The position numbers and the translations under genes are program-made. Shown in pieces: positions 1-55,829 of a stretch of DNA of 55,829 nt. The stretch's first letter is position 1, and each line of letters opens with the position of its first letter. The notes beneath the pieces were generated by a model. That model searched no databases, was not told the origin of the DNA, and saw only the letters and a list, made by a program, of their open reading frames with translations. Location of the stretch: the NCBI GenBank assembly GCA_017448245.1, contig JAFSLV010000005.1, positions 1 through 55,829 of the forward strand, in the 5' to 3' direction. Origin of the DNA: Lachnospiraceae bacterium (lineage in GTDB: Bacteria > Bacillota > Clostridia > Lachnospirales > Lachnospiraceae).

Positions 1-300
1 ATGAACAGAATGCGCAAGGACTTCATCTTCTACAAACGCGCCTATGAAGACACGTCCCAAAATCCTTTATGGCAATATATGCTGGAATACTTTGCCGACC
101 GTTACGCGCAGGCGGCAAAAGACATTCTCGGTGTCGACACACTCGATGTACAAACGGAATACAGCATCCGCCTGTACTGCTACGGCGCGGTAGGCATGAC
201 CCGTGAATGGCTTTTAGAAGACAATATCACACCGGCCGAGACGGTGGTGGAGATGATGTTTCAGTCGATGCCGGAAGCTTTGCGGAACATCTTTTTTTGA
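1..300 (+). CDS. TetR-family regulator, C-terminal part (5' end outside window)
   Basis: The frame is open from the first base to a TGA at 298-300, giving 99 codons. No DNA-binding helix-turn-helix is present. The residues look like the all-helical ligand-binding C-terminal half of TetR/AcrR regulators: an aromatic-rich helix with WQYMLEYF, then a segment CYGAVGMTREWLLED followed by a last helix with VVEMMFQSMPEAL. This pattern is common in the DhaS-like subgroup of Firmicutes TetR proteins. The first codon is ATG by chance of the window edge, so the real start is probably upstream. No clear terminator follows the stop. Family assignment is an inference from pattern recognition. Confidence 0.5.
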   Translation: MNRMRKDFIFYKRAYEDTSQNPLWQYMLEYFADRYAQAAKDILGVDTLDVQTEYSIRLYCYGAVGMTREWLLEDNITPAETVVEMMFQSMPEALRNIFF

Positions 301-373
301 TTCAAGACCGGAGAACCATTCTTTTTCTGTATCGCGAGTGAGCGATAAAGTGGGCTATATTGAAAGTTATTGC

Positions 374-720
374 TTATTCCCATCCCATCTCTTTGTACAA
401 ATACTCTTTAAATCTGAACAGTGTATATAACGGGATCGACCACACATGCGTCTTGCCGTCCATATTGTCACCCACATTCTTTAAGGAAGCCTTTTTTCAA
501 TATAACGATCCATCGAAACACGTCCTTTGGTTCCAAGGATTGTCCGATAGGAAAGATAGTAGACACCATTATAAAGGCGCTCCACGTTATCTTGACCGTT
601 CCGGTCAAGACGGCTGATAAACTTCACACATCTCCCGTTCCACATCTACATAGGCTTCCTGCCTATCAGCCTGAAAGCTGTATCCAGAACAGGATTAGGC
701 TTCGGCTTTCTCCCCGCCAT
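374..720 (-). pseudogene. Possible degraded gene remnant, unrecognised
   Basis: This stretch fills most of the 500-base gap between the TetR tail and the Fic gene. Read on the minus strand it gives protein-like pieces in different frames. One of 24 residues starts at 720 (MAGRKPKPNPVLDTAFRLIG). A middle piece has RLYNGVYYLSYRTILGTKGR, and a final 29-residue piece runs from 463 to a stop at 374. Breaks between the pieces suggest an old gene with frameshifts. I do not recognise the family, and chance reading is possible. Confidence 0.22.
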
Positions 721-803
721 CGGAATCCCTCCTTCCCTGAATAATGGCGTAAAAAATGGACCTCCGAAGAGATCCATCAGTTTATTGTATATAACCACCG
801 TCG

Positions 804-1724
804 CTAATTGCGATCATATGGTATTTCCAACATATCAAGCAGCCTTACAAATGTATCCTGTCCATCCAGACATGTCTCCGTAAGCCAGCCTTTTTCATTT
901 CTCCATTCAGAGAGACCTCTGTAATAGAAATTCTTTTTTGCATCCTCTATGATAAAAGGAATCACATTATGTCGTAAGCACTCTTTTAACGCGACAAGCC
1001 TGCCTACTCTCCCGTTACCATCCTGAAACGGATGTATATACTCGAACTCAGCGTGTAATGCAATGATATCCTCTACTGTTACATTATCCTTTGCATTGTA
1101 CTGTGAAAGCAGTGCCTGCATATGCTTATGCACTTCGGACGGTTTGGATGTCTCTCTTCCGCCAACAACATTCGCACGCTTCTTATAATCACCTACCGCA
1201 AACCATGCAAGCGTTGAACCCTTTGTATCATGCTTCAAAATATAATGCAGATGCTTGATGATTTCTTCTGTAAGCTCATCCTCCGCTGTATCGATCACAT
1301 AATCAATCGCCCGGAAATGATGAACTGTTTCCAGCACATCATCCACCGGTATCCCGTCACCTACATCAAGTGTATTCGTCTCAAAGATCAGTCTTGTCTG
1401 ATCCTCGGAGAGCTTGCTTCCCTCGATATGGTTTGAATTATATGTCAGTCTGACCTGCAGTTCATGATAGAGCCCCCCGGACAGCTTCATCTCCTTTTCT
1501 TCGCGAAGCACCTGAAGGATTTTATTATCGGACACCTCTCTCATAAGAAGTTCCGGCTTAACTCCCAGATATTCTGCAATCTTTATCAGGCTTCGGCTGG
1601 AAAGCTTTTCGCCCTTTCCGATCTTTGCAATGGTTCTGGTTGACAGACCAAGCTGCTTAGACAGTTCCGTCTTGCCGATACCTTTTTCTTTTAGAGCGTT
1701 TTCAAGCCCTTCATATGAAATCAT
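804..1724 (-). CDS. Fic/DOC domain protein with N-terminal HTH
   Basis: A 306-residue protein. Residues 1-62 form an XRE-type helix-turn-helix (TELSKQLGLSTRTIAKIGKG). Residues about 90-280 are a Fic domain with the catalytic loop HPFQDGNGRVGR at 231-242, which contains the His base and the phosphate-binding Asp/Gly/Asn/Arg set. Upstream, S97-x-x-x-E101-G102 matches the inhibitory motif (S/T)xxxE(G/N) known to block Fic adenylylation, so activity is probably self-restrained. Fic enzymes transfer AMP from ATP to a protein Ser/Thr/Tyr; the target here is unknown. A GGAGG lies 10 bases before the ATG. The promoter carries an inverted repeat that the fused HTH could bind, suggesting autoregulation. 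Family is clear, biological role is not. Confidence 0.88.
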   Translation of the reverse strand: MISYEGLENALKEKGIGKTELSKQLGLSTRTIAKIGKGEKLSSRSLIKIAEYLGVKPELLMREVSDNKILQVLREEKEMKLSGGLYHELQVRLTYNSNHIEGSKLSEDQTRLIFETNTLDVGDGIPVDDVLETVHHFRAIDYVIDTAEDELTEEIIKHLHYILKHDTKGSTLAWFAVGDYKKRANVVGGRETSKPSEVHKHMQALLSQYNAKDNVTVEDIIALHAEFEYIHPFQDGNGRVGRLVALKECLRHNVIPFIIEDAKKNFYYRGLSEWRNEKGWLTETCLDGQDTFVRLLDMLEIPYDRN

Positions 1725-1739
1725 TGGCTTTACACCTCC

Positions 1740-1814
1740 AATCTTTACTTATTTTAGCACAAAAGTGGCAAAAAGTAAAGATTTTGATGTTTCAGACTCT
1801 AAAAAGTAAAGATA
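1740..1814 (-). promoter_or_regulatory. Fic gene promoter and operator repeats
   Basis: Reading leftward, -35 TTTACT (1774-1779) and -10 TAAAAT (1751-1756) are 17 bp apart. The 11-base sequence AATCTTTACTT at 1740-1750 is repeated as its exact complement AAGTAAAGATT at 1773-1783; one arm covers the -35 box and the other lies near the start point before the ribosome binding site. A third copy, AAGTAAAGATA, is at 1804-1814 inside the end of the next gene. The arrangement fits repression by the HTH of the Fic protein. Confidence 0.6.
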
Positions 1815-2500
1815 CCCCCCGTCTTCCATTTCGCGATTTTGCACGCGTGACTCCCGCGCCGTTCCCGATGCTTTTTTCTATCATCCTTTCGATAGAGGAA
1901 ATCACACTTTTTATCTCCTCTGCAAAGTGTTCCATGACGGATAAAGGTCAACCCGTCGATATCGGCACTCATCGTTTCATCAAAGCGACACAGCACGGGG
2001 CCGATTTCACGCGCACCATACTTTGCATACAGTTTACTGTAAGGACATCCCGTCACATCAAATCCAAATCCGTCTCTGCCGTAGTCTACAGGCGTTACCT
2101 GAAATCCGTGTCCGTTCGCAAGTGTCATCGCCTTTGGCATAACAAGACGCGCCGCCGTAAAAGCGCCGGGGATCTTCATAAGGATCTTCATCTTGTTGTT
2201 CAGCTTCCTGCCGGCTTTCGTCAGACAGCGGTCAATCTGCTTCAAAAGCAGTTCCTGCTCCGCTCCCTCCTGCCTGCGCACCAGATAGATCGCAAGCGAT
2301 GTATAGAGATCCGCCATCAGCCAGTGCATCATCAGATATCCGGGACCAAGCAGGAGTGGCAGGCGGTAGTCAGGGTTTTCCTTAATAAAGACATTTACCT
2401 TCTTCCGGATGTTATTCCTTGTATCCTCAGGCAGTCTCCGGTACAATTCGTAAAAATCACTGTGACGGATCATATCTTCCGGTGTATATTGGTATCCCAT
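1799..2500 (-). CDS. L-2-amino-thiazoline-4-carboxylate hydrolase-like protein (paralogue 2)
   Basis: A 233-residue protein of the ATC-hydrolase-like family (Pfam PF14196 type). The recognisable C-terminal half has Cys-containing motifs TGCPYSKLYAKYG and HGTLCRGDKKCDF, which match the family's conserved cysteines. The N-terminal half is helical (LPEDTRNNIRKKVNVF). The named hydrolase opens a thiazoline ring in Pseudomonas cysteine synthesis, but most Firmicutes members have no proven substrate. It is the last gene of a four-gene minus operon (TetR, methyltransferase, paralogue 1, this gene) and lies 54 bases after paralogue 1. Its ribosome binding site is weak. The tail after residue 210 is Lys/Arg-rich, and its final codons contain one copy of the Fic operator repeat. 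Confidence 0.65.
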   Translation of the reverse strand: MGYQYTPEDMIRHSDFYELYRRLPEDTRNNIRKKVNVFIKENPDYRLPLLLGPGYLMMHWLMADLYTSLAIYLVRRQEGAEQELLLKQIDRCLTKAGRKLNNKMKILMKIPGAFTAARLVMPKAMTLANGHGFQVTPVDYGRDGFGFDVTGCPYSKLYAKYGAREIGPVLCRFDETMSADIDGLTFIRHGTLCRGDKKCDFLYRKDDRKKHRERRGSHACKIAKWKTGGIFTF

Positions 2501-2554
2501 CGTTGTTTATTATCCCGCAAATATCCGGAAATCTCCACGTTCTTCCAAAATCGT

Positions 2555-3169
2555 TCACGCCTTCTCAACAACACGCACCTTAAAATCACATACATCATCC
2601 CCGTGACCGATGGTCTTGGTTCTCTCCCAGGTCAGGCGCGGGTGCAGGTTTCCGTAGCAGATGTCATCCGCATCGCAATACCCCTTCACGATCTCAGGAC
2701 AGCCATACTGTGTGCATTTATCATTGTAGGGGCACTTAACCATGTTAAAGCGAATCTCATCTTTGGCAAGATACTTGTCCTCGGATCGAAATCCCATCTG
2801 CGGTCCGAAACTCTTTTGCGTCATATTGAAAAAAAACTTCGGAACGAAGCGGTACACGCCCGGGATCATAAAAATCGCCTTGATCTTCGGTGCCATCCCG
2901 CTTGCGCGCCACCGGTAGTAATCGTTCAAAAAATCCGCAGTCGCCTCACGGCTGATGCCCTCACCGGTCATGGCGTCAAACATGGCGATTGCCGGGTAGA
3001 TCCTCTGCCATGTGTGCATGTGGTATACCTGTGGCTCGTCTTTGTTTTCCTCCACGATCTCGTCATAGCGCCTGAGCGCCTTACCCATTATCGCCTTTGT
3101 CTTTTCGCTTCCGTAGCGTTTTTCAAGATGTGCAACCACCTGCTTGAGATATTTCACTTCCTTCGCCAT
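2555..3169 (-). CDS. L-2-amino-thiazoline-4-carboxylate hydrolase-like protein (paralogue 1)
   Basis: A 204-residue protein of the same family as its downstream neighbour. It has VKCPYNDKCTQYGCPEIV (about 142-159), a further Cys pair around YCDADDICYG, and a C-terminal GHGDDVCDFKV that matches the partner's RGDKKCDF. The cysteine spacing suggests a metal site or catalytic thiols. GGAGG lies four bases before the ATG and overlaps the stop region of the methyltransferase gene, so translation is probably coupled. The two paralogues may form a heteromer or act in sequence on one substrate; that is inference. Confidence 0.68.
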   Translation of the reverse strand: MAKEVKYLKQVVAHLEKRYGSEKTKAIMGKALRRYDEIVEENKDEPQVYHMHTWQRIYPAIAMFDAMTGEGISREATADFLNDYYRWRASGMAPKIKAIFMIPGVYRFVPKFFFNMTQKSFGPQMGFRSEDKYLAKDEIRFNMVKCPYNDKCTQYGCPEIVKGYCDADDICYGNLHPRLTWERTKTIGHGDDVCDFKVRVVEKA

Positions 3170-3178
3170 GATGCCTCC

Positions 3179-4018
3179 TTACGCAAATTCAATCACATCC
3201 AGCTGAGACATGCCGTTTGCATCCGAAAACTTTGTCATCAGTCGGTAGAGAAGTCCAAACCGCTTGTCCGGTTTCATATAATCCTGAAACATCCGGTTGC
3301 TTTTTACGGAAGCAAAACGGTCGCTCCAGCTTTTCAATTCCATGACCGGATCATCGAGGGCAAAGTTTGTGCTGACATCGATTCCGGATGCTCGTATGGC
3401 TTTCAGATCCACCTTCATTCCCCTTGTGTTCTGACCATCGAATGCCAGCTTCCCGCCGGAGAATCGCTCCGCCATTGCGATAAACAGCCTTTTGACATCC
3501 TCTTTCCGGAAGTATAAAAAGACGCCGGAGGCGATCAGAACGATACCGTCTTCCTTGCGGAAATCGACCTGATCAATCCATGCATGGTCATTTAAGTCGG
3601 ACGCAATATTCTTTTCCCGCTCCGTTGACGCAAGGACCTGCTCACGGATTTCGATCACGTTCGGAAAATCCACGTTCGCAAAGCGGCACTCGCCATTATC
3701 CGCCTGATGCCCGGCGGTATCCAGACCGCATCCTAAGTTTACCACCAGTGCTTTTGGATGATCTTTCAGATAGGTGCGAATCTCCTGAACGAGTGCGTAT
3801 TGTCTGACACTTGCCGCAAGGGAAGCGATCTTCATCCTGATGCTGCCCTCCTGCGCGCGCATGGTAGAAAAATCATAGTCTAACTGCTCCATGATCTTCT
3901 GACAGTCCATATCATGAAACAGATCAGGATAGTTTTTTACACACCACGCCTTTCCGTATAGCGGCATGACCAGTGTCTCTTGTACTGTGTCCTTTTCAAT
4001 TTTAACTTTCTGACTCAT
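3179..4018 (-). CDS. SAM-dependent O-methyltransferase, LCM/TcmP-like
   Basis: A 279-residue protein of the leucine carboxyl methyltransferase-like family (PF04072 type), which includes TcmP-type polyketide O-methyltransferases. The AdoMet-binding loop is VVNLGCGLDT, followed by an acidic strand end (VDFPNVIEIRE) and a second motif IVLIASGVFLYF. In gut Clostridia such proteins often stand next to a TetR regulator. The start ATG overlaps the TetR stop by four bases (ATGA), with AAAGGAGG ahead of it. It probably methylates a small carboxylate or hydroxyl compound that the two ATC-hydrolase-like proteins also handle; the compound is unknown. Confidence 0.75.
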   Translation of the reverse strand: MSQKVKIEKDTVQETLVMPLYGKAWCVKNYPDLFHDMDCQKIMEQLDYDFSTMRAQEGSIRMKIASLAASVRQYALVQEIRTYLKDHPKALVVNLGCGLDTAGHQADNGECRFANVDFPNVIEIREQVLASTEREKNIASDLNDHAWIDQVDFRKEDGIVLIASGVFLYFRKEDVKRLFIAMAERFSGGKLAFDGQNTRGMKVDLKAIRASGIDVSTNFALDDPVMELKSWSDRFASVKSNRMFQDYMKPDKRFGLLYRLMTKFSDANGMSQLDVIEFA

Positions 4019-4683
4019 TTCCGTCCTCCTTTCGCGGACGAACGCTTCTTTGTATCACCCACATGCATCAATGCGACGATTCCGTTCTCGTACACGCGCC
4101 CGACCGCTTCCATACACTTGATGATCGTCTCACGATCCTTATCCGATACGATCAACCGCACCAGCGTGGAAATATAGCCTTCCACCAGGGTATCCATCAC
4201 TTCTCTCTCAAGCGTGTGAACCCTGCCCTTCGTCTTTCCCACGGCATCATTGATCACGTCGATATTTCTGCTTACAATGTTGTAGACAAAGTGCTCGTAC
4301 TTCGTTCCCTTGGAACCATATACGATCAACTTAACGGCATCCCGGTCCGAAAGAAAAACATCCACGATCTCCGGAATGTGCGGATAATATATCCTTCCCA
4401 TTGAAAGGAGTCTCTTTTCCGCCGGCGGTGTATCCATCTCCGCGCGGATGCTGTCAAGTTTCTTCATCGCAGCTTTTGCCACCGGGTCCGTGATGGCGTA
4501 AAAGAGTTCCTCCTTCGACGCAAAATAGCCGTACAACGCGCCTGACGTGAATCCCGCGTCCTCTGCGATCTTCCTCAGAGGCGCTGCCTGAAAGCCGCTT
4601 TTCAGGAAATGTTTTTTTGCGCTTTCAAGTATCCGGTCCCTTGTGGCCACGTCGCCGAGCTCCGATCGTTTTCTCCTTGCCAT
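4015..4683 (-). CDS. TetR/AcrR-family regulator
   Basis: About 222 residues. The N-terminal helix-turn-helix is typical: RDRILESAKKHFLKSGF followed by RKIAEDAGFTSGALYGYF and SKEELF. I chose the ATG at 4683 (MARRKR) because GGAGG sits six bases before it; the in-frame ATG just upstream touches the GGAGG and would lack spacing. It is the first gene of a minus-strand operon with the methyltransferase and the two ATC-hydrolase-like genes. A palindrome 28 bases upstream is the likely operator, so it should repress its own operon until it binds a ligand. Confidence 0.85.
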   Translation of the reverse strand: MARRKRSELGDVATRDRILESAKKHFLKSGFQAAPLRKIAEDAGFTSGALYGYFASKEELFYAITDPVAKAAMKKLDSIRAEMDTPPAEKRLLSMGRIYYPHIPEIVDVFLSDRDAVKLIVYGSKGTKYEHFVYNIVSRNIDVINDAVGKTKGRVHTLEREVMDTLVEGYISTLVRLIVSDKDRETIIKCMEAVGRVYENGIVALMHVGDTKKRSSAKGGRK

Positions 4684-4710
4684 TATCATCCTCCATGTGA
4701 TAATCACGTT

Positions 4711-4727
4711 ATATAACTTAGTTATAT
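4711..4727. promoter_or_regulatory. TetR operator palindrome
   Basis: ATATAACTTAGTTATAT is a perfect inverted repeat of 7 + 3 + 7 bases, 28 bp before the chosen start of the TetR gene. Its position and symmetry are those of a TetR-family dimer site. Binding is inferred. Confidence 0.62.
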
Positions 4728-4784
4728 TTTAAGCGCAGGTATGTCTGATGTCAATGCTGCGCTGCAGGAAAGATAAAAAAAGAA

Positions 4785-4895
4785 TCAGAACAAACTTGTG
4801 CATATCCATGCCATGAGCGCAGATATGCTTTTATCAAATACCTGATCGATCCGCGCTTCAAATTCTCCGATTGGAGTGGATAGTCTTTTGCTCAT
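4785..4895 (-). CDS. Small ORF, 36 residues, unrecognised
   Basis: An open frame of 36 codons begins with MSKRLSTPIGEFEARIDQVF and ends at 4785. It has an AAGGAG-type sequence about 12 bases before its ATG and begins 20 bases after the stop of the membrane protein gene on the same strand. The peptide has an amphipathic first half and a hydrophobic end (LMAWICTSLF). It could be a real small protein, the start of a lost gene, or chance. No family is recognised. Confidence 0.28.
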   Translation of the reverse strand: MSKRLSTPIGEFEARIDQVFDKSISALMAWICTSLF

Positions 4896-4914
4896 TTCCG
4901 TGCTTCTCCTTTTC

Positions 4915-5640
4915 TTATTGTTCTGCTTTTCTCATCATGAACAGCAGACCGCCAAACATCCAGATATTGCCGATGCTGATCCATCCTGCCGTGATTGCGT
5001 TGACCCATGCCTGATTTCCGAACAGGTTAAAAAGTGATGTGATCACCATACCCACAGGAATGCAGAAGATCCAGCACCACTTTGGGTACGGTGTCAGTCC
5101 CTTAGAAAACGCGAGAATATGCGTAACGCTTTGAATGAACCAAAATATGCTGTACGCTACCATCCCGGGCAACAGGAAGAACGCGCCAAATCTCACGGCG
5201 GCATCCAGTGCCGTTTCCGGACTTGCCTGCATCATGTATTTGTAAAAGAATACGCTTGCCAGACAAGGGACATGCACGCCACACCCGGCGAAGGCAACAT
5301 ATCCGATGATCCCGCTTCGGTATAAATGCGCGTGCTTTTCCGAATATGGCTTGATAAGGCGGTAGATCGCGAAACAGCACAATCCTTCCAAAGGGATTCC
5401 GATAAACCCAAGGAAGGACGACCAGAAGATACGAGCGTCGGACAGGCGAACGTATGCCGACAGCATGCCTGCAAGACCTGCCTGCGATGGGTCACTTACA
5501 CCATACCCTAACAGCAGATCTCCGGCAAGGTTCATACAGCCCGCAATCAAACCAAGCTTCATCAGGTGCCTGATACGCGGCCAGTCAAGTTCTGCTGTTT
5601 CCCTTTTGCCTTCAATAATCGTATCGTCTTTCTCTACCAT
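4915..5640 (-). CDS. Integral membrane protein, DUF6796-like
   Basis: About 241 residues with roughly six hydrophobic segments, for example LGLIAGCMNLAGDLLLGYGV, SSFLGFIGIPLEGLCCFAI, IIGYVAFAGCGVHV, FGAFFLLPGMVAYSIFWF, WIFCIPVGMVITSLF and a last helix near IWMFGGLLFMM. It resembles the Firmicutes family I know as DUF6796, whose function is not established. I start at the ATG at 5640 because AGGTGG lies five bases ahead; a GTG nine bases upstream is also in frame. Family name is from memory and should be treated as tentative. Confidence 0.6.
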   Translation of the reverse strand: MVEKDDTIIEGKRETAELDWPRIRHLMKLGLIAGCMNLAGDLLLGYGVSDPSQAGLAGMLSAYVRLSDARIFWSSFLGFIGIPLEGLCCFAIYRLIKPYSEKHAHLYRSGIIGYVAFAGCGVHVPCLASVFFYKYMMQASPETALDAAVRFGAFFLLPGMVAYSIFWFIQSVTHILAFSKGLTPYPKWCWIFCIPVGMVITSLFNLFGNQAWVNAITAGWISIGNIWMFGGLLFMMRKAEQ

Positions 5641-5783
5641 TGATTCCACCTGCTATATGCTTGTTAGCTATCTCTAACTACTATATCAAACAAAGCATAT
5701 TTCGTCACGACACTTTGATCGGTTGTCAGTTGCGGTTATTTATGAAGCGCATGGCTTAGACTGTTCGGTATCCCGCGCGGACC

Positions 5784-5944
5784 TCATATCGCATTGACAC
5801 CATACTCATCGCGGAGTCTGTCAAACGTGAACAGTTCCGGTTCATATCTGCCATACTGTACCTCACTTTCTTTGTGATATTGATGGTTGCTTATAATCGA
5901 AACCGCCTGTTGGCGTCGATTACCGTTAGATTCAGCTCAATTCC
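5784..5944 (-). pseudogene. C-terminal remnant of an unrecognised gene
   Basis: On the minus strand a frame stays open for about 53 codons from a stop at about 5945 to a TGA at 5784-5786. It reads like a real protein end: HQYHKESEVQYGRYEPELF and then TFDRLRDEYGVNAI. No start codon with a ribosome binding site is present. It fits the tail of a gene whose front was deleted. From 5641 to 5783 I see nothing further. Confidence 0.3.
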
Positions 5945-5961
5945 ACGTTAAAAAAAGGCAT

Positions 5962-5996
5962 AAAAAACGCCGGGAGTTTTTCAAAAACCTCTCGGC
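5962..5996 (-). terminator. Rho-independent terminator after the HEPN/MNT operon
   Basis: GCCGAGAG pairs with CTCCCGGC (one G-U) around an inner T5/A5 stem, followed on the minus strand by GTTTTTT. It lies 28 bases after the HEPN stop codon. Confidence 0.7.
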
Positions 5997-6023
5997 TTTA
6001 TCTGATCGTATTACATTATTCAA

Positions 6024-6416
6024 TTACTTACAGTTTAAAAATTCTCTAACCGCCTCGCATATCTCTGTAGATGCTTCCAGCTGCTCTTTCGCTTCTTCTG
6101 CAGAAACAATATAGAAATCATCGTAATCGCTTTTTTCTCTCAGTTGCTTTAATTTGCCGAGCTTACGACCGATCTCGCGCTCGAACTTTTCTTCCTTAAC
6201 GTAGTGCTGATTAAAATATGCAACAGCATCCTTGTGTCGTTTGAAGTCAACACCATCCAACGCAAGAACAGCTTTTACTGCGTAAAAGGCTGCATAGTAC
6301 GAACGATTCAATGTGTCTCTATACAGGTTCCCGGTAAAGCACGTATTTGCAGCCTTCATGGTTTCCGCAGACTGTTCCAAACGGTACTTGCTTAAATCTT
6401 TCTTTCGGTCATCCAT
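6024..6416 (-). CDS. HEPN-domain protein, partner of MNT antitoxin
   Basis: A 130-residue helical protein of the HEPN superfamily. The typical second helix LNRSYYAAFYAVKAVL is at 36-51 and the last helices carry SAEEAKEQLEASTEI. HEPN proteins encoded beside a minimal nucleotidyltransferase are usually RNases or targets in a toxin-antitoxin pair. A clear Rx4-6H catalytic motif is not visible: R38 is followed by aromatic residues rather than His, so RNase activity is uncertain. D98, Y99 and Y102 near the C-terminus might be modified by the partner, as known for HepT Tyr, but this is inference. The start overlaps the end of the MNT gene by eight bases. Confidence 0.75.
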   Translation of the reverse strand: MDDRKKDLSKYRLEQSAETMKAANTCFTGNLYRDTLNRSYYAAFYAVKAVLALDGVDFKRHKDAVAYFNQHYVKEEKFEREIGRKLGKLKQLREKSDYDDFYIVSAEEAKEQLEASTEICEAVREFLNCK

Positions 6417-6744
6417 GCAGAACCACCCCCTCTCTTTCTATACTGTCATAGAAAGGAAGTACCCCCAACCAGTACTCGAAATGATCTCTGCTCTTTACAA
6501 TAACGCTGATGTCAACGCCATAGTCCATCTCATAGTCAAATGCCAGATCATATAACCTGTTCTCTTGTTCTCTGATTTCTTCATCCGATGAAGTAGTCAA
6601 AAACATCAGGTCAACATCTGAGTTCTCGCGAAAATCCCCACGCGCATAAGAGCCGTACAAAACGGTCCGGACAAGATTCGCACCCAAAATGTCCTTGGCC
6701 TCTGCAATAAACTTGTTTATGATCTCTCGCCGGTCTTCCATCAT
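6409..6744 (-). CDS. Minimal nucleotidyltransferase (MNT) antitoxin-like protein
   Basis: A 111-residue protein of the pol-beta nucleotidyltransferase superfamily. The signature G31-S-Y-A-R-G-D followed by S42-D43-V-D45 gives the two metal-binding aspartates; a later Asp (YGVDISVIV) can be the third. In MNT/HEPN pairs the MNT enzyme adds AMP to the HEPN partner and switches it off. Catalytic residues are intact here. It is the first gene of the two-gene operon, with its own promoter and an operator-like inverted repeat. Confidence 0.82.
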   Translation of the reverse strand: MMEDRREIINKFIAEAKDILGANLVRTVLYGSYARGDFRENSDVDLMFLTTSSDEEIREQENRLYDLAFDYEMDYGVDISVIVKSRDHFEYWLGVLPFYDSIEREGVVLHG

Positions 6745-6787
6745 ACTATCCCTGCTTAATGATGTTACAAGTGGTCTTCTTGATATC

Positions 6788-6833
6788 GTACAATGTCAAA
6801 TATGATTGTACCATTTTTAGAGCCGGCTCTCAA
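6788..6833 (-). promoter_or_regulatory. MNT/HEPN promoter with inverted repeat over the -10 box
   Basis: Reading leftward, -35 TTGAGA (6828-6833) and -10 TACAAT (6805-6810) are separated by 17 bp. The perfect inverted repeat GTACAAT-N10-ATTGTAC (6788-6811) covers the -10 box. This is the layout expected of a self-repressed toxin-antitoxin operon. Confidence 0.6.
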
Positions 6834-6942
6834 GGCAGAGAGCGCTAAAAACGGCAGTTTTTGCTGTTTTTATCGCAATCTGACACATAAAAGTAAAGTC
6901 ATCTTCTGCCGTATGATAAGCCAAACTCAGATTCATATTTCC

Positions 6943-7137
6943 TTACAGCTCCAGCGCATACGCGTCGATCACCAGATATTTGTCGTTTGCTTTCAGCTTC
7001 GGTCGCTTCGGCTTTAACGCCTTTTCGATGTCATAAGTGTTACGCTCGTCAGCATCCGCCGTGTATTTGTAGTTCGGGTACTTCGTGATGTCATACTTGT
7101 CCGAGAGGAAAGGAATGCAGTCCCATGGAGTAAAGCA
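6943..7137 (-). pseudogene. C-terminal fragment of an unrecognised protein
   Basis: The minus strand carries a protein-like end with DKYDITKYPNYKYTADADER, then NTYDIEKALKPKRPKLKAND and KYLVIDAYALEL before the stop at 6943. Upstream the frame continues but turns into low-quality residues that overlap an integrase tail on the other strand, so the front of the gene is missing. I do not recognise the family. Between the MNT start and this fragment only the MNT promoter is seen. Confidence 0.35.
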
Positions 7138-7155
7138 CCGCGCCCTCCTTATAAC

Positions 7156-7314
7156 GGACCCATTACCTCGCTCATGGCTGAGGCGGGCGTCGAGCCCTCC
7201 ACTCAAAAACTGATTCTCGGGCATAAGGGCGCGATGTCTATGACGGAACGTGTTTATACCCACATCGGCATCCAACTCCTGATCGATGCCGTGAACAAAA
7301 TCTACCCGTCCTGA
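7156..7314 (+). pseudogene. Tyrosine recombinase (integrase) C-terminal remnant
   Basis: From 7174 the plus strand reads MAEAGVEPSTQKLILGHKGA and continues with MTERVYTHIGIQLLIDAVNK to a TGA at 7312. This is the end of a phage/ICE-type integrase. The LGH...T..YTH block contains the conserved His and the nucleophile Tyr of the family, but the Arg-containing half and the N-terminal domains are absent. It faces the tail of another broken gene, so the junction near 7140-7160 marks a deletion or the edge of a lost mobile element. From 7315 to 7433 I see no gene. Confidence 0.62.
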
Positions 7315-7433
7315 CGCTACATTCTTGCTGCATATCTGCTACATATCCATGCCATTTCACGCCGTCTGACGGCCTCTGAGCGAGATTTTCCTAATTTCAT
7401 GGATATTTGTATATTCGCCGTTTTCACGCCCCA

Positions 7434-7473
7434 TACAAAAGAAAACAGGACCGGCATAGATACCGACCCTGTT
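7434..7473 (-). terminator. Terminator of the surface protein gene
   Basis: AACAGG-GT-CGG pairs with CCG-GT-CCTGTT (two G-U pairs, eight-base loop) and is followed on the minus strand by TTCTTTTG. It lies about 40 bases after the stop at 7512. Confidence 0.65.
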
Positions 7474-7511
7474 CCCTTATGTAAAACTGTAGGGTAGTAG
7501 GGGAAGCTTGT

Positions 7512-9803
7512 TTATCGGTTCCGCACGATCTTCCGCTTGAGTGCCCGGTTCTTGGGGCATCTGCGGGCTTTCTGCGGTTTTGTCCACTGAGCCACCGCCA
7601 TAATGAGGCCTGCACCCGCAAGGCTCATCACAACCAGCAACAGCTTGACCGGAGATGCGTCGCTCGTCTGTACGCCGGTGCGTCTGGCACCTAAAACCGC
7701 CTGCTGTCCGTCCTCCGGCTGTGTGCGCTGTGCGCCGAGCACGCCGGGCGTTGCGGGAGTGTTGGTCGTCGGTGTCACGGGTGTCGTCGGTGTCGTCGGA
7801 GTACCCGGATTGGTCGGCGGGTTCGACGGTGGATTGCCGGGCGGCGTCGGAGGATTCGACGGCGGTGTGCCCGGATTGCCGGGTTCCTTTTCATTGGCAA
7901 GCTCAAATACGAGCGTATCTCCCGCGTCTGTCCAGTTTCCTGCCGCGTCCTTTGTCTGCACAACGGCACTGACATTGCCGCTTGCGTCCGTCGTTCTGGT
8001 CACACGGAACGTCACGGTCTCATTGGTCTTGAGATAGCCCGCGGGCGCCGTTTTTTCAACAAACGTATACTCCGTATAGTCCGTATCATCCTTGCGGTCG
8101 CCGTCCTCATCGGTAAAGACCTCGGGCAGTTCGATGACCTCCGGTTGTCCCGTACTCGTCCACTCTTTGACGACGGTATCGCCGTACTTCACCTGCAGCA
8201 CCGCTCCGGCCAGAGGCTGTCCGTCTTCTTTTTTTACCTTGAGGAACTTCACGGGGCAATGCGGCGACTCCGCGTCCTCCATCAGCACATGCTGCTCCGT
8301 GCTCCAGCCGTTCGGACCGTAGACCTCCAGTGTCGCCTGCTCCGTGACATGGAAGCGCACGTCCTCCGCGATCTCATAGCCGTAAGGGGTGCGGATCTCA
8401 CGCATGAGATAGTAACCCTCAAAGACTTCGTCGATCACGTGTGCCTGACCGGTCGATACCCAGCTTTTCCACGCTGCGGTGCCGGCAGGATTGCCGTTCT
8501 CGTCGGTCTTCCAGACCTCGATCGTGGCTCCGGGAAGCTCTGCTCCCTGTCCGAGGGCGGTTTTGGAGAAGGTCACCGGCGTATTGGGCTTTTTGTTGTT
8601 GTACATGACGATCACGCCGTTTTTCTCTGCGCCGAGACTCGAGCCGTTGGTCAGTGTCGCCTGCCCGTTTGCGTCTACGCGAAACTCGATCCACTCTGTC
8701 CGGAGTTTCTGCGGATCGGGCAGCACGTAGTTCTCGGGCGCCTGTGTCTCCTCCAGTCTATAAGTAGCACCAGGATATACCTCAAAAGTGGTGGGCTGTG
8801 TTCCGCTGATCCATTCACCGTTTTCCACGAGCGTCGCCGTACCGCTCAGCGTATCCACGATAAACAGTCTGAGTGTCGCGCCCGGCAGTTCCGAACCGCC
8901 GCCCGCCTCCTGCTTGGAGAGGACGACCGGTTTCTTTTGCTGTTCTGATACGATATTAAAGTTTGCCAGATTCTGATATTCCTGTGATTTGGAGTTTTTG
9001 CCCGATTTTACAAAAACATCCAGTACATAGCGTGCCGCTTCCTCGGTGGAGAGGCTGGCACTCACCAGCGCCTGATACACCTTCACGCCTTCTTCGATCT
9101 GATTGAGGAGTTGCTCTTCCTCAGGAGAAAAAGCGATTCTGAGCGTCTGTCTGGCTGTCTCATCCGTTTCTTTCATATATTGCCAGAGCGGCTGGGGGTT
9201 CAAATCATCTTCCGGGAGCACCCATTCCAGGGCAAATTCCGCGGCGATTTCATCCAGATTGTCCGGATTCTTTCCGTTGGTATAGTGCCACACGGCCAAC
9301 TGTGTGACCGCCCAATATACCCTTTCGTCCGTCAGCGTCGAGCTGTGGACGGAAGTCTTGCCGGGACCGCGGTAACCGTCACGTAAAACGGACAGCAGAT
9401 TTCTTCTGACGGCTTCGCCCTTTTCCGGGGTTTCCTCCGCCGTTTGCTTCTTATCGCCGATCACCGAATAGATATTGGACTGGTCGACGGTCTTCTTTCT
9501 ATAATTGATGGAACGGTCCTTCGGCTGGGTGGCGGTATTGTCCACCACACTCAGCTCATCGGGCATCTGATCCGTTGCGTTCAGACAATAGGCGATCATT
9601 TCTTCCGCATTCTCGTCGTCCTGCTGTTTGATAAAGAAGCCTACGGGCTTTGACGGATCCGTGCTTCCGCCCTTTGCAACCTTCCACGCCTTATACAACG
9701 TTTCGTCCGCCTGTACGGTTCTGGAGAGCAGAGGCGAGGCCACGAGTGCCGCTGCCATTCCGAATGCAATCAGTCGTTTGATTCCCTTACCTGCGATTTT
9801 CAT
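7512..9803 (-). CDS. Thioester-domain/SpaA-repeat cell-surface adhesin
   Basis: A 763-residue secreted protein. Residues 1-32 are a signal peptide ending near VQA. A thioester domain follows: C73 in AYCLNATDQ and Q168 in TQLAVWHY fit the Cys and the TQxxxW Gln that form an internal thioester able to bind host amines. Three SpaA-type prealbumin domains lie at about 293-406, 408-517 and 519-648, each with a KxxxxGxxLxGA start and an E-x-x-(A/T)P-x-x-Y end whose Glu can catalyse an isopeptide bond. A Pro/Thr-rich stalk (650-687) precedes two VLGA(Q/R)R repeats (688 and 703), a membrane helix (about 719-738) and a long basic tail. There is no LPXTG. A sortase gene lies divergently upstream. Role as an adhesin or pilus-like subunit is inferred from the domains. 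Confidence 0.85.
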   Translation of the reverse strand: MKIAGKGIKRLIAFGMAAALVASPLLSRTVQADETLYKAWKVAKGGSTDPSKPVGFFIKQQDDENAEEMIAYCLNATDQMPDELSVVDNTATQPKDRSINYRKKTVDQSNIYSVIGDKKQTAEETPEKGEAVRRNLLSVLRDGYRGPGKTSVHSSTLTDERVYWAVTQLAVWHYTNGKNPDNLDEIAAEFALEWVLPEDDLNPQPLWQYMKETDETARQTLRIAFSPEEEQLLNQIEEGVKVYQALVSASLSTEEAARYVLDVFVKSGKNSKSQEYQNLANFNIVSEQQKKPVVLSKQEAGGGSELPGATLRLFIVDTLSGTATLVENGEWISGTQPTTFEVYPGATYRLEETQAPENYVLPDPQKLRTEWIEFRVDANGQATLTNGSSLGAEKNGVIVMYNNKKPNTPVTFSKTALGQGAELPGATIEVWKTDENGNPAGTAAWKSWVSTGQAHVIDEVFEGYYLMREIRTPYGYEIAEDVRFHVTEQATLEVYGPNGWSTEQHVLMEDAESPHCPVKFLKVKKEDGQPLAGAVLQVKYGDTVVKEWTSTGQPEVIELPEVFTDEDGDRKDDTDYTEYTFVEKTAPAGYLKTNETVTFRVTRTTDASGNVSAVVQTKDAAGNWTDAGDTLVFELANEKEPGNPGTPPSNPPTPPGNPPSNPPTNPGTPTTPTTPVTPTTNTPATPGVLGAQRTQPEDGQQAVLGARRTGVQTSDASPVKLLLVVMSLAGAGLIMAVAQWTKPQKARRCPKNRALKRKIVRNR

Positions 9804-10003
9804 TTTGTTACCGAAGCCTTCCTTTCTTCCTGCCCGATCTTTCGGGCAACGGTTTCCTCATATTTCAGGAAACCACCGGCCCCATCCCCATGAGGCCACA
9901 TCCGCATCCACCCCAAAATGTTCGAAATAACAATCACTTTTCGATGTACGATAAATTGATAATTCGAACACGGTCTCCCAAACAAAACCTCGTGACAAGA
10001 TGT

Positions 10004-10032
10004 ATCATACCACCATTTTTTGGCGAATGCAA
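10004..10032 (-). promoter_or_regulatory. Promoter of the surface protein gene
   Basis: Leftward -35 TTGCAT (10027-10032) and -10 TATGAT (10004-10009), spacing 17 bp. The -35 box is a weak match to consensus, which would fit need for an activator. The 5' untranslated leader is about 190 bases and I see no riboswitch in it. Confidence 0.5.
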
Positions 10033-10069
10033 GCGTTTTTTTAAAAAAAATGACATTTTTGTTTTTTTA

Positions 10070-10110
10070 TGCGACATTAATGTCATAAATGGTATGACAT
10101 ATCTGTCATA
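10070..10110. promoter_or_regulatory. Cluster of GACA-N4-TGTC operator-like sites
   Basis: Between the divergent surface protein and sortase genes are two copies of GACA-N4-TGTCAT: TGCGACATTAATGTCAT at 10070-10086 and TATGACATATCTGTCATA at 10093-10110. Their centres are 23 bp apart, and the flanking ATGTCATA and TATGACAT also form an 8-5-8 inverted repeat. A further half-site TGACAT is at 10051-10056. The first copy matches a site before the GH25 lysozyme promoter (40622-40638). The cognate regulator is not identified. Confidence 0.5.
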
Positions 10111-10258
10111 AACCAAATTCCGTTAATCCTTTTGTAACAACTCCGGATTCTTGTGTTTATGCGGACTTTCGACATATTTCTAAAAAAAATGCGTGCATCT
10201 TATAAAGAATATTGTTACAATTGTTACGGGGAACAAACGGTATGAGTTTCAGTTCTGT

Positions 10259-11818
10259 ATGAAGTCACAACGAGCCAAAAAATCTCACAGAAATTTCCCT
10301 CAGACGCCCGCGACCGCACCGGCCGCCGCTCCGGAAAAGAAGCAGGACGCCTCTGTCGAAGTGCGCCCTCCGGTCGATGTGGCGCTGGAATACACGCAAT
10401 CCCGGCCTCCGGGCTCCGGCCGCCGGGAAATCGATCTCTTCGTTCCCGCGCAGGACATATCCGCCCCCGCCGCACAGCGCATCAGCGCGGCCTATACGAC
10501 GCCGGACGCTTCGGCCTTTGATCTGCGGACGTCCCCGCCTGTGCGCACGGCAAAAAAGCCCGCGGCGCACCGCGCACAGCCGTCCCGCACGGCTCCCGCT
10601 GCGCAGACAGCCTCAGAACATCGCTCACCTGCGGAACACCGAGCAGCGCACCGTTCGGCTCCCGCGGAACACACCGCGCCTGCCGCGACGCGCCGCACGC
10701 GCACACCGTCCTCTGCAAGGACCCGCACACAACAAAAAAAGCACATGGAGCGCGCGGGAGACACCCTCTACGACTATCTCGACGGCAAGAAGCGCCTCGA
10801 CATCCCAAAAGCCTCCGAGCGTCCCGGCACGGCAAAAGCGGGACTCCCCAGGGCAAAAGATACCGTCGTGCGCCCCGAAAAGCGCCCGAAGCACAAAAAA
10901 AGCCAGAAAACGATCTACAAACAGCCCAAACAGGTCACTTACACGGATCTGCAGACGGCGATCCCCGTCAAGAGCGGCAAGGGCAATACCTATCCCGCTG
11001 CCATCCGCGAGGAACGCGAGGCCCGTCGCAAGCGCGACGAGCGTCTGACCTATCTGATCGTCTTTTGCGTGGTTATCTTTATCGCGGCCGCCGTCTGGCT
11101 CGTGCGCATCTTTATCGGCTACCGGATGACCGCAGGCGAATACGCGGATATCCGGGAGACCTATGTCGTGATGCCTGCTGCCTGGACCGGCAACGAGGAA
11201 CAGGAAAAAGACAACGACGCCTTTTATCCGTCGCTCCAGATCAATTTTGCCTCTCTTTATGCCCTGAACGAAGACTTCATCGGCTGGCTGTATCTGCCGG
11301 GCTGCGGTATCTCCTATCCGCTCGTGCAGGGAGAGGACAATGACTATTATCTCAATCATACGTTTCTGAATACCGAGGCCGCAGGCGGCGCAATCTTTGT
11401 CGACTACACGGACAAGGCCGATTTTTCGTCCCTGAACACCTTTGTCTACGGGCATAACATGCAGGACGGCTCGATGTTCGGTTCGCTCTACCGCTACGGG
11501 CAGGACGCCTCGCTGATCGGCTCCTATCCGTACTTTTATGTCTATCTCTCCGGCGGCAGCGTCCGGAAGTACCGTATTTTTTCCTATTACCAGGACCGCG
11601 AGGATTCACAGACCTATGTGCGCATCGAGGATGAAAGCGCCTACGGCGAGTATCTGCAGATGCTCGTCGACAAATCCGTCCGCCTGCCGGACGGTTCTCA
11701 GGTCTCCGATACGCCTCCCACGACGGAGGATACGATCGTGACGCTGTCCACCTGCCACGGCCGCGCCGATTCCGGCCAACGTTTTCTTGTGCACGGTGTG
11801 CTGGTCGGTGTATACTAA
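10259..11818 (+). CDS. Class B-like sortase with long N-terminal extension
   Basis: Numbering from a GTG at 10193 gives 541 residues; I prefer the ATG at 10259 (519 residues). A six-codon mini-ORF (ATG at 10242) ends on it as ATGA, and a GGGG stretch lies upstream. The first ~260 residues are Ala/Pro/Arg/Lys-rich and probably disordered in the cytoplasm. A membrane helix at 285-308 (LIVFCVVIFIAAAVWLV) is followed by the sortase domain: IGWLYLPGCGISYPLVQGED, H421 in VYGHNM, C521 in LSTCHG and R530 in QRFLVHG. The sequence resembles class B sortases more than class A. It likely attaches the divergently encoded surface protein to the wall. Normal SrtB proteins are about 250 residues, so the extension is unusual. 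Confidence 0.85.
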   Translation: MKSQRAKKSHRNFPQTPATAPAAAPEKKQDASVEVRPPVDVALEYTQSRPPGSGRREIDLFVPAQDISAPAAQRISAAYTTPDASAFDLRTSPPVRTAKKPAAHRAQPSRTAPAAQTASEHRSPAEHRAAHRSAPAEHTAPAATRRTRTPSSARTRTQQKKHMERAGDTLYDYLDGKKRLDIPKASERPGTAKAGLPRAKDTVVRPEKRPKHKKSQKTIYKQPKQVTYTDLQTAIPVKSGKGNTYPAAIREEREARRKRDERLTYLIVFCVVIFIAAAVWLVRIFIGYRMTAGEYADIRETYVVMPAAWTGNEEQEKDNDAFYPSLQINFASLYALNEDFIGWLYLPGCGISYPLVQGEDNDYYLNHTFLNTEAAGGAIFVDYTDKADFSSLNTFVYGHNMQDGSMFGSLYRYGQDASLIGSYPYFYVYLSGGSVRKYRIFSYYQDREDSQTYVRIEDESAYGEYLQMLVDKSVRLPDGSQVSDTPPTTEDTIVTLSTCHGRADSGQRFLVHGVLVGVY

Positions 11819-11873
11819 GCATATCCCGTTGTTACCTTACACAGCCTGTTTGAGACAACCCGGAGGACTTGTG

Positions 11874-13826
11874 ATGAAGGATCTCGAAACCCGTTATCTG
11901 GAACGACTCGCCGAACTCTATCCCTCGATCGCGCAGGCCGCGGAGGAAGTGATCAATCTCGAGGCGATCTGCAATCTTCCCAAAGGAACGGAGCATTTCA
12001 TGACGGACGTGCACGGTGAGCACGAAGCTTTTTCCCACATCATGCGCAACGGCTCGGGCTCGGTGCGTCACAAAATCGACGACGTCTTCGGCCGCTCGCT
12101 CGGCGCAAGGGACAAGCAGACGCTTGCGACGCTCATCTACTATCCCGCGGAAAAGATGCGTCTGATTCTCAAGAAAGAAAAAAATCCGGAGGACTGGTAC
12201 AAGGTCACGCTCTACCGCCTGATCGCGGTGGCAAGGGGCGCCACGGAAAAATACACGCGCTCCAAGGTGCGCAAGGCGCTGCCAAAGGACTTTGATTATA
12301 TTCTCGAAGAGCTCCTGATGGAAAAGGAAAACGCCGAGGCCAAGGAATCCTATTACGAATCGATCATCGATACGATCATACGGATCGGGCGCGCCAGGGA
12401 ATTTATCATCGCGCTTTCGGAGCTCATCCAGCGCTTTGTCATCGATCATCTCCATATCGTCGGCGATATCTTTGACAGGGGCCCGGGGCCGCATCTGATC
12501 ATGGACATGCTGATGCAGCATCACTCCGTCGACATCCAGTGGGGCAATCATGACGTGCTCTGGATGGGGGCCGCGGCCGGCGAGGTCGCCTGCATCTGCA
12601 ACGTCATCCGGATCTGTGCGCGCTACGGCAATCTCGATATCTTAGAGGACGGCTACGGCATCAACCTGCTGCCCCTTGCTTCCTATGCGATGGGCCATTA
12701 TGAAGACGACCCCTGTGACTGCTTCAAGCTCAAAGGCAATTCCGCAACCGATCCCCGCGAGATGAAGATCAATCTCAAAATCCACAAGGCGGTGTCCATC
12801 CTCCAGTTCAAGGCGGAGGGACAGATGATTCAAAAGTATCCGGAGTTTCATCTGGAGGACCGCAATCTTTTACATCGCATCGATTTTAAAAAGGGCACAA
12901 TCAGGCTGGGCAAAAAATCCTACAAGATGCTCGACACGTATTTCCCGACCGTGGACCCGGAGGACCCCTATGCCTTTACCGCGCAGGAAAAGGACCTGAT
13001 CGACCGTCTGCGCCAGGCGTTCCGGGGCAGCGAAAAGCTCTCCGCGCACGCCCGGTTCCTCCTTTCGAACGGCGCGCTCTACAAGGTCTACAACAACAAT
13101 CTCCTCTATCACGGCTGTGTACCGGTCAATGAGGACGGCACGCTGCGCGAGGTCACGGTCTTTGGCAAGAAATACAAGGGCCGCGCGCTCTACGAGGTGC
13201 TGGAGAATTATGTCCGTAAAGGATTTGTTTCTCTCGATCCCGCGGAAAAGGAACGCGGACAGGCGCTCATGTGGTGGATCTGGCTGCACAGGGACTCGCC
13301 CCTCTTCGGCAAGGAAAAGATGGCGACCTTCGAACGCTATTTTCTCGCGGAAAAGGAAACGCATGCGGAAGGGAAGAATCCGTACTATACGTTATATGAG
13401 GAAGAAAAGACCGTCGACATGATCCTTGCGGAATTCGGCCTCGGCGACGTGGAGGACGCGCACATCGTCAACGGCCACGTGCCCGTCAAGGTCAAAAACG
13501 GCGAGAGCCCGATCAAATGCGGCGGCAAGCTCTTCGTCATCGACGGCGGCTTTTCCAAGGCCTACCAGAAGGAGACGGGGATTGCAGGCTATACGCTGAT
13601 CTATAACTCCTACGGCCTCATCCTCGCCGCCCACGAACCGTTTGAATCTCTCGAGGCCGCGATCCAGGCGGAGTCCGACATTCACTCCGACCAGCGCGTC
13701 GTGGCACGGGTCACCTCCCGCAAGCGCGTCGGCGATACCGACGCCGGCCGCGAGATGCGCGAGCGCATCCACGACCTTGAGGACCTCATCAGCGCCTACC
13801 GCAGCGGCGTCATCGCCGAACGATAA
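11874..13826 (+). CDS. fbp: Fructose-1,6-bisphosphatase class 3
   Basis: A 650-residue protein, normal length for the class III enzyme of Firmicutes. It hydrolyses fructose 1,6-bisphosphate to fructose 6-phosphate in gluconeogenesis. It has the calcineurin-like metal-binding motifs: TDVHGEHEAF, VGDIFDRGPGPH, WGNHDVLWMGA and later VNGHVPVK and VIDGGFSKAYQ. The start at 11874 has GGAGG seven bases ahead; an upstream in-frame extension into the sortase gene lacks support. The stop codon is followed at once by repeat element R1. The class III form, rather than class I or II, supports a Clostridia/Bacilli host. Confidence 0.95.
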   Translation: MKDLETRYLERLAELYPSIAQAAEEVINLEAICNLPKGTEHFMTDVHGEHEAFSHIMRNGSGSVRHKIDDVFGRSLGARDKQTLATLIYYPAEKMRLILKKEKNPEDWYKVTLYRLIAVARGATEKYTRSKVRKALPKDFDYILEELLMEKENAEAKESYYESIIDTIIRIGRAREFIIALSELIQRFVIDHLHIVGDIFDRGPGPHLIMDMLMQHHSVDIQWGNHDVLWMGAAAGEVACICNVIRICARYGNLDILEDGYGINLLPLASYAMGHYEDDPCDCFKLKGNSATDPREMKINLKIHKAVSILQFKAEGQMIQKYPEFHLEDRNLLHRIDFKKGTIRLGKKSYKMLDTYFPTVDPEDPYAFTAQEKDLIDRLRQAFRGSEKLSAHARFLLSNGALYKVYNNNLLYHGCVPVNEDGTLREVTVFGKKYKGRALYEVLENYVRKGFVSLDPAEKERGQALMWWIWLHRDSPLFGKEKMATFERYFLAEKETHAEGKNPYYTLYEEEKTVDMILAEFGLGDVEDAHIVNGHVPVKVKNGESPIKCGGKLFVIDGGFSKAYQKETGIAGYTLIYNSYGLILAAHEPFESLEAAIQAESDIHSDQRVVARVTSRKRVGDTDAGREMRERIHDLEDLISAYRSGVIAER

Positions 13827-13827
13827 G

Positions 13828-13887
13828 CCGGTCAAAAGGGACGGTTCTCATTGGCTTGTTTTCGGTCAGCCGGGACATATCTCACGC
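13828..13887 (+). repeat. Dispersed repeat element, copy R1 (plus orientation)
   Basis: Copy of a roughly 60-bp element made of two related units: GGTCAAAAGGGACGGTTCTC, then TTGGCTTGTTTTC, then GGTCAGCCGGGACATATCTC. It begins two bases after the fbp stop codon and ends just before the ribosome binding site of cdd. Confidence 0.8.
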
Positions 13888-13903
13888 ATGGAGGAAAGAT
13901 AAA

Positions 13904-14350
13904 ATGTCAGAATTGTCAAACAAAACCGTCAGTACACTCATCGACAAAGCGCTGGATATGCTGCAATACAGCTATACGCCCTATTCCGGCTTTAAGGTCG
14001 GTGCGGCGCTGCTTGCCAAAAACGGCACCATCTACGGCGGATGCAATATCGAAAATGCGGCCTATACGCCCTGCAGCTGTGCGGAACGGACGGCTTTTTT
14101 CAAAGCGGTATCGGAAGGGGTCAAAGAATTTGACGCCATTGCGGTCGTCGGCGGTCCGGACGGAAAGGTGACGGAATATACCGCGCCGTGCGGTGTCTGC
14201 CGCCAGGTGATGATGGAATGGTGCGACCCGGCGTCTTTTCAGGTATTCATTGCGATTGACCGCGACCACTATAAAGAATATCTTTTGGAAGAGATCCTTC
14301 CCGACGGCTTCGGGCCCGGTAATCTGAAAATGAAAAAAACAGGCGGGTGA
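13904..14350 (+). CDS. cdd: Cytidine deaminase
   Basis: A 148-residue protein. It deaminates cytidine and deoxycytidine to uridine forms in pyrimidine salvage. The zinc site is complete: CAER (C-A-E with the proton-shuttle Glu) in PCSCAERTAFF and the pair of cysteines in PCGVCRQ. The start is fixed by GGAGGAAAG ahead of the ATG at 13904. The last four codons (ACA GGC GGG TGA) are identical to the outer end of repeat R2, so the C-terminal tail after NLKMKK seems to come from the repeat. Inverted copies of the repeat bracket the gene. Confidence 0.95.
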   Translation: MSELSNKTVSTLIDKALDMLQYSYTPYSGFKVGAALLAKNGTIYGGCNIENAAYTPCSCAERTAFFKAVSEGVKEFDAIAVVGGPDGKVTEYTAPCGVCRQVMMEWCDPASFQVFIAIDRDHYKEYLLEEILPDGFGPGNLKMKKTGG

Positions 14351-14404
14351 GATCTGTCCCACTTGACCGAAAACAAGCCGCTGAGAACCGTCCCTCTTGA
14401 CCGG
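14340..14404 (-). repeat. Dispersed repeat element, copy R2 (minus orientation)
   Basis: Inverted relative to R1. On the minus strand it reads GGTCAAGAGGGACGGTTCTC, a spacer with GGCTTGTTTTC, then GGTCAAGTGGGACAGATCTC and ACCCGCCTG. It starts one base after the cls stop codon and its far end supplies the cdd stop codon, so it lies between two converging genes. Confidence 0.8.
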
Positions 14405-14405
14405 T

Positions 14406-16052
14406 CTATAAAAGAGGGGCGAACATGCGCAGGATGAGCTGTCCGAAGCGGAGCGTGCGGCTGCGGCCGGTGGCGTAGCGTTCGGTGACTTCTTCCGACG
14501 CGCGGAACATCCGCGCAAAGTCGGCCTTGATCGCGTCGATCACCCTGCCGCGATAGATGAGACATCCGTTTTCAAAATGTAAATACAATCCCCGGTAATC
14601 CAGATTGACCGTCCCGCAGGTCGCGATACAGTCATCCGACAAAAAAAGCTTGGCATGATTGAAGCCCGGCGTATATTCAAAGATCCGCACGCCGTTTCTC
14701 GTCACGCCGTGATAATAGGATCTCGTCACGCTGTAGACCGTCTTTTTGTCCGGATGCCCGGGCGTGACGATTCGCACGTCAACACCTCTCTTGGCCGCAA
14801 GTGAGAGCGCATGCGTCATCTCGTCCGTGATGATCAGATACGGCGTCGAGATATAGACATAGTCCCTCGCGCGCTCGATGATGCTGATGTAGATATTTTC
14901 CGCAAGCGCCTCCCTGTACATCGGTCCGTCCGCATACGGCTGCACATACGTCCCCGTGAGCAGCGCTCCCGCCTGCTCTCTCGCCTCGTCGCGCTGCCTC
15001 TTTAAGGCATCCTCCATCTGGCCGATGCCGGAGCGCACCGCGTCACCCGCATGGATGTACGCATACATCTCATCGTCCGTATCGTTGCGGTTGAGTCCCT
15101 GCGTGACATTCCACATCTCGAGAAACATCGCGCACATGCTCTTGGCCGCACTGCCCGTCAGCCTCAGCCCGGCGTCCTTCCAGTGTCCGTACGGATGCGT
15201 GATGTTAAAATACTCATCGGCGATATTATATCCGCCGGTAAAAGCGACCTGTCCGTCGATCACCGTGATTTTGCGGTGATCCCTGTGATTCATCACGAGA
15301 TTGCCCAGATGCCTTGCGGGATTAAACGTCCGGCAGCGGATGCCGCGTTCTCTCATCCGGTCGATAAAATCGGTGGTGATAAAAGGGACGCTGCCGACAT
15401 CGTCATAGAGGATCCGCACCTCGACCCCCGCTTCCACACGGGCGCACAGCGCCTCCTCAAGTGTGCGGAACGCCTCGGCATCCTCAAAGGCATGATACTC
15501 GAGAAAAATATATTTTTTTGCTTTCCCGATCGCCTCGATCTGCGCGCGCAACGCGTCCTCGCCGGACTCATAATACTCCGCCTGCGTATCGCGGTATACG
15601 GGGAAACCTCCCTGCGTGCAGATATAGCGTGCGATATTGGCAACGGAACGGTCCTGCTTGTCGAGTGCCGTGATCACGTCCTCGTTCCTCGGCAGAAGCG
15701 GGTAGACCCTCCTGTCGATCTCCGCAAAGGTACCGCGCAGCTTTCTCGTACGCAGATTGAGATCATTTAAAAGATACAGCGTCACGCCCATCACGGGAAA
15801 GCCCATGATGAGCACGAGCCACGGCATCTTCTGCGCGCTGGTTTTGTACTGTGAAAAAATACCGAGCACCAGAAGGAGCGCCAGCACGCGCAGCCCCATC
15901 GCAAACCACTCCGCACGCGCGTTAAAGAGATACACGATCAGCAGAAGGAGCAGCACCTCCAATATAAAAGAGACCGCAACGAGCACAAAACGTCTCACGC
16001 CGTTTCTGTTCGCCGATCTCTTTTCTACTGTACTTCTTCTTTTCCGCGCCAT
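14406..16052 (-). CDS. cls: Cardiolipin synthase (phospholipase D type)
   Basis: A 548-residue membrane enzyme. Two or three N-terminal hydrophobic helices (FVLVAVSFILEVLLLLLIVY and the following segments to about 115) anchor it. Two PLD catalytic motifs follow: HRDHRKITVIDGQVAFTGG and FNHAKLFLSDDCIATCGTVN, the HxKxxxxD pair of bacterial cardiolipin synthases. It joins two phosphatidylglycerol molecules, or a related pair, into cardiolipin. It lies 39 bases after metK on the same strand and ends at repeat R2. The gene symbol is used in the general sense; several paralogues are usual in Firmicutes. Confidence 0.93.
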   Translation of the reverse strand: MARKRRSTVEKRSANRNGVRRFVLVAVSFILEVLLLLLIVYLFNARAEWFAMGLRVLALLLVLGIFSQYKTSAQKMPWLVLIMGFPVMGVTLYLLNDLNLRTRKLRGTFAEIDRRVYPLLPRNEDVITALDKQDRSVANIARYICTQGGFPVYRDTQAEYYESGEDALRAQIEAIGKAKKYIFLEYHAFEDAEAFRTLEEALCARVEAGVEVRILYDDVGSVPFITTDFIDRMRERGIRCRTFNPARHLGNLVMNHRDHRKITVIDGQVAFTGGYNIADEYFNITHPYGHWKDAGLRLTGSAAKSMCAMFLEMWNVTQGLNRNDTDDEMYAYIHAGDAVRSGIGQMEDALKRQRDEAREQAGALLTGTYVQPYADGPMYREALAENIYISIIERARDYVYISTPYLIITDEMTHALSLAAKRGVDVRIVTPGHPDKKTVYSVTRSYYHGVTRNGVRIFEYTPGFNHAKLFLSDDCIATCGTVNLDYRGLYLHFENGCLIYRGRVIDAIKADFARMFRASEEVTERYATGRSRTLRFGQLILRMFAPLL

Positions 16053-16091
16053 AAAAAGCTGCGCCGTCCCCCGCTTCTTTCTCCTCTTTTT

Positions 16092-17282
16092 TTACTTCAG
16101 ATACTTTGCAAGCGCGTCCGTCTTGTCCGTCTGTTCCCAGGGAAGCGACAGATCGTCCCTGCCGAAATGCCCGTAGGCGGCCGTCTGCTTGTAGATCGGC
16201 CTGCGCAGGTCGAGCATCCGGATGATGCCCGCGGGACGTAAGTCAAAGTTTTCCCTCACTGCTTTTTCGATCACGTCATCGGACACCTTTCCCGTACCAA
16301 AGGTATCGATGTGAACCGAGGTCGGCTGCGCGACGCCGATCGCATAGGAGAGCTGGATCTGGCAACGGTCCGCGAGTCCCGCGGCGACGATGTTTTTGGC
16401 GGCATACCTTGCGGCATAAGCGGCAGAGCGGTCGACCTTGGTGCAGTCCTTTCCGGAAAAGGCGCCGCCGCCGTGTGCGGCGGAGCCGCCGTAGGTGTCT
16501 ACGATGATCTTGCGTCCGGTGAGACCCGCATCGCCCTGCGGTCCGCCGATCACAAAGCGCCCCGTCGGATTGATAAAGATCTTGGTACCCGCATCCACCA
16601 TCGATGCATCCACCACATGGTCGATGACATGCTTCCGGATATCCGCATGGATCTGATCCTGCGTCACCTTTTCATCATGCTGCGAGGAAATGACGATCGC
16701 CTCGAGACGGACGGGCTTGTGATTCTCGTCGTATTCGACGGACACCTGACTCTTGCCGTCGGGACGCAGATAGGCAAGCGTTCCGTTCTTGCGTACCTCG
16801 GTCAGTCTGCGCGTGAGCTTGTGCGCAAGAGAAATCGCGTACGGCATGTATTCCGGTGTCTCGTTGGACGCGTAACCGAACATCATGCCCTGGTCACCCG
16901 CCCCGATCGCTTCGATCTCGGCATCGGACATCTTATTTTCTTTTGCCTCGAGCGCCTTGTCCACGCCCATCGCGATGTCGGGCGACTGCTCGTCGATCGC
17001 GACAAAAACCGCGCAGGTGTTGGCGTCAAATCCTTTCTCGGAAGAATCGTAACCGATCTCCCGGATCGTATCGCGCACGACACCGCTGAAATCGATAAAC
17101 GCCTTGGTCGTGATCTCCCCGGTGATCAGCACAAATCCCGTGCAGGTCGCCGTCTCGCACGCAACGCGGCTCATCGGATCATCCTTCATGCAGGCGTCGA
17201 GGACCGCGTCCGAAATCGCGTCGCAGATCTTGTCGGGATGTCCTTCCGTTACGGACTCCGATGTGAAAATATAGTGGCTCAT
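16092..17282 (-). CDS. metK: S-adenosylmethionine synthetase
   Basis: A 396-residue protein of standard length. It forms AdoMet from methionine and ATP. The family signatures are present: [17 protein letters not shown] near the start, [12 protein letters not shown] with the hexapeptide, and the Gly-rich [19 protein letters not shown]. The start at 17282 (MSHYIF) has AAAGGGG ahead. No SAM riboswitch is visible in front of the gene; it follows psuG by only 13 bases and is probably co-transcribed from the metallo-hydrolase promoter. Confidence 0.97.
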
Positions 17283-17295
17283 TGTTTTCCCCTTT

Positions 17296-18219
17296 CTATC
17301 GCTTCTCCGCACAGGCCTTTGCACTTCTTGCGGCCACGCGCGCGTTATTGCAGACGAGCTGTATGTTGGCATCCAGCGATTCTCCGCCGGTGAGTTCCCT
17401 CACCTTTTCGAGCAGAAACGGAGTCGTCTCCTTGCCGTGAATATTTTTTTCCTCCGCTTCCCGAAGCGCGTCTTCGATCGCCTGATCGATCCCGGTGCCG
17501 TCCATGGCATATTCTTCGGGAATCGGATTGGTGACGAGCATCCCCCCGGAAAGACCGAGCGCCTTTCGGGCGAGGAAGAGATCCGCAATCTCCTCTTCGC
17601 TGTCCACCCGGAAGTCGACGGACAGTCCCGAGTGCCTCGAGTAAAAGGCCGGCAGCTCATCCGTCCGAAAACCGATGACCGGAACGCCGTGTGTCTCGAG
17701 ATATTCCAGCGTCAGCCTCAGATCCAGGATCGCCTTGGCACCCGCGCAGACCACGCACACCGGCGTCGAGGCGAGTTCCCTTAAGTCCGCGGAGATATCC
17801 ATCGTCGTCTCCGCGCCCCTGTGGACGCCTCCGATGCCGCCCGTCGCAAAAAAGGAAATGCCTGCCATGTGCGCGATCATCATCGTCGTCGTTACGGTCG
17901 TCGCGCCGTCCATTCCTTTTGCGACAAGATATGCGATGTCACGCCGGGACGCCTTGGTGACGGCGGTCCCCTTTTTCCCGACGTATTCGATCTCGTCTTT
18001 GGAGAGTCCTGCCTTCAGACGGCCTCCGATGATCGCGATCGTCGCGGGAAGTACGCCCTCTTTGCGGATGACATCCTCCACCATGAGCGCCGTCTCCACG
18101 TTTTGCGGATAAGGCATTCCGTGCGAGATGATCGTCGACTCCAGCGCGACGACAGGCCTTCCCTGATCGAGCGCTTCCTTTACTTCCGGTGCGATGTCGA
18201 GACAGCTGTTCACTTCCAT
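17296..18219 (-). CDS. psuG: Pseudouridine-5'-phosphate glycosidase
   Basis: A 307-residue protein. It cleaves the C-C glycosidic bond of pseudouridine 5'-phosphate to ribose 5-phosphate and uracil. Recognisable sequence includes [17 protein letters not shown] at the start, [18 protein letters not shown] with the active-site Lys region, and [20 protein letters not shown]. No pseudouridine kinase (psuK) gene is adjacent, so that step must be encoded elsewhere or the substrate arrives phosphorylated. The start overlaps the end of the metallo-hydrolase gene by 10 bases. Confidence 0.93.
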
Positions 18220-18857
18220 AATTTTAAAACCACCTGAATCGACGGATCGATCTTTTTTGCAAAATCATCTCCGTCCGTTTTTTCGCCGATGATCGAGCCG
18301 TAGTGCGTCGGGATCACGGCCTTGGGCTTCAGGCCGTTGACAAAGGCCGCCGCCTCGTCCTTGTCCATCGTATACTTGCCGCCGATCGGCACAAGTGCGA
18401 CATCGCATCTGACCGCCCGTGCCTCTTCGGTCGCATCCATGTCGCCGGAAATATAATACCGCATGCCGTTCACGGTGACGACATAGCCGAGCCAGTTATT
18501 ATCCTTCGGATGAAAATCCTTGCCGATGTTGTAGGCGCGGATGGCCTCGATCGGAAATCCGTTCAGGGTAAATTCGCTTCCCGGTCTGAGCGGCACGATG
18601 TCGTTGTGCTCGACATTGGTCTTTTGCTGCACCTCGTCGCGCATCTCAAACGGACACACGATAAAGGTCTCGTCCGGACCCTTGCTCAGCTTGTTAATCG
18701 ACTCCGGATCAAAATGATCGGAATGGCTGTGCGTGAGAAAGATGATGTCGGCATCGTGTGTCGCTTCTCCGATCTCGATCGGATCAAAGTACAACACCTG
18801 CTTGCCCGCATCGAGCCGGATACTGGATTGGATGTTGATCGTGATGTTGTCGGTCAT
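18210..18857 (-). CDS. Metallo-beta-lactamase fold hydrolase, UlaG-like
   Basis: About 215 residues. The zinc motif THSHSDHFDPESI (HxHxDH) is present, with a later ISGDMDATEEA and an IPTHYGSI that supply other metal ligands. The pattern belongs to the UlaG-like branch of MBL hydrolases with unknown substrates. GGAAG lies before the ATG at 18857. It is first in the run MBL-psuG-metK-cls. An upstream in-frame extension through the hairpin at 18887-18910 is unlikely to be coding. Confidence 0.8.
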   Translation of the reverse strand: MTDNITINIQSSIRLDAGKQVLYFDPIEIGEATHDADIIFLTHSHSDHFDPESINKLSKGPDETFIVCPFEMRDEVQQKTNVEHNDIVPLRPGSEFTLNGFPIEAIRAYNIGKDFHPKDNNWLGYVVTVNGMRYYISGDMDATEEARAVRCDVALVPIGGKYTMDKDEAAAFVNGLKPKAVIPTHYGSIIGEKTDGDDFAKKIDPSIQVVLKLWK

Positions 18858-18886
18858 GGCACATCTTCCTTTCTGAAAATAATAAT

Positions 18887-18910
18887 GCCCTCTTTTTGAT
18901 GAAAGAGGGC
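18887..18910. other. Perfect stem-loop in the 5' leader of the MBL gene
   Basis: GCCCTCTTT-TTGATG-AAAGAGGGC is a nine-base stem with a six-base loop, about 30 bases before the MBL start. On the minus strand it is followed by ATTATTATTTTC rather than a clean T-run, so it may be a weak terminator/attenuator or an mRNA-protecting hairpin. Confidence 0.5.
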
Positions 18911-19126
18911 GAACGTTTCTGTCGCACCTCTTATCGTTCGCACCGTCCTGCATCTGCCTCCGGTGCGCTCAGGCTGGCACCTTCCCTTGCGGGGGTTGCC
19001 GTGGCTTCATCGATCCTATGTATCTCCACCACTCTGCATAAGAGCACGCTTTTATTTGCCTGTCTATCGTACAACGAAACAGGGGCGGCGTCAATGCCGC
19101 AATGTTTATGCTTTATTTATATTTAC
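18911..19126. other. Non-coding spacer
   Basis: I find no convincing gene, RNA or terminator here. It separates the MBL operon from repeat R3 and the tRNA cluster and probably contains the MBL promoter, which I could not place with confidence. Confidence 0.4.
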
Positions 19127-19266
19127 GGTCAAGAGGTCGGTCAAAAGGGACGGTTCTCATTGGCTTGTTTTCGGTCAAAAGGGACAGATCTCACCCGCCT
19201 GTCGGTCTGTCAGTCAAAGGAGACGGATCTCACCCGCCTGTCGGTCTGTCAGTCAAAGTAGACAGA
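19127..19266 (+). repeat. Dispersed repeat element, copy R3 (plus, expanded)
   Basis: An expanded version of the R1 element. After the two standard units, a further sequence GGATCTCACCCGCCTGTCGG TCTGTCAGTCAAAG recurs in tandem, giving about 140 bp. The last unit ends five bases before the -35 box of the tRNA-Ser promoter. Confidence 0.8.
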
Positions 19267-19270
19267 TATT

Positions 19271-19299
19271 TTGACACCTGCGGCAGGCTGTGATATGAT
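19271..19299 (+). promoter_or_regulatory. Strong promoter for the tRNA-Ser genes
   Basis: -35 TTGACA (19271-19276) and -10 TATGAT (19294-19299) with 17 bp between them, 36 bp before the first tRNA. This is close to the sigma-A consensus. Confidence 0.8.
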
Positions 19300-19335
19300 G
19301 TTTTTTGCGTCCGGAAATGTGTCCGGCGTTTGTTT

Positions 19336-19421
19336 GGAGTGGTATCGAAGTGGTCATAACGAGGCGGTCTTGAAAACCGTTTGTCCGCAAGGGCGCGCGG
19401 GTTCGAATCCCGCCCACTCCG
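19336..19421 (+). tRNA. tRNA-Ser (anticodon TGA)
   Basis: Acceptor arm GGAGTGG pairs with CCACTCC, with discriminator G. The anticodon loop CTTGAAA gives TGA. A long variable arm (TTGTCCGCAAGGGCGCG region) and T-arm GGGTTCGAATCCC are typical of a class II tRNA-Ser. CCA is not encoded. Confidence 0.95.
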
Positions 19422-19557
19422 CTTTGATACAGTATTTCATGCGCCGGAGGCGCCACGGGAAAAATGCTTGCATTTTTCCCGAAGAGGAGGCGCAACGGAG
19501 CGATCGTGAGCGCCATGCGCAGCGTGGCGCGAGCATAAGCGTAGTTTGCGCCGACGT
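19422..19557. other. tRNA spacer with perfect hairpin
   Basis: Between the two tRNA-Ser genes lies CGGGAAAAATGC-TT-GCATTTTTCCCG, a perfect 12-base stem at about 19456-19481. The end of the spacer (about 19537-19555) is a near copy, inverted, of the spacer after tRNA-Leu (about 19850-19868). Confidence 0.45.
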
Positions 19558-19647
19558 GGAGAAGTACCCAAGCTGGCCGAAGGGGCTCCCCTGGAAAGGG
19601 AGTAGGTCGTTAATAGCGGCGCGAGGGTTCAAATCCCTCCTTCTCCG
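19558..19647 (+). tRNA. tRNA-Ser (anticodon GGA)
   Basis: Acceptor arm GGAGAAG pairs with CTTCTCC, discriminator G. The anticodon loop CTGGAAA gives GGA. It has a long variable arm and the T-arm AGGGTTCAAATCCCT. CCA is not encoded. Confidence 0.95.
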
Positions 19648-19650
19648 TAG

Positions 19651-19691
19651 AAGTGTGTCAAAAAGCATCGTCTTCTTGACACACTTTTTCG
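19651..19691 (+). terminator. Terminator of the tRNA-Ser transcript
   Basis: AAGTGTGTCAA pairs perfectly with TTGACACACTT (11 bp), followed by TTTCGTTTTTC. It ends the rightward tRNA unit. Confidence 0.88.
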
Positions 19692-19760
19692 TTTTTCAAA
19701 AAAACCTGGGCTGTCTGATTGCTTAAAAAAAAGAAGACAACCGGAACTGTCTCCTTTTTC

Positions 19761-19844
19761 TGCCGGCAACCGGACTTGAACCGGTACGGGATTGCTCCCG
19801 AGGGATTTTAAGTCCCTTGCGTCTGCCTGTTCCGCCATGCCGGC
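19761..19844 (-). tRNA. tRNA-Leu (anticodon TAA)
   Basis: On the minus strand acceptor GCCGGCA pairs with TGCCGGC, discriminator A. The anticodon loop CTTAAAA gives TAA. The long variable arm (CGGGAGCAATCCCG) marks class II. Last tRNA of the leftward unit. Confidence 0.94.
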
Positions 19845-19913
19845 TCTCGTCGGCGCAAACTGCGCTTTTGTTCGCACCATGCTGCCGCATGCGCAGTCCG
19901 CGAGCGCAGCGAG

Positions 19914-19987
19914 TGGACCCTCAGGGACTCGAACCCGGGACCGATCGGTTATGAGCCGACTGCTCTGACCAACTGAGCTAAGGGTCC
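19914..19987 (-). tRNA. tRNA-Met (anticodon CAT)
   Basis: Acceptor GGACCCT pairs with AGGGTCC, discriminator A. The anticodon loop CTCATAA gives CAT. D-arm AGCTCAGTTGGTCAGAGC and the G-C at the start of the acceptor fit elongator tRNA-Met rather than the initiator; a lysidine-modified Ile tRNA cannot be fully excluded. Confidence 0.9.
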
Positions 19988-19992
19988 TCAAA

Positions 19993-20064
19993 CTCCCCGA
20001 GTAGGGCTCGAACCTACAACCCCGCGGTTAACAGCCGCGTGCTCTACCATTGAGCTATCGAGGA
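19993..20064 (-). tRNA. tRNA-Asn (anticodon GTT)
   Basis: Acceptor TCCTCGA pairs with TCGGGGA, discriminator G. The anticodon loop CTGTTAA gives GTT. D-arm and T-arm (TAGGTTCGAGCCCTA) are standard. Confidence 0.95.
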
Positions 20065-20090
20065 AAGCAAAGCCGCGCAATCCGGCTTTA

Positions 20091-20164
<74 letters not shown>

Positions 20165-20236
20165 CGGTAAATGAGTAAGTGCGACCGGACGGATATCGGC
20201 TGACGGTGAAGCTTGCTTCGACCGGCAGGCGATGAC

Positions 20237-20450
20237 GGACGGGCATAAGCGGCGAAGCCGCGGGACGACAGACCGCAGGTCTGGCGTACCTCGCACTTAC
20301 GGATGTCCTCTCCCCACGCTTGCTTGCGGCGGCAGTTACGACTGGACGGACATAAGCGGCGAAGCCGCGGGACGACAGACCGAAGGTCTGGCGTATCGCA
20401 CTTACGGAGTATATCCTTTCGTGCTTTGCGGGACGACAGACCGCAGGTCT
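20237..20450. repeat. Leader repeats upstream of the leftward tRNA genes
   Basis: A 65-bp sequence is present at 20237-20303 and again at 20344-20408 with few differences. It holds two short palindromes (CGGCGAAGCCG and AGACCGCAGGTCT) and ends in CGCACTTACGGA. A third, partial copy (GCGGGACGACAGACCGCAGG onward) is at 20428-20450. The spacing and palindromes suggest RNA hairpins in the tRNA precursor leader. No protein gene is seen between 20165 and 20596. Confidence 0.6.
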
Positions 20451-20481
20451 CCCCATGCCTGTTCCAACCGGCAACTTTCAC

Positions 20482-20510
20482 ATTTTATCACCTTTTATGT
20501 AATTCATCAA
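20482..20510 (-). promoter_or_regulatory. Promoter of the leftward tRNA unit
   Basis: Leftward -35 TTGATG (20505-20510) and -10 TAAAAT (20482-20487), 17 bp apart. It would give a leader of about 310 bases that carries the repeats before tRNA-Ile. Confidence 0.6.
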
Positions 20511-20524
20511 GCACCGCCCCAAAA

Positions 20525-20591
20525 AATCTCAACCGGGATCCGTCCCCCCTGACCGGAAAAAAGTGGATGGGAACCGTCCCCCTTGACCGGT
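20525..20591 (-). repeat. Dispersed repeat element, copy R4 (minus orientation)
   Basis: On the minus strand: GGTCAAGGGGGACGGTTCCC, a diverged spacer, then GGTCAGGGGGGACGGATCCC. It begins a few bases after the ispD stop codon. Confidence 0.75.
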
Positions 20592-20596
20592 CCGGG

Positions 20597-21391
20597 TCAG
20601 CCGTGGCAGAGGGCCTCGGCGACGGCGAGGTCGTCGGGGGTCGTGATCTTGATGTTGGTGTAGGAGCCCTCCGTGAGGAAGATCTTCTGCGCGGGGTGAT
20701 AGTGTTCGACGACCATCGCGTCGTCGGTGAGGCGCGCAAGGAAGCGGGAAAAATCATCCGCGGCGGCGCCCTCTTCCCGGCGCGCGTCCCCGAAAAAGCG
20801 TTTTTCATCTTCGATGAGCGCGGCATACGCATCATGGATCAGATCAAAGGAAAAAGCCTGCGGCGTCTGCATCGCATAGAGGGTCCGGCGGTCGGGCGTA
20901 TCCGTAACAAAGCCCGCATCATCCGCGATCTTGATCGTATCCTTGACCGGCACCGCACACACGCACGCGCCGTGCTGTCTCACGCCCGCGAGCACGCGCT
21001 CCGTCATGGCGCTTGTGACAAAAGGTCGTGCGCCGTCATGGATCAGCACAAAGGAGCCGCCGTCCGCGGACGCGTCTTTTTTGCCCTTCGTTTTCCGGAG
21101 CTTTTGCAACGCCGAAAGACCCGCGTATACGCTGTGATAGCGCTCTTTCCCTCCGGTCACGACATCCGCTGTCTTTTTGTATCCGTAACGGTCGATCACC
21201 TGCTCCCGGCAATAGTTCTCATCGCCCGCGGCCGCGACCACGACGATCGCGTCCACCTCATCGCACCGCTCAAACGTCTCGATGCTGTGCGCAAGCAGGG
21301 GCTTCCTGCCGATCTTCAGATACTGTTTTTTGACCCCGCCGCCAAAGCGCGACCCGCTCCCTCCGGCAAGGACGACCACACCGCATCTCAT
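20597..21391 (-). CDS. ispD: 2-C-methyl-D-erythritol 4-phosphate cytidylyltransferase
   Basis: A 264-residue nucleotidyltransferase. It makes CDP-methylerythritol in the MEP isoprenoid pathway. The N-terminal [20 protein letters not shown] carries the CTP-binding Gly-rich loop and Lys residues; [27 protein letters not shown] and [10 protein letters not shown] are other family blocks. The related enzyme TarI (ribitol-5-phosphate cytidylyltransferase) is an alternative, but no tarJ or tagB-like genes are here. The start overlaps tsaD by four bases and the gene closes the long minus-strand operon. Confidence 0.88.
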
Positions 21392-22476
21392 CCGTGAAAC
21401 CTCCTCTCTCTCGTCCCGAGCGACAGATTGGGACAGGCATTGAGATCAAGGCCTGCCCTGCGCGTCGGTGCGTCCTGCGACAGTGCGGGCGCAAGATACG
21501 AAAAATACGCCGCCGAGGCGATCATCGCCGCATTGTCCGTACACAGCAGGGGCTTTGGCGCATAAAAGTCCTTTCCTTCCGCTTCACAGGCCGCACTGAG
21601 CGCCGCACGCAACGCCGTATTGGACGCGACGCCTCCGGCGATCGCGATTTTGGCGCAGTCGTATTCGCGTGCCGCCTCCATCGTATGCGTACACAGCACA
21701 TCAACCACCGCCTTCTGAAAAGAAGCCGCAAGATCCGCGACCGGCAGCTCCGCCTGCGACGCCTCCTCCCTGCGCGCAAGGTCCTGCATCCGCATCCGGT
21801 TGACCAGATTGAGGACCGTGCTCTTGAGTCCGCTGAAAGAAAAATCGTACGGCGCATCCGGGATCTTTGCCTGCGGAAAAGAAAACGCCTCCGCGTTGCC
21901 TTCCCGCGCCGCCCTGTCGATTGCGGGACCGCCGGGGTAGCCAAGGCCTAAAACGCGCGCGACCTTGTCAAAGGCCTCGCCCGCCGCATCGTCCCTCGTC
22001 TGTCCGATGATCTCATAGACGCCGTACTCCCTGACATGGACGAGATGCGAATGACCGCCGCTTGCCACAAGGCACAGAAACGGCGGTGTCAGGGAAGGAT
22101 ATTCGATAAAATTGGCGCAGATATGTCCCTCGATATGATGGACACCGATGAGTTCCTTTTTCCACGCAAAAGAAAGCGCCTTGGCAAAAGAAACGCCGAC
22201 GAGAAGGGCACCCACGAGACCCGGTCCGTACGTCACCGCTACCGCGTCGATGTCGGACGCCTGAACCCCCGCATCCTTCATCGCAAGACCGACGACACCC
22301 GTGATCTTTTCCACGTGCTTTCTCGATGCGATCTCCGGCACGACACCGCCGTAGATCGTATGGATATCGATCTGCGAAGCGATCCGGTCGGACTTTACCT
22401 CCCTGCCGTTTACGACGACAGCGGCCGCCGTCTCGTCGCAGGAGGTTTCGATTCCCAGAATACACACATCCTTCAT
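21388..22476 (-). CDS. tsaD: tRNA N6-adenosine threonylcarbamoyltransferase
   Basis: A 362-residue protein of the Kae1/TsaD family. It transfers the threonylcarbamoyl group to A37 of tRNAs that read ANN codons. [16 protein letters not shown] starts the ASKHA fold; the metal-binding HxxxH is in [24 protein letters not shown] and [12 protein letters not shown] are later signatures. Its partners tsaB, tsaC and tsaE are not in the window. Start and end overlap its neighbours by four bases each, so it is tightly coupled in the operon. Confidence 0.96.
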
Positions 22477-23084
22477 GGCGTGATCAGATGGATCGTCTGG
22501 TCATCCTTTAAGGACCATCCAAAGATCTTCCACCGGGCGGTCTCGTCCTTTCGCAGAATAAAATTATAGATCTGCGTGGCCCTGGTCGGTCCGCTCATCA
22601 GCGTAAACTGACACTCGAGACCCGCGCACTCGTATCCCTCGTCATCCTTGAAATAGACGACGCTCGAACGGTCCCCGACCACATAGGTGGAGATCGTGAT
22701 CCCGTCTTCTTTTTTCTGCTGCACCTCGTGACGCAGCTGCGCCGCGTAATTGGGCTGGTTGAGCAAAAACGCGTTGTCGTAGAGCACCATCAGCTGCTCG
22801 CACATCGCGTCCGCCTCCGCGTCGGTATATTCCTCGTTGTACAGCGTCTGCTCGATGCGCGCCCACATCGCGACCACATCCCGCTCGTTATTGGGATAGG
22901 TCTGGTCGAGGTTCATCGTCGTGACCGTCTGCACCGGCGTCAGTACCAGATTGTCCTCCTCGGACTGCCTTCTTGCCCTGGTCCGGTTGAGCATGAGAAA
23001 GATGCCGAGCAGCAGCATCCCCGCGCTGAGCACAAGAAACACAATCCGCAAAACGGTATTTTTCGGGGAACTTCTTCCTGCCAT
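22473..23084 (-). CDS. Membrane-anchored protein, DUF6715-like
   Basis: A 203-residue protein with one N-terminal membrane helix ([19 protein letters not shown]) and an outside domain. The domain begins with a conserved-looking [15 protein letters not shown] and a helical pair ([18 protein letters not shown]), and ends with a beta-rich half. It resembles the Lachnospiraceae family I know as DUF6715, with a fold like small NTF2-type lipoproteins. Function unknown. It sits between phosphoglucomutase and tsaD in the operon. Confidence 0.6.
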
Positions 23085-23099
23085 CGCGTCCGCTCCTTT

Positions 23100-24938
23100 T
23101 TATGCGCCCGCCACCGCGCGCACGGCTTTGCTGAGCGCCTCTTCCAGCGCGCCCGCGTCCGCCAGATCCTTGCCTTTTACGCCCATGTAGAACTTGATCT
23201 TGGGCTCCGTACCGGAAGGTCTCGCACAGCACCAGGCATCGTCCTGCAACCGAAAATACAATACATTGGAGGAGGGCAGTCCCGTCTCTCCCTGACTGCC
23301 GTCCGCAAAGGACACGGTCTTTCCGGTTTTGTAATCCCGGAATTCTTCGACCGCAAAATCACCGAACCTCTTCGGCGGATCCTTGCGCAGCCTGTCCATC
23401 AGCGCGCGGATCTGCTCCGCGCCCTCCGCGCCCTTCATGGTCAGCGAAAACTGTCCTTCTTTATAATACCCGTAAGTCTCATACAAATCAATCATCGCAT
23501 CCCACACGCTCCTGCCCTTTGTCTTGTAAAAGGCGGTGAGTTCGCACAACAGCATGACGGCGACGATCGCGTCCTTGTCGCGCGCGTGGATCCCGGCCAG
23601 ACATCCGTAGCTCTCTTCGAGACCAAAGACATAGGTATGCGCTCCCGTCTTTTCAAACAGCTTGATCTGTTCGCCGATGTATTTGAAGCCCGTCAGCACG
23701 TCGATGTAGCGTGCGCCGTAGGCCTTTGCGATCGGCACGGCCATGCGGGTCGTCACGATCGTCGATACAAAAGCGGGATTTTCCGGGAGCCTGCCGGTCG
23801 CCTTTCTTTCCTTAAAGACATACTCTCCGATCAGCATGCCGCTCATGTTGCCGGTCAGCTGCTCATAGACCGCTTCGCCTCCCTTCGTCTCCCTGCGGAC
23901 GTATACGCCGAGACGGTCTGCGTCCGGATCCGTTGCGAGCACGATGTCCGCCTCCTGTTCCCTTGCGTAACGAAGCGCGATCTCAAATGCCTTTTCATCC
24001 TCGGGATTGGGATAATCGAGCGTCGTAAATTCCGGATCGGGTGCTTCCTGCTCCGGCACGACAAACACATGCCTGTAACCGAGTTCCGAAAGAATCCGCT
24101 TCACCGGCATAAGGCCGCATCCGTGGAAGGGCGAATATACGATCTTGACCTGATCGGCCGCCTGCGCGATCGCTTCCGGATGCAGCATCTGCGCCTTGAG
24201 CGCCTCGATGTACGGATCGTCGATCTCCTTTCCGACGACGATATAGAGGCCCGACTCTTTGGCTTCCGCACCGGACATCGTCCGCGCCTGCGAATAATCC
24301 GTGATCGCGTTGACCTTTTCGATGATGCCCGTATCATGCGGCGGCGTGACCTGTGCGCCGTCCGTCCAGTACGCCTTGTAGCCGTTGTATTCCGGAGGAT
24401 TATGGCTTGCGGTGATCATGATGCCCGCCACGCAGTGGAGCGTGCGCATCATAAAAGAGAGCTCCGGTGTGGGACGGAGCGCATCCACGACATAGGCGCG
24501 GATCCCGTTGGCCGCAAGCACCCTGGCTGCCTCGTCGGCAAATTCCGGACTCATCCTTCTGGGATCATGCGAGATCGCAACCGCCGGAACGCCGTCGTCC
24601 TTCCACGACGGGACGTTTAAGCCTTCGGAAAAAGCGACACCGCCCTGCTCGGCAACATATGCGGAGAGCCTGTCCCTGTCCCCCGCACAGTCCGCCGTCT
24701 GTTCCAGAATATAATCCGCCAGACCCTGCGTCGCCTTCCGCACGGTATAGATATTGAGGCGGTTCGAACCGGCACCCAGCACGCCGCGCAGTCCTCCGGT
24801 ACCGAATTCCAGATCCTTGTAAAAACGGTCCTCGACCTCGGCCGCGTCCTGTGCGATCCCCCTGAGTTCCTCTTTGGTCTGTTCGTCAAAATACGGATCG
24901 CTCAGCCAGTAGTCCAGTTTCTTTTGCGCATCACTCAT
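23100..24938 (-). CDS. Phosphoglucomutase/phosphomannomutase
   Basis: About 612 residues, the size of the PgcA-type alpha-D-phosphohexomutases. The active-site Ser loop is GIMITASHNPPEYNGYK, the metal loop is ATDPDADRLGV, and the sugar and phosphate loops (GLEESYGCL, ARPSGTEPKIKFY) are present. It interconverts glucose 1- and 6-phosphate, supplying glucose 1-phosphate to RfbA upstream in the same operon. The start at 24938 has GGAGGT ahead and overlaps the GT2 stop as ATGA; the longer frame upstream is not supported. Confidence 0.93.
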   Translation of the reverse strand: MSDAQKKLDYWLSDPYFDEQTKEELRGIAQDAAEVEDRFYKDLEFGTGGLRGVLGAGSNRLNIYTVRKATQGLADYILEQTADCAGDRDRLSAYVAEQGGVAFSEGLNVPSWKDDGVPAVAISHDPRRMSPEFADEAARVLAANGIRAYVVDALRPTPELSFMMRTLHCVAGIMITASHNPPEYNGYKAYWTDGAQVTPPHDTGIIEKVNAITDYSQARTMSGAEAKESGLYIVVGKEIDDPYIEALKAQMLHPEAIAQAADQVKIVYSPFHGCGLMPVKRILSELGYRHVFVVPEQEAPDPEFTTLDYPNPEDEKAFEIALRYAREQEADIVLATDPDADRLGVYVRRETKGGEAVYEQLTGNMSGMLIGEYVFKERKATGRLPENPAFVSTIVTTRMAVPIAKAYGARYIDVLTGFKYIGEQIKLFEKTGAHTYVFGLEESYGCLAGIHARDKDAIVAVMLLCELTAFYKTKGRSVWDAMIDLYETYGYYKEGQFSLTMKGAEGAEQIRALMDRLRKDPPKRFGDFAVEEFRDYKTGKTVSFADGSQGETGLPSSNVLYFRLQDDAWCCARPSGTEPKIKFYMGVKGKDLADAGALEEALSKAVRAVAGA

Positions 24939-26989
24939 GGTCCCACCTCCGTTTGTGTGTATGTTACGGGAATCTTTAATGAAAAATCCGCCTTGTCCAG
25001 TGTAAAGTTGGGATTGTAATACGGATCCCCCGCATCGAGCACTGCCTTCCATCTCTCCTTAAATGCCTGCGCCTCCTGCCCGTAGCGTACGGCATTGGCG
25101 CCCTTGTCGTCTTTTCCGCGCGATTTGGATTCGTAATGCGTCAGCACCGCAAAGGGCGTAAAGAGAATCAGATATCCCTTTTCCCTCAGGCGCAGACAAA
25201 AATCCACGTCATTGAGCGACACGGCAAAGGCTTCGTCAAATCCCTTCATCTCCTCATAGAGCGATTTTTTCACCATCATGCAGGCGCCCGTCACCGCGCT
25301 GAGATTCTGCGCGTAGCACAGCCTCCCCATGTAGCCGAAGTTTTCCTTCGGTTTGCCGTAATGCGCATGCCCCGCCGTCCGGTGTGCGCCGAGACCCAGG
25401 ATGATCCCCGCGTGCTGCACCGTTTTGTCGGGAAAGACGAGCTTGGCGCCGACCGCGCCGATGTCTTTTCTCTGCGCATACATCAGCATCTCTTCGATCC
25501 AGTTGGGCGTCACGACCTCCGTATCGTTATTGAGCAGGATGACATACTCGCCCTTTGCCGCACTCACCCCGTAATTGACGACCGCGGAAAAAGAAAACGA
25601 CGCTTCCCCCGCGTCCGTTTCGGGCGTCAGATAATGCACGATGCGCACGCGTCCGCCGTATTCGTCCGAGGCAAATTCCTTATACAGTTCCGTCGTTTTT
25701 TCTTCCGTGGAACCGTTTTCCACAACGACGATCTCGTAATGGTCCCAGGTGCTGTTCATCACGATCGATTCCACGCAGCGCTTTAAGTCCGTTGCGTGAT
25801 CCCTCGAAGGGATCACGACGGACACGAGCGGCGTCCCCTCGATCTCGTACGAGATCTTGAAAATCGTTTCAAAGGCCCTGGTCGACGTGATCCGGAAATT
25901 GTGAAAGCCGTCTCTTTGAAGACTGTCCGCAACAGCCCCTCTTGCCGCTTCGATCGCATAGGTCTTGGCATCGATCGAGGAAGCGGTGGACTGTGCGTGG
26001 CTCCTCCAGTAATACAGAATGCGCGGCACATGCACGATTTTTCCCGCGCGCTGCGTCATGCGCAGGATCATGTCATGGTCCTGCGAGCCGTCATATTTTT
26101 TCTGCAACAGCGGCCCGTCCCCGATGAGCGTGCGTTTGAGGACACTGAAATGACAGATGTAGTTGTTGGCACGCAGCGTGTCCGGTGCGTAGTCCGGCTT
26201 GAAATGCGCGGTGACGATATGATCGACGCTCGCGCCGGAAAAGGTCGCCTCGTCACAGTAGAGATAGTCCGCGCCGTTTTGTGTGATCTGTTCCGCGTAG
26301 AGATATAAGATCTCCGGATGCAGGATGTCGTCATGATCGAGCAGGCCGATATAGTCGCCCGATGCCTCCGCCAGTGCGCAGTTGGTATTTTCGGAGATCC
26401 CTCCGTTTTCCTTCAGGCGCACATAGACGATGCGGAAATGACCGTCACGTAATTTCTTTTCGTGCTCGATGTATTCCTTTACGACATCGCCGACATACGT
26501 ATGCGCTTCGTCCGAGGCATCCGCCAGCACGAGCTCCCAGTTCTGGTAAGTCTGCATCAGCACCGATTCGATCATGTCGCGCAAAAAACGCTCCGGCGTA
26601 TTATAGAGCGGCACCAGGATGCTGAAGTGCGGAGGATCGGCAAATACGTGAGAGGCCTCCTCCAGCCGCACGGCATCCGAAGGAAAGCTCTTTGTCCCGA
26701 ATGCGAGCTTTGCTTTTTTCTCTTCGCGCTTTTCCTTAAGCTTGCGGATGACACCGGAAACGGAGCCCTGGTTGGTGACGCGCGTCACCTGCCGTCTGAC
26801 ATGTTTGACGAGCCTGCGTGCGGGCACGCTAAGGCGGTACGCGGGGGAGCTTACAACCTCGCCGATCGCTTCCCTGAGATCCTCGTTTTCCTCCTCGAGT
26901 TCGGAGATGCGCTCCGCAAGCACCTCGCTGCGAAACGCCTCTTCCTGCAGCGCCTTGTTATGCGGTTGTTTTTTTTCTTCACTCTGCAT
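24935..26989 (-). CDS. Tandem-domain GT2 glycosyltransferase
   Basis: A 684-residue protein. A short coiled coil (about 8-45, rich in EELEEENEDLRE) and a basic segment lead to two GT-A domains. The first starts at FSILVPLYNTPERFL with the acidic motif LLDHDDILHP; the second starts at VSVVIPSRDHATDLKRC with LLNNDTEVVTP. Both resemble rhamnan/O-antigen elongating GT2 proteins that carry two active sites on one chain. It probably extends the exported glycan in the cytoplasm. It overlaps the following and preceding genes by 4-11 bases. Confidence 0.85.
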   Translation of the reverse strand: MQSEEKKQPHNKALQEEAFRSEVLAERISELEEENEDLREAIGEVVSSPAYRLSVPARRLVKHVRRQVTRVTNQGSVSGVIRKLKEKREEKKAKLAFGTKSFPSDAVRLEEASHVFADPPHFSILVPLYNTPERFLRDMIESVLMQTYQNWELVLADASDEAHTYVGDVVKEYIEHEKKLRDGHFRIVYVRLKENGGISENTNCALAEASGDYIGLLDHDDILHPEILYLYAEQITQNGADYLYCDEATFSGASVDHIVTAHFKPDYAPDTLRANNYICHFSVLKRTLIGDGPLLQKKYDGSQDHDMILRMTQRAGKIVHVPRILYYWRSHAQSTASSIDAKTYAIEAARGAVADSLQRDGFHNFRITSTRAFETIFKISYEIEGTPLVSVVIPSRDHATDLKRCVESIVMNSTWDHYEIVVVENGSTEEKTTELYKEFASDEYGGRVRIVHYLTPETDAGEASFSFSAVVNYGVSAAKGEYVILLNNDTEVVTPNWIEEMLMYAQRKDIGAVGAKLVFPDKTVQHAGIILGLGAHRTAGHAHYGKPKENFGYMGRLCYAQNLSAVTGACMMVKKSLYEEMKGFDEAFAVSLNDVDFCLRLREKGYLILFTPFAVLTHYESKSRGKDDKGANAVRYGQEAQAFKERWKAVLDAGDPYYNPNFTLDKADFSLKIPVTYTQTEVGP

Positions 26990-28538
26990 GCAGTAAAATC
27001 ACACCCCAGTGATAGAGCTTTTGTCTCGAATATCTTTTGTGCGCCGCAATCCCGATGCGGTAGGTGCCCGGCGCAAGCGCCTCTTCCCCGATCCGCGTCT
27101 GAAAGCCGCCGAGCGCGCAGTTGCACTGGTCGGAAAACCTCAGCGCCTTGTCCGGCCGGTATTCCTCCGTCAGCGCAAAGGAGAGGATCTTGCCCTCGCC
27201 GGACGTGCTGCCGTCTTCTTCCTCACGCAGCCGCTGCAGGAGGAGCCTGCGCGTATACAGCGCGTTGTCGGCACCCGCGACAAAGGAAAATCCGCGGATC
27301 AGCCAGTCCTTTGCCCCTTCGTCCTGTCCGGTACCGCGCACATCCGTCCCGTCCCGCAGGCGTCCCGCGTATTCCACGTTGACATGAACGCAGGCGTCGT
27401 GGCGGTATGCGGACGCTTCCGGGGAAAACACGCGTCCCCTTTGTCTTGCAAGCTCTCCCGTAAGGCGGTCGCTCCCTCCCGTAAAAGGCACGATCGAGGG
27501 GCCGGTAGAGAGCCGTGCGTCAAAATAGGGATCCCTGCCAAACGTGCGCGGATGCCTCTTTTTCAGGATGGCCAGATCCCTTGAAAGCCTCAGAAGCTTT
27601 TCGTCATCCTTGCGGTCATCCCCTCTTGACATCGATTCGTGATGCAGCATGTGAACCGTGTTGCAGCACAGGTTGCGTAAACCACGCTCATACAGTGTAT
27701 AGCACAGGTCGACGTCGTTAAACGCGACCGGGAGTTCTTCGCAAAAGCCTCCCTGTTCGAGGAAGAGCTCCCTGCGGATCATGAGACAGGCGCCCGTCAC
27801 CGCGACGCAGGCGCGGACCGTCCGCGTATAGTCCCAAAAATAGCGCACATCGTCCGGTGATTCCGAAAGCACGTGCACGGGTCCGTAAAACTCGTTGACG
27901 ACACCGCAGTGCTGGATGCGAGGCACCTCTCCTTCTTTGTGCGGATAACAGAGCTTCATGCCGACGGCGCCCGCTTTTTCGGAAAGCGCAAAGGCACACA
28001 GCTCGGAAAGCCATCCCGCACCGTCCGCCTCCGTATCGTCATTCAAAAAAAGCAGAAGTTCGTTTCCCGATGCCGCTGCACCGCGATTGCACATTCTGCT
28101 GAAATGAAACTCCTCCGTCTGCACCAGATAGCGGCAGTCGTACGGACCGGAAGACCCCTTTGCTGTATCCAATATTTCGTTTATAATTTTACGGTTTTCC
28201 GTGCTGCTTCCGTTGTCGGTCACGATGATCTCATACCGGACGCGTTCTTTTTCCGGATCGATCGTGCGCACAAGAGCGTCCACACAGCGCCCAAGAAGCT
28301 CCGGATGGTCCTTCGTGGGAATGATGACGCTGACGGATACTTCCCGTGTCCTTGCCGCGCGGATCCTGTCCGCTTCCTCCCGGGGGATGCATCCTTTGTC
28401 GGGGAGCCTCCGCTCCCATTGTTCCGTCTCCTCTTCGGTATAAGCCCGGAAATCACTGTCCGCTTCCGCACGGTGCTTTCTTTTTTCGTAGTCCGCCCGT
28501 ACGCTGTCCGCAAGCTTCTCCTTGAGCAGACGGATCAT
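26979..28538 (-). CDS. GT2 glycosyltransferase with C-terminal extension
   Basis: A 519-residue protein. Residues about 70-340 form a GT2 domain: VSVIIPTKDHPELLGRC, ETD-like LFLNDDTEADGAGW, and a VTGACLMIRRELF block close to that of its neighbour. About 170 residues follow that do not look catalytic and contain beta-rich repeats (FSPEASAYRHDACVHVNVEY) ending in HWGVILLHAE; this may bind the polymer or the membrane complex. It lies between the large methyltransferase and the tandem GT2, with four- and eleven-base overlaps. Confidence 0.82.
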   Translation of the reverse strand: MIRLLKEKLADSVRADYEKRKHRAEADSDFRAYTEEETEQWERRLPDKGCIPREEADRIRAARTREVSVSVIIPTKDHPELLGRCVDALVRTIDPEKERVRYEIIVTDNGSSTENRKIINEILDTAKGSSGPYDCRYLVQTEEFHFSRMCNRGAAASGNELLLFLNDDTEADGAGWLSELCAFALSEKAGAVGMKLCYPHKEGEVPRIQHCGVVNEFYGPVHVLSESPDDVRYFWDYTRTVRACVAVTGACLMIRRELFLEQGGFCEELPVAFNDVDLCYTLYERGLRNLCCNTVHMLHHESMSRGDDRKDDEKLLRLSRDLAILKKRHPRTFGRDPYFDARLSTGPSIVPFTGGSDRLTGELARQRGRVFSPEASAYRHDACVHVNVEYAGRLRDGTDVRGTGQDEGAKDWLIRGFSFVAGADNALYTRRLLLQRLREEEDGSTSGEGKILSFALTEEYRPDKALRFSDQCNCALGGFQTRIGEEALAPGTYRIGIAAHKRYSRQKLYHWGVILLHAE

Positions 28539-31117
28539 CTGCGCTTCCTCTGCCTGCGGCTCTTTGTGCGGCTTTCCCTCACGTCCTCTCCGTCGTCATA
28601 ATCCTCAAAGGCATCAAAGCCCTCGTCGTCTTCGATGTCTATGTCGTCGTCGTAGAGATCGTCGTCTTCTTCCTCTTCTTCCTCAAAGAAATAGCGTCTC
28701 GACCGTTCGCGCTCCGCGCTCTCTGCGCGGTTACTCCTGCGGCGTCTGCGTGCGCTTTCCTCGGGCGAGGGCATGATCTCGCGCCGGCGCTTGTCCCTTA
28801 CGGGAACGCTCTCCCTGTCCGCGACCTCTTCGTCGTCGTAGTCACCGTCCTCTTCGTCCTCATACTCCTCTTCGTACGCTTCCTCATAGTCCTCTTCGTA
28901 GTCTTCTTCGTAGGCCTCTTCATCGGAGCCTGCGGAAAAAGGAAGCGACGCTAAGGTCTCCGGATCCTTTTTTGCGGCAGGAGCGTCCTCCGTCCCTCCG
29001 CCGGTCGTGGTGATAAACGGAGCGGGGGCGGGCGGGGCCGACATCACCTGCAGCTCCTCCTCCGGCGCCTCCATCTGATAGGTATAGAGATTGTCCGCCA
29101 TGTCCGCGGGAATCCGGATCATGCCGATCTGCACGGTGAGGATATTGCCTCTCCTGTCGGACAGCTCCTTCTTGTCCGGCGTAAAGGTGATATTGGGATC
29201 CGCGGTATGGAAGACGATGCTGTCATCCGAGAGCCATGCCCCGTTCGGCTGCACGGCCACGGGCGCGTTGTCATCGTTTATCGCTTTTCCGTTCCATTCT
29301 ACGCGTTTTATCGTCACTATACACGGTGCCATCGCGGGATCGAGGCGGACCTGCTTCATGCCGTTTTCAAAACGGATCTGCATCTGCGCATTGCCGTCCT
29401 TGTCATAACGGATATTGGGAAAGACCGAATCCTCCTCGGAAAAACCGTTGCCGCGGTCAAAATAGAGCTGGATCGACTGCTCCGTCACGATCTGCGGTGC
29501 GGAGATCTGATCCGGAACGACGCAGGCAAAGCCCAAGAGATTGCGCATCTCGACGAGCGATTTTCTGCCGCCGGTCACGTATTTCTGGAAGCCTTCCTCC
29601 TCGCGCATGAGCTGTGCGATCTCCGCGGCGTCGAGTCCGAGCTCCGCGTAGTATTTGTCCACGTTGATCACGCGCCTCTTTTCATCCTCGAGCACATAGC
29701 AGTAGAGCGCACGGAACGCGATCTCCCTGGTCGCGATCCGCTTGCCGTAGGTCCACTCATAGTCAATGATCGTCCACACCGGGCCGTTGACGAGGATATT
29801 GGAAAAGATCAGATCAAAATCGGCCGCCGGATAATCCTCACGGTAGCTGATCCGGCGCAGGTACTCCCGGAACAGCGCGTCAAATTCCGCCAGATCTCCC
29901 TTGGCGATGCACGCGTCCATCAGGGTCGAGAGCTGCACGCCGTTGACAAAAGAAAAGATCGCCGCATCCGACAGCTCGTCCAGCTGGCAGTCGTTGACCG
30001 CGATGTCGCCGCCGCGGTAGCGGTCCGTCAGCGTCGTATAGGCATCCGACATCGACCGCACATGCTCCTTGGCCGCGAGCGTGAGCGGATACTTGCGGAT
30101 CTGCATCCTGCCGAGCATGTCGAGCGCGATATCCGTGCGGATCTTGAAATCGTCCGCGCGGTCGTTGCTGTATTTGACAAAGATCGTCGGGATCGGCGGT
30201 CCGATCACGACCTCAAAGGAATTGGCAAATTCCGGATACATCCGGTCGCGGATCAGGGAATCAAAGGCCCTCTTTTCATTGAAGAGAATGAGCCGGTCAT
30301 TGTCAAAATTGTAGACATGATCGGAAAATTCCCCTTCCCTTGGCAGATACTGATCCGAATGCAGCATCGTCATGAATTTGTAATCCGGATACGGATAATA
30401 GAAATGATACTCGCTGATGCCCGCGTTGCGGATGAGACGCTCGAGCGTCGCACGCGAAAAGGTGCGCGCGGGATCCTCCGGCGCATAGCCCTCGATGCCG
30501 GTATAGTATCTGGCCGCGTGATCCTCCTTGCAGCCCGCAAAATACTTGAGGCCGAGGCGGTTTTCGATCGCGATGATGATGCGGCCGCCCGGTGCCAGGT
30601 GCCTCTGCAGCATGTACAAAAAGCTCTCAAACGGACGGTCCCCGCCGATGTAGGAGGCGCCGTACTCGAGCACGCCGATCAGAAAGATATACGAAAAATC
30701 GCGGTCGAGCTCCGGCTCGATATCACGGAAATTGCCCACATGGATCGTGATCCCGTCACGTTCCCTGTTCCGGTGCGCGTTGATGAGGGAGCGCTTTTTG
30801 GACAGCTCCACACAGGTGAGCTGCACGCCTTTGGCGCTGAGGGCACTCGTCACCGCGCCGCAGCCGCTGCCGACCTCGAGCACCTTGGCTCCCGGCTGGA
30901 TCGGCACCCACTCGACGATGTTGCCGCGCTTCTCGGACAGATGATAAAAAATCGGCCACGACGCGTGCTTTTCGATGATCTCCCCGTACTCCGACGGATG
31001 ATGATTGATCACGATGTTTAAGAGCTCGTCCTCCACCGCGCCGTCGCTGTAGAGATCCGCCCCCGTATAGTGCTTGTAATTCATCGCCACCCGGCCGATC
31101 ATTTCCGTTTGTAACAT
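28535..31117 (-). CDS. Large SAM-dependent methyltransferase with charged tail
   Basis: An 860-residue protein. A class I methyltransferase domain has the AdoMet loop KVLEVGSGCGAVTSA at 78-92 and ends near residue 270. The middle (about 290-640) has a kinase-like look (YPAADFDLIFSNILVNG, TIIDYEWTYG), seen in proteins that pair a methyltransferase with a phosphotransferase-like domain at glycan chain ends. The last ~150 residues are low complexity: repeated D/E-E-x-YEE blocks alternate with Arg/Lys-rich runs. It may cap or terminate the polymer, as WbdD-like proteins do; that is inference. Confidence 0.72.
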   Translation of the reverse strand: MLQTEMIGRVAMNYKHYTGADLYSDGAVEDELLNIVINHHPSEYGEIIEKHASWPIFYHLSEKRGNIVEWVPIQPGAKVLEVGSGCGAVTSALSAKGVQLTCVELSKKRSLINAHRNRERDGITIHVGNFRDIEPELDRDFSYIFLIGVLEYGASYIGGDRPFESFLYMLQRHLAPGGRIIIAIENRLGLKYFAGCKEDHAARYYTGIEGYAPEDPARTFSRATLERLIRNAGISEYHFYYPYPDYKFMTMLHSDQYLPREGEFSDHVYNFDNDRLILFNEKRAFDSLIRDRMYPEFANSFEVVIGPPIPTIFVKYSNDRADDFKIRTDIALDMLGRMQIRKYPLTLAAKEHVRSMSDAYTTLTDRYRGGDIAVNDCQLDELSDAAIFSFVNGVQLSTLMDACIAKGDLAEFDALFREYLRRISYREDYPAADFDLIFSNILVNGPVWTIIDYEWTYGKRIATREIAFRALYCYVLEDEKRRVINVDKYYAELGLDAAEIAQLMREEEGFQKYVTGGRKSLVEMRNLLGFACVVPDQISAPQIVTEQSIQLYFDRGNGFSEEDSVFPNIRYDKDGNAQMQIRFENGMKQVRLDPAMAPCIVTIKRVEWNGKAINDDNAPVAVQPNGAWLSDDSIVFHTADPNITFTPDKKELSDRRGNILTVQIGMIRIPADMADNLYTYQMEAPEEELQVMSAPPAPAPFITTTGGGTEDAPAAKKDPETLASLPFSAGSDEEAYEEDYEEDYEEAYEEEYEDEEDGDYDDEEVADRESVPVRDKRRREIMPSPEESARRRRRSNRAESAERERSRRYFFEEEEEEDDDLYDDDIDIEDDEGFDAFEDYDDGEDVRESRTKSRRQRKRR

Positions 31118-31136
31118 GGCGTCCCCTTCTCTTTCC

Positions 31137-32357
31137 TTATATTATTGTGATTGTACTCTCCATGTCATAGAAGCCGACGGTATCCTTGTCCGAGACCACC
31201 GTCAGCTGTAATGCGTCGTACAGTCTATGATATACCTTAAAGTCATTTTCTTCAAATCCGGTCACCCCGAAGGAGATCAGATAGGAGCCGCCCTGCAGGT
31301 GCATCTCCTGCGAAAAGGCGATCTTTTTGACCTCACCCTTTTTAAGCGGCTCCCGGTACGCCTTTTCGACCATCGTGTTGGTGCCCGTGATCTCGACGCC
31401 CTGGACGTTGCGGATGGTAAAGGCAAAGACCGGCGCCTTGATGTCCTCTTTGGCCTCCGCCGTCATGTGCACGACAAAGGTCGCCCCCTTCGAGATCGTC
31501 GATATCCGGCGACCCTCTTCGTCCGTTACGTAGAACTCCGTGATCCTTGCCTTGCCGTCGCCGTAGGACAGGAGGTTGGCATTTTCATCATAGACCGCTC
31601 CCGTTTCCGCGTCTTCGGGCTTCAGACCGACGAGCAGCTGTTTGTAGTCGTCGATCATCTGCTTGGGCGATCCCTCGCCGATGAGCCTGCCCTGATTGAG
31701 CAGGATCACGCGGTCGCAGTACCTTGCGATCGAACTCAGGTCGTGGGAGACAAAGATGATCGTCTTTCCCGCCTTTTTGAATTCTTCAAACTTATGATAA
31801 CATTTTGCCTGGAAAAAGACATCCCCGACCGACAGCGCCTCGTCCACGATCAGGATCTCCGGATCGATGTTGATCGCCACCGCAAAGGCAAGCCGCACAA
31901 ACATTCCGCTCGAATAGGTTTTGACCGGCTGGTGGATGTATTCGCCGATATCCGCAAAGGCAAGGATGTCGTCCATCCGCCGCGCGATCTCCTCCTCGGT
32001 AAAACCGATCATCATCCCGTTCAGGTAGATGTTGTCGATGCCGTTGTATTCCATGTTAAAGCCGGCGCCCAGCTCCAGCAGCGCGGAGATGTGCCCGTCG
32101 ACGCTGACCTCTCCTTCCGTCGGCGTCACGACACCCGTGATGACCTTTAAGAGCGTCGACTTGCCGCTGCCGTTGGTGCCGATGATGCCCACGGTCTCAC
32201 CGCGCGTGACGCTGATCGAGACGTTGTCGAGGGCGCGCTTTCTGGAGACGGCGTCTTTTTTGAGCAGATGAAACACATCCCTCAGACGGTCGGAGGGCCT
32301 GCGGTAGAGCTTGTAGACCTTGGTTAAGTTGGTGACTTTGATGGCGATATCACTCAT
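31137..32357 (-). CDS. Polysaccharide ABC exporter ATPase (Wzt/TagH type)
   Basis: About 406 residues. The nucleotide-binding half has Walker A GTNGSGKST (about 60-68), a signature YSSGM and Walker B ILIVDEALS. The region after about 270 is a separate beta-sandwich domain like the Wzt C-terminal carbohydrate-binding domain, which recognises the modified end of the exported chain; this suits a capping methyltransferase encoded next. The start at 32357 gives nine bases to AAGGA, while the ATG at 32363 would be too close. Works with the permease encoded just upstream. Confidence 0.92.
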   Translation of the reverse strand: MSDIAIKVTNLTKVYKLYRRPSDRLRDVFHLLKKDAVSRKRALDNVSISVTRGETVGIIGTNGSGKSTLLKVITGVVTPTEGEVSVDGHISALLELGAGFNMEYNGIDNIYLNGMMIGFTEEEIARRMDDILAFADIGEYIHQPVKTYSSGMFVRLAFAVAINIDPEILIVDEALSVGDVFFQAKCYHKFEEFKKAGKTIIFVSHDLSSIARYCDRVILLNQGRLIGEGSPKQMIDDYKQLLVGLKPEDAETGAVYDENANLLSYGDGKARITEFYVTDEEGRRISTISKGATFVVHMTAEAKEDIKAPVFAFTIRNVQGVEITGTNTMVEKAYREPLKKGEVKKIAFSQEMHLQGGSYLISFGVTGFEENDFKVYHRLYDALQLTVVSDKDTVGFYDMESTITII

Positions 32358-32397
32358 GTACATGCTTCCTTACGTGCAAATGTCCATGCCGCCTTCT

Positions 32398-32430
32398 GTG
32401 CAAGCACAACGGCTGCATGGCCGCTTGCAC
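32398..32430. other. Inverted repeat between exporter genes
   Basis: GTGCAAGC and GCTTGCAC (8 bp, exact) lie 17 bases apart in the 76-base gap between the permease stop and the ATPase start. No T-run follows, so it is more likely an mRNA hairpin than a terminator. Confidence 0.4.
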
Positions 32431-32433
32431 GGG

Positions 32434-33249
32434 TTATAACACGTCCGCAAAGTGTGGTTTGGTTCTCTTAAACACCACGGTTCCGATCGCGAAGAGTACG
32501 ATCGTCACCGCCCAGAAATACAGCGTCGATTCGTTGTGCGTAAAAAACCAGCTGCCCTCATACACGCAGGCGCGGTAGCCGCTCACCACATAGACCATCG
32601 GATTGAGCTTGACGATCCATCGCAGCGACTCCGGCACCATGTAGATGTCCCAGAGGACCGGCGTCGCCCACATGAAGAGCTGCAGTATGATCGAGATCGC
32701 GTGCGCGAGATCCCTGATAAATACCTGCACCGCGCAGGTAAAATAACCGATCGACAGCACCAGCACAAAGGCGCAGAACATATAATACGGCAGCTGTATC
32801 GTATAGACCGTCGGATAGTAACCGTAGATCACACCGAGGATCAGCATCAGCACCACAAATACCAGATGCACAAAGAGTGCGGAGATCACCTTGATCAGCG
32901 GCAGGATGCTGATCTTGAATACCACCTTTTTGACGAGGTAGTTGTATTCGGTGAGCGCCGCGGTCGCTCCCGTGAGCGCCTCCGAAAAGAAAAACCACGG
33001 TGCGAGCCCCGTCGTCAGAAAGAGCACATAGGGTACCACCGTTCCTCCCGCAAGCATCTGCGCGCGCGTCTTGAAGATCAGATCGAAGACGATCCAGTAC
33101 ATGACGATCGTCACCAGAGGCTGTATGAACGCCCAGATGACGCCCATATAGCTCCCCGCGTATCGCTTTTTAAAATCATTGACCGCAAGCCTTGCGATCA
33201 GCCGCCGGTTCTGGATGAGCTCCGCCGGCAGGGTCAGGAACTTTTTCAT
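32434..33249 (-). CDS. Polysaccharide ABC exporter permease (Wzm/TagG type)
   Basis: A 271-residue ABC-2 membrane protein with six hydrophobic helices, including GVIWAFIQPLVTIVMYWIVF, LFLTTGLAPWFFFSEAL and VIYGYYPTVYTI. The N-terminal amphipathic stretch VNDFKKRYAGSYMG is the usual interface helix of the family. It exports a lipid-linked polysaccharide across the membrane with the adjacent ATPase. Its start overlaps the rfbC stop by four bases. Confidence 0.93.
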   Translation of the reverse strand: MKKFLTLPAELIQNRRLIARLAVNDFKKRYAGSYMGVIWAFIQPLVTIVMYWIVFDLIFKTRAQMLAGGTVVPYVLFLTTGLAPWFFFSEALTGATAALTEYNYLVKKVVFKISILPLIKVISALFVHLVFVVLMLILGVIYGYYPTVYTIQLPYYMFCAFVLVLSIGYFTCAVQVFIRDLAHAISIILQLFMWATPVLWDIYMVPESLRWIVKLNPMVYVVSGYRACVYEGSWFFTHNESTLYFWAVTIVLFAIGTVVFKRTKPHFADVL

Positions 33250-33791
33250 AGATCTTTCAGACGCCCCCAGGCCTTGTCTTTTTCGGAGAGCACGGGCTCT
33301 TTTCCTTCAGGGACGGGCCAGGCAACGCCGATGTCCGGATCGTTCCAGGCAATCCCGCTCTCATCCTCCGGATGATAAAAGTCGGAGCACTTGTAGGTAA
33401 ATACCGCGTGATCACTCATCACGTAAAAGCCGTGCGCAAATCCCTTCGGGATATAAAACTGCTTGTGGTTCTCGTCGCTGAGCACCTCCGCGTGCCATTT
33501 GCCGTAGGTGGCGCTTCCCCTGCGCAGATCGACCGCGACATCAAAGACCTTGCCGGAAAAGACACGCACGATCTTGTCCTGCGGATGCTCCTTCTGGAAA
33601 TGCAGCCCCCGCAGCACGCCGCCTTTCGAGGCCGATTCGTTGTCCTGCACAAAGCGCATGTCGATCCCCGCCTCATGAAACTGTGTCTCATGATAGATCT
33701 CGAAAAAGTATCCGCGCGCGTCGCCGAACACCTCGGGCGTGATGATCTTGAGTCCCTCGATTTCGCATCCTTCGACTTTAATTTGTCCCAT
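33246..33791 (-). CDS. rfbC: dTDP-4-dehydrorhamnose 3,5-epimerase
   Basis: A 181-residue cupin-fold protein. It epimerises dTDP-4-keto-6-deoxyglucose at C3 and C5 to the 4-keto-rhamnose form. DARGYFFEIYH, RGLHFQKEHPQDKIVRV with the catalytic His, and IPKGFAHGFYV are standard. I place the start at 33791 (MGQIKV), with GGAAGG ahead; this overlaps the end of the preceding hypothetical gene by 14 bases. The upstream in-frame extension is low complexity and not supported. Confidence 0.95.
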   Translation of the reverse strand: MGQIKVEGCEIEGLKIITPEVFGDARGYFFEIYHETQFHEAGIDMRFVQDNESASKGGVLRGLHFQKEHPQDKIVRVFSGKVFDVAVDLRRGSATYGKWHAEVLSDENHKQFYIPKGFAHGFYVMSDHAVFTYKCSDFYHPEDESGIAWNDPDIGVAWPVPEGKEPVLSEKDKAWGRLKDL

Positions 33792-34512
33792 TGCCGTTTC
33801 CTTCCCCGTCGTCCGTATTCCGGTTGTTGTCCCCGCCGTTATCTTCCCGCGTTTCCTGATCCGGACCGCCGTCTCCAGCCACATCGCCCGGATCGTCCCC
33901 GCCGTCCGCTTCGTTATTATGCGTATCCTGCTCCTCTTCCTCCGTGCTCTCTTCTTCGTCCTCCTCCGTCACGTCGCCGAGACGCACGCTCGTCCCCGTC
34001 GGCGGCACGAGATATCCGGCAAGCGGACGCAAAATAACTTCCCACACGCCGTCCGTCAGGGTCGAGGAACGGATGACACCGTCCATGTCGTCATCCACAA
34101 AGGTCAGCTGCGTCGTGCGCGTATTCTGATCGGTCTTGGTCATCGTCACGCTGAACGACTCGCCCGTCACCATCCGTCCCGCGGAATCCGTCACGCGGAT
34201 GATGATGACGTTGCCCTCGGCAGTGATTTTTGGGGAAAGGGATGTCCCTTCCTCCTCCACATAGGGCACCTCTTCGACGACGGCCGCTCCGTCAAAAAAA
34301 CTCTCGTCCGACAAAAACGCTTTTAAGTTGTTGCCGATCTGTACGCCGTAGGCGGTCTCCTGTCCCTCTTCCCCGAGCGTCAGCCCCTGGCCGGCACCCG
34401 TGGAAGTGTTTCTTCCAAAGCGGTCTCGGTTTGTCGCGTAGACGATGACAAACACCAAAACGATCGCGCTGATGATGAGCAGTACGCCCTTCCGGATGAT
34501 GCCGTTTTGCAT
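33778..34512 (-). CDS. Secreted/anchored protein with SpaA-like domain and acidic tail
   Basis: A 244-residue protein with an N-terminal membrane helix (GVLLIISAIVLVFVIVY). Residues about 105-175 hold a small beta domain: DSAGRMVTGESFSVTMT, then DDDMDGVIRS and ILRPLAGYLVPP. The same pattern occurs in the GH25 lysozyme of this operon (about 208-265). The rest, from 180, is a Glu/Asp/Gly/Asn-rich tail without structure. It lies between rfbA and rfbC but has no enzyme signature; an extracellular scaffold or attachment point for the glycan is possible. Function unknown. Confidence 0.6.
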   Translation of the reverse strand: MQNGIIRKGVLLIISAIVLVFVIVYATNRDRFGRNTSTGAGQGLTLGEEGQETAYGVQIGNNLKAFLSDESFFDGAAVVEEVPYVEEEGTSLSPKITAEGNVIIIRVTDSAGRMVTGESFSVTMTKTDQNTRTTQLTFVDDDMDGVIRSSTLTDGVWEVILRPLAGYLVPPTGTSVRLGDVTEEDEEESTEEEEQDTHNNEADGGDDPGDVAGDGGPDQETREDNGGDNNRNTDDGEGNGNGTN

Positions 34513-34516
34513 GTCT

Positions 34517-35386
34517 TCAGAGTCCTTCGGCCACTTCTTTCAGATAATCGCCGTATTCCGTTTTCATGAGCGGCTCTGCCAGCGCAAGGAGCTGCTCCTT
34601 GTCGATGAATCCTCTTTTGAAAGCGATCTCCTCGACACACGAGACATAGAGGCCCTGCCGCTTCTGGAAGGCCGCGACAAAATTGGCGGCATCGAGAAGC
34701 GAATCGTGCGTGCCGGTATCGAGCCACGCAAAGCCTCTCCCCATCACCTCGACGCGCAGATCGCCGCGCTCGAGATAGGCGTTGTTGACGCTCGTGATCT
34801 CGATCTCTCCGCGTGCGGAGGGCCTGACGTTTTTTGCAATCTCCACGACGTCGTTGTCGTAGAAATAGAGTCCCGGCACCGCGTAATTGCTCCTGGGATG
34901 CGCGGGCTTTTCCTCGATCGAGATCGCCTTTCCGTTTTCGTCAAATTCCACGACGCCGTAATCGCGCGGATTGCGCACGTAATAGCCGAAGATCGTCGCG
35001 CCCTTTTCGCGGGCCGCCACCTCCTGTAAGAGCTTCGAGAAGCTCTGGCCGTAAAAGATATTGTCGCCGAGCACCAGCGCGACCGCATCGGAACCGATAA
35101 AGTCCGCGCCGACGATAAAGGCGTCCGCCAGGCCTCTCGGCTCTTCCTGTACCGCATAGGAGACGGACAGTCCCAGCTGCGAGCCGTCCTTTAAGAGCGC
35201 CTCAAAGACCCCGATGTCCCGGGGCGTGGAGATCACGAGGATCTCCCGGATGCCCGCAAGCATCAGCGTCGAGAGCGGATAATAGATCATCGGTTTGTCA
35301 TAGATCGGAACGATCTGTTTGCTGATCGCCTTGGTCAGCGGATAGAGTCTCGTCCCCGAGCCTCCCGCAAGGATAATGCCCTTCAT
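34517..35386 (-). CDS. rfbA: Glucose-1-phosphate thymidylyltransferase
   Basis: A 289-residue protein, standard for RmlA/RfbA. It joins glucose 1-phosphate and dTTP to dTDP-glucose, the first step of the dTDP-sugar pathway. [20 protein letters not shown] is the nucleotide loop; [27 protein letters not shown] and [13 protein letters not shown] are other signatures. It overlaps the preceding membrane protein gene by four bases. Confidence 0.96.
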
Positions 35387-36813
35387 GCTTCATTCCCCTT
35401 TGTGCGTACTTCCCGCGCCAGGTACAACAGCGCGAGATAAAACAACGGAAACACATAAAACATATACCGCGAGATGCAAAACTGCACCAGCGCAACGGCA
35501 AAGACATTGCCGGCCGTAATCAGCAGTACGAGAAGCATCATCCACGTGCCGTCCGTGATCCTCTCCTTACGGGACAGGCCGCGCAGTGCGCGCGCGATCG
35601 TAAAGAGCATGACCGCAAGGAGCAGCGCAAAAAACACATACGACAGCACCGGATGCGCGATGCCGACGGAGCGCACAAGGCCCTGAAACACGTGCCGCAG
35701 ATAGACGGACAGCCACGCGCCGAAAAGATGCGGCAAAAGTGCCCTGAGCAGTGCCGAGAACACCCTCCCCTGCATCAGGTTTTCTTCATTATAATCGAAG
35801 CCGAGCGGCCGCGTGCTTTCATACACGACGCGTTCGCCCACCTCGTATTTGAGCGGATCGTTGCACGTTTCGAGAAACAGGTTTCTTTCATGGAAGGAGC
35901 CGCTCTCGTAGCGGCGGTTCATCCGCATCTCATCCATTTTATCATACATCCGGTAAAAATACTCCCGCAATGTGATCCGGGGGCCCTCCGGCAAAGGATA
36001 CGTCTCCGGGATGAATGCCCCGTCCGTACGGTCAGAGACATAGAGCACATCCGAAAAAGCGTTCCCCGCGGCGATCGAATAGGTCTCAAAGCCGTTGCCG
36101 AGCGCGTAAAAATACGTTTTGACCGACAGATTCCTCGCCCCCATCAAAAGAAGCATGGAAAGGAAGGGTAACAGGATTCCTTTTAGCAAAAACGCGCTCC
36201 CCCCCAGGCCTCCCCTCAGGGCACGCACGAGGAGCACCGCAAAAAAGACGATGAAGAGGATCGTCATCTGTCCCCGCACGAGGCTTGCGAGGAGCAGAAG
36301 CAGCGCGCACCGTATACAGCGCGCAAAATCCTTTTTTCCGTCCTCCGGAACCGGAGACAAAAGAAGGAGGAGGAGCTGCACAAAGCAGACCAGAAAGAGC
36401 GGATAGGCGATCGATTCCGAACAGATGTCGCCCGCCATGTAAAACCTGGTAACCGACGAGACATACGTCAGGGGCTGCGGCAGAAGCGCCAGCACATAGG
36501 CAGCGATTTTCAAAGGAAGCGTCCCCCACATGACGCGCGTGACCCGTTCCGCAAAATACCAGATGCCGAGCGCGTTGAGGAGGCACTGCACAAAGCCCGC
36601 CGCCCACAGATATCTGTCTCCTTCCCCGAAAATCACGCGAAAGAAAGCCAGATACAACGGATACACCGGCTCCCTGTGGATATGCATGGCAATATACTGC
36701 GGCGAGTCGTTATGGAGCTTGAAGGATACAATCAGATACACACACACAAAGAGACCCGCACAGACGGCAAGTCCCCCGTAATCCGCAGCTCTTCTTTGCG
36801 GGCGCGTATTCAT
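35383..36813 (-). CDS. Polytopic membrane protein, possible GT-C glycosyltransferase
   Basis: About 476 residues with some eleven hydrophobic helices. An early outside loop has [20 protein letters not shown], reminiscent of the first acidic loop of GT-C enzymes, and two large loops lie between about 255-350. The start at 36813 overlaps the rfbB stop as ATGA. It may be a lipid-phosphate-sugar glycosyltransferase or a Wzy-like protein; there is no decisive motif. Location inside the rfb block supports a role in the surface glycan. Confidence 0.6.
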
Positions 36814-37889
36814 ACGTGATACATCGATTCGTAATACTGCTGGTAAGCGCCGCTTGTGACGTGGGCCATCCACTCCTCATGCTCAAAATACCAGCGGATC
36901 GTTTTGCGGATGCCCTCGGCGAACATCGTCTCCGGTTCCCAGCCGACCTCTTTTCTGATCTTGTCCGGTGCGATCGCGTACCGCCTGTCATGTCCCTTGC
37001 GGTCCTCCACATAGGTGATCAGGTCGTACGTCAGATGCGCGCGTCTCTGATCGTCTTCCGGCAGCTCTTCCTTCAGAATATCGATGATGGTCTTTACGAT
37101 CTCGATGTTTTGTTTTTCATTATGACCGCCGACATTGTACGTCTCGAACAGCCTGCCCTTTTTGATGACCATGTCGATCGCGCGGGCGTGGTCTTCGACA
37201 TAGAGCCAGTCGCGCACGTTTTTGCCGTCTCCGTAGACGGGAAGCTTTTTACCCTCGAGCGCATTATGGATCATCAGGGGAATCAGCTTTTCCGGAAACT
37301 GGTAGGGTCCGTAATTGTTGGAGCAGTTGGTGATATTGGCGGGAAAACCGTAGGTCTCCATATAGGCCCTGACGAGCAGGTCGCTGCCCGCCTTGGACGC
37401 GCTGTAGGGAGAGCGCGGCGCATACGGCGTATCTTCATAAAAATATCCTTCGCCCTCGGGGAGCGAGCCGTAGACCTCGTCGGTGGAGACATGCAGAAAC
37501 TTCTTGCCTTCCGGATAAGTGCCGTCTTCTTTTTCCCATGCGGCGCGCGCGGCATTGAGGAGCGTCGCGGTGCCGAGCACGTTGGTCCGGACAAAGACTT
37601 CCGGATCCGTGATCGAGCGGTCGACGTGGGACTCCGCCGCAAAATGCACGACCGTGTCGATGTCATTTTCCGCAAAGATCCGGCTGACCGCCTCCTTATC
37701 CGTGATATCCGCCTTGACAAACGTATAATTGTCGCGCGTCTCGATTTCTTTTAAATTTTCCGGATTGCCGGCATAGGTGAGCGCGTCCGCGTTGATGATG
37801 CGGATGTCGTCTCCGTAGGTACGGAACATGTAATGGATGTAGTTGGCGCCGATAAATCCGGCGCCGCCCGTCACCAGAAAGGTGGTCAT
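36810..37889 (-). CDS. rfbB: dTDP-glucose 4,6-dehydratase
   Basis: A 359-residue extended short-chain dehydrogenase. It makes dTDP-4-keto-6-deoxyglucose. LVTGGAGFIGANYIHY is the NAD loop, HVSTDEVYGSL carries the catalytic Thr-Asp-Glu and YSASKAGSD the Tyr-x3-Lys pair. The start at 37889 has AAAGGGG six bases ahead, 11 bases after the lysozyme stop. rfbD, which would finish dTDP-rhamnose, is not in the window. Confidence 0.96.
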   Translation of the reverse strand: MTTFLVTGGAGFIGANYIHYMFRTYGDDIRIINADALTYAGNPENLKEIETRDNYTFVKADITDKEAVSRIFAENDIDTVVHFAAESHVDRSITDPEVFVRTNVLGTATLLNAARAAWEKEDGTYPEGKKFLHVSTDEVYGSLPEGEGYFYEDTPYAPRSPYSASKAGSDLLVRAYMETYGFPANITNCSNNYGPYQFPEKLIPLMIHNALEGKKLPVYGDGKNVRDWLYVEDHARAIDMVIKKGRLFETYNVGGHNEKQNIEIVKTIIDILKEELPEDDQRRAHLTYDLITYVEDRKGHDRRYAIAPDKIRKEVGWEPETMFAEGIRKTIRWYFEHEEWMAHVTSGAYQQYYESMYHV

Positions 37890-37900
37890 ATATATCCCCT

Positions 37901-40510
37901 TTAAAAGTTGATGTAACTGTAATTCATGTCGACGTTGGTATTGATACCGGGGATCCGTCCCTTGGACGAATACTGCCACAGATCAAATTTGGTGCGCGTA
38001 TACGTCGGACGGTCATTGTACTGTGCCAGCCAGATCGTATAGCCCGTCAGCTCCGGCGTATTGATCATCGAATTGTACCAGGTCGTGTTGGAGTAGACGC
38101 CCGCGCGGTAGCCGGAGTTCTGGACCGTGCCGCAGAACGCCTTGATGACCGCCGTGCGTGTGCCGGCGTCGATATTGCGCGCGCGTCCGCCCGCGGGATT
38201 CTCAACGTCGATAAAGATCGGCAGCGCGAGGTTATAGCCGCGTGCGAGCGAAATCGCAAAGGACGCTTCCTCGACGGCCTCGACATCGTTGACGGCCGAC
38301 GAATAGACATAGATGCCGACCTTGATGCCCGCGTTGATCGCGCCCTGGATGTTGCGTCGGTACGTGGAATCCTCCGCGAGGCGTCCCGTCTCGTAGCCGC
38401 GGAAGCCGCAGCGGATGATCGCAAAGGAGATGCCCGCGCTCTTGACCGCGTTCCAGTCGATCACGCCCTGGTGCGCGGAGACGTCGATGCCGACGTTGGA
38501 GGCGCTCATCGATAACACGCCGTTCTGGTTAAAGTTGTATTCCACGCCGCGGATGACCTGCTTGCCCGTGACGTAATTGCCGTTGCTGTCGTAATAGTAG
38601 GTATTGCCCTCGATCGTCTGCCATCCGGTATAGCGGTACTGCGTCGCGGTCTGCACGGCGATGTAGAGCTGCATGCTGCCGCGGTAGTCCGCATTGGACG
38701 CGGGCACATAGGTATTGCCATTCTGCTTGTAGACGATGTTGCCGTTTTTGTCCTTGAGCGTCGCGGACTCGTCGATGCCGGCATCGACTTTGACATTACA
38801 CGTGGCGCTGCCGCGGAACGTGCCCGTGCCCTGCGCCGTGATCGTCGCGTTACCGGTGCCGACCGCACGCACCACGCCGTTGCCGTCCACGGTCGCGACA
38901 CTGTTATCGGAAGAGCTGTAGGTGACGGTGGCCGGTGCCGCCGACAGCTGCAGTGTCTCTCCGATCTTCAGGGTTGCGTTCGTCGTATTGAGGGAGACGC
39001 CCGCCGAGGAAAAGACATTGATCAGAACGGTCTGTACCTCGCCCGTGCTGCCCGGAACGTACGCCCTGATCGTATAGGAGCCTTCCTTCAATGCGGTAAT
39101 CCGGTTACCGTCGATGCGCAAGGCTTCCGTATTGTAGTCATATGCCGGCGTACCTCCGCTCGGGGTACACACAAACTCCGTGCTTTCACCGACGAACAGA
39201 TCGTTTTTCGTCACCGTGAACGCAATAATCGCATAATTCGGCTGCGTCGTCGTGCCCGTGCCGCCGGTATTGCCGCCGCCGCTACTGCCGCTGCCGGGAT
39301 CGCCGCTGCCCGGATCGCCGCTGCTGCTGCCGCTGCCGGGATCGCCGCTGCTGCCCGGATCACCGCTGCCGGGATCGCCGCTGCCGGGCGGCTCATCATC
39401 CAGATACACAAAATCCGAAAGCGTCAGCATCGCCGCTGCCGCGGTATACGGATCGCTGATCTGGGAACGGTCGATCTTCTGATAGGTGGTGCCTCCGCCG
39501 TTGAGCGGGGTTCTGGTCGATTCGACCCAGGCCACCGTATCCTGCGGTACCGATTCGACGGGGGTGAGATCGCCCGCTTCACCCGCGGGACCCGCGGCCG
39601 CCTCGTCGACGACCTCGTCCGACACGTCGACCGCCGCCATCGTCACGGTATCCGTGACCGTCACCGAACGTGCCGCGATCTGCGCGTCCTTGTAGATGCC
39701 TTCCCTGTCGTTGCGCGGCGGCACAAACTCCACGAGATAGTTGCCGCCCGCAAGGCCGTCGATATAGATCACACCGTCCTTGTCGGTGTCATAATGCGTC
39801 TCTTCCTTTTCTTCCGGATCCGTGACCTTGGCGCCGAAGGCGATGCCCGTCGCGACGCGTCCCGTTTCCTTATCGACAAATTTGATCTTTAAGTCCGATT
39901 TGATCGTCTGAACGACGAGATCGATCTCGACCGTACGGATCTCCTCCTCATGCTCCTCGGTCTCTTCCTCGACCGTCACGAGGCGGGCCGCGGTGTCCGC
40001 GGCAACGAGTCCCTCCGCACCGATCACGACCGAAGCGTCATATCCCCGGCCGATGCCCGCAAAGGAACGCAGCGCCGTGCTCCTGCCGTGCGCGCGCACC
40101 GCAATCGAACCCACGGTCACAAAGAGCAGGATCGCGGCGAGACCGCCGGCGAGAATCATCTTTTCTTTTTTTGAAAGCGCAAGCAGAATCCCGGCGATTC
40201 CCTTCCTGCGCGCGCTCTTTTTGGAAGCGTTTGTCCGGTGTGCGGGCGCAGGGGTCACCGTGCGGCCGTGATTCCCGGACGCGGATTTTGCCTTCTCCGG
40301 AGACGAAGCGCTTCTTGCGGTACTGTCCCTGCGGACTTTATTCCCGTTTGCCTTATTGACCGTTTCGGTCCTTCTCGTCTGTGCGCCCGGTTTTTCGGCT
40401 TTTTCCGCCTTTTCCACCGTCTCGATGATGTCGTCAAAATCGTCGATAAACAACAGATCATCGACATCGACCGAACGGGTCATATCCTGTGTCGCATCAT
40501 TTCTCTTCAT
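37901..40510 (-). CDS. Membrane-anchored GH25 lysozyme with Ig-like and wall-binding repeats
   Basis: An 869-residue protein. About 110 basic cytoplasmic residues precede a membrane helix (116-137). A SpaA-like domain is at 208-265, a Gly/Ser/Asp/Pro linker at 375-415 (repeated GSGDP), a bacterial Ig-like domain at about 505-575 (VSLNTTNATLKIGETLQL), choline-binding-type repeats at 625-667 (GWQTIEGNTYYYDSNGNYVT) and a GH25 muramidase at 672-869. D676 in GIDVSAHQG and D768/E770 in FIDVENP match the catalytic acids. It likely cuts or remodels peptidoglycan while the glycan is being attached. It is the first gene of the rfb operon, with its own promoter and operator-like site. Ribosome binding site GGAGG. 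Confidence 0.9.
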   Translation of the reverse strand: MKRNDATQDMTRSVDVDDLLFIDDFDDIIETVEKAEKAEKPGAQTRRTETVNKANGNKVRRDSTARSASSPEKAKSASGNHGRTVTPAPAHRTNASKKSARRKGIAGILLALSKKEKMILAGGLAAILLFVTVGSIAVRAHGRSTALRSFAGIGRGYDASVVIGAEGLVAADTAARLVTVEEETEEHEEEIRTVEIDLVVQTIKSDLKIKFVDKETGRVATGIAFGAKVTDPEEKEETHYDTDKDGVIYIDGLAGGNYLVEFVPPRNDREGIYKDAQIAARSVTVTDTVTMAAVDVSDEVVDEAAAGPAGEAGDLTPVESVPQDTVAWVESTRTPLNGGGTTYQKIDRSQISDPYTAAAAMLTLSDFVYLDDEPPGSGDPGSGDPGSSGDPGSGSSSGDPGSGDPGSGSSGGGNTGGTGTTTQPNYAIIAFTVTKNDLFVGESTEFVCTPSGGTPAYDYNTEALRIDGNRITALKEGSYTIRAYVPGSTGEVQTVLINVFSSAGVSLNTTNATLKIGETLQLSAAPATVTYSSSDNSVATVDGNGVVRAVGTGNATITAQGTGTFRGSATCNVKVDAGIDESATLKDKNGNIVYKQNGNTYVPASNADYRGSMQLYIAVQTATQYRYTGWQTIEGNTYYYDSNGNYVTGKQVIRGVEYNFNQNGVLSMSASNVGIDVSAHQGVIDWNAVKSAGISFAIIRCGFRGYETGRLAEDSTYRRNIQGAINAGIKVGIYVYSSAVNDVEAVEEASFAISLARGYNLALPIFIDVENPAGGRARNIDAGTRTAVIKAFCGTVQNSGYRAGVYSNTTWYNSMINTPELTGYTIWLAQYNDRPTYTRTKFDLWQYSSKGRIPGINTNVDMNYSYINF

Positions 40511-40577
40511 TACAAAATGCCTCCTGCATTGTGTGACGGCAGCCCCTTACGAAACCGCCTGCATCACATACAGAGTT

Positions 40578-40606
40578 ATTTTACCATTTTTAGGCATATG
40601 TTGCAA
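40578..40606 (-). promoter_or_regulatory. Promoter of the lysozyme/rfb operon
   Basis: Leftward -35 TTGCAA (40601-40606) and -10 TAAAAT (40578-40583), 17 bp apart, about 65 bp before the lysozyme start. Confidence 0.7.
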
Positions 40607-40621
40607 GTTTTTCGGGATTTT

Positions 40622-40638
40622 TGCGACACATATGTCAT
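40622..40638. promoter_or_regulatory. GACA-N4-TGTC operator-like site before the lysozyme promoter
   Basis: TGCGACACATATGTCAT lies 15 bp upstream of the -35 box. It matches 10070-10086 (TGCGACATTAATGTCAT) at all positions except three or four in the centre. Position upstream of a weak -35 box suggests an activator. Confidence 0.5.
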
Positions 40639-40689
40639 TTTCTTCGGGGTTGCTTTTTCCTTCTCCCGCGGCGGAGGCAAAAGACCTCC

Positions 40690-41019
40690 TCAGCCCAGAT
40701 GAAAGAGCAGGATGCCGCAGAGGATGAGGAGCATGCCCAGGAAGCGCTTCCCGGTAAAGCGCTCCCGGAAGAAGACGATGCCGGCAAGGAACACCAGCAC
40801 GTAGCCGACCGGCTCGATGGTGACGGTCTGCATATAGCCCAGGTACCGGTAACAGACGAGCATCAGCAACAGACAGATACCCAGCAGCGCGTAGCCTCCC
40901 ATCACAAAGGGATTGAGATATTCCTTCCATTTTGACGCGTATTTCCTGCGTGCGCTCAGCTTGAGCAGCATCTGGGAGGCGCAGGCGAGGCACTGACAAA
41001 AGAAGGCCAGGAGCATCAT
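40690..41019 (-). CDS. Small DMT-superfamily membrane protein (ArnE/EmrE-like), second of pair
   Basis: A 109-residue protein with four hydrophobic helices, starting MMLLAFFCQCLACASQMLLK and ending FRERFTGKRFLGMLLILCGILLF. GGAGG lies seven bases before the ATG at 41019. This size and topology match half-type drug/metabolite transporters such as ArnE/ArnF, which flip lipid-linked amino sugars as a heterodimer. The partner is the gene just upstream, overlapping by four bases. Substrate not known. Confidence 0.72.
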   Translation of the reverse strand: MMLLAFFCQCLACASQMLLKLSARRKYASKWKEYLNPFVMGGYALLGICLLLMLVCYRYLGYMQTVTIEPVGYVLVFLAGIVFFRERFTGKRFLGMLLILCGILLFHLG

Positions 41020-41450
41020 GGCGCTTCCTCCTTTCCCCGTCCGGCTCCGTCCTGTCCGTCCTCCGCCTCCTCCGTGCGGTTCCCCGCATTCATGAGGACG
41101 GTGCCCGCAATGATGAGCAGGAGCGCACAAACCTTGGGAAGCGTCACGCGCTCCGCAAAGAGGACCACGCTCCACAGAAGCGCCCAGACGAGCCCCACGG
41201 CCTTGCCGGCGTAGGCGACGCCGATATCGATTTTTTTGATCGCCTGCTGCCAGATCAGCGCATAGACGCCGAGGAAAAAGACCTCCGCAAAGAGCCACGC
41301 AAAAAACGGCACCGAGAACGGTGCGGCGGCGCTTGCGTATTTGCCGCAGACCGTATTGATGCTGTAGAGAAATACCGCACCCTGCAAGATCAGAAGAACG
41401 CGCAGGGAGGTTCTGTTTTGATTGCCCCGGATCCTCTTCTCACCGTTCAT
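41016..41450 (-). CDS. Small DMT-superfamily membrane protein (ArnF/EmrE-like), first of pair
   Basis: A 144-residue protein with four helices (VLLILQGAVFLYSINTV, WLFAEVFFLGVYALI, AVGLVWALLWSVVLF, ALLLIIAGTVLMNAG) flanked by charged ends. The motif DIGVAYAGKAVGLVWAL resembles the membrane-signature region of EamA half transporters. It overlaps both neighbours by four bases. With its partner it probably forms a heterodimer that flips an undecaprenyl-linked sugar. Confidence 0.72.
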   Translation of the reverse strand: MNGEKRIRGNQNRTSLRVLLILQGAVFLYSINTVCGKYASAAAPFSVPFFAWLFAEVFFLGVYALIWQQAIKKIDIGVAYAGKAVGLVWALLWSVVLFAERVTLPKVCALLLIIAGTVLMNAGNRTEEAEDGQDGAGRGKEEAP

Positions 41451-42199
41451 TGCGTACTCCTGTAGATCCGGTATCCGCCGACGGCATCGACCGGTTCCCA
41501 GCCGTACACGGAAGGATCCGCGTCGATGTTCCTGTTTACGTGCAACACGAGATAATCGACCTGTTGTTCCCGCATCAGCCGGTCGAGCGTGCGCATCCGC
41601 ACGGGACCCTCCGCGACATAGGCTTCATGGATCTGATTGAAGCGGTGCATCGAAGGATCGATCTCCCCCCGGCCGAAGGCAAGCAGGATATCGACATCGT
41701 ATTGCCGAACCTCGTGCACCATCTCCGGAGGAAATACCGCCGTCAGCCTGCCCTCTCCGTAATCCGCCCTCAGTGCGTCGCACACGTCGATCACGATCTG
41801 CGGCAGATGGTAGACATTCTGCGCGCGCGTCACATGTACCGAGCGGTAGACGATGCGTCCGCCCGTGACAAAGAGCACGATCATGAGCAGATAGGCGATC
41901 CTGCGGTGCGAGGCAAAGATCCGCACCCCCGCATAGACGATCGTAATCCCGAAGGGAACGAGCCACAACAGCCGGTAATACGTCGCCTGCTCGTCGAGCA
42001 TCGCGCGGTAGAGATATGTAACGGGCGGCAGGAAAAATAAAACGAGCAGCACAAGCGGCGCATGCAGGAGGACGGTCCGCTTCCACGGCTCTCTTTCACT
42101 GCGCCACAGATACAAAAACGCGGGGATATACAGCGCAAAGAGGAAGCCCTCTCCCGCATATCTCAAAAGCGTCTGGATATTTTCCCGCAATAATGACAT
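41447..42199 (-). CDS. Membrane protein, unrecognised
   Basis: A 250-residue protein with about four helices in the first 115 residues and a soluble C-terminal domain (LVLHVNRNIDADPSVYGWEP, ending VGGYRIYRS). The end domain resembles the extracellular tail found in some GT-C family or O-antigen-ligase-like proteins. The gene starts three bases after the next upstream membrane gene, and the two together look like one GT-C protein split in two: an 8-9 helix half and a tail half. No catalytic motif is clear. Confidence 0.5.
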   Translation of the reverse strand: MSLLRENIQTLLRYAGEGFLFALYIPAFLYLWRSEREPWKRTVLLHAPLVLLVLFFLPPVTYLYRAMLDEQATYYRLLWLVPFGITIVYAGVRIFASHRRIAYLLMIVLFVTGGRIVYRSVHVTRAQNVYHLPQIVIDVCDALRADYGEGRLTAVFPPEMVHEVRQYDVDILLAFGRGEIDPSMHRFNQIHEAYVAEGPVRMRTLDRLMREQQVDYLVLHVNRNIDADPSVYGWEPVDAVGGYRIYRSTQ

Positions 42200-42202
42200 C
42201 TC

Positions 42203-43294
42203 TTACTTCAGCCTCATATACAAAAGGATATAACACACATTGGGCACACAGGACAAAATCCCCGGCAACAGCGCCCCCATGCGTCTTTGCTTCAGTGCGT
42301 ATAACAATGACAGCAGCAGGATCTCTCCCGCGGCGAGCACCACGCCCATCGAGGTGCACATGCCGGCAAAGCAGTTGATAAGTACGAGCGTCAGAACCGC
42401 GCCGCGCACGTCCCCCGCGCGCGTCCCCTGCCCGTCCGCGGCCCTTTGCGTATCCTCCGCAAAGAATGCGCAAAAGACGAGCAGGATCATCGGGAGCACG
42501 AGATTGCCCATCATGGCCTTTCCCTGCCAGGTACGTGTGAGAAAAAATGTCTCCGTCGTATAGATCGAGGTATTGCCCGTCACCTGGAAGATGGCAAGCA
42601 GCGAAAGAAACACCGGGAGCAGGGTTTCGTCTTTTTTGAAGAGACTCTTTCCGATCCCGTAATAGACCAGATACGTCAAAGGAATCAGAAAGACGGGCAG
42701 CACCGTGTGCGCAATGATCGTCGCGTGGATCCCGCTTGCCCTTGCGACAAAGGCTTCCCACATCGGAATCACAGCCAGCGCATGGCGGATGTCGAGGCGG
42801 GCGGACTCGCCCGTATAGGGGACATAATTGTACATCGTGCCGGTCTTTTCGCTCATGAGCGATTCGACGACATAGAAGGCATCGTCCCCGTCAAAGGAAG
42901 CATATGTCACCGCAAGAAAGAGCTGTGCAAAAAGCACCGCAAAAAAGAAGAGCCAGCACAGCGCGGTTGCGGGATCCGTGCGCAGCAGGCCTGCGGTGTC
43001 CGGCAGCTTCAGCGGTTTTTTGAAAAACAGTACAAGGAGTCCCGCGATGCCCAGTGCCGCGAGCACCACGCAATAGGTCCGGAAGGTCTGTTCAAAGGAG
43101 ATAAAGACATTGCCGAAAAAAAGAAAATAAAGCGCACACAGATCAAACGCAAACCAGTCGAGCAGTACGCCGAGGAGAAACGTCCTGTGGAGCGTTCTCT
43201 TTTCTTCGGGAAAGAAGAGCACGGGAAGACATCCGGACAAAAACGGCGCAACCAGCAGGATTGCGATGAGCCAGACGATACCGGCCCGCATCAC
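42203..43294 (-). CDS. Polytopic membrane protein, DUF6077-like
   Basis: A 363-residue protein with nine or so hydrophobic helices. A loop has YASFDGDDAFYVVESLMS, an acidic pattern like the first loop of GT-C glycosyltransferases, and another has YTTETFFLTRTWQGKAMMGN. It resembles the Firmicutes DUF6077 family. It may use a polyprenyl-phosphate sugar made by the adjacent GT2, but the family has no proven role. Overlaps the GT2 stop by four bases. Confidence 0.6.
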   Translation of the reverse strand: MMRAGIVWLIAILLVAPFLSGCLPVLFFPEEKRTLHRTFLLGVLLDWFAFDLCALYFLFFGNVFISFEQTFRTYCVVLAALGIAGLLVLFFKKPLKLPDTAGLLRTDPATALCWLFFFAVLFAQLFLAVTYASFDGDDAFYVVESLMSEKTGTMYNYVPYTGESARLDIRHALAVIPMWEAFVARASGIHATIIAHTVLPVFLIPLTYLVYYGIGKSLFKKDETLLPVFLSLLAIFQVTGNTSIYTTETFFLTRTWQGKAMMGNLVLPMILLVFCAFFAEDTQRAADGQGTRAGDVRGAVLTLVLINCFAGMCTSMGVVLAAGEILLLSLLYALKQRRMGALLPGILSCVPNVCYILLYMRLK

Positions 43295-44244
43295 GCTTCC
43301 TCTCTGTTCCGTGCGGCGTGCATCCTGCTGTTTAAGGTATTGAGCCGGTATTCAAAGGTCCTGCGGTGACTGGTCGCCATGCTCGAGAGGATGACGCCCG
43401 CAAAGAAACACTGGAGTGCGGCGATCATCGTAAAGCCGCAGACGATCAGCGTGGGAAATTTCTCCACCATGCCGGTTTCCCGGAAAGCGATCAGAACGGG
43501 GATCATAAAGCCCGCCGCCAGCGCCGCAAGGAGCAGCGCGATCGTCGTGAAGAATCCGAAGGGCTTGTAATCGCGGTACAGACGGAAGATCGTGCTGAGC
43601 ACCTTCATACCGTCGCTGTAGGTATTGAGCTTGGAGACCGATCCTTCCGGACGGTCCCTGTATTCCACGATGACATTTTCGATCTGCAGATTGTTGTTGA
43701 CCGCATGGATCGTCATCTCCGTTTCGATCTCAAAGCCCGTGCTGAGCACGGGGAACGTCTTGACAAATCCGTAGGAAAAGGCGCGGTAGCCGGTCATGAT
43801 GTCGCGGATGTTGCAGCGAAACAGACGGTTGATCGCGTGCTTGACCAGCGAATTGCCGAAATTGTGAAACGGGCGTTTATTTTCCTGATAATAGGTCGAG
43901 GAGAGACGGTCGCCGACGACCATGTCCGCGCCACGCGTCAGAACGAGATCCGCCATCTCCCTTGCGCTCTCGAGAGGATACGTATCGTCGCCGTCGATCA
44001 TGATATAGCATTCGGCTTCGATCTCGCGGAACATCCTGCGTATGACATTGCCCTTCCCCTGGCGGTACTCGTAACGGATGACGGCGCCCGCGTCCCTTGC
44101 GGTCTCCACCGTCTTGTCCGTCGAATTGTTGTCATACACATAGACGACCGCTTCCGGCAGTGCGCGCTTCGTGTCCGCCACCACCTTGCCGATCGTCTTT
44201 TCTTCGTTATAACAGGGGATCAGTACCGCGATCTTATCCATCAT
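43291..44244 (-). CDS. Polyprenyl-phosphate-type GT2 glycosyltransferase (DPM1-like)
   Basis: A 317-residue protein. The catalytic domain shows IAVLIPCYNEEKTIGKVV, VYDNNSTDKTVETA and the acidic IDGDDTYPLE; DIMTGYRAFSYGFVK is typical of dolichyl/undecaprenyl-phosphate mannose or glucose synthases. Two C-terminal membrane helices follow (ALLLAALAAGFMIPVLIAF and the next). It likely makes a lipid-phosphate sugar that the flippase-like pair turns over and the GT-C-like proteins use outside. This chain of steps is inferred from gene order. Confidence 0.85.
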   Translation of the reverse strand: MMDKIAVLIPCYNEEKTIGKVVADTKRALPEAVVYVYDNNSTDKTVETARDAGAVIRYEYRQGKGNVIRRMFREIEAECYIMIDGDDTYPLESAREMADLVLTRGADMVVGDRLSSTYYQENKRPFHNFGNSLVKHAINRLFRCNIRDIMTGYRAFSYGFVKTFPVLSTGFEIETEMTIHAVNNNLQIENVIVEYRDRPEGSVSKLNTYSDGMKVLSTIFRLYRDYKPFGFFTTIALLLAALAAGFMIPVLIAFRETGMVEKFPTLIVCGFTMIAALQCFFAGVILSSMATSHRRTFEYRLNTLNSRMHAARNREEA

Positions 44245-44262
44245 CCGTGCAGAAGACCCCGC

Positions 44263-44559
44263 TTATTCCCTGTAGGAGGCAAGCTTTTCGTTGAGTGCCG
44301 CCGCCACTTCCTCCGCGTCGATCCCGTGCACCATGCAGGCCTGCTCGAGCGACTCCATCTGGGAGGCCGGGCAAAAGAGGCACTCCATGCCGATGTCCAT
44401 CAGAAACTGCGCGGCAATCGGATGCTGCGAGATGATGTCGACGATCAGCATGTCCGTCGTTACTTCGTCCGCGGGTACATCGCCCGCCCTGACCGCCGCG
44501 CGATGCGCCTCGGCGGCATTTTCTTCTTCCGAACCGAATAATATGTCTTTGATGCTCAT
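44263..44559 (-). CDS. DUF1858-domain protein
   Basis: About 98 residues from the ATG at 44559, which has GGAGG seven bases ahead; an in-frame ATG at 44604 with AGAGG is an alternative. The C-terminal 60 residues are a DUF1858 domain: DMLIVDIISQHPIAAQFLMD, then IGMECLFCPASQMESLEQA with the Cys-x-x-Cys pair typical of the family, sometimes linked to hybrid-cluster enzymes. The N-terminal part is acidic. The partner enzyme is not in the window. Confidence 0.75.
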   Translation of the reverse strand: MSIKDILFGSEEENAAEAHRAAVRAGDVPADEVTTDMLIVDIISQHPIAAQFLMDIGMECLFCPASQMESLEQACMVHGIDAEEVAAALNEKLASYRE

Positions 44560-44658
44560 GGTGCTCCCTCCGGTCGCAGCAAGTGCTTCGTCCTGTTTGC
44601 TCATACCGTGTGTTCCTCTGTATGGCTGCTTTTTTCCTTCCTATATTTTACATGATGT

Positions 44659-46110
44659 TCACAGTGCCTGCAACACGGCGCAGATATATTCGTACGTACG
44701 TTTTGTCGACGGCACGTTCAGCCGCTCCCTCGCGGAGTGGATATCCTCCATGTCGGGGCCGATCGAAACACAGTCAAGCCCTTCGATCTTTTCCGCGAAA
44801 AATCCGCACTCGACGCCCGCGTGGATCGCCTCGATCCGGGGTTCCTTGCCATAGAGTCCCGTGTAGACCTTTTTCATCACGTCGCGCAGCGGCGATTCCG
44901 CGAGATAGCGCCAGCCGGGATAGTCCCCCGTCACCTCCGTGACGGCACCAACGCTCTTTGCGATCATCCGCAGCCGGTCGAGGAGATGATCCTTTGCGCT
45001 GGCGACCGAAGAACGCACGGCATACGCAAGCGTCATCATGTTTCTTTCCGTATCGGTGCGCAGGACGCCGAGATTGAGCGACGTTTCGACGAGTCCCTTC
45101 ACCTCCGCGCTCATCGCCTCGACACCGTCCGGCAACGAACAGATCAGCTTGATCGCGTGCTTCATGGAGGATTCGTCAAAGCAGTCAAAGGTACCCGTGC
45201 CGTCCATGGTAAGTATGACCTTCAGCCCCGGATCCTTTCCGGACAGCTCCGCCGCGATCTCCTTTTCGATTTTTCCGACGGTTTTTTGCAGCTCCGCTTC
45301 CCCAGTATCGGAAGGCACGATCAGGAGGGCCTTCGCCTCCGAAGGAATCGCGTTGTCCGCCTCTCCGCCGTTCATCGAGATCAGTGAAAAGTCCGCCTTT
45401 TCCTTGCGGTAGAGTTCATAGAGGATGCGCGCAAGCAGCACGTTGGCATTGCCCCTCTCCTCCCCGATCATGACGCCGGAGTGTCCGCCGAGCAGTCCCG
45501 TCACCGTAAGCGATGCCCTGCGTCCGCTGCGCTTGACGCGCTCATACATGAAGCGCGCGTGAAATCTTGCGCCGCCAGCACAGCCCGCAAGGAGTGTCCC
45601 CTCCTCTTCCGAATCGATATTGATCAGACGCTTTCCCCGCAATACGGCAGCATCGAGGGCACGTGCGCCGTCCATCCCGGTCTCTTCCTCCGTCGTGATC
45701 ACGACCTCGAGCGGAGGATGTGCCAGGTCGTCCGCGTCGAGGATCGCCATGCAGATCGCGACGGCCACGCCGTCGTCTCCGCCGAGACTCGTTTTGTCCG
45801 CCCATACCCATTCCCCGTCGGTCATGACCCGCAAGGGCGTCGTTTTCATGTCGATCGCGGGATCGGACGACACCGCCACCATATCCATATGTCCCTGCAG
45901 GATGACCGGAGGCTTGTCCTCGTATCCTTTGCTTCCCTTCTTTTTGATGATCACGTTGCGCGCCTCATCCTGTATCACCTCGAGATGTCTCTCTTTTGCA
46001 AAGCGCACCAGATGATCACTGATTTGCTCTAAGTTTCCGCTGCCGTGCGGAATCGAGCACAGCTCCTCAAAGAATCCCCATACCGCCTTCGGTTCGAGTG
46101 TCTCAAGCAT
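44659..46110 (-). CDS. pepD: Aminoacyl-histidine dipeptidase (M20 family)
   Basis: A 483-residue zinc dipeptidase. VILQGHMDMVAV has the first metal His and Asp, ADKTSLGGDDGVAVA the bridging Asp, and VVITTEEETGMDGA the catalytic Glu with a metal Glu. Length is that of bacterial PepD (carnosinase-like). It cleaves dipeptides, often Xaa-His. Its ribosome binding site lies in a sequence that is a tandem copy of the region just after the carrier protein stop. Confidence 0.94.
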   Translation of the reverse strand: MLETLEPKAVWGFFEELCSIPHGSGNLEQISDHLVRFAKERHLEVIQDEARNVIIKKKGSKGYEDKPPVILQGHMDMVAVSSDPAIDMKTTPLRVMTDGEWVWADKTSLGGDDGVAVAICMAILDADDLAHPPLEVVITTEEETGMDGARALDAAVLRGKRLINIDSEEEGTLLAGCAGGARFHARFMYERVKRSGRRASLTVTGLLGGHSGVMIGEERGNANVLLARILYELYRKEKADFSLISMNGGEADNAIPSEAKALLIVPSDTGEAELQKTVGKIEKEIAAELSGKDPGLKVILTMDGTGTFDCFDESSMKHAIKLICSLPDGVEAMSAEVKGLVETSLNLGVLRTDTERNMMTLAYAVRSSVASAKDHLLDRLRMIAKSVGAVTEVTGDYPGWRYLAESPLRDVMKKVYTGLYGKEPRIEAIHAGVECGFFAEKIEGLDCVSIGPDMEDIHSARERLNVPSTKRTYEYICAVLQAL

Positions 46111-46190
46111 TTTTGTAATTCCCCTCCTTTGTGGTTGCCCGCTTCTGACAGCAACGGTTGTTCTGTAAGGTCTCCTGTTTGACTGCCCGC

Positions 46191-46433
46191 TTATGACAGA
46201 TACGGCGCAATCATCTCCGCGATCCTGTCAACGGACGCAAAACGCTCCGCGTTGATATCCGCGGGCTGCAGCTCGATGCCAAAAGTCTCTTCGATCATGG
46301 TGATCAGTGTCATCACCTCGAGCGAGGAAAGAATCCCGTCATCGACCAGGTCCTGTTCCTTTGCATAATCGACGCCGTCGTTGATCTCCCGTAACAATGT
46401 AATGATCTTTTCTTTTGTCTCACGCATGTTCAT
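46191..46433 (-). CDS. Phosphopantetheine carrier protein
   Basis: An 80-residue helical protein of the acyl/peptidyl carrier family. The attachment site is S37 in DDGILSSLEVMTLI, where the usual D-S-L is replaced by S-S-L. The following helices (MIEETFGIELQPADI, ERFASVDRIAEMI) are standard. It resembles DltC and other discrete carriers rather than fatty-acid ACP. Start overlaps the ligase gene end by 14 bases. It should carry the residue activated by that enzyme. Confidence 0.85.
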   Translation of the reverse strand: MNMRETKEKIITLLREINDGVDYAKEQDLVDDGILSSLEVMTLITMIEETFGIELQPADINAERFASVDRIAEMIAPYLS

Positions 46434-47997
46434 CCATTCCTGTCAGGCGTCTGAGCGCCGCCCGGTCCGCCTTTCCGTTTTTATTGAGCGGTATGTGTTC
46501 CACATACCGTATGACTCCCGGCAGCATATAACGCGGGAGCTTTTCCTTCAGTGCGCTCCGGACGCGTCCGGTATCCGCAACGCCTTCCTCCGCAAGTACG
46601 ATTTTCGTTCCCGCTTCGTCATACAGGCAACAGGCTCTTGCGACCCCTTCGACGGATTCCGCCGCACGCTCGATTTCAAAGAGCTCGATCCGGTGTCCCA
46701 TGTGCTTGATCTGAAAATCTCTCCTGCCGCAAAAGAAGAGGCGGTGTGCGTCGTCATATCTGCCGATATCACCCGTGCGGTAGATCCGCTCCTCATACAG
46801 ATCGTTGACTGGATTGCGCACAAAGGCTTCCGTGCCGGCCTCTCCGAGATATCCGATCGCAAGGCAGGTGCCCGCCACACAGATCTCTCCCTGCCTGTTA
46901 CTTTCCGTAACAAGGCGGTCTTCGTCATCGAGCAGAAAGACCTTTTTGTTGCGAAACGCAATGCCGACGGGCACGTCATCCGCGGGAATATCCTCTTCCG
47001 TAAGCACGTGATACGTGCAGTTGCAGGTGATCTCCGTCGGTCCGTACGCATTGACAAAAGTGACGTCCGGATATACTTCGTGCCAGTGCATCCGGTGCGT
47101 CTTTGGCAGCGCCTCTCCGCTGTAGATGATGCGCCTTAAACGTTCCATGCGCGCAAGGGAGAGTCCCTTCATGACGGAGAGGACGACGAGCGCGCTCGCC
47201 GCCCAGATGAGGATGCTCACATCGTGTGCGGCGAGGAATCCCGTGAGTGCCGTGGGATTCATAAAATACTTTTGCGGGATCAGTGCGACCGTCGCGCCGA
47301 GATACAGCGCGCTGTACAGGTCCTTGACCGATACGTCAAAATCAAGCGGCGCCTGATTGCCAAAGACATCCTGTTCCGTCAGCCCCATGGTTTCCGTAAA
47401 CACGGGAATAAAATCCGTCACGGAGCGATGTCCGATCAGTACGCCCTTGGGCGTGCCGGTCGAGCCGCTTGTAAAATTGCAATACATCGGCGCACTGTCC
47501 GTTAAGGCCTCGCGGATTGCGGGAAGCGGATCGTTCTGCTCCTCATCCCTGCTGTCTTTGGCGGTATCTGTCCGCGAATCCGCCTGCGGTTCATTGTCAC
47601 GCATGCACCGCGTCAGATCGATGAGACGAACGGACATGTCGCGGAAACGCTCGCCTGCCTGTTCCACGCTTGCACTGTCGCACAAAATCACCTTTGCGCG
47701 GAGCGTTTCAACCATGGCGCGCGCACGCGGTGCGGGATGTCCCTTGTCGATCACGCTGTAAAAGGCACTGGCATAGAGGACGCCGAGCATCGCGGCAAAC
47801 GTATGACAGGTCTTGTCCGCAAAGATCGCGACCGCGCCACCCGCGACGTCTTCTTTTGCGAGAGCCCTGCCGACACAACGCGCATATTTCGCAAGCGCGG
47901 CATACGTCATCCTTCCCTCCGGATCGATCACGGCGCATTTCTCCGGGATTCTTTTTTCCTGTGCCTCGAGCCAGTCGAGGACGGTAAGAGCCTGCAT
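46420..47997 (-). CDS. AMP-dependent adenylation enzyme (DltA/NRPS A-domain type)
   Basis: A 525-residue stand-alone adenylation enzyme. The ATP loop NFTSGSTGTPKGV, the aromatic motif FVNAYGPTE, the YRTGDIGRY hinge and the final catalytic Lys in NKNGKADRAALRRL are all present. It is closer to DltA and amino-acid A-domains than to acyl-CoA ligases. It probably loads an amino acid on the carrier protein encoded next. The dltB and dltD genes are absent, so this is not a standard teichoic acid D-alanylation system. Substrate cannot be read with confidence. Confidence 0.85.
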   Translation of the reverse strand: MQALTVLDWLEAQEKRIPEKCAVIDPEGRMTYAALAKYARCVGRALAKEDVAGGAVAIFADKTCHTFAAMLGVLYASAFYSVIDKGHPAPRARAMVETLRAKVILCDSASVEQAGERFRDMSVRLIDLTRCMRDNEPQADSRTDTAKDSRDEEQNDPLPAIREALTDSAPMYCNFTSGSTGTPKGVLIGHRSVTDFIPVFTETMGLTEQDVFGNQAPLDFDVSVKDLYSALYLGATVALIPQKYFMNPTALTGFLAAHDVSILIWAASALVVLSVMKGLSLARMERLRRIIYSGEALPKTHRMHWHEVYPDVTFVNAYGPTEITCNCTYHVLTEEDIPADDVPVGIAFRNKKVFLLDDEDRLVTESNRQGEICVAGTCLAIGYLGEAGTEAFVRNPVNDLYEERIYRTGDIGRYDDAHRLFFCGRRDFQIKHMGHRIELFEIERAAESVEGVARACCLYDEAGTKIVLAEEGVADTGRVRSALKEKLPRYMLPGVIRYVEHIPLNKNGKADRAALRRLTGMDEHA

Positions 47998-48065
47998 GGG
48001 ATCTGTCTTCTTTTCTTTATCTGTTTCCGATGTTTCCTTCGATGCTTCTTGCGGCGTATGCCCTT

Positions 48066-48884
48066 TCAGTCCCTGCAGACCTCATAGCCTCCGCCAAACA
48101 AATAGTCCCGGTCAATACTGAAATCCAGATATCCCTCGCACCTGTCCGTTGTGAACAGGCGATACAGGGCGGGATATGCCTTTTTCATATCCACGCTGTA
48201 GAGCGGGACACCGTCCGCTTCGGTCCGGAAGGACGCGCCGTTTTCTTCAAGAATACGCGCCAGCCCTTCCTCGTGTTTGGTATAGGTGAGGCTGTAATCG
48301 CGTGCGGCATAGAGAAAGGTGCGTTCCATGGTCTTACCGTTCTCGTCCGTGTAGCTGCCGGTAAACCGCTTGGTAAAACGATACGGCACCCGTGCCTCCA
48401 CCTCGACCTCATGCACAAAGGTCGTAGCCTTTCCGTATGCGGACAGTCCGATGCCGATCTCCCTTGCTCCCCTTTCGATCATCAGGGCAAAGGGCGTGTC
48501 CTTCCCGAAGGAATTTAGATTGTCCATCTCCTGCAGTGTCCCCGCTTCCCTGCCCCACACCATCAGCGAGTGGATCGGATGACGCGTGCGGACAAAGTCA
48601 CTTCTCTCCATCGCGACATTGGCCAGATGTCCGACACTCGATTTGGAATGCCGGATGTCATAGCTTCCCTTATTGCTGAAATCAAAATTATAGGCGGGGA
48701 TGAGAAGCGTTCCCTCGTTTGTCACCCTGCGCTGCAGCGCATCGATCAGCTCGTCGGGTTCAAAAACCTCTCCTCTTTTTTTGGCCCTCCACATGGGGAG
48801 CAACAGTTCGGAAGATACATAGATCATTTCTCCCGCACGGATGTCGAGCGGTGTAAGCAACGGGTCGCAGTCAAAGCTCTTCAT
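48066..48884 (-). CDS. AAC(3)-family N-acyltransferase
   Basis: A 272-residue protein of the Antibiotic_NAT family (PF02522 type), which acylates amino groups using acyl-CoA. The blocks VSSELLLPMW, TLLIPAYNFDFSNKG, RTRHPIHSLMVWG and SFGKDTPFALMIERGAREIG are typical. Members in glycan gene clusters modify amino sugars rather than drugs. The start overlaps the DUF4910 stop as ATGA. With a carrier protein and an adenylation enzyme next to it, the acyl donor may be carrier-bound; this is inference. Confidence 0.82.
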   Translation of the reverse strand: MKSFDCDPLLTPLDIRAGEMIYVSSELLLPMWRAKKRGEVFEPDELIDALQRRVTNEGTLLIPAYNFDFSNKGSYDIRHSKSSVGHLANVAMERSDFVRTRHPIHSLMVWGREAGTLQEMDNLNSFGKDTPFALMIERGAREIGIGLSAYGKATTFVHEVEVEARVPYRFTKRFTGSYTDENGKTMERTFLYAARDYSLTYTKHEEGLARILEENGASFRTEADGVPLYSVDMKKAYPALYRLFTTDRCEGYLDFSIDRDYLFGGGYEVCRD

Positions 48885-50200
48885 AGGCGCTCCATCAGAC
48901 CGTGTGCGCACAGCTCCTCAACGATCGGCAACAGTGCGCGCACCGGCGCATGGACGAGACGGCTGATGTCGAAGAGATCGTTTTTGCCATCCGCATACGC
49001 AATGAGCGCCATCATCGTTTTGACGCCGCCGTAGCTGTTCTTTTTGGACTCCGTGGGATACAGACCTCTCTTTCCGAGCTGCGGTTCGCACAATACCGTC
49101 GTGCGGTAGTATGCGTTGTGCTCGAGTCCGTCGATCCATTCCTTCATCACGTCAAAGGCGCCCTGAAACCCCCGGGGGGAGACAAGATCGAGATTATCCG
49201 CGGAGGTATGATACTCCGGATAGACGCCGTGTCTCGTCCTGCAAAAAGCGACCACCGGCAGATCGATGCCGGGCGCGTTGTATTGTCTTTCGTCCGAGCC
49301 CCTGTCGAGAAAACTATATGCATGTACACCGGGCCGGTCCGCCAGCACGGCAGCCAGCGTGCGGTCGGTAAAAGTGTCCGCGTATTTGGTATGAATGATC
49401 GAATAAGCCCTGTCGTCCCCGACACAGGAGAGCACGACGCCCGCCTTTACATGCGATTGCAGATGCGCCCGGTGCGTCGAAAGATACGTGATCGCGCCGA
49501 TCGTCTCTGGATTCAGGACAAAGCGGTACGTGTAGCGTCTTTTCTCCATCGAGCAGACGTAGCGGACGAGCTCCGTAAGAAGTGCGGGGCCCGAGCATTC
49601 GTTGTTGGCCATCGAGGGATGGCAGGTATAGGAGGTGATCAGAATCTCCTCGTCACTGTCGCCCGGCAGTACCAGATCCGCTATCGTCATCGATCCGTCG
49701 AACAGCTCGCTGTCGATCACCATCCGGTAATCTCCCTCCGGCAGCGCATCCAGTTGGTTTTGACTCATGCAAAAGCCGAAGCGTTCTTTGTAATAAGATG
49801 TCACGTACGGGATGACGTCCGGCTGGTCCTCCTGTGTATAGACATACTGACGGAGCTCTTTCAGCGGTACGATGCAATCGACGCTTGTCGCATACCCGAG
49901 GACATGCAGATTATGTTCTTTGATATCGATGACATGATGTCCCTTTTCGTCCGCAATGTAGGCCTCGCGGATGCGCCACTCCTTTGGCACCGTCCAGTCA
50001 AAGACCTTCGTCCCCGTCGGCACCTCCGTGATCGCAAATTGCACGCCGCAATCCGCAAGGGATTCGTTGAGAACGGCAAGTGTCTGCCGCACGCCCTCTC
50101 CGGTGATGCTGCGAAACAGGGGAAAAATGCGTGAAGCGAGCGCATAGATCCGCCCGCCTTCACGCACTTCATTTGTATGATCATTCACAGATTGAGTCAT
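48881..50200 (-). CDS. DUF4910 (M28-like aminopeptidase-fold) protein
   Basis: A 439-residue protein. Residues about 60-360 have a zinc-aminopeptidase-like pattern: ITSYTCHPSMANNECSGPALL has the His and Asn/Glu of the metal region, LNPETIGAITYLS follows, and FLDRGSDERQYNAPGIDLPV and GVYPEYHTSADNLDLV supply other ligands. The C-terminal end is a winged-helix-like part. DUF4910 proteins recur in sugar-modification clusters. The ATG (50198-50200) shares its first base with the rplT stop TAA, and there is no ribosome binding site, so translation depends on ribosomes that finish rplT. Confidence 0.82.
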   Translation of the reverse strand: MTQSVNDHTNEVREGGRIYALASRIFPLFRSITGEGVRQTLAVLNESLADCGVQFAITEVPTGTKVFDWTVPKEWRIREAYIADEKGHHVIDIKEHNLHVLGYATSVDCIVPLKELRQYVYTQEDQPDVIPYVTSYYKERFGFCMSQNQLDALPEGDYRMVIDSELFDGSMTIADLVLPGDSDEEILITSYTCHPSMANNECSGPALLTELVRYVCSMEKRRYTYRFVLNPETIGAITYLSTHRAHLQSHVKAGVVLSCVGDDRAYSIIHTKYADTFTDRTLAAVLADRPGVHAYSFLDRGSDERQYNAPGIDLPVVAFCRTRHGVYPEYHTSADNLDLVSPRGFQGAFDVMKEWIDGLEHNAYYRTTVLCEPQLGKRGLYPTESKKNSYGGVKTMMALIAYADGKNDLFDISRLVHAPVRALLPIVEELCAHGLMERL

Positions 50201-50556
50201 TACGCGATTTTCGTCTTTGCCAGCTCCGCAAGGGACTTGAATCCGTCGGGATCGGTGACGGCGAGATCGGCGAGCATCTTACGGTTGATGTCGACACCGG
50301 CCTCCTTGAGTCCGTGCATCATGTTGCTGTAGGAGAGCCCGTTCATGCGGGCCGCCGCGTTGATACGCGTGATCCAGAGCGCACGCATGTCGCGCTTTCT
50401 CTGCTTGCGTCCTGCATACGCGGTGTTGAGCGCGCGCATCACGGACTGCTTGGCCACGCGGTACTGTTTGGAACGGGCGCCGCGATAGCCCTTGGCGAGC
50501 TTTAATACTCTTTTATGTCTTTTCTTTGCGCCGATGGCGCCTTTGATTCTGGCCAT
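50200..50556 (-). CDS. rplT: 50S ribosomal protein L20
   Basis: A 118-residue basic protein, standard length. It binds 23S rRNA early in assembly and, in Firmicutes, represses its own operon at the infC leader. [20 protein letters not shown] and [20 protein letters not shown]-like blocks are clear. The stop codon TAA overlaps the start of the DUF4910 gene by one base. Confidence 0.98.
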
Positions 50557-50595
50557 GTTCTTTTCCTCCTGACTGTTTTCTTCCGGGGCTTACGA

Positions 50596-50796
50596 TCAGA
50601 CGTAGGGTAAGATTCTCTTCATTACCTTGGCATTGGTCTCGTCCGTCACGCATGCCTTGCGCAGATTCCTCTTACGCTTCGTCGTCTTCTTCGCCAGAAT
50701 ATGGCGCTTATACGCTTTGTTTCTCATCAGCTTGCCCGTGCCGGTGACCTTGAAGCGTTTGGCAGCGGACTTTTTTGTCTTCATCTTCTGTTGCAT
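50596..50796 (-). CDS. rpmI: 50S ribosomal protein L35
   Basis: A 66-residue basic protein. [20 protein letters not shown] and [15 protein letters not shown] are diagnostic. GGAGG seven bases ahead of the ATG at 50796 supports a start four codons upstream of the usual [11 protein letters not shown]. Second gene of infC-rpmI-rplT. Confidence 0.98.
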
Positions 50797-50818
50797 GATG
50801 CTCCTCCTTCTATAGATT

Positions 50819-51340
50819 CTATTTTCCCGACTTTTCGGTCAGGAACATCGTCATCGTACGGCCCTCCACCTTTGGCTGGCGGTCGATGACGGCGATATCC
50901 TCGAGTGCCTTGGCAAAATCCGTCAGAATATGGACGCTTGCGCCCATGTGTGCCATCTCCCTGCCGCGGAAACGCAGTGTCACCTTGACGCGGTTGCCCT
51001 TTTCGAGAAATTTGCGGGCGGCGCTCATCTTGGTGTTGAGATCGTTGGTGTCGATATTGGGCGACATCCGGATCTCCTTGATTTCCACGGTGCGCTGCTT
51101 CCTGCGCGCTTCCTTTTGCTTGCGCAGCTGCTCGTAACGGAACTTGCCGTAGTCGACGAGCCGGCAGACCGGCGGATTGGCGCCCGGTGCGATCTTGACC
51201 AGATCGACCTCCGCCTCCTCGGCCCTCCGGAGCGCTTCCTCGATCGGCATGACGCCGAGCTGCTCGCCGTCCGTTCCGATCACGCGTACTTCTTTGTCGC
51301 GGATCTGCTCATTGATAAAAAATGTGTCTCTTTGTGCGAT
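50819..51340 (-). CDS. infC: Translation initiation factor IF-3, probable AUC start
   Basis: About 173 residues. [14 protein letters not shown] near the start, [20 protein letters not shown] in the linker and [15 protein letters not shown] are diagnostic. No ATG stands near the expected start. AAGGAGGT ends eight bases before an ATC codon at 51338-51340, which gives the sequence (M)[11 protein letters not shown] of normal length. Rare start codons (AUU, AUC, AUA) are known for infC and let IF-3 control its own synthesis. An ATG 24 codons upstream lies in the leader and across the attenuator stem, so it is unlikely. Confidence 0.93.
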
Positions 51341-51550
51341 CTCCCTATACCTCCTTGTTGTGCGCCCGGTGACCAAAAAAAAGTAAGGCCGCCGCTTGCG
51401 CAACCGCCTCACATGATCATCCGCTCATAACACCTGCCGGGCGTCTCCCGCCGGTCCCGGTGTCTTACGTATGAACGCCCTTCGCTCGCCTTGAGTTGCC
51501 TGCGGCTCGGGGGTGAGGACAATCGTCCTGCTTGCTGCCCGAGTATAGTA
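51341..51550 (-). ncRNA. infC leader RNA, L20-leader-like
   Basis: About 200 bases between the promoter and infC form a structured leader. Long-range pairs such as GGGCGT with ACGCCC and ACACC with GGTGT can be drawn before the attenuator stem. This is the position and general layout of the Firmicutes L20 leader that binds L20 to switch transcription. I assign it by context and stems, not by alignment. Confidence 0.5.
51375..51410 (-). terminator. Attenuator hairpin in the infC leader
   Basis: GAGGCGGTTGC-GCAA-GCGGCGGCCTT forms an 11-pair stem with one mismatch and a GNRA-type GCAA loop, followed by ACTTTTTTT. It lies about 25 bases before the infC ribosome binding site, so it acts as a conditional terminator. 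Confidence 0.7.
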
Positions 51551-51573
51551 TCACATTCCCCTGCGGTTGTCAA
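51545..51573 (-). promoter_or_regulatory. Promoter of infC-rpmI-rplT
   Basis: Leftward -35 TTGACA (51568-51573) and -10 TACTAT (51545-51550), 17 bp apart, with TG at the extended -10 region. Repeat R5 begins one base upstream of the -35 box. Confidence 0.7.
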
Positions 51574-51574
51574 A

Positions 51575-51637
51575 CCGGTCAAAGGGGACGGTTCTCCCTG
51601 GCTTGTTTCCGGTCAGTCGGGACAGATCCCAGGGGGC
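51575..51637 (+). repeat. Dispersed repeat element, copy R5 (plus orientation)
   Basis: GGTCAAAGGGGACGGTTCTC, spacer CCTGGCTTGTTTCC, then GGTCAGTCGGGACAGATCCC. It lies between the infC promoter and the deoB stop codon. Confidence 0.78.
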
Positions 51638-51656
51638 ACACGTCCCGTGCGGGCCC

Positions 51657-52874
51657 TCACCGCAGCAGCTGCAACATCGATGTGCCTATGGTTCCCTCAG
51701 GCATCGCGACCCCGAAGTTGTCGCAGATCGTCGCACCGATACAGGCAAAGTTTTCCTGCTCCGGCAGCGCCGCAGCCGCCGCGTCCGTAACCCCGGTGAA
51801 CGAAGGCGAGTACGCGATAAAGGGTACCTTTTCCCTTGTGTGGTCGGTATGCGCGGTATTGGTCGGATCGTTGCCGTGGTCGGCGGTGATGATCAAAAGA
51901 TCATCGTCCTTGAGAAGCGGAAGCATCTCGCCGAGCTTGACATCAAAACGCTCGATCTCCTCGCCGTACCCCTGCGGGTTTCTCCGGTGTCCCCAGAGCG
52001 CGTCAAAATCCACGAGGTTGGTAAAACAAAATCCCTTCCAGTCGTCTCTCTTGCAGATTTCGATCGTCTGCTCCATGCCGTGTACGCTCGATTGTGAGTG
52101 CTCGGACCAGGTGATCCCCTCGCCGTCAAAGATGTCGACGATTTTGCCGACGGCAAGCACGTCGTATCCCGCTTCCTTTAAAGCGTCCATCGCGGTCTTT
52201 CCGAAGGGCTTGACGGCATAGTCGTGGCGGTTGGCCGTGCGCTTGAACTCGCCCTTCTTTTTTCCGACGTAAGGTCTTGCGATCACGCGCCCGACCTTCC
52301 ACTCGTCCTTCATCGTTAGCTCTCTCGCGATCTCACAGCAGCGGTAGAGATTTTGTAAGTCAAAGGTCTCTTCATTGCCGCAGATCTGCAGGACGGAATC
52401 GGCGGACGTATAGACGATCATCTTGTCGCCCTCGTTGATCTCCCGCTCCGCAAGCTCCTCTAAGATCTCCGTGCCGCTCGCGGCCTTGTTGCCGATGACC
52501 TTTTTTCCGCAGCGCGCTTCAAGCTCCGCAATGAGCTCCGGCGGAAAGCCCGTATCCGTAAAGGTGATGAAGGGCTTGACGGTTTCTAAGCCCATAAATT
52601 CCCAGTGGCCGGTCATCGTGTCCTTACCTGCGGATTTTTCGACCAGCGGACAATAATACGCAATCGGGCGCTCAACCTTTGCGACCTTGTCCATCGGCTT
52701 TAAGTTGCCGATGCCCATCTTTTCCAGATTGGGTATATGAAAATGATCGACCGTCTCCGCGATATGTCCGAGCGTGTCCGCTCCGAGGTCGCCCTTAAAC
52801 TTATCGGCATCCGGGCCGTCCCCCATCCCCATCGAGTCGCATACGATCACGAAGATTCTGTTAAACTTTCCCAT
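51657..52874 (-). CDS. deoB: Phosphopentomutase
   Basis: A 405-residue alkaline-phosphatase-superfamily enzyme. It interconverts ribose or deoxyribose 1- and 5-phosphate in nucleoside use. [14 protein letters not shown] and [11 protein letters not shown] supply metal-binding Asp and His; [11 protein letters not shown] holds the catalytic Thr region. The start at 52874 (MGKFNRIF) has AAAGGAG ahead. A role with psuG and cdd in nucleoside salvage is plausible, though they are not in one operon. Confidence 0.96.
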
Positions 52875-52925
52875 CTTTCGCACTCCTTTGTTATGATTTG
52901 CCTGTCTGCTTTTGATCCGCAAGTA

Positions 52926-53045
52926 TCAGGACAACCTCCTGAATGGTTCTCCGACAACCGCTTTATCCCACGCCTCTTTGATCTCGTCATGGTAGTCTTC
53001 GCAAAAATAGTTCCGCCATTCCTTTATCTCCCGTAATGTATCCAT
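52926..53045 (-). CDS. Small ORF, 39 residues, unrecognised
   Basis: It reads MDTLREIKEWRNYFCEDYHD and ends with AVVGEPFRRLS at 52926. The composition is protein-like (charged, amphipathic, Trp/Tyr). No strong ribosome binding site is seen. The ~47 bases upstream of its ATG are a near copy of those before the small gene at 55396-55632, so the pair may be related or share control. Could be a remnant. Confidence 0.4.
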   Translation of the reverse strand: MDTLREIKEWRNYFCEDYHDEIKEAWDKAVVGEPFRRLS

Positions 53046-53090
53046 TTTACCACAGCCTGACTCCAAAAGAAACGGGGCGCCTGCGCTTCA
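53044..53090. repeat. 47-bp upstream repeat, copy 1
   Basis: Shares about 41 of 47 bases with 55639-55685. The core on the plus strand is TTTTACCACAGCCTG, then CTCCAAAAGAAAC and CTGCGCTT. It lies directly before the 39-residue ORF. From 53093 to 53340 I find nothing convincing. Confidence 0.65.
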
Positions 53091-53340
53091 CGGTTAAGAA
53101 AGGGCCGCCTGCCACGGTGCTGCATATCATCCGTCTCGCTTAGTTGCGCCGGACACTCCGGCAAGCCCGAAGACGTCATCCTTTCGCGCAACAGCGCTCA
53201 GGATCACCGGTCTTGCCTGCGTGGCGCAAAATGCACTCGCCGGACGATATGACAGACACCGGGCGCGGCGGCCGTCAACGTCGTGAATATGCGACCTTTT
53301 CCTGTCCCTTGTACCTTACCTGTGGATACCTTGGGAAGGA

Positions 53341-54342
53341 TTATTCAAAAGGTCTGAAACCGAGCAGATAATTCCGTTGAGATACATATTGTCTGAAATT
53401 TTCATCCATGCCGGCGAAGACTACGTCTTCCTTCGTGTAAAAAACCGAGCCGTCCTCTTCGACAAACTCATAATACCATCCGACATCTCCGCCAAGATTC
53501 ATATACTCGTAATTTAATTCATTCAGATCCTCTATGGTGTATGACTTCCCTTTTATCTCGAAAAACGCCAAATATCCGTTACGAAAAGTTTCCGTATTCT
53601 CATGTTCTTCCCCGCTTTCATCTGTCCATGTATATGTTCTTTCACCGTCCGTCACTCCGTCTTTGTATGGATATTCCGTTACGCTCTCGCCGCCGTCCCC
53701 GGATAATGTCCTGCTTTCAAATGTGCCGTTCGGCAAATCGTTTACCCACGTACCGCTCATGATCTGATAGTAGTTTTCATATCCTTCAAAGGAGTCGGCT
53801 TCCATCCAGACACCGTTTCCCTCTCTCTGATCGCCGGCGTAGTCACCGTAATAGATAAAGTAGTCGCCGACAAAAATCGTGGCGCTGCCGTTCGCGTGAT
53901 ACATCCCGATCCTGCCGTGCTCCGTCTGCACGATCAGACGGTCCTCGCCGGATGCTTCCAGCGCCTTTGCCGCCTCTTCATACGCGGGGTCTGTCCGCAT
54001 AATGTCGCAGGCCTCTGTATATTTTTCCTCCGCGCACAATGCCGCGATGTCGACAAGCACACCCTCGTCGACACGCTCGATCCCGTACTCTGCAAGCTCT
54101 GCTTCAAGTGCCGCTTCCGCCGCCGCGGCTTCCTCTTCCGCTTTCCTTGCGGCTTCTTCTTCGGCTTTTCTTGCGGCCTCCGCCGCCGCTTCCTCCGCGG
54201 CCTTTGCCTCTTCCTCCGCAAGACGGCTTGCTTCCTCCGCCGCCTGCTGTGACGCGGCAGAGTTTGCTCCGCCACCGCAGCCGCCAAGCACAAGTGCGGT
54301 GCTCATCAGTAACATGGCAAGATAACGTATTTTCTTTTTCAT
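53341..54342 (-). CDS. Lipoprotein with Ala/Glu coiled coil
   Basis: About 333 residues from the ATG at 54342, which has GGAGGT four bases ahead. The lipobox LVLGGC puts the lipidated Cys at 22. A coiled-coil stretch of A/E/K/R repeats (EEAARKAEEEAA-type) runs to about residue 85. The outside part has a MORN-like turn (YYGDYAGDQREGNGVWM) followed by more Gly/Asn/Asp turns and ends in RNYLLGFRPFE. Function unknown; a surface spacer or scaffold is possible. The leader before the ribosome binding site carries the hairpin GCGGTGCG/CGCACCGC (54360-54391). Confidence 0.72.
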   Translation of the reverse strand: MKKKIRYLAMLLMSTALVLGGCGGGANSAASQQAAEEASRLAEEEAKAAEEAAAEAARKAEEEAARKAEEEAAAAEAALEAELAEYGIERVDEGVLVDIAALCAEEKYTEACDIMRTDPAYEEAAKALEASGEDRLIVQTEHGRIGMYHANGSATIFVGDYFIYYGDYAGDQREGNGVWMEADSFEGYENYYQIMSGTWVNDLPNGTFESRTLSGDGGESVTEYPYKDGVTDGERTYTWTDESGEEHENTETFRNGYLAFFEIKGKSYTIEDLNELNYEYMNLGGDVGWYYEFVEEDGSVFYTKEDVVFAGMDENFRQYVSQRNYLLGFRPFE

Positions 54343-54467
54343 GCTGACCTCCGTCAGACGCGGTGCGAAAACCTCATGCAAACCGCACCGCTTATTTTGC
54401 GCGTACCACCGGGCAGGGGATCCTCCCTGTCCTTTCGCACAGGCACGTCCTTTCCTTACATGCTCCT

Positions 54468-54498
54468 GCGAAAAACAAAGGCCGCCCGCCGGCGGCCT
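54468..54498 (-). terminator. Terminator of the HipA-like operon
   Basis: AGGCCGCC and GGCGGCCT (8 bp, exact, four-base loop) are followed on the minus strand by TTGTTTTTC. It lies about 30 bases after the stop of the kinase gene. Confidence 0.78.
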
Positions 54499-54512
54499 GA
54501 TCTCATTCTACG

Positions 54513-54530
54513 ATATATATATATATATAT
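54513..54530. repeat. (AT)9 simple repeat
   Basis: Nine AT dinucleotides in a row, ending on the first base of the HipA-like stop codon. Such a run is prone to length change and lies between the stop and the terminator. Confidence 0.8.
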
Positions 54531-55399
54531 CAAGCGTTTTTTGATATGAGTTTTTCGTACGCAGGTCGAAGCACAAGATCATATCCGTATTGAAGAACCG
54601 ACTTGTAAAAATCCTTTCGAACTCCACTCACATATTCCGTTTCATCGATAATCGCCCGGATTTGATGCATATTGATACGCGGTACAATCCTGCGCACGGC
54701 ATCGTTCACCATTGTATGATCTGCCGCAAGAATACATTTGCTGCTCCAAATCCTGCTGCCGTGATGCATGATGGCGGAATGTGTCCCCAATGCGTGTTCC
54801 CTTGCCATCTCGTCGCTCAGCATGTCATCCGACAGCAACGGAGACAGTGCGGAGCCGCAGTCATAGACGGGAGCCGCTTTCATTTCTCCCGATGTTTCAT
54901 GAATCAAAAGACCCCAGTTGCTGTTATGCCTGTCAGCATTGCAGATCCAGCAGTCAACAACAAACATGTCAAAGAAGCGCTCTTTTAACTCTTCCGCAAC
55001 CGGCTCCATCTGCTCCATAAAGCTGACAATACAGTCCAATTCCATCCGGTTGGTCTTGATCTCCTCCGTTCTGCTGATCAAAAGCGCCTCCGCTTCATAT
55101 AGAGAAAACCCGTCCGTACAAAAGTCCTTACACGCACATGCGATCTTTTCCGCTTTTCCCTGCTCGCTGTATGTGCCGAGCAACACCTCCTGCACCGGAA
55201 TCCCCAGGCTTTTAAAAACTTTACATCCAATATACTCCGAAATCGCATTGTTGATATAGGAAAGCTCGAGTTCCAACGGGTAGTCCCCCGTAGGATCAGG
55301 AAATTTTAGAAGATAACGGTCACCGTCAATCAGAATTGTTTTTTTGCGGTCGGAGCCGAGATACTTATTGGGAAGCTCCTTACAGGAGTTGAAATTCAT
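54530..55399 (-). CDS. HipA-like (CtkA-type) serine/threonine kinase domain protein
   Basis: A 289-residue protein. K32 in YLLKFPDP is a plausible ATP-binding Lys. The catalytic loop is CNADRHNSNWG (153-163; D156, H158, N159) and the metal-binding motif is VYDCGSAL (D180), as in HipA and CtkA kinases. I start at 55399 because GGAGG is 10 bases ahead and the ATG overlaps the upstream stop as ATGA; longer starts lie in the upstream gene. HipA-like toxins phosphorylate protein targets; the small gene upstream may be its partner. No HipB-type HTH is present. Confidence 0.8.
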   Translation of the reverse strand: MNFNSCKELPNKYLGSDRKKTILIDGDRYLLKFPDPTGDYPLELELSYINNAISEYIGCKVFKSLGIPVQEVLLGTYSEQGKAEKIACACKDFCTDGFSLYEAEALLISRTEEIKTNRMELDCIVSFMEQMEPVAEELKERFFDMFVVDCWICNADRHNSNWGLLIHETSGEMKAAPVYDCGSALSPLLSDDMLSDEMAREHALGTHSAIMHHGSRIWSSKCILAADHTMVNDAVRRIVPRINMHQIRAIIDETEYVSGVRKDFYKSVLQYGYDLVLRPAYEKLISKNA

Positions 55400-55632
55400 C
55401 CGGCCGCTTCCTCCGGAATCGCTTTTAACCTGTGAACAATGTTCCACATTTCAGACTGCGGGATCACCCCGCAGACCACAAGATGCTTCACGGCAGTATA
55501 GGCCCTGTCATAATAAAACGCAAGCCACTGCTTATTGCGAACCGTGGGTTCCTGCAAATAACGCTCCTTCTGTTCCAGAAAAGCGTTGATGTCATCCATC
55601 GTATACGGAGGCAAAGTATATTCACTGACCAT
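55396..55632 (-). CDS. Small protein before HipA-like kinase
   Basis: A 78-residue protein: MVSEYTLPPYTMDDINAFLE at the start, a middle helix with WLAFYYDRAYTAVKHLVVCG, and an amphipathic end VHRLKAIPEEAAG. It overlaps the kinase gene by four bases, so the two are made together. It has no helix-turn-helix. It may act like the short regulator or antitoxin partner found with single-domain HipA-like kinases in Clostridia; not proven. Confidence 0.62.
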   Translation of the reverse strand: MVSEYTLPPYTMDDINAFLEQKERYLQEPTVRNKQWLAFYYDRAYTAVKHLVVCGVIPQSEMWNIVHRLKAIPEEAAG

Positions 55633-55638
55633 ACCGGT

Positions 55639-55685
55639 ATTTTACCACAGCCTGTCTCCAAAAGAAACAGGGTGTCTGCGCTTAG
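55639..55685. repeat. 47-bp upstream repeat, copy 2
   Basis: The partner of 53044-53090. It holds a hairpin CCTGTCTC-CAAAA-GAAACAGG (one wobble) and sits 6 bases before the start of the 78-residue gene. Confidence 0.65.
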
Positions 55686-55724
55686 CGTGCTGATTATAAT
55701 TATAAACTATATATAAATATTCTA

Positions 55725-55753
55725 TTGACAAATCATTCTCCGTATGTTATCTT
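55725..55753 (+). promoter_or_regulatory. Promoter of the gene at the right edge
   Basis: -35 TTGACA (55725-55730) and -10 TATCTT (55748-55753), 17 bp apart, in AT-rich DNA shared with the divergent HipA-like operon. Confidence 0.65.
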
Positions 55754-55810
55754 GTTTTCGTCACAGGCGGTCAGTCGGCCGTCAAACAGCAAATCTACGG
55801 AGGTTTTTCT

Positions 55811-55829
55811 ATGTCATCTGTAACGCACG
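55811..55829 (+). CDS. Start of an unidentified gene (cut by window edge)
   Basis: ATG TCA TCT GTA ACG CAC begins here with GGAGG seven bases ahead and a good promoter upstream. Only six codons (MSSVTH) are visible, so no function can be given. Confidence 0.6.

Follow-up and report, generated by a model that had tools for sequence, protein, structure and literature searches.

The stretch of DNA analysed here (the window; 55,829 nt, positions 1 to 55,829 of contig JAFSLV010000005.1 from Lachnospiraceae bacterium GCA_017448245.1) contains a cassette of four genes behind rplT. On balance, we suggest that this cassette N-aminoacylates an amino sugar of the cell surface, most likely pseudaminic acid (Pse) or one of its precursors. 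The gene set is of a known but poorly understood kind, and no paper on this set of four genes was found among open-licence papers. Its position inside a ribosomal operon seems to be particular to this lineage.

On the minus strand, rplT (50200..50556) is followed by the genes for a DUF4910 protein (48881-50200), an AAC(3)-fold acyltransferase (48066-48884), a ligase (46420-47997) and a carrier protein (46191-46433), and all four reading frames are intact. The genes rpmI (50596..50796) and infC (50819..51412) precede rplT on the same strand; both are assigned from their own sequence and from their naming in the initial annotation, and both are syntenic in congeners. The coordinates of infC are listed from an upstream GTG and its true start is uncertain. 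Before infC there is a promoter-like site (51545..51573, minus strand), a pattern match only with 10 of 12 matches, and no Rfam leader match up to E 1 was obtained between positions 44000 and 53400.

The junctions within this run are tight. The start of the DUF4910 gene overlaps the stop of rplT by one base (TAATG) and no Shine-Dalgarno sequence was seen at this start when the junction was inspected, as had been described in the initial annotation. The four-base overlap ATGA between the DUF4910 and AAC genes and the 14-base overlap between the ligase and carrier genes were likewise described correctly. The order of the four genes behind rplT also holds; however, the statement that they follow "without a gap" is inexact, because 68 bases separate the AAC and ligase genes, the sole gap in the cassette. 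The AAC reading frame extends upstream to a GTG at 48911. Beyond the cassette, the tight run of genes extends onward into GT2 and DUF6077.

The proposed reaction starts with the ligase, a stand-alone adenylation enzyme of 525 aa (PF00501, 206.1 versus a cut-off of 29.9), which would activate an alpha-amino acid with ATP and load it onto the pantetheine arm of the carrier (80 aa; PF00550, 26.9 versus 20.8). The carrier serine is conserved in all 51 of 51 sequences. The model for NRPS-type amino-acid adenylation, TIGR01733, gives the ligase 311.8 versus a cut-off of 317.4. Numbered by motif anchors, the ligase presumably has the equivalent of Asp235, and the lysine at the equivalent of position 239 resembles what we take to be glutamate codes. 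The specificity residues of the window ligase give no firm call of the amino acid, and their pattern is common to the ligases of loci L138, L147 and L136.

The AAC(3)-fold enzyme (272 aa from the ATG; PF02522, 78.6 bits versus a cut-off of 25) is the candidate aminoacyl transferase from carrier to sugar. Members of this family use a pantetheine thioester on CoA, and here the enzyme may take the carrier-bound aminoacyl group and attach it to a freed amine. His167 is conserved in 54 of 55 sequences and Glu170 in 55 of 55, and we take this pair to be catalytic in the AAC(3) fold. FdhC is a GNAT enzyme and was therefore dropped as a precedent for the fold. An aminoglycoside resistance enzyme was rejected, the AAC_3 NCBIfam equivalog scoring 39.1 versus a cut-off of 270.

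The ligase and carrier had been noted to resemble DltA and DltC, with dltB and dltD missing. The resemblance is there but it is distant, and all Dlt cut-offs are failed: the ligase scores 240 versus 476 and 227.4 versus 559.85 in the two DltA models, and the carrier 38.7 versus 68 for DltC. The absence of dltB and dltD is only local, because a dltABCD operon is encoded elsewhere in the genome, on contig C17 (DltA 529.7 versus 476, and 512.7 versus 559.85 in the second model; DltB 444.3 versus 375; DltC 70.9 versus 68; DltD 301 versus 150). Since DltB and DltD are encoded in the genome, it could be imagined that the window proteins serve a Dlt-like D-alanylation of a cell-wall polymer, with DltB and DltD acting in trans. 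However, the two already have their own DltA and DltC, and given this separate operon and the failed cut-offs we reject Dlt-type alanylation as hardly credible.

The fourth protein (439 aa) has the domains DUF4910, DUF2172 and HTH_47, with PF16254, PF09940 and PF16221 all over their cut-offs (303.8 versus 26.6, 117.2 versus 27 and 76.8 versus 27.1). It belongs to the M28-like fold of the Cj1295/CA_C2195 family, with 3k9t as a relative at E 1.3e-101. The structure of the CA_C2195 family (PDB 3k9t) revealed an M28-like fold with a Zn site; sugar modification has already been proposed for the family, and deacylation was held to require distinctive residues (Das 2014, PMC4000134). Against a deacylase, the M28 catalytic residues are replaced in the window protein, likewise in 3k9t. 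Among the Zn ligands of 3k9t, His189 and His324 are both conserved (93 of 93), and the third, Asp195, aligns with Asn200.

A role for this protein is suggested by Cj1295 of C. jejuni, on which the installation of a new N5 acyl group on Pse depends; the Cj1295 mutant is without 5-N-dimethylglyceroyl Pse, and removal of an existing acyl group was proposed as the function of Cj1295 (Hitchen 2010, PMC3068675). For the family as a whole, these two papers (PMC4000134, PMC3068675) provide a structure and the phenotype of one mutant, and neither demonstrates a reaction. The initial annotation had the aminopeptidase-like protein trim or edit the product. By analogy with the proposal for Cj1295, it more likely acts before the transfer: as a sugar N-deacylase it would strip off an N-acyl group already in place and so leave a free amine, the group probably being the N-acetyl destined for N5.

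Alternatively, the DUF4910 protein could edit or release a mis-loaded aminoacyl-carrier, or act on the finished amide, and be no deacylase. The M28-like fold with its Zn site (PMC4000134) is in line with such a role, and so are the single-frame fusions of AAC and DUF4910 (ten, nine of them in distinct loci), which fit a shared intermediate. The suppliers found beside DUF4910 are nevertheless unlike each other, and a common sugar side accounts for them better than the editing of one donor; moreover, loss of Cj1295 abolishes the new acyl group rather than admitting a wrong one (PMC3068675). We regard an editing role as quite unlikely. An AlphaFold model of one natural AAC-DUF4910 fusion, L164 (8 rows), was too poor to use (mean pLDDT 61.2, pTM 0.51).

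The recurrence of the cassette among relatives is in line with deacylation followed by aminoacyl transfer to a sugar, and the AAC-DUF4910 fusions count in favour of this as well. Across 80 DUF4910 loci the supplier differs by locus, being of the ligase, FkbH or MaoC type, and none was recognised in 40 of the 80. All 16 ligase-type loci also have AAC and a carrier, which is above chance. Together with the conserved serine, His167 and Glu170, this context agrees with the earlier idea of amino-acid activation and transfer to a sugar amine, in which the role of DUF4910 has been changed.

That the sugar could be Pse is suggested by the neighbours. A Pse gene lies within 10 kb in 9 of the 16 ligase-type loci. 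The gene order of the window cassette is found in 8 of 94 relatives' loci, and four of these eight (L068, L138, L147 and L148) contain Pse genes; the order in L138 is PseB-PseC-DUF4910-AAC-ligase-carrier-PseI-PseG. The window cassette itself has no recognised Pse gene as a neighbour, although such neighbours do occur in relatives, e.g. L138 and L148. The window's genome encodes PseB, PseC, PseF, PseG and PseI over curated cut-offs, and PseH below its cut-off (72.2 versus 93.1). Its Pse genes are dispersed over contigs. Counting against Pse, PseI over the cut-off is lacking in 7 of 15 genomes with DUF4910.

The same module could also act on another acceptor, an amino sugar of the surface glycan encoded at 24.9-44.2 kb of the window, where rmlABC, a Wzm/Wzt-type exporter and glycosyltransferases are found. 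These genes come after pepD-DUF1858 on the same strand, and loci L058 and L163 combine rmlA, rmlB, DUF6077 and a relative of orf41447 with DUF4910, ligase, carrier and AAC in one locus. Furthermore, Pse genes are rare at FkbH/MaoC-type DUF4910 loci (2 of 20), and C. difficile flagellin bears glycine on N3 of Fuc3N (PMC5207245). However, half of the same-order cassettes have Pse genes alongside, the window's genome has Pse genes of its own, and the subset of ORFs scanned in the glycan locus included none recognisable as a gene for amino-sugar synthesis. This acceptor is possible but rather unlikely, and Pse or a precursor is preferred.

The initial annotation further supposed that the tie to ribosomal protein supply scales decoration with growth. 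The proposed neighbourhood survey found rplT near DUF4910 in 0 of 94 relatives' loci, and in three cassette-bearing congeners the cassette is sited elsewhere than rplT, so the link finds no support as a general design; a conserved ribosomal-operon link was not found across congeners and related loci. In this genome the fusion nevertheless looks real, judged from the sequence, because it lacks the terminator that 28 of 28 scored congeners keep behind rplT; the fusion also looks derived and lineage-specific. In 22 of 29 congener loci, the gene next to rplT on its downstream side encodes a pepD-type dipeptidase; in the window this gene (44659..46110, minus strand) comes after the cassette. No terminator was found in the spacer between carrier and pepD (46111..46190, minus strand). 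In this lineage, the cassette stands by itself, without Pse genes, where the rplT-pepD spacer and terminator would be, and it probably shares a transcript with infC-rpmI-rplT. The junction thus offers a clear natural case of a putative sugar-modifying cassette in place of the terminator of a ribosomal operon.

It can be speculated that the fusion was selected so that sugar decoration tracks ribosome production. The overlapping DUF4910 start without a Shine-Dalgarno sequence, the terminator missing after rplT, the failure to find one in the carrier-pepD spacer and the tight run on into GT2 and DUF6077 would fit this. On the other hand, the arrangement comes from a single genome and a single assembly, the relatives and congeners have their cassettes elsewhere, and chance placement is enough, given that the Pse genes of this genome are themselves scattered across contigs. 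Selection for such tracking therefore appears improbable.

The base composition of the cassette (GC 50-58%) is above that of the five related loci measured (39-44%) and near that of the window's other genes (55-60%), and a fresh foreign origin was rejected. Its GC3 is 0.67-0.68 versus 0.73-0.77 in 7 of 10 other genes measured; tsaD has 0.69 and one GT 0.68. The cassette looks ameliorated.

Tentatively, and as an unlikely generalisation, DUF4910, the AAC(3)-fold enzyme and the carrier could form a general plug-in machine for acyl exchange, taking one acyl group off a surface sugar and putting on another that comes from interchangeable suppliers (amino-acid ligase, FkbH and MaoC types). The ligase version would then yield aminoacylated nonulosonic acids through ligases of several specificities, and here it would have been captured by the infC-rpmI-rplT operon, with decoration following ribosome production. 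If acyl exchange is true, it explains how many acyl groups occur on one sugar skeleton and thereby the varied surface chemistry of bacteria. Because the set is compact, with four proteins, a predicted donor type and a predicted acceptor, the reaction could be rebuilt in the test tube.

Among known systems, Dlt shares the stand-alone amino-acid adenylation enzyme and the separate small carrier, while its acyltransferase is a membrane MBOAT and the one proposed here is of the AAC(3) fold. Cj1295 is likened by description, as a member of an aminopeptidase-like polysaccharide-biosynthesis family that adjoins PseB/PseC; however, its acyl group is di-O-methylglyceroyl and not an amino acid, and the AAC-like Cj1296/7 is off in both C. 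jejuni variants (PMC3068675). The CA_C2195 family has the same three-domain protein, whose gene neighbours include an aminosugar N-acetyltransferase and a carrier (PMC4000134). The text consulted of that account (Das 2014) names an ATP-grasp aminoacyl ligase rather than one of the adenylation type, and makes no mention of a place behind rplT. Finally, although the sugar is legionaminic acid and not Pse, the N5 amino-acid amide of legionaminic acid on C. botulinum flagellin (cited in PMC5207245) gives a chemical precedent in Firmicutes for such an amide on a nonulosonic acid.

On the minus strand of the window, infC, rpmI and rplT (50200-50556) are followed by genes for a DUF4910 protein (48881-50200), an AAC(3)-fold acyltransferase (AAC, 48066-48884), a stand-alone adenylation enzyme (the ligase, 46420-47997) and a carrier (46191-46433), and the reading frames of these four cassette genes are all intact. 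The initial annotation had them follow rplT without a gap. The order and the overlaps agree with this, i.e., 1 base between rplT and DUF4910 (TAATG), 4 between DUF4910 and AAC and 14 between ligase and carrier, but 68 bases separate AAC from the ligase. No Shine-Dalgarno sequence was seen at the DUF4910 start. A spacer of 80 bases leads from the carrier to a pepD-type dipeptidase gene (44659-46110), and genes for a DUF1858, a GT2 glycosyltransferase and a DUF6077 protein follow with successive gaps of 54, 18 and -4 bases. A direct repeat at 46124-46205 (34 bases, 79% identical, 48 bases apart), covering the carrier 3' end and this spacer, is perhaps a trace of insertion. Beyond pepD-DUF1858, a surface-glycan locus on the same strand (24935-44244) contains rmlA/B/C-like genes, a Wzm/Wzt-type exporter, a methyltransferase, glycosyltransferases, a GH25 protein and DUF6077.

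The DUF4910 protein, which has a solved relative (3k9t), matches PF16254, PF09940 and PF16221 above cut-off, as do AAC with PF02522, the ligase with AMP-binding and the carrier with PF00550. AAC reaches 39.1 of the 270 bits needed for the AAC(3) resistance equivalog, and the ligase 311.8 with the amino-acid adenylation domain model (cut-off 317.4). Among 93 aligned DUF4910 sequences Cys193, His194, Glu232, Asp303, Glu304, Arg305 and His331 are invariant. Asn200 aligns with the 3k9t ligand Asp195; together with the next Glu it lies within a scan seed, hence the frequencies of both among the 93 are biased, and both are kept in 15/15 sequences obtained independently of that seed. The carrier Ser37 is conserved in 51/51, preceded by Asp in 50 and by Ser in the window. 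AAC and DUF4910 are fused in a single frame in 10 cases (9 distinct), with 2-8 residues between the matches.

The ligase specificity residues, read and numbered by motif anchors, form about six patterns across 24 rows. The window ligase (D-V-K..I-S-A-C-N) fits those of loci L138, L147 and L136 (D-V-K..M-S-L-C-N), and in a tree a branch with 100/100 support sets these four apart, but the branches to the window and L136 are long, and false joins are flagged by the program as a risk. A donor other than an alpha-amino acid is suggested for six rows, in which the Asp235 equivalent is missing.

Identity with Dlt was rejected. The ligase is below both DltA models (240 vs 476; 227.4 vs 559.85), the carrier is below the DltC model (38.7 vs 68), and the genome has its own complete dltABCD operon on contig C17 (L217:5418-9597). 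There, a search of the whole genome places a DltB above cut-off, beside DltA (529.7, cut-off 476; second model 512.7, cut-off 559.85), DltC (70.9, cut-off 68) and DltD (301, cut-off 150); identity is 27% between the window ligase and this DltA and 28% between the carrier and this DltC. Thus dltB and dltD, earlier described as missing, are absent from the neighbourhood only. DltB-family (MBOAT) matches occur at 10 places in the genome, 9 of them falling short of the DltB cut-off, suggesting that genes for surface O-acylation are numerous.

Scanning one genome per species confirmed at least 578 DUF4910 relatives, and the best 80 were kept as a sample of close relatives. Neighbours were scored within 6 kb using our own profiles and thresholds; 31 of the 80 loci extend less than 5 kb to one or both sides, and four taken as repeats (L131, L135, L163, L164) are in these counts and out of the residue alignment. 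In these best 80 of at least 578, AAC is found in 50, a carrier in 48, and rplT and pepD in none; nor did 94 loci (14 further ones included) contain an rplT or pepD match at whatever score. The AAC, ligase and carrier set recurs; a conserved link of DUF4910 to the ribosomal genes was not found in these 94 loci. The window's gene order is found in 8/94 (L068, L117, L126, L130, L138, L147, L148, L149), with pseudaminic acid (Pse) genes in L068 (PseB), L138 (PseB, C, I, G), L147 (PseF, partial C) and L148 (PseC, F, I, G).

The suppliers in the best 80 of at least 578 are the ligase (16), another acyl-AMP ligase (4), FkbH (6), FkbH with MaoC (2) and MaoC (12), and none was recognised in 40. All 16 ligase loci have AAC and carrier; within 10 kb at least one Pse gene is found in 9/16 and at least two in 7/16, or 6/8 and 5/8 where both sides extend at least 5 kb. 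Loci without a recognised supplier have AAC in 11/40 and a Pse gene in 13/40. A Pse gene accompanies 12/20 loci of both ligase types vs 2/20 of the FkbH/MaoC types (Fisher p 0.0011, with related loci and a grouping chosen after the fact). A second supplier type beside DUF4910, with another acyl-AMP ligase, a carrier and a distant AAC, is seen in L063, L120, L125, L143 and L150; four of the five also have a cyclase-like and an aldolase-like gene, all these names being given by eye.

The window's own genome has PseF, PseG and PseI together on contig C27, PseC on C21 and PseB on C16, all above cut-offs, a PseH-like domain on C16 (72.2, cut-off 93.1) and five flagellin-type matches above cut-off. 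L103:705-1766 encodes what by eye is a GtrA-like membrane part, fused to a PseH-like acetyltransferase domain. PF16254 is above cut-off in 16/392 order genomes, of which a weak match (G117, 29.6 bits) was set aside. PseI is above cut-off in 76/392 and in 8 of the remaining 15 DUF4910 genomes (G000, G360, G238, G296, G305, G318, G385, G239), not in the other 7 (odds ratio 5.2, p 0.0028, or 0.008 minus the window genome, kinship ignored).

Within the genus, 6/79 genomes have a DUF4910 relative, the window's included. AAC, ligase and carrier adjoin it in L068, L205 and L207; in L208 PseC is beside it, AAC 5 kb off and a carrier with a weak ligase match 9 kb off, and L206 ends early at a contig end. 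None of these five stretches contains rplT. The GC content is 52-57% in the sampled stretches of the window species (L099-L103) vs 35-46% in those of congeners (L085-L098).

rplT is present in 39/41 genus genomes, and 30 loci were obtained, the window's and 29 of congeners. pepD is next after rplT in 22/29 congener loci, 93-201 bases away, and in 28/28 scored the 200 bases after the rplT stop contain a hairpin with a T run (L044, where the rplT match stopped short, was excluded). With the same script, neither the region behind the window's rplT nor the carrier-pepD spacer yields one. Therefore, the cassette occupies the place of the rplT-pepD spacer and terminator in this lineage. GT2, DUF6077 and orf41447 are found in 0/14 congener stretches 3' of rplT (thirteen spanning 20 kb and one 4.7 kb; E 1e-6), thus both flanks of pepD-DUF1858 differ in the window.

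From the sequence, it is plausible that the cassette is co-transcribed with infC-rpmI-rplT. A promoter-like site upstream of infC has 10/12 matches. The next intergenic minus-strand hairpin and T run is at 41324-41309, 3' of orf41447. However, a looser scan (14 sites on both strands, 5.5 in shuffles) places two terminator-like minus-strand sites within DUF4910 (49502-49490 and 49268-49249) and a third within the ligase gene (47784-47770), and there is one minus-strand promoter-like site within DUF4910 (49235-49208, 9/12 matches; 4 promoter sites in all, 2.9 in shuffles), which argues against clean read-through. Near the listed infC start, a minus-strand hairpin then T run (51405-51387), with no Rfam match, may perhaps be a leader attenuator.

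The best reading of the cassette is that it replaces an acyl by an aminoacyl group on a surface amino sugar. Acylation of such a sugar is very likely, and the donor is probably an amino acid; a Pse-type acceptor is somewhat favoured, while DUF4910 as the deacylase is a tentative assignment. In the 3k9t paper (PMC4000134, Das 2014), the M28 catalytic residues are lost, the neighbourhood holds an aminosugar N-acetyltransferase and a carrier, and transacylation, or deacylation with distinctive residues, is proposed. PMC3068675 (Hitchen 2010) states that 5-N-dimethylglyceroyl Pse requires Cj1295, a probable DUF4910 relative in C. jejuni, hypothesises that it cleaves the 5-acetamido group, and reports the AAC-like Cj1296/7 as off in both variants. 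According to PMC13130089, cj1295 correlates with Pse genes (16,130 genomes analysed). Passages of PMC5207245 cite a legionaminic acid N5 amino-acid amide for C. botulinum and glycine on N3 of C. difficile Fuc3N; those of PMC10832277 and PMC3958885 add nothing decisive. The chemistry of the cassette is of a known kind; what is new is the supply by an adenylation-type enzyme and, seen in one lineage and one assembly, the capture of the cassette by infC-rpmI-rplT.
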